Source: Eubacteriales bacterium
Lineage (GTDB): Bacteria; Bacillota; Clostridia; Lachnospirales; Lachnospiraceae
Assembly (NCBI GenBank): GCA_030524715.1
Contig: JAUNGB010000059.1
Coordinates: forward strand, 1-34,249
Direction of reading: 5' to 3'
DNA: 34,249 bases
The translations under genes were made by a program, and so were the position numbers. A model generated the notes under the pieces. The model did no database searches. It was not told the origin of the DNA and saw only the letters and a program-made list of their open reading frames with translations. Each line of letters begins with the position of its first letter. The first letter of the stretch is position 1. Of the stretch, positions 1-34,249 are shown piece after piece.

Positions 1-130
1 GTAAAAGAATTTTCGAGAATCGTATGTGTTTCACTGTTTAGTTATCAAGGTTCTTTATGTTTCTCTGTCTTGCGACAGCTTTATTAGCTTATCACACCAT
101 CCAACATTTGTCAACAACTTTTTTCAATTT
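1..130 (-). promoter_or_regulatory. Probable rRNA operon promoter and leader, reading leftwards out of the window
   Basis: On the minus strand a perfect TTGACA (114-109) follows an A/T-rich tract. It is 17 bases from a weak -10 candidate TAAGCT (91-86), with GATAAG as an alternative at shorter spacing. Further on, near 55-30, the minus strand reads ACCTTGATAACTAAACAGTG. This resembles the CTTTGAAAACTGAACAA-type segment found in Firmicute pre-16S leaders and 16S-23S spacers. I infer that an rRNA operon starts just beyond the left edge, but no rRNA sequence lies in the window. Positions 130-190 show nothing recognisable. Confidence 0.35.
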
Positions 131-197
131 TTTTGAGGCAGAAAAAATGAAGAGATTTTCAACCATTCAGCCCAATAATAACTTTTCACATCTTAAA

Positions 198-234
198 AGG
201 CATCCTTCCGGCTGTTACGCCGATAAGGATGCCT
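198..234 (-). terminator. Intrinsic terminator of the LRR surface protein gene
   Basis: A 10-bp stem, AGGCATCCTT with AAGGATGCCT, encloses an inner CGGC/GCCG stem. On the minus strand it is followed by TTTTAAG. It lies 24 bases after the stop codon of the LRR gene. A 43-base block containing it (193-235) is repeated with a single mismatch at 3497-3539. Confidence 0.8.
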
Positions 235-257
235 GCTTTTATACTGTCAGCAATGGC

Positions 258-3161
258 TCATTTCACCACAACTTTGACCGTATTCGACCGATTGCCGTAA
301 ACCTTTTTTCCATTTACCATTCTATAGGCCCTTGCCTTTGCCGTATAAGTCCCCGGCTTTATGTTTGTAAAGATGATGCTCCGGTTTTTCTGATTTTTCT
401 TGGAATAGGTGGTGCCACTGGAAACCGTCTTCTGCAGGTAACAGTCAAATCCGTCCCTGTTTTTGAAAAAATCAGCGCTGTCTGCAAACGTCAGCGTTAC
501 CTTTCTCCCCTTGACCGCAGTCTTCTTAATGGCCATATTTCCGACACTCACCTTCAGATACAGATGGGCCTTGTCTGACCAGTTGCTGTAGACCTTCTTC
601 CCGTTTTCTGTTTTCCAGGAGCGCACCCGGACATAAGCATCGTTGGGCGCTTTGGAAAGGGTGCAGGTGGCGGCGGATACTTTTTTCGTCCGGTAGACAG
701 TCTTCCCGTCGCTCTTAAGGACCTGGTATTCGTACCCTTTTGCCCCTTCCATCTCACGGAGAAGTTCTATGGTAAAGTATAAATAATGATCCTTAAGCTT
801 CCCCTTAACGGAGGCTATATAAGGCTTCTCCTGCTCTGTGCCTCCCTTTACCTTAAAGTTAATCCCATGGAGCCTGCAGTAGTATTCCGCATAGGAATTT
901 GCTTTTCCGTATACGGTCAGCTTCTTAAGTCCGTCCATCGCATCATCGGCAATCTCTGTCACAGAGGACGGAATATAGAGGTATTTCAGGTTGGCTGCTC
1001 CCTGAAGGGCCGCCTGGCCGATCTTTTCCACGCCGTCCGGAAGTTCCAGCTTCGTCAAAGCGGGGCAGTCTATAAACATGTACGCGGGCAGTTCACGGAC
1101 ACGAGAAGACAGCTTTACTTCTGACAGGGACGTACAGGTATCAAATGTACCTCCATGCAGCTTAATAGGGTTTTCCCCTTCCTCAAAAACGACACTGGTA
1201 AGGTTTACATATCCTAATTCCGGCCTTATAACCCCATCGTCAGCATCAAGACAAAGCCAATAAGAAATTTCTCCCTTTGCCAATTCCTGGATACCATCCG
1301 GGATAACGATCCCTTTCACATTAAGAAAACAAAAGGGATCGTCATCAAAGTAAACGCCTAAGAATCTCCCTGTATCTATAGACGTAACAGGATATCCGGC
1401 TATTTCATCTTTATATACCACTACTTTAGGTTCCGAAAGATTCTGCCATTCCAACGATGCCGCTGTATATGTCATGGTCTTCCAGTCCAAAACATAAGTA
1501 ATGCCATTCTGAGCTTCATCGACAAAATAAGAAGGGGGAAACGTGCTTATGTCATATGTTATTTCCTCTTTCACCGCAGAAAAATACGCAGATGAGCCTT
1601 CAGAACAAAACAAAGTTATCCCATCCCAGTTATCAAAGATTTCCGTTGGAAAAACTTCCACATTTCCAGGTATCTCAATAGCTTCTACGTTTTCCAAGCC
1701 ACGGAAGCAGCCCTCTGCCATTTCATATACAAGTTTTCCTTCAACGAATATAGGGATACTGATTTTAGAAATCCCCCGCAATTCCTCTGTGTATCCGCTG
1801 ACAATCATTAATCCATACTTATCTTCCTCATAGATAATTCCATTCTGTATCACTGCACCCTCGCCCAGCTTCACTTCAAAACTAATCCCATGGGTCTTAC
1901 AGTAGGATTCTGCGTAGGAATTCGCTTTTCCATATACAGTCAGCTTTTTAAGTCCCTCCATGGCATCATCAGCAATCTCTGTCACGGAGGGCGGGATATA
2001 AAGATATTCCAGGTTTGGCGCTCCCTGAAAAGCACCCTGGCTTATCTTTTTCACATAGTCCGGAAGTTCTAGCTTTGTTAATGCAGGGCACTCCACAAAC
2101 ATGTACTCGGGCAGTTCGTTGATTCGGGAGGGAAGCTTTACTTCTGATAGAGAAACGCAGCCGGCAAATGTATATTTGGAAAAAACTCTCATACTTCCAG
2201 GCAGCTCAATAGCTTCTACATTCTCTAAACCGAGGAAGCAGCCCTCTCTCATTCCAATGACAAGTCTTCCTTCAACGTACATAGGGATACTAATTTTAGA
2301 AGCCCCCTGCAATTCCTCTGTATATCCGCTGACATACAATTCTCCTCCGGTAATTCCGCTTTTTTCATAAATAATCCCATTCTGTATCATTGTACCCTCG
2401 TCCGGCTTCACTTGAAACCGGATCCCGTGCCCCTTACAATAGAATTCTGCGTAGGAATTTTCTTTCCCGTATACAGTCAGATTCTTAAGTCCCTCCATAG
2501 CATCATCAGCAATCTCTGTCACAGAGGGTGGAATATAGAGATAGTACATCTCTGACGCTCCCTGAAAAGCGCCCTGACCAATCTTTTTTACATTTTCCGG
2601 AAGTTCCAGCCTCATTAATGCAGGACACTCTGCAAACATGTACTCAGGCAGTTCGCTGATCCGGGATGGAAGCTTTATATCTAATAGGGAAGTACAGCCA
2701 GCAAATGTATATTGGGGAAAATCCCTCATACTTTCAGGCAGCTCAATAGCTTCTACATTCCCTAAACCGCGGAAACAGCCTTCTATCATTCCAATCACTG
2801 GTCTTCCTTCAACGTACATAGGGATACTGATTATAGAATCTTCCTGCAATTCCTCTGTATATCCTCTGACATACCATTCTCCTCCGGCATACCCACTTTT
2901 TTCGTAAATAATCCCATTCTGTATCACTGTACCCTCTTCTGGTATCGGAGCCACTGCCTCACTCGTAAAAATCTCATCCTCCTTGTTTTCTGATACATGC
3001 ATTTCCACCTGTTCCTTGTCACCGCTGGAAAAAATATCCGTCACGCTTCCTTCTCCTGTTTCAGGAGCCGTAAATTTTTCAGTCCCATAAGCTGGCACAC
3101 TGGATAGACAAAGCGCTGTTATACCTGATACAAAAATTATTTTTAATCTGTTCTTTATCAT
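258..3161 (-). CDS. BspA-like leucine-rich repeat surface or secreted protein with two C-terminal FN3-like domains
   Basis: The ATG at 3161 is chosen because GGGGGAG lies 8 bases upstream. A start ten codons earlier has no such site. The protein has 967 residues, beginning with a signal peptide (MIKNRLKIIF then a hydrophobic stretch, cleaved near AYG). Treponema/Bacteroides BspA-type LRR modules follow, with motifs such as FAGCTSL, LELPENVKKIG and PPSVTEIADDAM. The LRR modules are nearly identical copies of about 178 residues, with three full copies of the SVTEIADDAM block and one truncated module. The last 190 residues look like two fibronectin type III-like domains (YEYQVLKSDGK, YVRVRSW; YTAKARAYRMVNGKKVYGN). 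No LPXTG or cell-wall repeat is visible, so attachment is unknown. BspA-type proteins typically bind host matrix or other microbes; the ligand here cannot be read. Confidence 0.85.
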   Translation of the reverse strand: MIKNRLKIIFVSGITALCLSSVPAYGTEKFTAPETGEGSVTDIFSSGDKEQVEMHVSENKEDEIFTSEAVAPIPEEGTVIQNGIIYEKSGYAGGEWYVRGYTEELQEDSIISIPMYVEGRPVIGMIEGCFRGLGNVEAIELPESMRDFPQYTFAGCTSLLDIKLPSRISELPEYMFAECPALMRLELPENVKKIGQGAFQGASEMYYLYIPPSVTEIADDAMEGLKNLTVYGKENSYAEFYCKGHGIRFQVKPDEGTMIQNGIIYEKSGITGGELYVSGYTEELQGASKISIPMYVEGRLVIGMREGCFLGLENVEAIELPGSMRVFSKYTFAGCVSLSEVKLPSRINELPEYMFVECPALTKLELPDYVKKISQGAFQGAPNLEYLYIPPSVTEIADDAMEGLKKLTVYGKANSYAESYCKTHGISFEVKLGEGAVIQNGIIYEEDKYGLMIVSGYTEELRGISKISIPIFVEGKLVYEMAEGCFRGLENVEAIEIPGNVEVFPTEIFDNWDGITLFCSEGSSAYFSAVKEEITYDISTFPPSYFVDEAQNGITYVLDWKTMTYTAASLEWQNLSEPKVVVYKDEIAGYPVTSIDTGRFLGVYFDDDPFCFLNVKGIVIPDGIQELAKGEISYWLCLDADDGVIRPELGYVNLTSVVFEEGENPIKLHGGTFDTCTSLSEVKLSSRVRELPAYMFIDCPALTKLELPDGVEKIGQAALQGAANLKYLYIPSSVTEIADDAMDGLKKLTVYGKANSYAEYYCRLHGINFKVKGGTEQEKPYIASVKGKLKDHYLYFTIELLREMEGAKGYEYQVLKSDGKTVYRTKKVSAATCTLSKAPNDAYVRVRSWKTENGKKVYSNWSDKAHLYLKVSVGNMAIKKTAVKGRKVTLTFADSADFFKNRDGFDCYLQKTVSSGTTYSKKNQKNRSIIFTNIKPGTYTAKARAYRMVNGKKVYGNRSNTVKVVVK

Positions 3162-3496
3162 CTTCTTACTCCCCCTACTGTTCGTGTACAAATATCAGAT
3201 TTGTTGTCCTTGCCAAAATATCTTCTTTTCTATTGGCTGCCATCAATAATTCTCCATATTCTGACACAGATGGAGATTCCTCTTTTTCTTTAATTCAGCC
3301 TCTCCCCATATGGTTTTATCCCCCTTTCCTGAAATTTGTTTACCCAATTTATTTAGAAATATATCTTCCCCTTTTACTAATATAATACATGGAGATGCCA
3401 TTTTATTGCATCAAAACCAATTTTATTCATTTTTGGCATTCGGCAGACAATGATTTCTCCCCTTTATCATTAATTTCATCCAAATCCACCGATACT
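3162..3496. other. AT-rich intergenic region upstream of the LRR gene
   Basis: No gene is supported here. The minus strand must carry the LRR gene promoter. A TATTAT-like -10 near 3388-3393 is possible, but no convincing -35 box accompanies it. The plus-strand reading frame of 114 codons beginning near 3389 runs into the radA terminator and the radA 3' end and has no ribosome binding site. Confidence 0.4.
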
Positions 3497-3501
3497 TTAA
3501 A

Positions 3502-3538
3502 AGGCATCCTTCCGGCTGTTACGCCGATAAAGATGCCT
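3502..3538 (-). terminator. Intrinsic terminator of radA
   Basis: AGGCATCCTT pairs with AAAGATGCCT (one mismatch) around an inner CGGC/GCCG stem, followed on the minus strand by TTTTAAAG. It lies 12 bases past the radA stop. It is a near-copy of the terminator at 198-234. Confidence 0.75.
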
Positions 3539-3550
3539 GACTCTTCTGAA

Positions 3551-4924
3551 TTATTTATGAGTAATATAGTTGATCGCCTCCTGGATCCAGGAAACGTACA
3601 CCAGCTTGATTCCTTTTACATCTCCCAGGGATTTCCGGCAGACTTCCGGAAGGATAACCGTTTCAAACCCAAGCTTTTTGGCTTCCGCGACCCGCTGGCC
3701 CGCCATGCTGACAGCGCGGACCTCCCCGCTTAATCCAACTTCTCCGAATGCCACCACAGAATCCGGAATCACAATATCCTTACAACTGGAAACAACCGCC
3801 AGCGAAATGCCGAGGTCGATGGCCGGTTCCGTCATCTTCATGCCTCCGGCAATATTGACATAGGCGTCATAGGACGCCAGACGGATACCCACCTTTTTCT
3901 CAAGAACTGCCATAAGCAGATTAACCCGGTTAAAATCCGTCCCTACCGCGGTACGCCTGGGAATCCCGAAATTACTCTGGCAGACAAGAGCCTGGATTTC
4001 CACCAGGATAGGCCGCGTGCCTTCCATTGAGCAGGCGACAACAGAGCCGGAGCTGCCGCTTGGCTTGCCGTTCAGCATAAATTCCGACGGATTCTTTACT
4101 TCCTCAAGTCCTGTATTGCGCATTTCAAAAACACCGATTTCGTTGGTGGAACCAAAGCGGTTCTTAACAGCGCGCAGGATCCGATATGAGGCATGTCTGT
4201 CTCCCTCAAAGTAAAGCACCGTATCCACCATATGCTCCAGCACTCTTGGACCCGCCACATTTCCTTCTTTTGTCACATGGCCTACAATGAAAATAGACAC
4301 CCCCATACCCTTGGCAAGCTGCATGAGGATATTGGTGGACTCCCTTACCTGCGAGACGCTTCCGGGCGCAGAACTGATATCCTCATGAAACATAGTCTGG
4401 ATGGAATCAATGATCACCACCTCCGGCTTCCTGCGCTGGATGATCTCCCGGATCACCTCAAGGTTCGTTTCACACAGCAGAGTCAGCTTATCGGTAAATG
4501 TGCCGATCCTGTCCGCTCTCAGTTTGATCTGGCGCAGGGATTCCTCGCCGGATATATACAAAACAGAGACCTGTTTCTCAGCCAGGTTTCTGCATACCTG
4601 CAAAAGAAGGGTGGATTTGCCGATTCCCGGATCTCCACCCACCAATACAAGAGAGCCGGGGACGATTCCGCCCCCAAGCACTCTGTCAAGTTCTCCAATT
4701 TTTGTTGTCTGACGTTCATCCTCTGACAGGCGGATGTCATTCAATACCACGGGATCCTGCCGCTTTTCCATTGGCTTCATGCCGCCGGACGCCGGTTTCT
4801 TCGGGGAAACAGCTTCCTCTACAAAGGTATTCCATGCCTTGCATCCCGGACACTGCCCCATCCACTTGGCAGATTCATATCCGCATTCCTGACAAAAATA
4901 GACGATTTTTTTGTTTTTTAACAT
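3551..4924 (-). CDS. radA: DNA repair protein RadA (Sms)
   Basis: RadA is a RecA-like ATPase that promotes branch migration during homologous recombination and repair. At 457 residues it has the usual family length and all landmarks. These are an N-terminal C4 zinc finger (C11, C14, C25, C28), Walker A GGDPGIGKST at 96-105, Walker B VVIIDSIQT near 169, the RadA-specific KNRFG motif at 254-258, and a C-terminal Lon-protease-like domain from about 290. The start ATG lies inside the last codons of the preceding small gene (7-base overlap), which suggests translational coupling. The clpC-to-radA order resembles the Bacillus ctsR-mcsA-mcsB-clpC-radA cluster. Confidence 0.96.
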   Translation of the reverse strand: MLKNKKIVYFCQECGYESAKWMGQCPGCKAWNTFVEEAVSPKKPASGGMKPMEKRQDPVVLNDIRLSEDERQTTKIGELDRVLGGGIVPGSLVLVGGDPGIGKSTLLLQVCRNLAEKQVSVLYISGEESLRQIKLRADRIGTFTDKLTLLCETNLEVIREIIQRRKPEVVIIDSIQTMFHEDISSAPGSVSQVRESTNILMQLAKGMGVSIFIVGHVTKEGNVAGPRVLEHMVDTVLYFEGDRHASYRILRAVKNRFGSTNEIGVFEMRNTGLEEVKNPSEFMLNGKPSGSSGSVVACSMEGTRPILVEIQALVCQSNFGIPRRTAVGTDFNRVNLLMAVLEKKVGIRLASYDAYVNIAGGMKMTEPAIDLGISLAVVSSCKDIVIPDSVVAFGEVGLSGEVRAVSMAGQRVAEAKKLGFETVILPEVCRKSLGDVKGIKLVYVSWIQEAINYITHK

Positions 4925-5331
4925 TTTATGATCTTCACTTCTACTGCAGCCGCGTTTCCAAGTTCTGCGCTGAAGGAGAGCTTGCCTCCAAGATTGGTCT
5001 TCATCTTTCCGGTACTGGTACCGTCAATGAACACCTCATACTCCGTATCAGCCTCCATCTCCACTGTAATCTGCGCGTCCTCCGGACCTTCTACTGTAAA
5101 GCTCATGGTAGCGCCGTCCTGTTCCAGATGGAATACAGCGGTTCCCGGTACAGATTCATATACAAACATCCCGTTGCGTTCCAGCTTCGTAATTTCTTTA
5201 AAGGTTTTTACCTTATAAATATCTCCCTGATGCTGATAATCGGATAATTTGGATTTCTGCCCCAGTTCATAATCGCCAAAACTAATCGTTCCATTTTCTT
5301 CTGTGCGAATCAGTTCCTTTACTACTGCCAT
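4918..5331 (-). CDS. Small beta-rich protein of unknown function, coupled to radA
   Basis: This 137-residue protein has no signal peptide or membrane segment. It starts at an ATG with GGGAGGAC upstream. The sequence alternates short hydrophobic and polar strands (TAVFHLEQDGATMSF, AQITVEMEADTEYEVFIDG), typical of a small beta-sandwich. Similar short proteins in Lachnospiraceae are, as I recall, labelled endosialidase in some annotations. I see no sialidase motif such as an Asp-box here and do not adopt that name. The stop codon overlaps the radA start by 7 bases, so the two are probably translated from one transcript driven by the promoter at 5376-5404. Confidence 0.75.
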   Translation of the reverse strand: MAVVKELIRTEENGTISFGDYELGQKSKLSDYQHQGDIYKVKTFKEITKLERNGMFVYESVPGTAVFHLEQDGATMSFTVEGPEDAQITVEMEADTEYEVFIDGTSTGKMKTNLGGKLSFSAELGNAAAVEVKIIKC

Positions 5332-5375
5332 AATCTTATGTCCTCCCTAATTTAAGGCTTTTCTGTTGTACAAAC

Positions 5376-5404
5376 ATTATAATATAAATCCCGGTTCTTG
5401 ACCA
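5376..5404 (-). promoter_or_regulatory. Sigma-A promoter for the small gene and radA
   Basis: On the minus strand TGGTCA (5404-5399) is followed after exactly 17 bases by a perfect TATAAT (5381-5376). It lies between the clpC stop and the small gene start, so radA can be expressed independently of clpC. The single GGTCAA heptad does not form the tandem repeat of a CtsR operator. Confidence 0.6.
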
Positions 5405-5419
5405 GTCTCTTGTCGGAAA

Positions 5420-7891
5420 TTAATTTCTTTTTTCTGAATTACGTACCGGAGTAAAACGGATCTGGTTTTTAACAAGCTGGATTGTAACCGTATCGCCTCG
5501 TTTGATCTTTCCTTCCAGAATCTCGTTTGCCATCGCGTCCTCTATCTTTGTCTGAATAGCGCGCCGAAGGGGCCTTGCTCCGTATTTGCTGTCAAATCCT
5601 GCCTCAGCCAGATGCTCCTTTACAGAGTTGGTAACCTTTATGTGGATATCCATTTGTTCTGCACAGCGTTTTTCCAGGTTTTTCAGAAGGATTGAAACAA
5701 TCTTTTTAATATGCTGCTTATTCAATGCATGGAATACCATGATCTCATCGATCCTGTTCAGAAATTCCGGCTTAAACATCCGCCGTACTTCCTCCATAAC
5801 CCCGGATTTCATCCTTTCATAGTCCTGTTTTTCATCATGGTCGGAGATAAATCCAAGGCGTTTTGGCTCAATGATCGCCTGTGCGCCGGCGTTTGACGTC
5901 ATAATAATGATCGTCTGCTTGAAATCCACTTTACGGCCGTGGGCGTCGGTAATATGTCCGTCGTCCAGCACCTGGAGCAGAATATTGAACACATCCGGGT
6001 GAGCCTTCTCAATTTCATCGAAAAGAAGCACGCTGTATGGATTGCGGCGGACCTTTTCGCTTAACTGTCCGCCTTCGTCATAGCCCACATATCCGGGCGG
6101 CGAGCCGATCAGCTTGGAGACGCTGTGCTTTTCCATATATTCGGACATATCTACACGGATCATTGCCTGTTCGCTTCCGAAGACAGCTTCGGCAAGAGCC
6201 TTGGAAAGCTCCGTCTTGCCCACTCCGGTAGGACCAAGGAACAAAAAGGAACCAATAGGACGATTAGGATCCTTCAAGCCCACCCTTCCACGCTTCACTG
6301 CCTGAGCCACTGCATTTACGGCCTCTTCCTGGCCGATGACACGCTTATGAAGTTCCTTTTCCAGATGGGCAAGACGCCTGGTCTCCCCTTCTGTAAGGCG
6401 CTGTACCGGGATTTTCGTCCAGTCGGACACAATATCAGCTACGGAAGCCTCTGTCACGATCAGGGGTTTCCGTTTATTCCTGCGTTCCAGACGCGCTTTC
6501 AATAAAGATAATTCCTTCTCCACCTCGTCCTGACGCTTCTGTGCTTCTCTGGCGCGGTTCAGATCCGCCGATTTGATGGCGGCCTCCTTTTCTTCGAGAA
6601 GATCTTTGATTTCCTGCTCCAGGGCATCGATCTCCGGAGTCGTCTGGTATCCGGCAAGCTGAACCTTGGAAGCGGCTTCGTCGATAATGTCGATGGCCTT
6701 GTCAGGCAGAAAACGGTCGTTAATGTAACGGATGGACATTTTAACAGCCGCCTGCAGGGCTTCATCTTCGATCTTTACCCCATGGTGCTTCTCATAGTAA
6801 GGCCGAAGCCCCGTCAGAATAGCCACTGCCTCTTCCTCTGTAGGCTCTTCTACCGTTACAGGCTGGAAACGGCGCTCCAGGGCAGCGTCCTTTTCAATAT
6901 ATTTACGGTATTCCTCCAAGGTTGTAGCGCCGATCAACTGGATTTCCCCTCTGGAAAGGGAAGGCTTCAGGATGTTGGAGGCATCCAGCGCCCCCTCCGC
7001 CCCGCCTGCTCCTATAATGGTATGAAGCTCATCAATAAACAGGAGGATCCCCTGATGCTCCTGTACCTCCCGCACCACATTTCGGATCCGCTCTTCAAAT
7101 TCGCCGCGGTATTTGCTCCCCGCCACCATACCGGACAGGTCGAGAACAACAACTCTTTTATCTTTGACGGTATCAGGAACCATTCCTGATATGATACGCT
7201 GCGCAAGGCCTTCCACGATAGCAGTCTTGCCTACTCCCGGCTCTCCTACCAGACAGGGGTTATTCTTTGTCCTGCGGCTTAAGATCTGGATCAGGCGGGA
7301 AATTTCTTTATCTCTGCCCACCACAGGATCAAGCCTGCCGTCTGCCGCCATGGCGGTCAGATCCCGGCTGTACTGGTCGAGCATCGGGGTGCTGGTACCT
7401 TTTTTATTTTTCATGGCTTTCATAGCCTGAAACTCTTCCGCAATGGAATCCCCGTCAAATCCCATAGCGGCGAGAACTCCGGCAAAAAGCTTCTGGATGT
7501 TCACTCCCATGGTATACAGAAGCCTGGTAGCGACGCAGTCCGTCTCTTTGAGCATGGCAAGAAGCAGATGCTCCGTTCCTATTTTTTCACTGCGGAGAGC
7601 CTCCGACTCCTGCGCCGCATGTTCGATAATCTTACGGGAGCGTGGACTGTACCCCGGCGTTCTCTCGGCGATCATAGTATCCGGCGGAGCGATCAGTTTG
7701 TCTATAAGAGCCAGAAGGCGTTCCTGGTCTACGCCGAATTCCCTTAATACTTCTCCTGCAGTTCCTTCTTTTTCACGAAGGAGCCCCACGAGGATATGTT
7801 CAGTTCCAATATAATTATGTTTGCAAGACTGTGCGGTTTTCTTCGCCAGGGCAAGGGCATCTTCCGCCTGTCTGGTAAATCTTTCCTGCAT
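5420..7891 (-). CDS. clpC: ATP-dependent Clp protease ATPase subunit ClpC
   Basis: ClpC is a Hsp100 unfoldase that feeds ClpP. The 823-residue protein has the full architecture: two Clp_N repeats (residues 1-145), a first AAA+ domain with Walker A GEPGVGKT at 216-223 and Walker B LLFIDE, and a central UVR/coiled-coil segment near 425-470 that distinguishes ClpC from ClpB. A second AAA+ domain follows, with Walker [10 protein letters not shown] and the [11 protein letters not shown] pore loop. A loop with RLGF matches the position of the ClpP-binding tripeptide. The start ATG has AGGAGG at the right spacing. It follows a gntR-type regulator by 45 bases and is probably co-transcribed with it. 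No mcsA, mcsB or ctsR gene is present beside it. Confidence 0.96.
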
Positions 7892-7911
7892 TTTGTCCTC
7901 CTATCTTTCTA

Positions 7912-7938
7912 AACACTGTCGCATATACGCATAGTGTT
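7912..7938 (-). other. Short hairpin between gntR stop and clpC start
   Basis: AACACT (7912-7917) pairs with AGTGTT (7933-7938) around a GCATATACGC-type inner sequence. The right arm overlaps the gntR stop codon. There is no T tract, so it is not a terminator. It may set the relative levels of the two cistrons. Confidence 0.3.
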
Positions 7939-8305
7939 AGCTATATTCATCGAAAATCTCATCAATCAGTTGATGGACGTCCTCTCTTGTGACACTTTTG
8001 CAGCAGCTTCGTGCAATAGCTATGGTAAGATTCTGTTTCAATTCTTCCATAGCTTTTATTTTATCCGCATCAATGGAGATCACTGCGCCGCGGCGTCGGT
8101 CTATGGTGACGAAGCCTTCCTGACGCAGAAGAGAATATGCCTTATTTACCGTATGCATATTGATGCCGATGGTATCTGCAAGCTGGCGGACAGAGGGAAG
8201 TACGTCCCCTTCCTGCAGCCGTGAAGTGGCGATTCCCATGATGATCTGATTGGTTAGCTGCATATAGATGGCTTCTTCGCTGTTGAAATCTATTTCAATG
8301 ACCAT
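7937..8305 (-). CDS. GntR family transcriptional regulator, YtrA-like short form
   Basis: This is a 122-residue regulator. The ATG at 8305 is preceded by a near-perfect AGGAGGTGA; an in-frame start 14 codons earlier lies upstream of that site and inside a repeat element, so it is rejected. Residues 10-75 form the GntR winged helix-turn-helix (AIYMQLTNQIIMGIA, LPSVRQLADTIGINMHTVNKAY, GFVTIDRRRGAVIS). The remaining 45 residues are a short helical tail rather than an FCD or UTRA effector domain, which is typical of the YtrA group. Regulators of this type usually repress their own operon. Its placement directly before clpC suggests that it controls clpC in place of CtsR, but this is inference. 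Confidence 0.85.
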   Translation of the reverse strand: MVIEIDFNSEEAIYMQLTNQIIMGIATSRLQEGDVLPSVRQLADTIGINMHTVNKAYSLLRQEGFVTIDRRRGAVISIDADKIKAMEELKQNLTIAIARSCCKSVTREDVHQLIDEIFDEYS

Positions 8306-8320
8306 AGTAGTCACCTCCTC

Positions 8321-8363
8321 GTTACTGTTTATTCCCAAGCCTTGCACCAGGTGCCCAGGCTTG
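8321..8363. repeat. Interspersed palindromic element, copy 1, in the gntR leader
   Basis: GTTACTG (8321-8327) is followed by a stem-loop, CAAGCCTTGCACC pairing imperfectly with GGTGCCCAGGCTTG (8336-8363, one bulge). The GTTACTG end directly abuts the Shine-Dalgarno sequence of gntR (8311-8320). The matching ACAGTAAC end is not visible. It shares CCCAAGCCTTGCA with the copy at 18522-18573. Confidence 0.6.
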
Positions 8364-8432
8364 TGTCTAATAATGTATGATTGTGGATGCTGCCCAGAAT
8401 GTGTTTAAAATTTATACTCACAGTTTTCAATT

Positions 8433-8507
8433 CAAGGCTCGCTCGCGAGTCTTGGTGCGGGATTCGGGTCAGCTACGCTGACATAATTCCAAACCGAATC
8501 CCTGCAC
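8433..8507 (-). other. Strong nested stem-loops in the gntR-clpC leader
   Basis: GTGCGGGATTCGG (8455-8467) pairs with CCGAATCCCTGCAC (8494-8507, one mismatch), and inside it GTCAGC (8468-8473) pairs perfectly with GCTGAC (8477-8482). Immediately adjacent, a CAAG/CTTG stem (8433-8454) encloses a CTCG/CGAG stem. There is no T tract. Lying between a candidate promoter (8539-8566) and the gntR start, these would form structured leader RNA. Confidence 0.55.
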
Positions 8508-8538
8508 ATCTGATATATTCTGGCAAAGTGTTATAGAT

Positions 8539-8566
8539 ATAGTAGCACATAATATTTTTTTTTCAA
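8539..8566 (-). promoter_or_regulatory. Candidate promoter for gntR-clpC
   Basis: On the minus strand TTGAAA (8566-8561) is followed after 16 bases by TACTAT (8544-8539), within an A/T-rich tract. If used, it gives a leader of about 225 bases before the gntR start. The match is moderate and the region is AT-rich, so chance is possible. Confidence 0.35.
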
Positions 8567-8638
8567 GTGGAAATTCGGTCTTTTTTTCTCGAAATTTATG
8601 AATATTTTGTGAATATGTTTTATAAAAGAGAAGAGACG

Positions 8639-8669
8639 TTACTGTTTGCACCACAGATGTGGACAGTAA
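8639..8669. repeat. Interspersed palindromic element, short copy 2
   Basis: TTACTGT (8639-8645) and ACAGTAA (8663-8669) are perfect inverted ends around an inner CCACA/TGTGG hairpin (8651-8662). It uses the same terminal sequence as the copies at 18522, 29635 and 34023. The rest of 8306-8819 holds the other leader elements and the terminator listed separately; I see no gene there. Confidence 0.55.
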
Positions 8670-8671
8670 TA

Positions 8672-8698
8672 AAGAGACTGCATCTGAGGCAGTCTCTT
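8672..8698 (-). terminator. Probable terminator after the purine/alkD/sseB operon
   Basis: A perfect 10-bp stem, AAGAGACTGC with GCAGTCTCTT, has a 7-base loop, followed on the minus strand by TATTACTG. The T tract is short. It lies about 120 bases past the stop of the SseB-like gene. Read in the other direction the tail is AAGTATTGTTTTC. Confidence 0.55.
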
Positions 8699-8819
8699 AA
8701 GTATTGTTTTCCATCCGCTTTTCTTTATTGTAATGCTTCGGCCAAAGACAAATTGCATCCGTTCAGCCGCAATTATTCCGCAGCGCCATTCACAGATTTA
8801 CTGAACAGCCGTTTTCCGG

Positions 8820-9629
8820 TTAATCCTGTGTGGGCTGCGTAGGCTGTGTGGGCTGCCCGGGCTGAACGCCGATAATCTTATTGATCTGGTCTTTATTGAG
8901 AACCAGATTGAAGCCCATGGGATTGATCACATAGGCAACCGCCTGCTCAAGCATAATCTCAGGAAGCTTGGTAAAAGGAACCTTGATCAGGCGGAATTTC
9001 TTATCCTTTGCGAATTTCTCAGCCTCCATAACATCTGAGAATACAGGCTGGAGAACCTGGTCTTTTTTGTCCTTCAGATACGGAATATTGACCTTTTTAG
9101 GATCTTCCTCGTTTACGTCCATAGCGATCAGATATTCGGCTTTGCGCAGGTTTGCCAGAAGCTCTTCCTCCAGTTCACGGAGATTCTTGCGTTCCTCCTG
9201 TTTGACCGGACGGCGAAGCTCCTGCATAAAATAAATGCCGGAAAGCTGCAGGCTTGGATTCAAAAGCGGGCGTTTGGCCGGATCAATCTTGCTCATATCT
9301 GCCTGACGGGCGATATCCGTAAGGTCAACCTCAATTTTTTCTTCCCCGTCTACCCAGATAACGGTATTTACGCCAATGGCATATAAGGTGCCGTAAAACC
9401 TCGGATAATCCTTTTTCTCAAAACGCATTCCCATCAAAAGAATCTTCTCTTCTATATGCTTTTTGCCAAATTCCTTGATTCCTTCCTCTGTGGAAAAGAT
9501 CCAGGCCTGGTCATTGTAGGTTTCTTCATCGCAGGTCACATAGGGAAGCTTGGTTACCTGCGAATACGCCACATAAACCCGCTCCCTGTTCTGCAATTCC
9601 TTCACTGCTTCTTCTTTGCTTATTCCCAT
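8820..9629 (-). CDS. SseB family protein
   Basis: This 269-residue cytoplasmic protein resembles the SseB family (named for enhanced serine sensitivity in E. coli), whose biochemical role is not established. The C-terminal part has the SseB-like AYVINPMGFNLVLNKDQI pattern, and the N-terminal part an SseB-N-like block (VYVAYSQVTKLPYVTCDEE, AWIFSTEEGIKEF). It ends in a proline/glutamine/threonine tail made of repeated PTQ units, an odd low-complexity extension. Its start has GAGAGG upstream and lies only 4 bases after the alkD stop, so it is the last gene of that operon. Confidence 0.7.
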   Translation of the reverse strand: MGISKEEAVKELQNRERVYVAYSQVTKLPYVTCDEETYNDQAWIFSTEEGIKEFGKKHIEEKILLMGMRFEKKDYPRFYGTLYAIGVNTVIWVDGEEKIEVDLTDIARQADMSKIDPAKRPLLNPSLQLSGIYFMQELRRPVKQEERKNLRELEEELLANLRKAEYLIAMDVNEEDPKKVNIPYLKDKKDQVLQPVFSDVMEAEKFAKDKKFRLIKVPFTKLPEIMLEQAVAYVINPMGFNLVLNKDQINKIIGVQPGQPTQPTQPTQD

Positions 9630-9633
9630 TTTC

Positions 9634-10341
9634 TTAACCTCTCTGTTTCATTTCTCTTATGATGCTTTTCGTATCCTTGTCTACCCGGTAGGATTCCAGG
9701 ATTTTTTGTAATGCTTTTTTATAGGTAAAGTCATCAAGCTTGGGGCTATCCTTAAGCCAGGCAAGCACTTCCTCCGGAAAGGCGGCAAAATAAACGGAAA
9801 CTGCCCATGCAGCCGCCATTTTTGCATAGTACCCTTCCTGATGGATACTCTCCAGGCGTTTCAGGGCTTCTCCCAGGTATTCCACCTTAACGAAGTGGCT
9901 TAACAGCATGACGGCGCCAAACCTGGCTTCGTATTCTTCATCAGACGTAAAATATGGTTCCAGAAAATTCCAGTAATCCTCCGGGTATTTCTCCGCATCC
10001 TTCAGAGTGTTGCAAAAGCAGTCGCAGACAGCCCAGTTACGGATATCCGGCACAAAAGTACGGATAAGTTCCAGCCTTTTGGGATGTTCAAGCTTTGCAT
10101 AGGCAAGAACCAGCCCCCGCAGCATGGTCTCTTCATACCAGAGATCCTCTCCTTTGGCAAACCACTCTTCCCAGTCCTGCCGGGCAAGGCTCTTTGCCAG
10201 AGTCCGAAGGGCAGGAAGACGCACCCCCATAATATTATCGCAGCCCGGTACGAGCTTTCCGTGAAATTCCTGATAGGACGTATCCTGAAGCTCCTGCAGG
10301 CGCCGCCGTACCTCTTCGGCAGTCACTTTTTGTTTTTCCAT
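9634..10341 (-). CDS. AlkD-like DNA alkylation repair protein
   Basis: AlkD enzymes are HEAT-repeat DNA glycosylases that remove N3- and N7-alkylpurines without flipping the base. The ATG at 10341 (235 residues) is preferred over an upstream frame because the longer frame would overlap the purD end; an AGGAT lies upstream. The helical HEAT-like pattern runs throughout. The residues that match the catalytic set of Bacillus cereus AlkD are visible: W103 and D107 in WAVCD, and W179 in AAAWAVSV. Only 11 bases separate it from purD, so it is read as part of the purine operon. That association is probably transcriptional convenience rather than pathway logic. Confidence 0.85.
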   Translation of the reverse strand: MEKQKVTAEEVRRRLQELQDTSYQEFHGKLVPGCDNIMGVRLPALRTLAKSLARQDWEEWFAKGEDLWYEETMLRGLVLAYAKLEHPKRLELIRTFVPDIRNWAVCDCFCNTLKDAEKYPEDYWNFLEPYFTSDEEYEARFGAVMLLSHFVKVEYLGEALKRLESIHQEGYYAKMAAAWAVSVYFAAFPEEVLAWLKDSPKLDDFTYKKALQKILESYRVDKDTKSIIREMKQRG

Positions 10342-10352
10342 ATTTGTATATC

Positions 10353-11627
10353 CTATGCCTCGTCGATGGCCTTTCCGATATCGTGGCGCATATATTTGTT
10401 TGCAAAGGTGATCCATTCGGTCGCCTCATAGGCTTTCTTTCTGGCTTCTTTCAGATCGCTGCCCTTGGCGGTAATGCCCAGGACACGGCCTCCGTTGGTC
10501 ACAATCTGTCCATCCTGGAATTTCGTTCCCGCATGGAAACAGTAGTAGCCTTCCTTATCCTTGAAGTTTTCAAAGCCGTACATAGGAATGCCTTTTTCGT
10601 ATTTTACGGGGTAGCCCTCGCTGGCCAGCACCACACAAACCGCCGCATTATCCTCAAACTGCAGGTCGACCTGATCCAGAGTCCCGTTTATGCAGGCCTC
10701 CATCACCTCGATGATATCATTTTTCATTCTGGGAAGAACTACCTGCGCCTCCGGGTCCCCAAAACGCGCATTGTATTCCAGTACCTTCGGTCCGTCCTGT
10801 GTAAGCATCAGCCCGAAGAAAATAATTCCTACAAAGGGACGTCCTTCAGCGGCCATAGCGTCCACCGTCGGCTGATAAATGTACTTCTGGCAGAAGGCGT
10901 CCACTTCTTCTGTATAGAACGGGCTTGGAGAAAAGGTTCCCATTCCTCCGGTATTTAAACCTTTATCACCGTCCATGGCGCGCTTATGATCCTGGGCGGA
11001 GGTCATGGTTTTGATGGTTTTGCCGTCTACATAGGACAGTACGGAAACCTCACGTCCTGTCATAAACTCTTCGATAACCATGGTATTTCCGGCGCTTCCA
11101 AACTTTTTATCCTCCATGATCTCCTTCACGCCCTCTTCCGCTTCCCCGAGGGTATTGCAGATCAGTACGCCCTTACCGAGGGCGAGCCCGTCCGCCTTCA
11201 GGACGATGGGGAATTTTGCCTTGGTGCGAAGGTATTCCAGCGCTTTTTCCGGGTCGTCAAAATTTTCATATGCCGCGGTGGGAATATTATATTTTTTCAT
11301 TAAATCCTTGGAAAAGGCCTTGGAGCCTTCCAGAATGGCTGCATTTTTACGCGGTCCGAAAACCTTAAGACCCCTTGCCTCGAATACGTCTACCACGCCG
11401 CCTACCAGCGGGTCGTCCATGCCGATAATGGTCAGGTCAATGGCCTTTTCCTCGGCAAAATCCGCCAGCTTTTCAAATTCCATAGCGCCGATTGAAACAC
11501 ACTCCGCATACTCGGAAATACCTGCGTTGCCGGGCGCGCAGTAAATTTTATCTACCTTCGGGCTTTTTGCCACGCTCCAGGCAATGGCATGCTCTCTTCC
11601 GCCGCTTCCTACGATCAATACTTTCAT
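10353..11627 (-). CDS. purD: Phosphoribosylamine-glycine ligase (GAR synthetase)
   Basis: PurD catalyses the ATP-dependent joining of phosphoribosylamine and glycine, step two of de novo purine synthesis. The 424-residue length is standard. It begins with MKVLIVGSGGREHAIAWSV, the family N-terminal nucleotide-binding signature. It contains the ATP-grasp segment (KADGLALGKGVLIC) and the diagnostic LEYNARFGDPEAQVVLPRM motif. The start has AAAGGAG upstream. It follows purN after a 104-base gap that contains short tandem repeats and no terminator. Confidence 0.97.
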   Translation of the reverse strand: MKVLIVGSGGREHAIAWSVAKSPKVDKIYCAPGNAGISEYAECVSIGAMEFEKLADFAEEKAIDLTIIGMDDPLVGGVVDVFEARGLKVFGPRKNAAILEGSKAFSKDLMKKYNIPTAAYENFDDPEKALEYLRTKAKFPIVLKADGLALGKGVLICNTLGEAEEGVKEIMEDKKFGSAGNTMVIEEFMTGREVSVLSYVDGKTIKTMTSAQDHKRAMDGDKGLNTGGMGTFSPSPFYTEEVDAFCQKYIYQPTVDAMAAEGRPFVGIIFFGLMLTQDGPKVLEYNARFGDPEAQVVLPRMKNDIIEVMEACINGTLDQVDLQFEDNAAVCVVLASEGYPVKYEKGIPMYGFENFKDKEGYYCFHAGTKFQDGQIVTNGGRVLGITAKGSDLKEARKKAYEATEWITFANKYMRHDIGKAIDEA

Positions 11628-11683
11628 GTCCCTTACTCCTTTATGGAAACTTTTACTTTTCTGTAAAAGATTTACTTTTTTAC

Positions 11684-11733
11684 GGAAATTCCTGCTTCTC
11701 TGCGGAAATTCCTGCTTCTCTATGGAAATTCCT
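11684..11733. repeat. 20-bp tandem repeat at the 3' end of purN
   Basis: Two full 20-base units (GGAAATTCCTGCTTCTCTGC at 11684-11703 and a version ending AT at 11704-11723) are followed by a partial third unit at 11724-11733, whose last bases reach into the purN stop codon. Looser related sequence extends to 11641. Each unit carries the palindrome GGAAATTCC. This looks like slippage-type expansion in the purN-purD gap. Confidence 0.75.
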
Positions 11734-12358
11734 ATTCCGTTACGAATACCTTTCCGTCTGTAACCGTTACTTTATCGTTTGCGATCAGGTCGATGGCCCT
11801 GGGAAGGATCTTCCACTCCGCCTGCTCCATAACGCGCTTCTGAAGAATCTCAGGGGTATCTCCCTGCTGTACTTCCACTGCTTTCTGCAGAATAATGGGG
11901 CCGGTATCTGTCCCGGCATCCACAAAATGTACTGTAGCGCCGGTCACCTTTACGCCTCTTCCCAGAACTCCCTCGTGGACACGCAGGCCATAATATCCCA
12001 CTCCGCAGAAGGACGGGATCAGAGACGGATGGATGTTGATGATCCTGTTTGGATATGCTTCTACGATCATGGACGGAATAGCTACCAGATAGCCCGCCAG
12101 CACCACCAGATCCACCCCTGCCGCCTGCAGTTCCGAAAGCAAGGCTTTGTGGAACTCTTCCCTGCTCCCGTATTGTTTCGGAGAAATACAGATTCCCCTG
12201 ACGCCATGGTTCTTCGCACGTTCCAGGGCATATGCTCCCCTGTTATTACTGATCACCACTTCTACCTTTGCATTGGTGATGTTTCCGTTATCAATCGCGT
12301 CCAGGATTGCCTGCAGATTCGTTCCCCCGCCAGAAACCAGAACGCCTAATTTTAACAT
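11732..12358 (-). CDS. purN: Phosphoribosylglycinamide formyltransferase (GAR transformylase)
   Basis: PurN transfers a formyl group from 10-formyltetrahydrofolate to GAR, step three of purine synthesis. The 208-residue length matches the family. It starts [18 protein letters not shown], the phosphate-binding loop. The catalytic triad equivalents are visible: N108 and H110 in [10 protein letters not shown], and D151 in the AGTDTGPII segment. The start ATG overlaps the purM stop by 7 bases and uses a GGGAG site inside purM, indicating translational coupling. Confidence 0.96.
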
Positions 12359-13377
12359 AAGGTCACTCCCTTTTCGCCTTCTTCAATACGGCCTACCACA
12401 TAAGGAGTCTCCCCTGCAGCACGGATTGCTTCCATGGTTTTGTCCACGTCTGCGGCATCCACGGCAAGGACCATTCCAAGTCCCATATTATAGGTGTTAT
12501 ACATCATTTTCTCTTCAATATCTCCGGTCTTTGCCAGCAGTTTGAAAATCGGCAGCACCGGATAGCTGTCTTTTTCGATGACAGCACGGGTACCTTCTTT
12601 TAACATACGGGGTACATTTTCGTAGAAGCCGCCGCCTGTGATATGGCTGCACGCATGGATACGTACTCCGGCATTTTTGATGCTCTTCAATGCCTTTACA
12701 TAAATTTTGGTCGGCGCGATCAGAGCCTCTCCCAAAGTGGTTCCCAGCTCGTCATAGTAGGTATCCAGGGCTTCCTTATTCATCTCAAACACCTTGCGGA
12801 CCAAAGAGAAACCATTGCTGTGCACCCCGGAGGAAGCCATACCGATCAGTACGTCCCCGGCCTTCAGATCCTCGCCTGTGATCAGGTCTTTTTTATCTAC
12901 AATGCCTACGGCAAAGCCTGCAAGATCATATTCATCCACCGGATAAAAGCCCGGCATTTCCGCTGTTTCTCCTCCGATCAGAGCCGCGGACGACTGGCTG
13001 CAGCCTTCTGCCACGCCTTTTACGATCTCCGCGATCTTTTCCGGATAGTTTTTGCCGCATGCAATATAATCCAGGAAAAACAGCGGTTCGCCTCCTGCGC
13101 ACGCAATATCGTTCACACACATGGCCACGCAGTCGATGCCTACGGTATCATGCTTGTCAAGGATAAACGCAAGCTTTAATTTGGTTCCCACGCCGTCAGT
13201 TCCGGAAACAAGAGTAGGTTCTTCCATATCCTTAAAAGCGCTCATGGAAAAAGCGCCGGAAAAGCCTCCGATACCTCCCAGAACCTCCGGTCTCATAGTC
13301 TTTGCAATATGCTGTTTCATCAATTCTACGGATTTATATCCTGCCTCAATGTCAACGCCCGCGTTCTTATAATCCAT
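12352..13377 (-). CDS. purM: Phosphoribosylformylglycinamidine cyclo-ligase (AIR synthetase)
   Basis: PurM closes the imidazole ring of FGAM with ATP to give AIR, step five of purine synthesis. At 341 residues it has normal length. Family motifs include [42 protein letters not shown] and [15 protein letters not shown]. The start at 13377 has GGGAGG upstream. It sits between purE (97-base gap with two mutually exclusive hairpins) and purN (7-base overlap). Confidence 0.97.
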
Positions 13378-13426
13378 AATGTTCCTCCCTCTGGTGTTAT
13401 GATTTATCTGTTCAAGACTTGCTCAT

Positions 13427-13456
13427 CTTCGGCCGCGCCTCCGAAGCTGCGCGGCC
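13427..13456 (-). other. Overlapping alternative hairpins between purE and purM
   Basis: GGCCGCGC (13431-13438) pairs with GCGCGGCC (13449-13456) around a 10-base loop. Alternatively CTTCGG (13427-13432) pairs with CCGAAG (13441-13446). The two stems share bases and cannot coexist. There is no T tract on either side. Confidence 0.5.
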
Positions 13457-13474
13457 TTCTTTCCATCTTTAACC

Positions 13475-13975
13475 CTAATAATTCTTATAGCCAACTTCCT
13501 GCAGTCTTGCATCCTTAGCTTCAACCTGCTCTTTCAGTTCCTGGCTGTAAGCCTTTAAACGGCCAAGGAGCTCTTCGTCAGAGGTGGCAAGGATTTTAGC
13601 CGCCAGAAGTCCTGCGTTTGCGCCTCCGTTAATGGCTACGGTCGCTACCGGAATACCGGTCGGCATCTGTACGATGGAGTACAGGGAATCTCTGCCTCCA
13701 AGGGAAGTGGTGTGCATGGGGATTCCGATGACAGGCATTGGGAAAATAGCTGCGCACATACCCGGAAGATGCGCGGCCATTCCTGCTCCGGCGATGATCA
13801 CCTTGAAGCCTTTTTCCTCGGCAGTCTTCGCATAATCAAAAAATACGTCGGGTTCTCTGTGAGCGGAAATGATCTTCATCTCGTATCCGATACCCAGCTT
13901 GTCGAGAATATCCGCGGCCTTGCTCATAACGGGCATATCAGAATCACTGCCCATAACTATTCCTACTTTTTTCAT
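13475..13975 (-). CDS. purE: N5-carboxyaminoimidazole ribonucleotide mutase (PurE, class I)
   Basis: PurE class I moves the carboxyl of N5-CAIR to C4, giving CAIR. The 166-residue length and the motifs GSDSDMPVM (substrate phosphate loop), SAHREPD and AGMAAHLPGM are diagnostic. It is the first gene of the purE-purM-purN-purD operon and is preceded by a near-consensus promoter. purK, purC, purF and purL are not in this window. The start has AAGGAG upstream. Confidence 0.97.
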   Translation of the reverse strand: MKKVGIVMGSDSDMPVMSKAADILDKLGIGYEMKIISAHREPDVFFDYAKTAEEKGFKVIIAGAGMAAHLPGMCAAIFPMPVIGIPMHTTSLGGRDSLYSIVQMPTGIPVATVAINGGANAGLLAAKILATSDEELLGRLKAYSQELKEQVEAKDARLQEVGYKNY

Positions 13976-14023
13976 GGTTTTCTCCTTGTAAAAAAGATTG
14001 TTTTTTATTGGTTTTATAGGTTG

Positions 14024-14052
14024 ATTCTACTAATATTCTGTTTTTCTGTCAA
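14024..14052 (-). promoter_or_regulatory. Promoter of the purine operon
   Basis: On the minus strand a perfect TTGACA (14052-14047) is followed after 17 bases by TAGAAT (14029-14024), one mismatch from consensus. Transcription would start near 14017, leaving a leader of about 42 bases. That is too short for a guanine riboswitch, and none is seen. Confidence 0.8.
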
Positions 14053-14064
14053 TATAAAAAATGT

Positions 14065-16098
14065 CTATTCCTGAAAAGGAAGGTTCAATTCTTCTGTTCC
14101 CGGCAGGACAAAACGGCCGTTTTCTATGATGCGCGTTCTGTTTCCCTCATCGTCGATCACGCTGATACTTCCCAGTTCCTCGTAAGGAATGGTAATATCC
14201 GTATGGCATCCGTAATAGGCGCGGCTGATATCCTCTTTGCGCAGCAGGGAAATCTCATTGTCCCTGGCAATGATCTCCTTGCCATCCGGATTATACACCG
14301 GAGTATCCTCAGCCCAGCTATAACAGGTATCTCCCACAGCAAAATGCGGTCCCATCTTTTCCGCTATCAGGATCGGAAGCTTATCGGCAATATTGTATTT
14401 CCGCGCCGCCACATAAGCGGTGGTATTCGTACCGATGGCAAACTCTCCCATAGGAATCTTTATATGATGATGCAGGATATTGTCGTCAATATACTTACGG
14501 TTTTCTTCTTCATCCTCAAAGTTAGCACAGGTATAATCGATCACCTGTCCGCAGTCAAACACCAGCTTCAGATCCTTAAACTGGAGACCGTTTAAGTACA
14601 CCTTCTTCACATGAAGAGTGCCGCCTGTTCCCGCAAGCACGGGGGAAGTAAACACCTCGCCTACCGGGATATTCACATCAGCCACACAGTTCTCAAAATT
14701 TGTCTGCTTCTCCGGATCCTCCAGGGTGTGCAGATGGATAAGAAGGTCTGTTTCGTTTTCTTCTCTTCCCTTGACCTCCACCCATTCGCAGGGGTCCAGC
14801 GTATCAATGATAAGCTTTTGGATACGCTCATACTGCTTATAATCCAGTGTATTGATCCTTACGATCTCCCGAAAAATCTCCGGGAAATTGCCGCCGATCT
14901 CCGGCACCGGGTATGCGATAATGGTAAAGCTTCTCTCATCGCCTTTAATATAACGGTTCACGATCTGTCCTGACTCGTTATCCATTTCCACCTGCAGTTT
15001 CTGCTGCGCTTCGCCAAGCGTCCATGCCTGGGGTTTATTCACAGGTGCAAAGGGAGCTTCCCCAAAGGTTTCAATGCAGGCAGGCCCGCCGTGTACGTCG
15101 GCAAGCTCTTTAAAATTTTCGTATGCGTTCTGCAGGGAACGTAGCTTGCGCTTTACAAAATCACTGTCCAGAAACAGCGCGCAGTCCTGACGGTGGTCAT
15201 AGTCGTACTGAGGGTTCACAATGCCTCCTGTATAACCTACACGGTTATACCCTTTCTTATTGACGGCATGAGTGGCATAACGGTAGATCACCGGCTCAAG
15301 GCCCATCTGTCCAAACTGCCGCACGGCAGCCCTGACCATACGTTCAAACCCAAGATTATAGCGGATATTTACGGTTTTTTTCTTAGTAATATCCTTTCTT
15401 CCGTTAATAAACCCGATACGGTACCCCTCCGTATAGGTTCTTGCCATAGCGTCAATCTGCTCTTCAGAAAGGGAATTCAAAAATTCTGCAATACCCCGTT
15501 CATTGGAGGATACATATTCCCCGTAGCGGTACAGGTAACGGAGGTCGTTTAAGTCCGAATCCATAACGATCCTTACCGCAAAATCCAGTTGAGGATCGAT
15601 CCCCTCCTGAACCCTCTGTTCCACCATATCCTGACAATAATCATTTACATAGGAACGCAGGATTTCTTTAACTGTCTCCGGCCTGGGAATCTCCGTATCA
15701 CAAAAAGCAGAATAAACTTCCAGAAACAGCTCCATGCCTACAGTATAATCCCACCATTTTTTTTCGTAGGCATAGGCGATATCGCCCCGAAGCTCTGCAT
15801 ACAAAAACGTAAATGCCTGGCCGTATTCTCCCAGCTTTTCCTGCGCGTATGCAGGATTGCCATAGCTGCGCCCATAATTTTCCGGAAAAATATCCTCATA
15901 CAGTTCCCGGTTCTCCCGTTCCATTTCCTCCAGGGTTTCCTCTTTGTTTTCCTTTTCCAGCACCTTCATTGTCTTTTCCAGAAAACCGGCCGTTCTGCAA
16001 AAAAAGTCAAGAAACGGTTCCTTCACGGTCCGTTCCTTTTCAATTTCCAAAACCCTTTCTTTTGCAAGCGTATAGCGCTCCATCATCCATTCGTCCAA
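14065..16098 (-). CDS. M29 family metallo-aminopeptidase with a long N-terminal extension
   Basis: The start is a TTG at 16098, with GGAG 8 bases upstream. The 677 residues are almost twice the usual M29 length (about 370-415). The C-terminal half is a recognisable AmpS/AmpT-type aminopeptidase. All metal-ligand positions appear kept: E481 in NIPVGEVFTSP, E552 in MGEFAIGTN, H585 in GPHFAVGD, Y593, and H632 with D634 in CHTDITI. Residues 1 to about 290 are mostly helical, acidic and unlike any family I recognise (WWDYTVGMELFLEVY, YLYRYGEYV). No signal peptide is present, so it is probably cytoplasmic. It ends the pyrE cluster; its stop lies 12 bases before the purine promoter, with no terminator between. 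Confidence 0.85.
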   Translation of the reverse strand: MDEWMMERYTLAKERVLEIEKERTVKEPFLDFFCRTAGFLEKTMKVLEKENKEETLEEMERENRELYEDIFPENYGRSYGNPAYAQEKLGEYGQAFTFLYAELRGDIAYAYEKKWWDYTVGMELFLEVYSAFCDTEIPRPETVKEILRSYVNDYCQDMVEQRVQEGIDPQLDFAVRIVMDSDLNDLRYLYRYGEYVSSNERGIAEFLNSLSEEQIDAMARTYTEGYRIGFINGRKDITKKKTVNIRYNLGFERMVRAAVRQFGQMGLEPVIYRYATHAVNKKGYNRVGYTGGIVNPQYDYDHRQDCALFLDSDFVKRKLRSLQNAYENFKELADVHGGPACIETFGEAPFAPVNKPQAWTLGEAQQKLQVEMDNESGQIVNRYIKGDERSFTIIAYPVPEIGGNFPEIFREIVRINTLDYKQYERIQKLIIDTLDPCEWVEVKGREENETDLLIHLHTLEDPEKQTNFENCVADVNIPVGEVFTSPVLAGTGGTLHVKKVYLNGLQFKDLKLVFDCGQVIDYTCANFEDEEENRKYIDDNILHHHIKIPMGEFAIGTNTTAYVAARKYNIADKLPILIAEKMGPHFAVGDTCYSWAEDTPVYNPDGKEIIARDNEISLLRKEDISRAYYGCHTDITIPYEELGSISVIDDEGNRTRIIENGRFVLPGTEELNLPFQE

Positions 16099-16123
16099 GA
16101 TTTCATCTCCACTTCATTATAAA

Positions 16124-16735
16124 TTAGCTTTTGGGGTCATAAGACATATCGTCGATCACATGGCCTCTCTGCACATGCTTATCAATAAGCTCCTGCATAT
16201 ATTCCCATATTTCCCTGGAGCCTTCTCCTGTATACTGGTTCCGTTTATAGATCTGGCTTTTTTTCACCTGATGCTCGGTCCAGCTCTTACCGTCCGAAGC
16301 ATCATTTAAAAACAGCGGCTGGCTGTTATCCAGCATATGGGCGTATTTTGCCTCCGGCGTTTCGTAGGCTTCAAATTCCTCCCACAGTCCCCGCATCATC
16401 CTGCCCTGGTCCGCCGGAAGGATCCCGAAAATACGGTCCGCCGCTTTCTTTTCTCTTTCTTCCTTTGTGGCGGCGGCCGCCTCGTCGTAGGCATAGCTGT
16501 CTCCCGCATCAATTTCTACCAGGTCATGGATAAGAACCATGGTAACCACCTTTGACAGGTCGATCTCTTCATTGGCATATTCCTTCAGCAAAACCGCCAT
16601 CAGCGCCAGATGCCAGGAATGTTCGGCGTCATTCTCTTTACGCCTGCCGTCCGCCAGGTAGGTCTGGCGGTAAATATTTTTCACTTTATCCACTTCGATG
16701 ATAAATTCCATTTGTTTTTTTAAACGTTCCGTCAT
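16124..16735 (-). CDS. HD domain phosphohydrolase (HDDC2/YfbR-like)
   Basis: This 203-residue protein has the HD superfamily metal site: H39 in DAEHSWHLALMA, and H70-D71 in MVLIHDLVEIDAGD. The overall pattern resembles HDDC2/YfbR-type enzymes, which hydrolyse 5'-deoxynucleoside monophosphates. The exact substrate cannot be read. A nucleotide role would suit its neighbour pyrE. The start has GGGAG 8 bases upstream. It lies 3 bases after the small membrane protein gene and 25 bases before the long M29 gene. Confidence 0.8.
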   Translation of the reverse strand: MTERLKKQMEFIIEVDKVKNIYRQTYLADGRRKENDAEHSWHLALMAVLLKEYANEEIDLSKVVTMVLIHDLVEIDAGDSYAYDEAAAATKEEREKKAADRIFGILPADQGRMMRGLWEEFEAYETPEAKYAHMLDNSQPLFLNDASDGKSWTEHQVKKSQIYKRNQYTGEGSREIWEYMQELIDKHVQRGHVIDDMSYDPKS

Positions 16736-16738
16736 TTT

Positions 16739-17053
16739 TCACACTCCCATTAAAAAAAAGCCCAGCCATCCCACCATGATGATCCCATTTGTAATAGAAC
16801 CCACAATGCTGGTGCGGTGCATACGCTTCTTTTCTGAAAAACTTAACAGCCCCATAATAAAACCATAAACCGAGAGAAGCGCGGCAAACAGGCTGATGCC
16901 TCCCACGATAAAGCCGTAGCTGCCCTCAAGGAAAAATGCTGTAAGGACAGCCGCCAGAAACAGAAGGAAGGAGGCCGCCGCAAGCCCCACTGACCATTTA
17001 CCTTTACAGGCTTCTTTTTCTTTTGCAAATGCATATCTATATCTTTTTGCCAT
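16739..17053 (-). CDS. Small three-helix membrane protein of unknown function (possibly DUF6142)
   Basis: The 104-residue protein has a basic N-terminus (MAKRYRYAFAKEKEACKGK) followed by three hydrophobic helices at about 21-43, 47-72 and 83-104. The short loop between the last two is basic (SEKKRMHR). I recall similar Lachnospiraceae proteins being placed in DUF6142, but cannot confirm it. The start has GAGGAG upstream and overlaps the vanZ end by 17 bases, so the two are probably translated together. Confidence 0.7.
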   Translation of the reverse strand: MAKRYRYAFAKEKEACKGKWSVGLAAASFLLFLAAVLTAFFLEGSYGFIVGGISLFAALLSVYGFIMGLLSFSEKKRMHRTSIVGSITNGIIMVGWLGFFLMGV

Positions 17054-17510
17054 AATATGCTCTCCTCAGATGATTACAGACAGTGAACAAAATATAGCCG
17101 ATAACGGCGCCCAAAGTATTCAGGATCATGTCATCCACGTCAAAGCATCCAACCTTGGTAATAAGCTGTATTGTTTCCACACAGAGACTCAGACAGAATC
17201 CTGATAAAATAGTCACAAAACCGCTCCGAAGGCCCGGATGGAGTACCGGGAGGATCAAACCATATGGAATGAACCCCAGTACATTTCCAAAAATATTTGT
17301 AAAAACAGCAAAAAACCCTAACTGCTCCCTGTAAATCCAGAATCGCCTGATTTCCACCAGCGGAACCAGGTTGTAACGGTACTCCCGCTCTGCCTGCGCA
17401 ACACGTCCGTATCCCTCCGAAAAAAACAGAAAGTACATAAGCAGCAATACATAAAGTATAAACAGCAAAAATCCCGTGCGCTGGATCACATGCTTTGTTT
17501 CTTTTTTCAA
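17037..17510 (-). CDS. VanZ family membrane protein
   Basis: This 157-residue integral membrane protein has about four to five helices and the VanZ-like pattern NIFGNVLGFIPYGLILP and QLITKVGCFDVDDMILNTLGAVIGY. VanZ itself gives low-level teicoplanin resistance, but most family members have no known role and context here does not suggest glycopeptide resistance. Translation appears to start at TTG (17510-17508), just after GGGGAG; no in-frame ATG is available near the first helix. The spacing of that site to the TTG is short. Confidence 0.8.
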   Translation of the reverse strand: MKKETKHVIQRTGFLLFILYVLLLMYFLFFSEGYGRVAQAEREYRYNLVPLVEIRRFWIYREQLGFFAVFTNIFGNVLGFIPYGLILPVLHPGLRSGFVTILSGFCLSLCVETIQLITKVGCFDVDDMILNTLGAVIGYILFTVCNHLRRAYYGKKI

Positions 17511-17520
17511 TGTTCTCCCC

Positions 17521-17552
17521 TATCTATAACAAAATCTATCTATAACAAAATC
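17521..17552. repeat. 16-bp tandem duplication at the 3' end of the 50-residue gene
   Basis: TATCTATAACAAAATC occurs twice in direct tandem (17521-17536 and 17537-17552). The second copy covers the stop codon and last codons of the small membrane protein, so the duplication has set where that protein ends. Confidence 0.7.
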
Positions 17553-17692
17553 TCAGATTTCCTTTTCAGGAGCCTTGCTCCGCTGACAATCAGCATAATT
17601 CCGGAAACAATCCCTGTTACCAGAGTAATGATCCCCAAAGTCAGCACGCATGCCCCCGAACTGGACATTGTCTTATAAATCTTTTCCTTCAT
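17540..17692 (-). CDS. 50-residue single-pass membrane peptide, unknown function
   Basis: An ATG at 17692 is preceded by AGGAGG at 8 bases, which decides the start over an upstream frame that overlaps pyrE. The peptide has a polar N-terminus (MKEKIYKTMSSSG), one long hydrophobic helix (about residues 13-37) with GxxxG-like spacing, and a basic tail (RLLKRKSEILL). It lies 31 bases after pyrE and 29 bases before vanZ. Its arrangement and strong ribosome binding site make it a credible gene. No function is evident. Confidence 0.65.
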   Translation of the reverse strand: MKEKIYKTMSSSGACVLTLGIITLVTGIVSGIMLIVSGARLLKRKSEILL

Positions 17693-17723
17693 GATCAATT
17701 CCTCCTGCTGCGCTAAGCTAAAA

Positions 17724-18398
17724 CTATTGTGCTCCGTATTGTTCATAATATGCGTCGATAGCCGCCTTCAGCGTATCATCAATAATAATCTTCCCTTTAT
17801 ATTCTTTATTATAAAGATGCTCCACAACCTCTGCCATGGTAACGATTGCCGTCGTCTCAAGGCCGTATGTTTCCTCGATCTCCTTAAGAGCGCTCTTAGT
17901 TCCCTGTCCGCGTTCCATGCGGTCCACAGAAACCACCAGGCCCACCGGCTTCACGTCTCCCTGTGCACGGATGATCGGTAAAGTTTCCTGAATGGAGGTT
18001 CCTGCAGTCGTAACGTCCTCGATGATCACTACCTTATCTCCATCCTGAATAGGGCTTCCCAGAAGGATTCCCTTATCTCCGTGATCCTTTACTTCCTTAC
18101 GGTTGGAGCAGTAACGGATATCCTTTCCATATTCCTCGCTGATGGCCATTGTAGCGGCGACTGTAAGGGGAATCCCCTTATAAGCCGGCCCGAACAGTAC
18201 GTCGAAATCCAGACCGAATTTACTTTCGATCGCTTTCGCATAATACTGGCCCAACCTGCGCAGCTGCGCGCCTGTACGATAAAATCCGGTATTTACAAAA
18301 AACGGGGTTTTCCTTCCTGATTTTGTCACAAAATCCCCGAATTTTAATACGTTGCAATCGATCATAAATTCAATAAATTCCTGTTTGTACGCTTCCAT
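17724..18398 (-). CDS. pyrE: Orotate phosphoribosyltransferase
   Basis: PyrE joins orotate and PRPP to give OMP, the fifth step of pyrimidine synthesis; PyrF (33071-33997) then decarboxylates it. The 224-residue protein has the PRPP-binding motif VVIIEDVTTAGTSIQET and the FGPAYKGIPL segment characteristic of the family. The start has AGGAGG upstream. It is separated by about 13 kb from pyrF, pyrK and pyrD, and has its own extended -10 promoter. Confidence 0.97.
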   Translation of the reverse strand: MEAYKQEFIEFMIDCNVLKFGDFVTKSGRKTPFFVNTGFYRTGAQLRRLGQYYAKAIESKFGLDFDVLFGPAYKGIPLTVAATMAISEEYGKDIRYCSNRKEVKDHGDKGILLGSPIQDGDKVVIIEDVTTAGTSIQETLPIIRAQGDVKPVGLVVSVDRMERGQGTKSALKEIEETYGLETTAIVTMAEVVEHLYNKEYKGKIIIDDTLKAAIDAYYEQYGAQ

Positions 18399-18452
18399 AT
18401 CTTTATTTACCTCCTGTTTACCTATCCTTTGATTCTTTTCCTGATTTTTTTT

Positions 18453-18481
18453 ATTCTACCATAACAATCTGAAAATAACAA
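18453..18481 (-). promoter_or_regulatory. Promoter of pyrE
   Basis: On the minus strand TTGTTA (18481-18476) is followed after 17 bases by TAGAAT (18458-18453), with an extended -10 TG one base before it. Just upstream, AGCCTT (18495-18500) pairs with AAGGCT (18511-18516); this could be an operator, but no known PurR or PyrR signal is recognised. No other gene lies in 18399-18687. Confidence 0.7.
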
Positions 18482-18521
18482 TTCCTTTCCTGTAAGCCTT
18501 GTGATAAAATAAGGCTGAAAT

Positions 18522-18573
18522 GTTGCTGTTCACTCCCAAGCCTTGCACTTACTGCAAGGCTTGGGACAGTAAC
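18522..18573. repeat. Interspersed palindromic element, best copy
   Basis: A perfect 13-bp stem, CCCAAGCCTTGCA (18535-18547) with TGCAAGGCTTGGG (18553-18565), has the loop CTTAC. It is flanked by GTTGCTGT (18522-18529) and ACAGTAAC (18566-18573), which pair with one wobble. It lies between the pyrE promoter and the dpp operon terminator. Confidence 0.75.
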
Positions 18574-18574
18574 G

Positions 18575-18625
18575 CCGAAATAACCCCCATCCCTGGCCGC
18601 GGCCCGGGGATGGGGGTTATTTCGG
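18575..18625 (-). terminator. Long hairpin terminator after the dpp operon
   Basis: A perfect 19-bp stem (18575-18593 with 18607-18625) has the inner loop TGGCCGCGGCCCG. Its core CCCCCATCCC/GGGATGGGGG is followed by TTATTT in both directions, so it may act on either strand. It lies 63 bases after the stop of the second ATPase gene. A minus-strand frame across it (18451-18660) is a by-product of the palindrome. Confidence 0.7.
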
Positions 18626-18687
18626 ATCATCATAGGGTCTATGATAATCGTTCTGTTCAATTGAAGCGGGGAAATGCTTATCTGCGT

Positions 18688-19653
18688 TCAAATGCAATGG
18701 CAGCAGGCAAAATGACCGGGAGCCACTTCTCGCATCTGCGGCATTTCTTTCTCACATATCTGTGTCTTAAAAGGGCATCGTGGGTTAAATGGACAACCCT
18801 TTGGTTTATTCAGCGGAGAAGGAATTTCCCCCACCGATTTGATTTTCTGAGGCTTCAGACGTTCCTCTTCTTCGCTCAGAACCGGAATCGACGCCAGAAG
18901 CATCTGCGTATACGGATGTTTTGGATTTTCAAAAAATTCGGCGGTATCCGCATATTCACAGATATTTCCCAGATACATAACGGCCAGCCTGTCGCAGATG
19001 TTTCGTACCAGACACATATTGTGCGTAATAAAAAGATAGGAAAGATGATTATTCCTCTGAAGCTCTCTCAGCTTATTGGTCACCTTCGCCTGTATGGATA
19101 CATCCAGCGCTGAGGTCGGCTCGTCCAAAACGATAAATTTCGGATGGGCGGCAAGGGCCCTGGCCACACAGACAAGCTGCTTTTCACCGCCGCCGACCGC
19201 CCTTGGATACTTATCCAGATAGCTCAATGGAAGACCAACCTCAATCAGCGCATTTCTCACCCGTTCTTCCACTTCTTTTGCAGTCAGCTTTTTTTCTGCA
19301 AATTGTCTGACAGGAACCGTCAGTATCTGACGGATCGTCTTACGGGGGTTCAAAGATCCTCCGGGATCCTGGAAAACTAACTGAATGCTCTGCTTCATCT
19401 CTGAACTTCGTTTTACGGCAGGAACAGAAATATCCGTATCCCCCTGGAAGGTAATCGTTCCGCCGGTAGGGCCGTAAGTACCCACGATCATAGAACCGAT
19501 GGTAGATTTTCCCGATCCGGATTCGCCCACAAGCCCGAAGATTTCTCCCCTGTTAATAGAAAAATCCACTCCGTCTACGGCCACCAGATTTCCGAATTTT
19601 GTCTTGAACTCTTTCCGAAGCCCTTTAACTTCAATCATAGTCTCATTACTCAT
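18688..19653 (-). CDS. Dipeptide/oligopeptide ABC transporter ATPase (DppF/OppF type)
   Basis: The ATG at 19653 is chosen because AGGAGGG lies just upstream; a longer frame would run deep into the preceding gene. The 321-residue protein has Walker A GESGSGKS (43-50), the Q-loop at Q95 and Walker B FIVLDEPTSALD. The C-terminal oligopeptide-transporter extension is cysteine-rich (KGCPFNPRCPF, CEKEMPQ, CCHC). The signature motif reads VGGGE (153-157) instead of LSGGQ: the serine that contacts the ATP phosphate in the family is glycine. Its partner DppD has a normal LSGGM. It overlaps that gene by 8 bases and is the last gene of the operon. Confidence 0.9.
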   Translation of the reverse strand: MSNETMIEVKGLRKEFKTKFGNLVAVDGVDFSINRGEIFGLVGESGSGKSTIGSMIVGTYGPTGGTITFQGDTDISVPAVKRSSEMKQSIQLVFQDPGGSLNPRKTIRQILTVPVRQFAEKKLTAKEVEERVRNALIEVGLPLSYLDKYPRAVGGGEKQLVCVARALAAHPKFIVLDEPTSALDVSIQAKVTNKLRELQRNNHLSYLFITHNMCLVRNICDRLAVMYLGNICEYADTAEFFENPKHPYTQMLLASIPVLSEEEERLKPQKIKSVGEIPSPLNKPKGCPFNPRCPFKTQICEKEMPQMREVAPGHFACCHCI

Positions 19654-20620
19654 TTTTTCTGCCCTCCTTAGCCCCAAAACAGGCAGCCAGATGTCCGGTT
19701 CCGTCATCGGCAAGCACAGGCGCGCTTTCCCGGCACTGTTCAGTTGCCTTCGGACAGCGGTCTGCAAAGCGGCACCCTTTGGGCGGATTCAGATAACTGG
19801 GAATATCGCCGGCAATCCCGTCTGCGATTCCATCTCCGGTCAGTTTCGGCGTTGCCGCCAGCAGCCCCTTTGTATAAGGATGACGGGGATTTTCAAATAC
19901 TTCCTTTGTTCTGCCGTACTCAACAATATTTCCGGCATACATGACATAAACATAATCCGTAATCTTCCTGATCGCGCCCAGCGCATGACTGACGATGATC
20001 AGAGACTTTTTCTGTTCTGTAACCAATGTATCCAAAAGATTCAGGATCTGCTCTTCGATGGTCACATCCAGTGCGGTGGTAGGCTCGTCAGCAATGATCA
20101 GCCTGGTATCCTTCATCAGCGCCATTGCAATGCAGACGCGCTGCCTCATGCCTCCGGAAAGCTGGATAGGATAACTGTCAAGTACACGCTCCGGAGCAGG
20201 CATGGACACCTTTGCCAGTGCATCCAGCATACGCTTTTTATACTCTTCTTTCTTCAGGCCCGGGAACTGGCTTTTCAAAATATCCATCATCTGAGTGGAA
20301 ATCTTAAGGGTTGGATTCAGCGACGAGGACGGATCCTGAAAAATCATTGAAACATTTTTCCGGACATTCTTCAGTCCGGCTCTTGAGTCGGTTCTTAAAC
20401 CGCATACCTCGATTCCGTCCACCTTTACCTGAGCCGGCGGTGTCCGCAGTACAGCCGCCGCCGCTTTTAAAACAGTAGTTTTTCCGCAGCCGGTTTCCCC
20501 GATCAGCCCCACCCGCTCCCCCTCTCTCACATACAAAGACAATCCGTTAATCACTTCCAGAAATCCCTCGTATACACGATACCGCACAGAAAGGTTTTCA
20601 ATTTTCAATATATCAGCCAT
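19646..20620 (-). CDS. Dipeptide/oligopeptide ABC transporter ATPase (DppD/OppD type)
   Basis: The 324-residue ATPase has Walker A GETGCGKT at 41-48, the signature LSGGMRQRV, Walker B LIIADEPTTALDVT and the C-terminal cysteine-containing domain of peptide transporters (PKGCRFADRCPKATEQC). It would pair with the second ATPase beneath the two permeases. The start codon shares one base with the stop of dppC (TAATG), with GGAGG upstream, so translation is coupled. Confidence 0.93.
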   Translation of the reverse strand: MADILKIENLSVRYRVYEGFLEVINGLSLYVREGERVGLIGETGCGKTTVLKAAAAVLRTPPAQVKVDGIEVCGLRTDSRAGLKNVRKNVSMIFQDPSSSLNPTLKISTQMMDILKSQFPGLKKEEYKKRMLDALAKVSMPAPERVLDSYPIQLSGGMRQRVCIAMALMKDTRLIIADEPTTALDVTIEEQILNLLDTLVTEQKKSLIIVSHALGAIRKITDYVYVMYAGNIVEYGRTKEVFENPRHPYTKGLLAATPKLTGDGIADGIAGDIPSYLNPPKGCRFADRCPKATEQCRESAPVLADDGTGHLAACFGAKEGRKNE

Positions 20621-21531
20621 TATTTATCCTCCACTGTCAAAACATCTGTCAGGCCATCACCTAAGAGGTTGAAGCCCATAACAATAACTATAACAGCAAT
20701 CGCAGGCATTACAGACAGCCACCAGAATTCCGGCAGGTAGCCGATCCCGTCAGAAACCATGGAACCCAGGGACGGCGTAGGCGGCTGAACCCCCAGGCCC
20801 ACAAAACTCATACTGGACGCAGTCAGAATAATGCTTCCGGTATCCAGAGTCATCTTGGTTATAATAGATGAGACAAGATTCGGCAGCATCTCACTGAAGA
20901 TAATTCGGAGCATGCTGATACCGGACAATGTGGTGTAGGTAATATACAGCTCATTCGTAAGGGAAGTCACCAGATTATAGGTGATTTTTGTATACCACGG
21001 CCACCACGCGATAGCGATTCCCAGGGCACAGGATATGTAATTATTAGAAAACATGCAGCATACGACCATTGCAAGGATCAAAGGAGGAATGGACATAAAC
21101 AGTTCCATGATCCTGGTAATAACAGTATCGATGATCGTCCCGTGGTAGTATCCGGCAATCAGGCCAAGCACCACGCCCAGCGGAACCGAAATACCGAGTA
21201 CCAAAGCGGCAATGGCAAGCGATGGCCTGAAGCCGATCAGTATTCGGCTGAAAACGTCCCGGCCATAATCATCTGTACCACAGATATGCTTAAGGCTCGG
21301 AGCCTGAAACGTCTCTGCCATATGTGTTACCAGCCCCGCATCTTCCCCATAGGGCGCGATCACCTCACAGAAAATCGTTATAAAAAACACAGCCGCCACA
21401 ATAAACAGCCCCAGCATGGACATGGGATTGCGTGAAAACTTATACCATCCCCGTTTAAAAGCCTCGATCCGTACATGATATTCCTTCCCGGCGGAAGCTG
21501 ACATACTTTTTCCTGTTTTTGTCTTTTCCAT
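20620..21531 (-). CDS. Dipeptide ABC transporter permease (DppC/OppC type)
   Basis: The 303-residue permease has a cytosolic N-terminus, about six membrane helices, and the DppC hallmarks HICGTDDYGRDVFSRIL and SFVGLGVQPPTPSLGSM. The segment near TLSGISMLRIIFSEMLPNL is the position of the EAA coupling loop that docks on the ATPases. The start has GGAGGGG upstream and lies one base after the stop of the second dppB fragment. Confidence 0.93.
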   Translation of the reverse strand: MEKTKTGKSMSASAGKEYHVRIEAFKRGWYKFSRNPMSMLGLFIVAAVFFITIFCEVIAPYGEDAGLVTHMAETFQAPSLKHICGTDDYGRDVFSRILIGFRPSLAIAALVLGISVPLGVVLGLIAGYYHGTIIDTVITRIMELFMSIPPLILAMVVCCMFSNNYISCALGIAIAWWPWYTKITYNLVTSLTNELYITYTTLSGISMLRIIFSEMLPNLVSSIITKMTLDTGSIILTASSMSFVGLGVQPPTPSLGSMVSDGIGYLPEFWWLSVMPAIAVIVIVMGFNLLGDGLTDVLTVEDK

Positions 21532-21532
21532 T

Positions 21533-22545
21533 TCATTCCCCTCCTCTCAAGCGAATGCGGGGATCCAGCATTGCCACGCCAATATCCACCAATGTATTGA
21601 TAACAGAAAACATAATGCCGAAAATCACCGTCACCGCCACAATGCCGTATGGATCCTTATTTAAGATTACATTTAAGGCATATTGTGAAAAACCGTTAAT
21701 GCGGAAAATATTTTCGATGATAAACGCATTGCCCAGCAGCGAAGCCACCTGTAAACCATAAACCGTAAGCGACGGAATAAACGACGGTTTCATCAGATGC
21801 TTCATGATCAGCTTTCTGCGGCTGACCCCTGCAACCTCGGCAAAGGCTATATAATCGGCATTTACAATTTCAACCATGGAGGAACGGTGAATCCGCGCCT
21901 GATACGCAATACTCCCGATGGCAACGCTGATACATGGAAGCGCATACACTGGCCAAACAGCGCAAAATCACCTGACAGTATACTGTCCAGAGCCGGCGCG
22001 CCTGTTTTTATAATTTCCTCCGGAATATCAGGAAATCCTCCAATCGGAAATACCTTCAGCCCATAAGCAAAAATAAGCATAAATACGATCCCGAAGGCAT
22101 ATGCCGGTGTCACAACGCCCAGATAAGTAATGAAACGAACCACGTTATCCACCCAGGTGTTTTTAAAAAGTGCGGAAACCGTTCCTACTAAAACGCCCAG
22201 CACGAGGATCAGTACTGCCGCCAAAAGGCACAGTTCCAGACTGCGCGGAAGATACTGAGCAATGTCAATAGAAACATTACGATGTGTATACAGAGACTGG
22301 CCGAAATCACCGGCAGTTATAATTCCCTTCAGCCAGTGCAGCCACTGAACAACAAACGGACGGTCGAAATAAAGCTGATGTCTGTATGCGGCAATTGTCT
22401 CATCAGATGCCAGCGGCCCAAGTGAGCTTTTGACCGGATCACCGGGGATCAGCCTGATAAAGGAAAACACGATCAGAGACAAAAGCAGCAGGATAAAAAC
22501 CATATGAACAATTTTTTTAATCACAATAGTATAAGTTTTTTTCAT
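21533..22545 (-). pseudogene. Dipeptide ABC transporter permease (DppB/OppB type), interrupted by a one-base frameshift
   Basis: Two frames together make one DppB. The first (22545 down to 21862) has the N-terminal helix MKKTYTIVIKKIVHMVF, the RLIPGDPV motif and the helices up to LSGDFALFG. The second (through 21533) continues from VYALPCISVAIGSIAYQARIHRSSM through the EAA-like loop to the C-terminal MLDPRIRLRGGE. The switch lies near 21950-21960, at CTGTTTGGCCAG on the minus strand. Adding one T to the TTT run (21955-21957) would give a continuous 337-residue protein, normal for the family. The total of 1013 bases is one short of a multiple of three. No slippery heptamer is seen, so this is a mutation or a sequencing/assembly error rather than programmed frameshifting. 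Confidence 0.85.
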
Positions 22546-22626
22546 GGATCACTCGCCTTCCATATCTTACATTCTTTTACGTTGATATTTTTATAAGCCA
22601 AATCTCTTCTTCTGCCATCAGGAATT

Positions 22627-22673
22627 CCCGTTTAGCGGCCTCCGCCTGTTGCAGCCGGCGGCCGCTAAACGGG
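22627..22673 (-). other. RNA stem-loop between the binding protein gene and dppB
   Basis: A perfect 14-bp stem, CCCGTTTAGCGGCC with GGCCGCTAAACGGG, has a 19-base loop. There is no T tract. A stable stem just after a binding-protein cistron is a common way to protect that part of the mRNA and keep the binding protein in excess over the membrane parts (inference). Confidence 0.65.
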
Positions 22674-22728
22674 ACAATGAATGAAAATACCCGGCCATAT
22701 TACTTGCCTGATTTATTTCTATAGCCTG

Positions 22729-24354
22729 TCATGAAGCCATGGTAAAATCATTAAAGTAGTAATTCCATGAAATAACAGGACGGATCTCCCCTTCGCTTAC
22801 ACACCACTCAAAGCTGTCCTTATTCCAGACAGGATTTACCGTACTTACAAGAACATATACGGAAGGCACTACTTCATTTACCACATATTTCTGGATTTCC
22901 GCATATTTTGCTTCACGCTCTGTATCGTCAACGGTAGCAAGCGCTTCCTCGATCATGCTGTCCAGCGTATCATCCTGCAGCCATTCGTTCTGATTATAAT
23001 TGCCCAGCGTCCAGGACGCATATTTGCTTTCCAGAAGAGAACCTGCTTCAGGATAAGAAGCGGAAACAAAGCAATTTGTAATATTGGGGGAAGTACTTAC
23101 ATCTGTCTCGGCGTCACAGAAAGACACCCATGGCGTTTCCTGGATATTCACAGTAAATCCAAGCTGCTGCATTGTCTCGGCCAGCAGCATAGTCAGCTTA
23201 CCTGTTTCCCCGTTTCCCTGGATATAGGACATGGTTACCGGATAATCTGCCAGATTATCCGCATAGGCGGACTGAGCGATCTCCTCTGCGGCCTTTTCCA
23301 AATCATAGGTAAAGGTATCTGTGTCACTGCTGTAGCCCCATAAATTCTGTGGAACCGGACCGGTAGGAATCTCCGCGCCACTGTACATTTCGCTCATGGC
23401 CTCATAATTGCAGGCATAGGAGATTGCGCGGCGGATATGTACATCATCTGTAGGCGCAGCCTTAACATTCATCATAAAATAATCTTCACCGAATTCCGTC
23501 AGTGCAGCCGTCTCATAACCTGCAGCCGTCAGGCTTTTAACTGTTGCGCTTTCCTGATAGCCATGGATAAAGTCCACATCGCCTCCCTGCAGCAGCATTT
23601 TAGTGGTGGCGGCATCCGTTACCTGTGAAAGCTGAATTTCCGAAGGCGCTTTCTCTCCCGCCTCTCCCCACCAGTTTGAATTACGGGTCATAGTATAAGA
23701 GCTGTTCACCTCAAACGCGGTGATCTCATAGGCGCCGGAACCGGCAGAGTGATCCAGAAGGTAGTTTGTCCCGTAATCGCCGTTTTCGCCGTAATCACCG
23801 GACTCTTCCGTATTCTCCTGCATCAGGGTTGAATTTAAAATATAGCACTGTTCGAGAGCGGATACAAAAGGACCATATGTCTGGGTCAGATGGAAGGAAA
23901 CCGTATAATCGTCGATCACCTCCGTGGATTCCACATAATTTGTAAAAAGATATGAATACCCGTCGTTAATGGTCAGCATACGGTCCATGGTATATTTCAC
24001 ATCTGCGGCTGTAAAGGGAGTTCCGTCAGCAAACACAACATCCTCTCTCAGCTTAAAGGTATAATCCATGGTTTCCTCATCATAAGACCATTCTGTTGCC
24101 AGCCAGGGTAATGCAGAGCCATCCTCTTCACTTGGCTTTACAAGGGCTTCATAAACATTAATATAGAGCATATCATCATTTGCGCCGGAACCCCTGGCAG
24201 GATCGCAGGTATCCGGGGTCGTGGAGCAGGTTCCCTTTAAAACGCCTCCCGCACTGTCCTCCGATGCCCAGACAGAAACCTGGCCGCCGCCAAACGCCGT
24301 GGACAGCAGACCGGCCGCCAGCAGGACGCTCATGAATTTTTTCATTTTTTTCAT
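22729..24354 (-). CDS. Dipeptide/oligopeptide ABC transporter substrate-binding protein (SBP_bac_5)
   Basis: The 541-residue protein has the DppA/OppA family fold: LKGTCSTTPDTCDPARGSG near the N-terminus, FKLREDVVFADGTPFTAADV (the family signature) and a C-terminal domain. The signal peptide (KKFMSVLLAAGLLSTAFGG) ends in VWASED, a signal peptidase I site. There is no lipobox cysteine, unusual for a Gram-positive binding protein. It has AGGAGGG upstream and lies 13 bases after the M20 dipeptidase gene, which suggests that import and cleavage of one substrate are linked. Confidence 0.92.
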   Translation of the reverse strand: MKKMKKFMSVLLAAGLLSTAFGGGQVSVWASEDSAGGVLKGTCSTTPDTCDPARGSGANDDMLYINVYEALVKPSEEDGSALPWLATEWSYDEETMDYTFKLREDVVFADGTPFTAADVKYTMDRMLTINDGYSYLFTNYVESTEVIDDYTVSFHLTQTYGPFVSALEQCYILNSTLMQENTEESGDYGENGDYGTNYLLDHSAGSGAYEITAFEVNSSYTMTRNSNWWGEAGEKAPSEIQLSQVTDAATTKMLLQGGDVDFIHGYQESATVKSLTAAGYETAALTEFGEDYFMMNVKAAPTDDVHIRRAISYACNYEAMSEMYSGAEIPTGPVPQNLWGYSSDTDTFTYDLEKAAEEIAQSAYADNLADYPVTMSYIQGNGETGKLTMLLAETMQQLGFTVNIQETPWVSFCDAETDVSTSPNITNCFVSASYPEAGSLLESKYASWTLGNYNQNEWLQDDTLDSMIEEALATVDDTEREAKYAEIQKYVVNEVVPSVYVLVSTVNPVWNKDSFEWCVSEGEIRPVISWNYYFNDFTMAS

Positions 24355-24367
24355 TGGTGATCCCTCC

Positions 24368-25744
24368 TTATTTTATTGCCAGTTGGTAAATAGCAAGGCC
24401 GTACATTTTTATATTTTGGATAATATTTTTAATCAAAGTCCGTTCGTTTGGGGAATGTACGGTTAGTTTTTCGTCCGGATAAACCGCGCCAAAGCATACG
24501 CAGTTTGGAAACGCACGTGCATAAGTTCCTCCGCCGATGGAATACAAAACAGCTTCTGTTCCTGTCGCCGTTTCATACACCTTGCACAGATCTTTAATTA
24601 AAGGAGTATCCTCAGGCACATACAGAGGTTCCTTTATCCTACGCGCCGTACATGTAAATCCGGCGGCGGCCAGCTTCGTCTCAGCGACATCCGCAATAGA
24701 ACGGATATCTTTTGTAACGGGCGTCCGAATATCAAAAGCCGCATTCATCACGCCGTCTTTCAAAGTCAGAAGCCCAAGGTTCAGGGTCAGCCTGCCGGAA
24801 GGCTTGTCCTCACAATCAATTCCAAGTGAAGCACCGTCCGTACCGTCTGCTGCCGCCAGCAAATCCGAAGCGGCATTCCGAATTTCGGGATTGCCTGCCT
24901 TCTCCAATATCTTAAGCAGCGCAGTGATCGCGGAAACTCCGTTTTCCGGCGTATGCGACGGGGCATTGCAGCCTTTGCAGGCGACGGTAACCTCGCCGCC
25001 GTCCGTAACAGCCAGTTCCCCTCCATACTCTTTCACGGCGGACATTAAAGCTTCTTTGTCACAATCCGCTCCCAGAACGGCAGACGCATGTGCCGGAACC
25101 AGATTTGATGCTTCCCCGGCGCTGATTTCCACATCTGATGCAACCTTTCTGGAAAAATCGCCGGTGTAAATGCCTTTTTCCCGGTTCACTACGGTAAACA
25201 TACCATCCGGAGAGAAGCTTGCATCCGGCTGCTCAAGCCTATGCTCTTTGTAATACCGGATGCATCCCCATCCTGTTTCCTCGTTTGTCCCCACAATGAA
25301 GCGGACTCTTTTGCCAGGCTTCAGTCCCATCTGCTTAAGGGCATACATTCCGTAAAGGCATGACAGCAGCGGCCCCTTATCGTCCGCGATTCCTCGTCCC
25401 ACCAAAAATCCGTCCTTTTCTGTCATCTCAAAAGGATCCGTATCCCACGCTGACAGATCTCCGGCAGGAACCACATCCACATGAGAAAGAATACCCAACA
25501 TTTCTTCTCCCTCTCCCCATTCGATGACGCCCACATATCCCTCATAATTGACGGTCTTAAAACCCATTTTCTCCGCAATGGAAAGCAGGTGTTCAAGAGA
25601 TCTGGCAACCTCCGTGCCGAAGGGCGCGCCCTCTTCGGGCGCCCCTTCCACACTTGGGATCGATATCTGCACGCGCAGATCTTCAAAAAATTCAGGCATA
25701 ATTCCGTCCACAAAAGCGGACAGCCTATCATATACTTTTTCCAT
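24368..25744 (-). CDS. M20 family dipeptidase (PepV/Sapep type)
   Basis: This is a 458-residue cytosolic zinc dipeptidase. The two-metal site residues are visible: H88 and D90 in LSHVDVVPAG, D121 in GRGIADDKGP, the catalytic and ligand pair E155-E156 in GTNEETGWG, D180 in SFSPDGMF, and H430 near the C-terminus (VHSPNE). The length and the large lid domain match PepV rather than the shorter carboxypeptidases of the family. PepV enzymes cleave diverse dipeptides, including beta-Ala dipeptides. It starts after GGAGATAAGT, 12 bases after the M29-like gene. Confidence 0.92.
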   Translation of the reverse strand: MEKVYDRLSAFVDGIMPEFFEDLRVQISIPSVEGAPEEGAPFGTEVARSLEHLLSIAEKMGFKTVNYEGYVGVIEWGEGEEMLGILSHVDVVPAGDLSAWDTDPFEMTEKDGFLVGRGIADDKGPLLSCLYGMYALKQMGLKPGKRVRFIVGTNEETGWGCIRYYKEHRLEQPDASFSPDGMFTVVNREKGIYTGDFSRKVASDVEISAGEASNLVPAHASAVLGADCDKEALMSAVKEYGGELAVTDGGEVTVACKGCNAPSHTPENGVSAITALLKILEKAGNPEIRNAASDLLAAADGTDGASLGIDCEDKPSGRLTLNLGLLTLKDGVMNAAFDIRTPVTKDIRSIADVAETKLAAAGFTCTARRIKEPLYVPEDTPLIKDLCKVYETATGTEAVLYSIGGGTYARAFPNCVCFGAVYPDEKLTVHSPNERTLIKNIIQNIKMYGLAIYQLAIK

Positions 25745-25756
25745 ACTTATCTCCGA

Positions 25757-26824
25757 TCAATAGCCGGTGGCGCCCAGCTCTTTGCAGATCCTGACACATT
25801 CCGGATCGGTATAGAACCCATTTTCCTCAATCGCTACTCCATCGCAGTAAATAGAAGGATTCAAAATAATGCCGTCCGTATGATTTGCCGCAACCCAGCT
25901 CTTTCCGCCCAGACCTTCTCCCTGGGTACCGATTCCGATTTCCACGCATCCAAATACACGCTCATCCTCTTCAATACGTCCCGTCGGCTCAGGAATACCC
26001 GGGTTAAATCCACAGGAAATATGGGCAATCCAATACATCTTTTCATCCTTCCAGGATTCCATCCACAGTTTGAACAAATGTGCGTCGCGGTTATCGTCAA
26101 TAATTTCGGTAACAACGCCGTTCTTCACGATCAGTTTTACCGGATGGGTCTGACGTCCGATTTCCTGTGGCGGGAATAAACCGCCGTCATAGACGATCAC
26201 GCCGTTAATGGTTTCCTCAATGGGGCACATGGAAGTCTGTCCGGACAGCATAACAGAAGTTCCCGGAGCCGCATAGGTACCTGACTGATTACACAATCTT
26301 CCCTCACAGGAGAAGGTCAGATCTGTACCTCCCGGGCTTGTAATGCGCATCTCTTTTGCATTATTGTGAAGTTCGACAAGACGGTCTCCCAGTTCCACGA
26401 TCTTATGATGATCATAGCGGCCGATCACATTCAGCATCATGTTGATATCCATAGACGCCGCAGTAATCTGACGGGTACCGCAATCCATTGCCTGTTTCCA
26501 TCCACGCGTGTAAAACAGCTGATAATCATATTCAATCCACACATCCGCAGCCTTGATTGCTTCCAATACAGGCTTCGTCGGCTCGATCATAATAGCCTGA
26601 TCCAGAGAAGCAGGGTACTGCATCACGATCGGATAGCACCCCAGAGTCAGCGCTGCACCGGCAGTTGCGTTAACCACACGCATATCATTGGTAGTATCAC
26701 AGGTGATCAGGACGGTTTCGCCCTCTTTGACTTTCATAATTTCAACCAGCATCTTGCGGGCCGCTTTCTGCAGTTCCCAATTCAAATAATAGTTCTGGCC
26801 TTCTGCCTGTGTTGTTGCTTTCAT
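25757..26824 (-). CDS. M29-like metalloenzyme, closer at its metal site to NicX-type dioxygenases than to aminopeptidases
   Basis: The ATG at 26824 is chosen because GGAG lies 10 bases upstream; a GTG three codons earlier is too close. The 355 residues have the M29 fold pattern (PGGTDLTFSCEGR, CPIEETINGVIVYDGG, EIGIGTQGEGLGG, AANHTDGII). The aminopeptidase ligands E316 and H345 are replaced: where GEFALGTN is expected it has IAHISCGFNPG, and where VHIALG is expected it has VEIGIG. The remaining site is His268, His315 and Asp317, the His-His-Asp pattern I recall for 2,5-dihydroxypyridine dioxygenase NicX, a member of this superfamily. It may be a leucyl-aminopeptidase-like enzyme or an iron enzyme acting on the operon's substrate; sequence alone does not decide. 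Confidence 0.75.
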   Translation of the reverse strand: MKATTQAEGQNYYLNWELQKAARKMLVEIMKVKEGETVLITCDTTNDMRVVNATAGAALTLGCYPIVMQYPASLDQAIMIEPTKPVLEAIKAADVWIEYDYQLFYTRGWKQAMDCGTRQITAASMDINMMLNVIGRYDHHKIVELGDRLVELHNNAKEMRITSPGGTDLTFSCEGRLCNQSGTYAAPGTSVMLSGQTSMCPIEETINGVIVYDGGLFPPQEIGRQTHPVKLIVKNGVVTEIIDDNRDAHLFKLWMESWKDEKMYWIAHISCGFNPGIPEPTGRIEEDERVFGCVEIGIGTQGEGLGGKSWVAANHTDGIILNPSIYCDGVAIEENGFYTDPECVRICKELGATGY

Positions 26825-26875
26825 TGTAAACACACTCCTTTTCTTTGTTTTTTATAATTAAGCCCTATGGTTAGA

Positions 26876-26920
26876 TCAATAACCGCCAGCGCCCAATTCC
26901 TTAGATAAAGATTTATTGCT
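26876..26920 (-). pseudogene. Remnant of the 3' end of a second M29-like gene
   Basis: On the minus strand the codons read SLSKELGAGGY and a TGA stop followed by TC. This closely matches the end of the neighbouring intact gene (CKELGATGY, TGA, TC) about 1.1 kb downstream. An in-frame stop lies 16 codons before the remnant stop and there is no start. It looks like the scar of a former tandem copy. The rest of 26825-26985 shows only a short CCGC/GCGG hairpin. Confidence 0.6.
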
Positions 26921-26985
26921 TACCGCCTATAGAAGCGGAAGTCATCTCACATCTGATATACAATATGTTCCAGGTTTTCTGTCTC

Positions 26986-28194
26986 TTATTTTGCCGGATA
27001 TTTCCTTAAGGCTTCCGCGATCCTGTCAATTGCATTTTTTGCCTCTTCATCGGAGCCAAGACATCCGTCGATGATCCGAAGATATCCGTTTCCCTGCTCT
27101 CCGTAATTTTTGCCGTCGTTGACAGCTACTCCGGCTTCGCGGATAATATATTCCATAATTTCAGTGGAATCCCCCAGTTCTCTTACATCTACCCAGCAGA
27201 AGAATCCTGACTGGGGCATTTCAATCTTCACCTTCGGCACCCTGCCGAAAGCCTCAACACAATACCGTCTCCGCCTGTCATAGCATTGGCGGTACTTGTC
27301 CATAAATCCCGGATTCCGGAACGCTTCAACTGCTCCTGTCTGGGAAGCCGTATGCGCAGCGCCGATCACACTGACAGCAGCGCCGTAATAAACGTCCATA
27401 AACGTATCACAAGCCACAAGATAACCGACCCGGAAGCCGGAAAGCGCCATCCCCTTGGAAATAGAAAAAACGGTTACAGTCCTTTCCCACATACCCGGCA
27501 GTGAAGCCGGAGTCACGAATTCCCTGTTGTCAAATACCGTATCCTCAAACGCCTGGTCTACAACAAGAATTAAATTATGCTTAATGATAAATGACGCCAG
27601 TTCTTCCAGCTCTTCCCTGGAAAAAACAGTTGTCGTGGGATTATTGGGATGCGTCAGGACAACCATTTTCGTTTTTTCCGTAACCGCAGCTTCAAAAACC
27701 TCCATATCCAGCCGGTAATTATGTTCCGCGTCAAGCATAACAGGAACCGTTATCGCTCCCAACAGCCTGGGATTCAGGAAATTGTTTGGATAGCTTGGAT
27801 CCGGAACCAAAACCTCATCCCCCTGATCTAAAAACGCAGACATTGCAAAAAACAGTCCTGAATCCGACCCCGGAGTAATAATAATATTCCTGGAAGGATC
27901 CGCATCCAGATGGTTAAAACTCTTAAGCTTCTTGGCGATTTCTCTCCTGAGTTCCAGGGAGCCTGTCGGTTGAGTATAATGCGCGGGAAATCCTGACTTA
28001 TACGCCTCAATGACCGTATCAAGGATATTCTGCGGAATTGCAGGATCCGGATAAAAAGGATCCGCCCATCCCATCAAAGTAACTTTACCTCCCATAGCCG
28101 CAAAACTGTCTCCCACATCTGCCTTGGTAACTTTACTGAACAGCCCGCCCTCTACATTTTTGAAGCGTTGGGAAATCATCTCTCTGTTATCCAT
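26986..28194 (-). CDS. PLP-dependent class I/II aminotransferase
   Basis: The ATG at 28194 follows GTGGAGGAAATA; the apparent upstream GTG start is part of that ribosome binding site. This 402-residue fold-type I enzyme has HPNNPT, LVVDQAFEDTVF (D213 pairs with the PLP nitrogen), Schiff-base lysine K247 in SISKGMALSGFRVGYL and the phosphate-binding R255. A C-terminal GYLRIIDGC arginine sits at the substrate carboxylate position. It resembles aspartate/aromatic or alanine-type aminotransferases. The amino donor cannot be read. It follows ridA by 25 bases. Confidence 0.9.
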   Translation of the reverse strand: MDNREMISQRFKNVEGGLFSKVTKADVGDSFAAMGGKVTLMGWADPFYPDPAIPQNILDTVIEAYKSGFPAHYTQPTGSLELRREIAKKLKSFNHLDADPSRNIIITPGSDSGLFFAMSAFLDQGDEVLVPDPSYPNNFLNPRLLGAITVPVMLDAEHNYRLDMEVFEAAVTEKTKMVVLTHPNNPTTTVFSREELEELASFIIKHNLILVVDQAFEDTVFDNREFVTPASLPGMWERTVTVFSISKGMALSGFRVGYLVACDTFMDVYYGAAVSVIGAAHTASQTGAVEAFRNPGFMDKYRQCYDRRRRYCVEAFGRVPKVKIEMPQSGFFCWVDVRELGDSTEIMEYIIREAGVAVNDGKNYGEQGNGYLRIIDGCLGSDEEAKNAIDRIAEALRKYPAK

Positions 28195-28219
28195 TATTTC
28201 CTCCACTTATAAATCCATA

Positions 28220-28600
28220 TCATAAAACAGCAACCGCTTCGATTTCGATCAGCGCCCCTTTTGGAAGCGAGGAAACTTCAACTACTGCCCGCGCGGGAGG
28301 CTCCTTTTCAAAAAAGCTCTGGTATTTTTCATTGATTCTGCTAAATGCCTCCATATCCCGAATAAAAAGCGTGCATTTTATAATGCTTTTTTCACTTCCT
28401 CCGGCGGCTTTCACAATAGAAATTAAATTCTTCATGGATTGAACCGTTTGATCCTCGATCTTCTCGGGCATCAGGCCGGTTTCCGGGTCGACAGGAAGCT
28501 GCCCCGAAATATACAGGGCCGTTCCCTGTGCGGCCACCGCCTGAGAATAGGGACCTATCGCCGCAGGCGCCGCGGCAGTGCTGACAATTTTTTTAGTCAT
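28220..28600 (-). CDS. ridA: RidA family enamine/imine deaminase
   Basis: RidA proteins hydrolyse reactive enamine or imine intermediates released by PLP enzymes. The second of two nearby ATGs (28600) is preferred, since GGAG lies 8 bases upstream of it and only 2 from the first. The 126 residues have the signature PPARAVVEVSSLPKGALIEIEAVAVL with the catalytic arginine (R104) and the following glutamate, so it belongs to the active RidA group. It is the first gene of the operon. Pairing with an aminotransferase suggests protection from, or processing of, a 2-aminoacrylate-like or other imine product. Confidence 0.92.
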   Translation of the reverse strand: MTKKIVSTAAAPAAIGPYSQAVAAQGTALYISGQLPVDPETGLMPEKIEDQTVQSMKNLISIVKAAGGSEKSIIKCTLFIRDMEAFSRINEKYQSFFEKEPPARAVVEVSSLPKGALIEIEAVAVL

Positions 28601-28647
28601 AGTCATATCTCCTTTATTTTTTTAACTGTTCCCTGAAAGCTTCTCTT

Positions 28648-28715
28648 AAAAAAAATAGCAAGCGAGCCAAAAAGCGAATGAAATTTTTTAACGTTTATCC
28701 GCCAGCTCCCTTGCT
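28648..28715 (-). promoter_or_regulatory. Candidate transcription attenuator in the ridA-dpp operon leader
   Basis: On the minus strand AGCAAGGGAGC (28715-28705) pairs with GCTCGCTTGCT (28667-28657), 10 of 11 positions, around a 37-base loop. After one A it is followed by eight T (28655-28648). The first arm begins within a few bases of the predicted transcription start (about 28717). An intrinsic terminator this early, before ridA, would shut the operon off unless an antitermination event occurs. Confidence 0.5.
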
Positions 28716-28723
28716 TTTATTGT

Positions 28724-28752
28724 ATTATATTTCAGTTTTTCTAATAAGTCAA
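28724..28752 (-). promoter_or_regulatory. Promoter of the ridA-aminotransferase-peptidase-dpp operon
   Basis: On the minus strand TTGACT (28752-28747) is followed after exactly 17 bases by a perfect TATAAT (28729-28724). It is divergent from the regulator promoter, with about 76 bases between the two -35 boxes. That AT-rich stretch is the likely binding site of the regulator. Confidence 0.8.
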
Positions 28753-28827
28753 TAGTATTTTGAAAAATATTTCATCCATTTTTATCCTTTTTTGATTGTG
28801 CTGAATTATTTTTTATTTTGTATATAA

Positions 28828-28856
28828 TTGACACATTACATTGTTTGCTATATAAT
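28828..28856 (+). promoter_or_regulatory. Consensus promoter of the YheO/DauR-like regulator
   Basis: A perfect TTGACA (28828-28833) is followed after 17 bases by a perfect TATAAT (28851-28856). A leader of about 90 bases follows. At its end AAAACCT (28933-28939) and AGGTTTT (28945-28951) form a 7-bp stem with the Shine-Dalgarno GGAGG as its loop, three bases before the GTG start. Confidence 0.85.
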
Positions 28857-28954
28857 ATATTTTAAGAATTATTCCGTTATTTCTAATAATCGGGTAGTAT
28901 TTCTGCAATGATAAAAGCTATTCCGAACAATTAAAACCTGGAGGAGGTTTTGTA

Positions 28955-29626
28955 GTGGACTCGTTTACTGTTTCATTAACCCAGGAGGATCGTACTGTCC
29001 TTAATTCTTATGCCATCATGGCTGAAGGTCTGAGCAACTACCTGGGAAGCTGCTATGAAATTGTTATTCATAGCCTTGAGGATCTTAACAAATCAGCGAT
29101 TAAAGTACTTAATGGTTTTCACACAAACCGTACAGAGGGCGCTCCCATCACGGATCTTGCACTTCAAATGCTTGCCAAAATGACGGCGGATCCCTCTTCG
29201 AATTATTCCTCCTACTTTACTACCAACCGGGATGGAAACCCCCTTCGTTCTACTACCATAGCAATACGGGGAGGCAATAACCGAATCATCGGACTATTAT
29301 GCATTAATTTTTATTTAAATTCTCCCATGAATGAAGTTTTAAAATTTTACCATCCCCAGGAAGAAAAAGACTCGGCCGAACTTCCTCTCACTGAAACCTT
29401 TGCCGAGAGCATTGACGAACTGATAACCCGCGCCGTTGCCTCCGCAGTTCAGACGGTCAAGGAAACTCCCGGTATTTCAAGCAGTCTCCGCAATCGGGAA
29501 GTAATTTCCATTCTCAATCAGCAGGGGGTATTCAAATTTAAAGACAGCGTGATCAAGGTAGCAAAATGCATGGGAATTTCTAAAAATACAGTGTACCTTC
29601 ATCTCCGTACATTATCAGGAAAATAA
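28955..29626 (+). CDS. YheO/DauR-like transcriptional regulator (PAS-like domain plus HTH_22)
   Basis: This is the only accepted plus-strand gene, starting at a GTG with GAGGAGG 7 bases upstream. The 223-residue protein has a YheO-like PAS sensor domain at about 10-125 (MAEGLSNYLGSCYEIVIHSLEDLNKS, STTIAIRGGNNRIIGLLCINF). A C-terminal HTH_22 domain lies at about 170-222 (REVISILNQQGVFKFKDSVIKVA, GISKNTVYLHLRTL). In the family, DauR senses D-arginine catabolism, and such regulators are often found beside RidA and amino acid enzymes. Its divergent position indicates that it controls the ridA-dpp operon, responding to the transported compound or a breakdown product (inference). Confidence 0.88.
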   Translation: MDSFTVSLTQEDRTVLNSYAIMAEGLSNYLGSCYEIVIHSLEDLNKSAIKVLNGFHTNRTEGAPITDLALQMLAKMTADPSSNYSSYFTTNRDGNPLRSTTIAIRGGNNRIIGLLCINFYLNSPMNEVLKFYHPQEEKDSAELPLTETFAESIDELITRAVASAVQTVKETPGISSSLRNREVISILNQQGVFKFKDSVIKVAKCMGISKNTVYLHLRTLSGK

Positions 29627-29634
29627 GTTCTCTC

Positions 29635-29667
29635 ATTACTGTTCAGCTCTACGGTGTAAACAGTAAT
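29635..29667. repeat. Interspersed palindromic element, short copy
   Basis: ATTACTGTT (29635-29643) and AACAGTAAT (29659-29667) are perfect 9-bp inverted ends around 15 bases. It starts 9 bases after the regulator stop. Same terminal sequence as the copies at 8639, 18522 and 34023. Confidence 0.6.
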
Positions 29668-29694
29668 CGTCACTCTTCTATACAAATATAACGA

Positions 29695-29742
29695 AAAGGG
29701 ACTGTGAAAAGGAGTTGAAAACTCCGGATTCACAGTCCCTTT
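29695..29742 (+). terminator. Bidirectional intrinsic terminator between the regulator and the Big_2 protein
   Basis: A perfect 14-bp stem, AAAGGGACTGTGAA (29695-29708) with TTCACAGTCCCTTT (29729-29742), has a loop containing a GGAGTT/AACTCC stem. It continues ATTTC on the plus strand and TCGTT on the minus strand. It ends the regulator gene and may also serve the convergent Big_2 gene. Confidence 0.75.
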
Positions 29743-29759
29743 ATTTCTGCTGAATAGGC

Positions 29760-29813
29760 AAAGCGGACATTCATATTCCCCTTTGCTGCATGCTTATGAA
29801 TGCGAGCCGCTTT
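29760..29813 (-). other. Long imperfect hairpin downstream of the Big_2 protein gene
   Basis: AAAGCGG and CATTCATA (29760-29775) pair with TATGAATG and CCGCTTT (29795-29813), with a small internal loop and a 19-base apical loop. The T tail is short on both strands. It lies 24 bases after the gene end, so it may be its processing or termination site. Confidence 0.5.
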
Positions 29814-29837
29814 TCTGCAGAATTATTCAAGCAAACA

Positions 29838-30560
29838 TTAAAAAAGAGTATTTTTCAGATAACTGCTTACGTCAGAAGTTGTCATGCTCTTTTTAAAGGG
29901 CAACGTCACGGACTCCTGCCATCCCCAGCGGTTCCATTTTGAAAGAACAGTCGTCTTCATTTTTAAGGTAACCTTATTTTTTCCAAAAATCAGGGAACCC
30001 GTACCTGAATTTCCCCAGGTATCCTTCCAGGAAAATTTTGAAACCTTATTTCCACTGAGCTTTGCTGTAATCACATTTGTCTGATAGATCGGCGAACCGT
30101 TTACGCCATAGTGCTCTGCCACAAATCTGATCTTTCCTCCGGAAAGCTTCTGAACTGTCACAAAATCCCCTGCGCCTATACTTCCTGGTCTGGGCGCTGC
30201 ATTGATTCTGGAATATTCCCCCTGCTTTACATAGCTGGCGGTGTTCTCTTTAACTGTTACCGTACATTTGGCAGTTTTTCCATTAGCTTTCGCAGTGATG
30301 ACTGCCGTACCTGTTTTTTTACCGGTCACCTTTCCTTTGCTGCTGACGGAAGCAACCGAAGGTTTACTGCTTGCCCAGGTTACCGTCTTGCTTTTTCCTG
30401 TTACTGTTGCCGTAAGCGTTGTAGATTTTCCTGCTGTGACGGATACTTTGGATTTGCTCAGCTTTATAGATGCTTTTTCTGCTGCAAATGCCGGTACCGT
30501 CATACCCAGAACCATACAAAGAGCCACGAGCAATACCAATAAGCTTTTCTTTTTCTTCAT
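29838..30560 (-). CDS. Secreted Ig-like (Big_2) domain protein
   Basis: This 240-residue protein starts after AGGAGGAG with a signal peptide (KKKKSLLVLLVALCMVLG, cut at AFA-AEK). Residues 30-106 are a bacterial Ig-like group 2 domain (IKLSKSKVSVTAGKSTTLTA, TWASSKPSVASVSSKGKVTG, GTAVITAKA). The remaining 130 residues form an unrecognised beta-rich domain (GGKIRFVAEHYGVNGSPIY, WNRWGWQESVTLPF). No sorting signal is visible, so it is probably released or non-covalently attached. Big_2 domains are common in adhesins and carbohydrate-active proteins. Confidence 0.85.
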   Translation of the reverse strand: MKKKKSLLVLLVALCMVLGMTVPAFAAEKASIKLSKSKVSVTAGKSTTLTATVTGKSKTVTWASSKPSVASVSSKGKVTGKKTGTAVITAKANGKTAKCTVTVKENTASYVKQGEYSRINAAPRPGSIGAGDFVTVQKLSGGKIRFVAEHYGVNGSPIYQTNVITAKLSGNKVSKFSWKDTWGNSGTGSLIFGKNKVTLKMKTTVLSKWNRWGWQESVTLPFKKSMTTSDVSSYLKNTLF

Positions 30561-30578
30561 TATATCTCCTCCTTATTT

Positions 30579-30659
30579 CTATTCTTCCTCTTCCTTTGCC
30601 CACAGATACAGCACATTTCCCTTCATCTCGGCAGATGAAAGTTCTTTTTCTACATACAT
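30579..30659 (-). CDS. Possible 26-residue peptide ORF between the Uma2 and Big_2 genes
   Basis: The frame reads MYVEKELSSAEMKGNVLYLW followed by AKEEEE and a TAG stop. An AAGGGA sits immediately before the ATG, which is too close for a good ribosome binding site. It could equally be the decayed end of a longer gene. Its amphipathic, acidic composition is more protein-like than random, but there is no independent support. Confidence 0.2.
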   Translation of the reverse strand: MYVEKELSSAEMKGNVLYLWAKEEEE

Positions 30660-30664
30660 TTCCC

Positions 30665-31189
30665 TTACTCTATTGTTATACAGAATCCATTATATATACC
30701 TACAGGGATAATATCCCTGAAAGCATACTCTTCCATGGATTCCTTCTCAAAATTGTATACCGTCGTCTTTCCTTTCAACGGGTCAACGATCCAGTATTCC
30801 CTTACGCCAGCCGTCCTGTATTTAAACAGTTTCGTCATATAGTCCCTACTACGACTTTCAGGAGAGACTATTTCAATGATCCAGTCAGGCGCACCGTGGC
30901 AGCCTTTTTCATCTAACTTGTCAGGGTCGCAGATAACAGAAATATCAGGCTCCAAATAGTTGTTCTCGTTTAAAAAAACAGCAAACGGAGCAGCATAAAC
31001 CTCACAAGAGCCTCTTTTGCCTTGGATATATTGATAAATCTCTGAAAAGAGTTTACCAGAAATCCGTTGGTGACGTCTTGTAGGCGGAGCCATATAATAA
31101 ATTTGTCCGTCTATTAATTCTGCTCTTGTACCCTCGGGTAAAGAGTAAATATCTTCAATAGTATATAATTTCTCTTGCGCTAATGTCAT
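30665..31189 (-). CDS. Uma2 family (DUF820) PD-(D/E)XK nuclease-like protein
   Basis: The ATG at 31189 follows GGGAGG; a longer frame upstream runs into the promoter. The 174-residue protein matches the Uma2/DUF820 group: YTIEDIYSLPEGTRAELIDG at the N-terminus, RRHQRISGKLFSEI, EPDISVICD, and the PDWIIEIVSPESRSRDYMTK nuclease core. The family has a restriction-endonuclease-like fold; its cellular role is not established, and members are abundant in cyanobacteria and patchy in Firmicutes. The gene is more AT-rich than the flanking pyr genes, consistent with acquisition. It has its own promoter just after pyrD. Confidence 0.85.
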   Translation of the reverse strand: MTLAQEKLYTIEDIYSLPEGTRAELIDGQIYYMAPPTRRHQRISGKLFSEIYQYIQGKRGSCEVYAAPFAVFLNENNYLEPDISVICDPDKLDEKGCHGAPDWIIEIVSPESRSRDYMTKLFKYRTAGVREYWIVDPLKGKTTVYNFEKESMEEYAFRDIIPVGIYNGFCITIE

Positions 31190-31211
31190 ACACACACCTC
31201 CCTTTTCCTTT

Positions 31212-31240
31212 ATTATGCTTACATCATAATAGGGTTTCAA
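31212..31240 (-). promoter_or_regulatory. Promoter of the Uma2 family gene
   Basis: On the minus strand TTGAAA (31240-31235) is followed after 17 bases by CATAAT (31217-31212), one mismatch from consensus. It lies in the 58 bases between the pyrD stop and the Uma2 start. Confidence 0.65.
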
Positions 31241-31247
31241 GTGAGAT

Positions 31248-32153
31248 CTATTTTACGATTCCAATCAATTCGTTAATATCCTCCACCTGATTCTTTTCAA
31301 GGAATGCCTCCATTCCCTGTATCACATCAACGGTTGCGCAGGGATTGAAGAAATTCGCGGTTCCTACGGATACCGCAGTCGCCCCTGCCATAATAAACTC
31401 CAAAGCATCCTCTGCCGTTGCAATGCCGCCCATTCCGATGATCGGAAGAGAAACCGCGTTCGCCACCTGATATACCATGCGCACGGCAATGGGCTTTACG
31501 GCAGGGCCTGACATACCGCCTGTTTTATTGGCCAACGCAAAGGTTCTGCGGTTGATGTCGATCTTCATTCCGGTAAGGGTGTTGATAAGCGAAAGGACAT
31601 CGGCGCCGCCCGCTTCCGCTGCCCGTGCCATTTCTGTAATATCCGTAACATTCGGACTTAATTTCATAATGATCGGCTGCTTTGCATATTTTTTTACTTC
31701 TTTTGTAATGGCCTCCAAAGCGCCCGGATTCTGCCCGAAGGCAATGCCGCCTTCCTTTACGTTCGGGCAGGAGACATTGATTTCCAGCATATCCACCGGT
31801 TCATTTCCCAGACGCTCTACCACCTCGCAGTAGTCCTCCATGGTCTTGCCGCATACATTTACAATAATTTTTGTATCAAACTGCTTCAGGAACGGGATAT
31901 CCCTCCTGCAGAATACATCAATTCCCGGATTCTGAAGCCCGATGGCATTCAGCATTCCGCTGCTGGTTTCCGCCACACGGGGCGTCGGATTGCCAGGCCA
32001 TGGTACGTTTGCCACGCCCTTAGTCACTACCGCCCCAAGCCGGTTTAAGTCTACAAACTCACTATATTCCTCACCGGAACCAAAAGTACCCGAGGCTGTC
32101 ATTACAGGATTTTTTAATTCTACTCCTGCCAGTGTTACCCTCATCTTACTCAT
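31248..32153 (-). CDS. pyrD: Dihydroorotate dehydrogenase, catalytic subunit (class 1B)
   Basis: PyrD oxidises dihydroorotate to orotate on FMN. Class 1B enzymes pass the electrons through PyrK to NAD+. The 301-residue protein has the FMN-site motif VMTASGTFGSGEEYSE, the catalytic cysteine in NVSCPNVKEGG and the C-terminal PIIGMGGI and GATAVSVGTANF motifs. Its ATG overlaps the pyrK stop by 4 bases (ATGA), with GGAGGTGG inside pyrK as ribosome binding site. Pairing with pyrK confirms the 1B type. Confidence 0.97.
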   Translation of the reverse strand: MSKMRVTLAGVELKNPVMTASGTFGSGEEYSEFVDLNRLGAVVTKGVANVPWPGNPTPRVAETSSGMLNAIGLQNPGIDVFCRRDIPFLKQFDTKIIVNVCGKTMEDYCEVVERLGNEPVDMLEINVSCPNVKEGGIAFGQNPGALEAITKEVKKYAKQPIIMKLSPNVTDITEMARAAEAGGADVLSLINTLTGMKIDINRRTFALANKTGGMSGPAVKPIAVRMVYQVANAVSLPIIGMGGIATAEDALEFIMAGATAVSVGTANFFNPCATVDVIQGMEAFLEKNQVEDINELIGIVK

Positions 32154-32932
32154 AACTCCACCTCCGTACTCAAAAATACAGGACCATCCTTACAGATACG
32201 CTTGTTGTGTACATGGGAATGGCTGTCTGTCTCTTTAGATTGGCAGACACAGGCCAGGCATGCGCCTACTCCGCACGCCATCCGTTCTTCCATGGAAATC
32301 CAGCAGGGGATGCCCTTTTCCAGTGCGTATGCCTTAACCGCGCGCAGCATAGGAGCCGGACCGCAGGCAAAAATCACATCTGCTTCCAGTTCATTCCCGC
32401 GGATGGCGTCCATAACGTTTCCTTTGGTTCCCGCGCTTCCATCCTCTGTTGCCACGTAAACCTTACCGTGAGAAGCAAACTCCTTGTCCAAAAATAACTG
32501 GTCACGATAACCGAGCACCGCGATCTTGTCCCCATTGAGCTGCTTCGCTGTTTCCAGCATCGGCGGAATGCCAATACCTCCCCCTATGAGGAATACTTTT
32601 TTGCCCTCTGCTTCTTTAAGAGGGAAACCGTTTCCCAAAGGCCCAAGAGTCTCTATGGGAACTCCTGCATGAAGCCTGGAAAATTCCTCTGTTCCGGTTC
32701 CCTTTCCAGTTACGCGGTATACAAGACGGATTCTGTTGTTTTCTTTATCGATCTCACAGAGACTGATAGGGCGCGGAAGCAGCTTGCTTCCGTTTCTGCT
32801 GTATAAGGATACAAACTGTCCCGGCTTTGCGTGCTTCGCAATGCCGTCTGTCTGAAGCCACATGCTGTAGATATCGGCGGCGATACATTCCTGGCTGACG
32901 ATCCTGCAGCTTTCTTTTGCTTTTTCGCTCAT
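32150..32932 (-). CDS. pyrK: Dihydroorotate dehydrogenase electron transfer subunit PyrK
   Basis: PyrK carries FAD and a [2Fe-2S] cluster and links PyrD to NAD+. The 260-residue protein has the FAD motif RPISLCEI, the NAD-binding GGGIGIPPMLETAK segment and the C-terminal cluster cysteines (ACGVGACLACVC, then C in KRICKDG), in the C-x4-C-x2-C pattern of the family. The start has AGGAGG upstream. It is 138 bases downstream of pyrF, in a gap with two small hairpins. Confidence 0.96.
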   Translation of the reverse strand: MSEKAKESCRIVSQECIAADIYSMWLQTDGIAKHAKPGQFVSLYSRNGSKLLPRPISLCEIDKENNRIRLVYRVTGKGTGTEEFSRLHAGVPIETLGPLGNGFPLKEAEGKKVFLIGGGIGIPPMLETAKQLNGDKIAVLGYRDQLFLDKEFASHGKVYVATEDGSAGTKGNVMDAIRGNELEADVIFACGPAPMLRAVKAYALEKGIPCWISMEERMACGVGACLACVCQSKETDSHSHVHNKRICKDGPVFLSTEVEL

Positions 32933-32951
32933 ATTTTCCTCCTGGCGCCAA

Positions 32952-33058
32952 TGCCGCTGTCCGCGGCCTGATCTTCTATTACATGAATTACATGATTTAA
33001 TATTCCCTGTAAAGGTTAACTAATCTCGAATAATAAGCCCTTATTACTTCAGGATTAG
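32952..33058 (-). other. Two stem-loops in the pyrF-pyrK gap
   Basis: One is TAATAA/TTATTA (33031-33046) inside an outer CTAATC/GATTAG stem (33020-33058). The other is GCCGC/GCGGC (32952-32966), just upstream of the pyrK ribosome binding site. Neither has a T tract, so I do not call terminators. They may be RNA processing or stability sites. Confidence 0.4.
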
Positions 33059-33070
33059 AGCAACGATATA

Positions 33071-33997
33071 CTAACGGCCCGAAAGCGCGCCGCTGATATC
33101 TGCGATCATGTCTTTTACTGCCTGCCGGGAAGCATCCGCATAGTTCAGTTCGCCGATGGCTGCATATTTCTCCTGTTTATAGGCGGCAATGATCCCTCTT
33201 GAGGAATTTACGATCGCACCGAGTCCGTCTTCATTAAAGAAATGCACCAGATCAGCGCCCTTGCCGCCCTGTGCCCCATAGCCCGGCACTAAAATAAAGG
33301 TTTTCGGCATGATCTTACGGAGAATCTTTCCCATTTCCGGGTAGGTAGCGCCTACTACAGCTCCGATGTAGCTGTACTCTGCTCCCATATGATCCTCTCC
33401 CCACTGGGCCACCTTTTCTCCCACCCACTCATACAGAGGACGTCCGTCGATGATCCTGTCCTGGAACTCCCCGCTGGAAGGATTGGAGGTCTTTACCAGA
33501 ATAAATAAGCCTTTCTTCTCTTCTTTACACACATCAATAAACGGCTTCACACCGTCAGAGCCAAGATAAGGATTGACCGTAGCAAAATCCTCATCAAAGC
33601 CGGAATAAAATTTGCTCCCTACCTGTACTCTGCCCAGATGTCCCACTGCATAGGCGGCAGAGGTAGAGCCGATATCACCGCGCTTAATGTCTCCGATGAC
33701 AACCAGATCTTTTTCTTTACAGTAATCTACTGTTTTTTTATAAGCTGTAAGTCCCGGGATGCCGAACTGCTCATACATGGCTATCTGCGGCTTTACGGCA
33801 GGGATCAAATCGCAGGTTGCATCCACGATCCCTTTGTTAAACTGCCAGATAGCTTCTGCGGCTCCCTCCAAAGTCTCTCCGTACTCTGCGAACGCCGCAT
33901 CCTGGATATGTTTGGGAATATAGCCGAGCATAGGATCCAGGCCCACAACGATAGGTGCATTTGTTTTACGGATCTTGTCAATCAACTTGTCAATCAT
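33071..33997 (-). CDS. pyrF: Orotidine 5'-phosphate decarboxylase (type 2)
   Basis: PyrF decarboxylates OMP to UMP, the last step of de novo UMP synthesis. At 308 residues it belongs to the longer type 2 subfamily; type 1 enzymes are about 230. The catalytic Asp-Lys-Asp region is VVIGDIKRGDIGSTSAAYA, and the phosphate-site segment is LVPGYGAQGGKGAD. Its start has AGGAGG upstream. It leads the pyrF-pyrK-pyrD operon, and its substrate comes from PyrE encoded at 17724-18398. Confidence 0.96.
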   Translation of the reverse strand: MIDKLIDKIRKTNAPIVVGLDPMLGYIPKHIQDAAFAEYGETLEGAAEAIWQFNKGIVDATCDLIPAVKPQIAMYEQFGIPGLTAYKKTVDYCKEKDLVVIGDIKRGDIGSTSAAYAVGHLGRVQVGSKFYSGFDEDFATVNPYLGSDGVKPFIDVCKEEKKGLFILVKTSNPSSGEFQDRIIDGRPLYEWVGEKVAQWGEDHMGAEYSYIGAVVGATYPEMGKILRKIMPKTFILVPGYGAQGGKGADLVHFFNEDGLGAIVNSSRGIIAAYKQEKYAAIGELNYADASRQAVKDMIADISGALSGR

Positions 33998-34022
33998 GAA
34001 TTCGTCCTCCTAATAGTGTTGT

Positions 34023-34084
34023 GTTACTGATCTATAACCCTAACAGCCTTGCAGCAAGTGCAAGGCCTGGGCGCGAACAGTAAC
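34023..34084. repeat. Interspersed palindromic element in the pyrF leader
   Basis: GTTACTG (34023-34029) and CAGTAAC (34078-34084) are perfect inverted ends. Inside, GCCTTGCA (34046-34053) pairs with TGCAAGGC (34059-34066) around GCAAG. It lies 26 bases before the pyrF start and would be transcribed in the operon leader. There is no T tract, so it is not a PyrR attenuator. Confidence 0.65.
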
Positions 34085-34249
34085 AGTGTTGTTACATTTT
34101 AAGACTCGCCCTACACAGACGTTCCTCTCATTCATAATACACGATATCCGTCATTTAATAAAGCATTTTTTCTCAGTTTACCAGCATTCATTTTTTTGCT
34201 GAAGTGAAAAGTTAAATTCCACTCTGAAAATGGCATCAAAAAAAGTAGA
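34085..34249 (-). promoter_or_regulatory. Upstream region of pyrF with a candidate -10
   Basis: This AT-rich stretch holds no gene. On the minus strand TATTAT (34139-34134) preceded by TG is the best -10 candidate; no good -35 matches it. A second pair, TTGATG with TTTAAC after 17 bases, lies nearer the right edge. Neither is convincing. Confidence 0.3.

Follow-up and report, generated by a model that had tools for sequence, protein, structure and literature searches.

Cyclic dipeptides (2,5-diketopiperazines) are widespread in nature and resistant to peptidases. For the M29 aminopeptidases, we take Glu250, Glu316 and His345 (AmpT numbering) to be the metal ligands and Tyr352 the catalytic residue. 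The dioxygenase NicX coordinates Fe(II) through His265, Ser302, His318 and Asp320 (PMC7910607, in the portion available to us). Which enzymes hydrolyse cyclic dipeptides was described as remaining unclear in 2013 (PMC3852281, likewise in part). Cyclodipeptide oxidase clusters that have no cyclodipeptide synthase are described as containing PF01177, DUF917, AroM, OPT, dipeptide ABC transporters and peptidases; the accessible part of that paper (PMC11055893) proposes that these clusters serve purine metabolism or biosynthesis; M29 proteins or aminopeptidases are unmentioned in it. RidA genes are reported to cluster with pyridoxal phosphate (PLP) enzymes that produce 2-aminoacrylate (PMC4433059, available portion).

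Here we describe a nine-gene operon within a 34,249-nt window (the whole stretch of DNA analysed). With confidence that is about evenly balanced, we read it as an operon for the import and breakdown of small peptides, most likely cyclic dipeptides, whose ring would be opened by an M29-like protein. Our literature search, whose scope left out most subscription journals, found no paper linking M29-like proteins to cyclic dipeptides, and we know of no member of this M29-like family with an assayed activity.

The operon and its genomic setting

We have confirmed the gene order and minus strand reported in the earlier note, namely RidA, PLP enzyme, M29/NicX-like protein, M20 and OppA through OppF, with a divergent YheO/DauR-type regulator; all lie where that note placed them, with some gene starts slightly inside the ORF ends.

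28955..29626, plus: YheO/DauR-type transcriptional regulator, divergent (PAS_6 and HTH_22; PF08348 and PF13309)
28828..28856, plus: promoter-like site of the regulator, TTGACA-17-TATAAT (12/12 consensus match)
28724..28752, minus: promoter-like site of the operon, TTGACT-17-TATAAT (11/12 consensus match)
28657..28715, minus: hairpin then U run in the operon leader (folding of a 121-nt stretch, z -2.2, weak)
28220..28606, minus: RidA imine/enamine deaminase (PF01042; TIGR00004 153 bits, cut-off 106; alignment)
26986..28194, minus: aminotransferase-like PLP enzyme of fold type I, with a DQAF motif (PF00155, alignment)
25757..26824, minus: M29/NicX-fold putative metallohydrolase, candidate cyclic-dipeptide ring opener (Q199, H271, R292, E298, H318, D320; numbered for the 358-aa form, start GTG 26833)
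24368..25744, minus: M20 dipeptidase, PepV/Sapep type (PF01546; TIGR01887 415 bits, cut-off 208)
22729..24354, minus: OppA/DppA family-5 substrate-binding protein (PF00496)
22627..22673, minus: hairpin between oppA and oppB, without a T run (by eye from sequence)
21533..22545, minus: oppB permease, broken, two frames (PF00528; 10-nt deletion)
20620..21531, minus: oppC permease (PF00528)
19646..20620, minus: oppD ATPase (PF00005 and PF08352)
18688..19653, minus: oppF ATPase (PF00005 and PF08352)
18534..18625, minus: two strong inverted repeats 3' of oppF, before pyrE (repeat search)
18400..31247: block of ~12.8 kb between pyrD (31248-32153) and pyrE (17724-18398), absent in 4/4 fetched genus mates

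The oppB gene is 10 nt shorter than in all four relatives compared, and its reading spans two frames; because this permease gene is broken, import here may depend on another transporter. No lipobox Cys was seen in the window copy of OppA.

Both promoters proposed earlier exist as sites, and TTGACA-17-TATAAT is also present in the operon leader of locus L050 (alignment, read by eye). The number of such sites in a 14-kb scan is at chance level, however (22 found vs 22.7 in shuffles), so that position and high score are the sole arguments for the pair. The leader hairpin with its U run is a possible attenuator, and the inverted repeats after oppF are likely to mark the transcription end ahead of pyrE; Rfam gave no matches across the window. 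Orthologues of the regulator are divergent in L048-L050 (43-52% identity) and co-directional in L051 (27%), and a PDB search with the regulator as query returned no match.

The operon was apparently imported into this genome and inserted in the pyr operon. At E 1e-80 the PLP enzyme is found in 0 of 63 genus mates, and among 392 genomes of the order the top identity to the M29-like protein outside the window's own genome is 37%. Contamination was considered, the genome being rated 5% contaminated and the operon being absent from genus mates, and was rejected on two grounds: pyrE shares 96% identity with that of genus mates, and native genes flank the block on both sides. Also encoded in the block are a Uma2 protein and one with a Big_2 domain, and no target-site repeat was seen at its borders, each searched by itself. 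The earlier note had overlooked the break in oppB and the insertion in the pyr operon, as well as the link to cyclodipeptide oxidase clusters considered below.

The gene set recurs in other lineages, at four of the 80 loci retrieved for the best 80 of 324 M29-like relatives; the carriers are Papillibacter cinnamivorans and metagenome-assembled genomes (MAGs) of a member of the Christensenellaceae, an uncultured member of the Clostridia and a member of the Halanaerobiales. Gene order is identical in two of these sister operons, identical up to the contig end in a third, and rearranged in the fourth. The P. cinnamivorans operon is intact, and its M29-like protein shares 72% identity with that of the window. 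This recurrence makes the grouping more than chance; the genes, which the earlier note allowed might prove to be rarely together, are together in four other lineages. That note's reading of the locus as a unit for the regulated uptake and catabolism of a small peptide is supported, with a dipeptidase, a PLP enzyme and RidA present.

Enzyme assignments and the metal site

The DQAF motif of the PLP enzyme, with Phe in place of Tyr, is present in 9/9 sequences (window, L048-L051 and L169-L172), and three of four fetched loci of its relatives have a peptidase-like gene nearby. For this enzyme and for three relatives, the top NCBIfam match is the cyclodehydratase GntC (NF041364), which acts on an arginine derivative. 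Together with the PAS_6/HTH_22 regulator, the GntC match could suggest a catabolic operon for D-arginine or another D-amino acid controlled by a DauR homologue; we consider this very improbable, since the match scores 235 bits where 415 are required, the operon holds no D-amino-acid dehydrogenase gene, and the regulator family is presumably broad. The earlier designation of the regulator as DauR-like was right as to domain family, PAS_6 and HTH_22 both being present, and no tie of the operon to D-arginine was found.

Other matches would suit a cysteine-conjugate pathway, in which Opp would import a Cys-Gly-type conjugate, the M20 enzyme would free the cysteine conjugate, the PLP enzyme would act as a C-S lyase, and RidA would remove 2-aminoacrylate, leaving the M29-like protein in an unrelated hydrolytic role. 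The DQAF motif agrees with this, as do matches to the PatB C-S lyase model (156 bits) and to the Cys-Gly-3M3SH dipeptidase model (196 bits), and the known company of RidA genes (PMC4433059, in the part available). Both fall far short of the required scores (340 and 1025), scores as high or higher are reached by many aminotransferase models, and the M29-like gene would have no clear role; we therefore regard the pathway as improbable.

No Pfam or NCBIfam model scores above its cut-off for the M29-like protein, which reaches 14.7 bits with PF02073 (gathering score 27) and has the M29 fold. In a profile alignment, E250, E316, H345 and Tyr352 of M29 (AmpT numbering) correspond to Q199, H271, E298 and G305, and this Gln/His/Glu/Gly set is present in all 81 sequences (window and best 80 of 324 relatives). 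Three of the four NicX ligands are conserved; in the same 81 sequences Ser302 is replaced by Gly300, and Glu298 is additional to the NicX set. Judged by these residues, the protein is not a NicX dioxygenase, nor is it an M29 peptidase of the canonical kind, and both readings were dropped. That it might be a NicX-type Fe(II) dioxygenase opening an N-heterocycle with O2 is highly implausible given the Ser302 and Glu298 positions, the occurrence of the family in lineages that we take to be strict anaerobes, and the absence of a ring hydroxylase among the window operon genes.

The operon might instead scavenge linear dipeptides, the M29-like protein serving as an aminopeptidase beside the M20 enzyme and the PLP enzyme and RidA processing the amino acids. 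We think this unlikely, because in all 81 sequences a ligand Glu has become Gln, a Glu and a His have changed places and Gly stands at the position of the catalytic Tyr, because some clusters with such a gene also hold a compact relative that retains E/E/H, and because linkage to cyclodipeptide oxidases, racemases and DUF917 would be left without a reason.

The M29-like family is spread over Firmicutes, Actinobacteria, Synergistetes and others. The compact M29-fold type (~315 aa, canonical E/E/H ligands, without the Tyr) accounts for 6 of 14 distant genes (L042-L047) and, within the oxidase loci, for 5 of 12 M29-fold ORFs. The Q/H/E/H/D site is present in the window protein and at 80 of 80 loci; of 398 genomes sampled from the phylum, 15 have a member of this family, a count based on score (at least 250 bits, up to five candidates scored per genome) with residues checked in the oxidase loci and the window's own genome only; the 119 of 398 genomes with an M29-fold match at E 1e-12 mix the window and compact types.

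Neighbourhoods and the link to cyclodipeptide oxidases

Among the best 80 of 324 relatives, a peptide transporter lies within 4 kb of the M29-like gene at 75 loci and an S33 or M20 linear-peptide peptidase at 66, as compared to seven loci with a PLP enzyme and four with RidA. Since the family keeps to peptide transporters and peptidases and is seldom near a PLP enzyme, its likelier substrate is the imported peptide, and the later step on a freed amino acid to which the earlier note had assigned it is probably wrong. The joint density of transporters, S33/M20, DUF1177, AroM, racemase and DUF917 genes is 0.52 per kb at 0-2 kb and has dropped to 0.058 per kb at 8-10 kb. The neighbour-family models were derived from these 80 loci themselves. 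Pfam was used to verify a single representative of every main neighbour group, and LysR was named by eye; in high-GC loci ORFs were chosen with a codon-position rule, and many M29-like ORFs there dropped out of the neighbour listing through overlap.

The most frequent actinobacterial pattern is IclR, OPT, M29-like, S33, the single S33 examined being closest to proline iminopeptidases, under cut-off. Distant relatives at L036 adjoin an NCS1 permease and a PucR regulator (Pfam; L037-L039 similar by eye); this fits other heterocycles and counts against ring opening of diketopiperazines, with hydantoin or purine use a weak alternative.

Genes of cyclodipeptide oxidase clusters are often near members of the M29-like family. 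Of 93 loci, three have an AlbA/AlbB-like oxidase pair, which accompanies window-type genes at L077 and L114 and the compact type at L043, the AlbB match having been made with the L077 protein only; six more loci (L067, L069, L073, L075, L076 and L097) have weaker nitroreductase-like ORFs and no B subunit. A reverse search by oxidase subunit B, seeded from M29-linked loci, gave 12 loci, nine with an M29-fold gene, or 8 of 11 once L152 (apparently the contig of seed L077) is left out. Six of these 11 have a window-type site (one a fragment and one, L154, without E298) against ~0.009 window-type genes expected per locus, thresholds being unequal between the neighbour listing of M29-like loci and the scan of oxidase loci. 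By genome, a window-type match of at least 250 bits is present in 6 of 10 with the oxidase vs 9 of 388 others (p 2e-7), and in 5 of 9 after removal of the seed genome (p 3e-6); the mixed-type association at E 1e-12 is weaker (8/10 vs 111/388, p 0.0014).

L153, L156 and L158 hold a window-type gene together with a compact relative with canonical ligands, as if a ring opener were paired with a peptide splitter; at L157 and L163 the compact type, with its canonical ligands, is the sole M29-fold type. Three of the 12 oxidase loci lack any M29-fold gene, and in two of the genomes concerned no match is found at E 1e-12. Three M29-fold matches in oxidase loci contain one stop each within the aligned stretch. 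No B subunit was found in the window's genome at E 0.001 with a three-sequence B-subunit model, and no oxidase in the retrieved flanks of the four sister operons. These absences, and the oxidase loci that have no window-type gene, weigh against the ring-opening reading.

Proposed route and comparison with known systems

On the ring-opening reading, OppABCDF would take up the substrate, the M29/NicX-fold protein, probably with one metal on H271, E298, H318 and D320, would convert the ring to a linear dipeptide, and the PepV-type M20 enzyme would cleave this dipeptide to its two amino acids. One of these may then be transaminated by the PLP enzyme, or be its substrate for an elimination, and RidA would hydrolyse an enamine or imine arising as a by-product of that enzyme or, alternatively, from a dehydro-amino acid of a ring dehydrogenated earlier by a cyclodipeptide oxidase; we infer that the PAS/HTH regulator senses substrate or product.

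A broader proposal, which we advance tentatively and rate as somewhat less probable than not, is that the Q/H/E/H/D family comprises diketopiperazine ring hydrolases akin to M29 peptidases (a metal-ligand pair swapped, the catalytic Tyr lost), with the compact partner splitting the peptide, and that the window operon is a complete anaerobic route for cyclic, possibly dehydrogenated, dipeptides, RidA clearing the dehydro-residue enamine. Against ring opening by this family, the compact M29 type and, where present, DUF917/S-Me-THD proteins are competing candidates for that step, and M20 dipeptidases and family-5 transporters also handle linear peptides. Should the M29-like family prove to open the rings, the question of which enzymes hydrolyse cyclic dipeptides would gain a specific gene, found in Firmicutes, Actinobacteria, Synergistetes and others, and the oxidase clusters would acquire a catabolic reading.

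Compared with the PepV/Sapep dipeptidases, the window M20 enzyme is alike in scoring above the TIGR01887 cut-off and unlike in falling under the PepV equivalog cut-offs. With the M29 aminopeptidases AmpS, AmpT and PepS, the M29-like protein shares the fold and an H-x-D pair close to the C-terminus, whereas its family has Gln for E250, His/Glu in place of E316/H345, and Gly for Tyr352. With NicX (2,5-dihydroxypyridine 5,6-dioxygenase) it shares the fold and the His265, His318, Asp320 and Arg293 positions, and differs in Gly for Ser302, the invariant Glu298 and the genomic context. The surroundings of its relatives resemble the synthase-less oxidase clusters, as described in the available part of PMC11055893, in PF01177, DUF917/S-Me-THD, AroM, an OPT or dipeptide ABC transporter, and peptidases; the window operon itself, unlike those clusters, is without oxidase, racemase, DUF917 and AroM, and carries RidA, a PLP enzyme and a YheO-type regulator.

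The operon and its sister loci

Every gene that the earlier note had listed for the operon was found in the window:

Minus strand: RidA
Minus strand, 26986-28194: fold-type I PLP enzyme
Minus strand: M29/NicX-like enzyme
Minus strand: M20 dipeptidase (PepV/Sapep kind)
Minus strand: OppA-F, with a break in oppB at 21862-21949, the rest of the operon being intact
Transcribed away from the operon: regulator with YheO-like PAS and HTH_22 domains

Intergenic gaps are 25 nt (RidA/PLP enzyme), 12 nt (M29/M20) and 13 nt (M20/OppA), OppC/OppD and OppD/OppF overlap, and longer gaps lie upstream of the M29-like gene (161 nt) and between oppA and oppB (183 nt). Two strong inverted repeats follow oppF. The leader upstream of RidA (28648-28715) holds a hairpin with a U run (z -2.2), so attenuation is possible, if weakly supported. 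By eye, the Papillibacter leader (L050) has a perfect promoter, then a GC-rich hairpin and T run.

Aligned with seven relatives, the M29-like protein was used to search the genome collection, which yielded 324 relatives; among the best 80 loci kept, four sister operons unite regulator, RidA, PLP enzyme, M29-like, M20 and Opp genes. The full set occurs in window order in a Christensenellaceae MAG (L049; M29-like protein 78% identical) and in Papillibacter cinnamivorans DSM 12816 (L050; 72%). An uncultured Clostridia MAG (L048; 86%) keeps that order as far as oppC, where its contig ends, and a Halanaerobiales MAG (L051; 74%) has a co-directional regulator and an oppD-like gene upstream of the M29-like gene.

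Compared with L048, L049, L050 and L051, oppB of the window is split over two frames and lacks 10 nt at a single place; because this is not a one-base slip, it may be a genuine loss. By eye, a lipobox cysteine is present in the binding proteins of L048-L050, and none was seen in those of the window and L051. Uptake through the Opp transporter may be impaired in the window's strain.

Insertion into the pyr operon

Pfam searches identified the flanks of an inserted block and two further genes within it:

33997-31248: pyrF, pyrK and pyrD, on one side
18398-17724: pyrE, on the other side
29838-30560: Big_2-domain protein with a signal-like start, within the block
30665-31240: Uma2 gene, within the block

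Window positions ~18400-31247 (~12.8 kb) have no counterpart in the four genus mates compared (L131-L134, fetched from the 36 with a pyrE match), in all of which pyrD and pyrE lie 25 to 74 nt apart. The window's pyrE is 96% identical to those of the best genus mates, and a search at E 1e-80 of the genus's 63 other genomes found no PLP enzyme. The operon was probably gained horizontally. Two terminator-like hairpins precede pyrE in the window, where it probably needs a different promoter.

M29-fold genes and cyclodipeptide oxidases

When neighbours were typed by clustering and profile searches at the best 80 of the 324 M29-like loci, the 4 kb around the gene held an OPT or Opp transporter in 75, an S33 or M20 peptidase in 66, and DUF1177, AroM, racemase or DUF917 in 31; RidA was near the M29-like gene only in the four sister operons. 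DUF1177 (PF06675) itself occurs at 21 of the 80 (e.g. L094 6344-7288), and may take part in the same metabolism.

A nitroreductase-like gene overlaps a gene of 98-111 aa at three of 93 loci; according to PMC11760959, cyclodipeptide oxidases are known for such overlap between their two subunit genes. Oxidase-like subunit genes also lie at L152-L163; the three pairs are:

L043, 10382-11180: accompanies the compact M29-fold type
L077, 16105-16876: accompanies window-type genes
L114, 1724-2670: accompanies window-type genes

The larger L077 gene matches AlbA (8uc3, E 1e-22), ranked second behind another nitroreductase, and the sole match of the smaller is AlbB (E 0.024). Besides the window's genus, oxidase-like genes were found in further Firmicutes and in an Anaerolineae MAG; they often adjoin racemase, DUF917, DUF1177 or AroM genes.

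In the reverse test, run at E 0.001, a profile built from the three B subunits had matches in 14 of the 398 phylum genomes, 10 of them strong (11 loci), and in two of 64 genus genomes. Twelve loci were taken (the 11 strong ones and G080; G028, which is seed L043, and four weak ones were excluded). An M29-fold gene is present in nine of the 12, or 8/11 without L152, apparently the contig of seed L077; none was found in L155, L161 or L162. Splitting these genes into types lowers the local count to 6/11 for the window type (L153, L154, where E298 is lost, L156, L158, L160 and L159, a fragment), as against a chance expectation of ~0.009 per locus (13 matches in 28.5 Mb), and sharpens the genome-level association: window-type matches of at least 250 bits occur in 6/10 oxidase genomes versus 9/388 others (p 2e-7). 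The compact type stands alone in L157 and L163, and both types occur together in L153, L156 and L158. The compact type (~315 aa; L042-L047, L153, L156-L158, L163) keeps the canonical E/E/H/H/D ligands and not the catalytic Tyr; it is found in the same kind of clusters as the window type, three times adjoining it.

Separable parts and a possible pathway

Four PLP enzyme relatives (43-58% identity) were found among the 398 phylum genomes, and none of their genomes is in the list of M29-fold-matching genomes. L170 joins regulator, RidA and PLP enzyme next to a Na+/H+-antiporter-like transporter; Opp genes, M24, M32 and an amidohydrolase that comes closest to Xaa-Pro dipeptidase (below cut-off) are found in L171; L169 has a similar amidohydrolase adjoining fatty-acid-type genes; and L172 has an M28 peptidase, so that a peptidase-like gene is near the PLP relative in three of four loci. 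By this gene content, the regulator-RidA-PLP and M29-M20-Opp parts are separable. A distant aminotransferase (27-30%) lies ~3 kb from the M29-like gene in three Synergistetes loci. At the site of the DEIY motif of these three, the window's PLP enzyme carries DQAF, as do its four orthologues and four relatives that are more distant; DQAF could mean elimination rather than transamination.

The roles of the import system, dipeptidase and RidA are established by family. The M29-like enzyme would open a cyclic dipeptide to give a substrate for M20; elsewhere the ring-opened product would pass to an S33 peptidase, fitting proline-containing rings. The enamine for RidA could come from the PLP enzyme, or an oxidised ring could release it as a dehydro-amino acid, which would account for the oxidases found in clusters of relatives; against the latter source, the B-subunit profile found no oxidase B subunit in the window's genome. 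The operon is read as a conserved catabolic unit of known kind, in which one unassigned enzyme family possibly has a new function.
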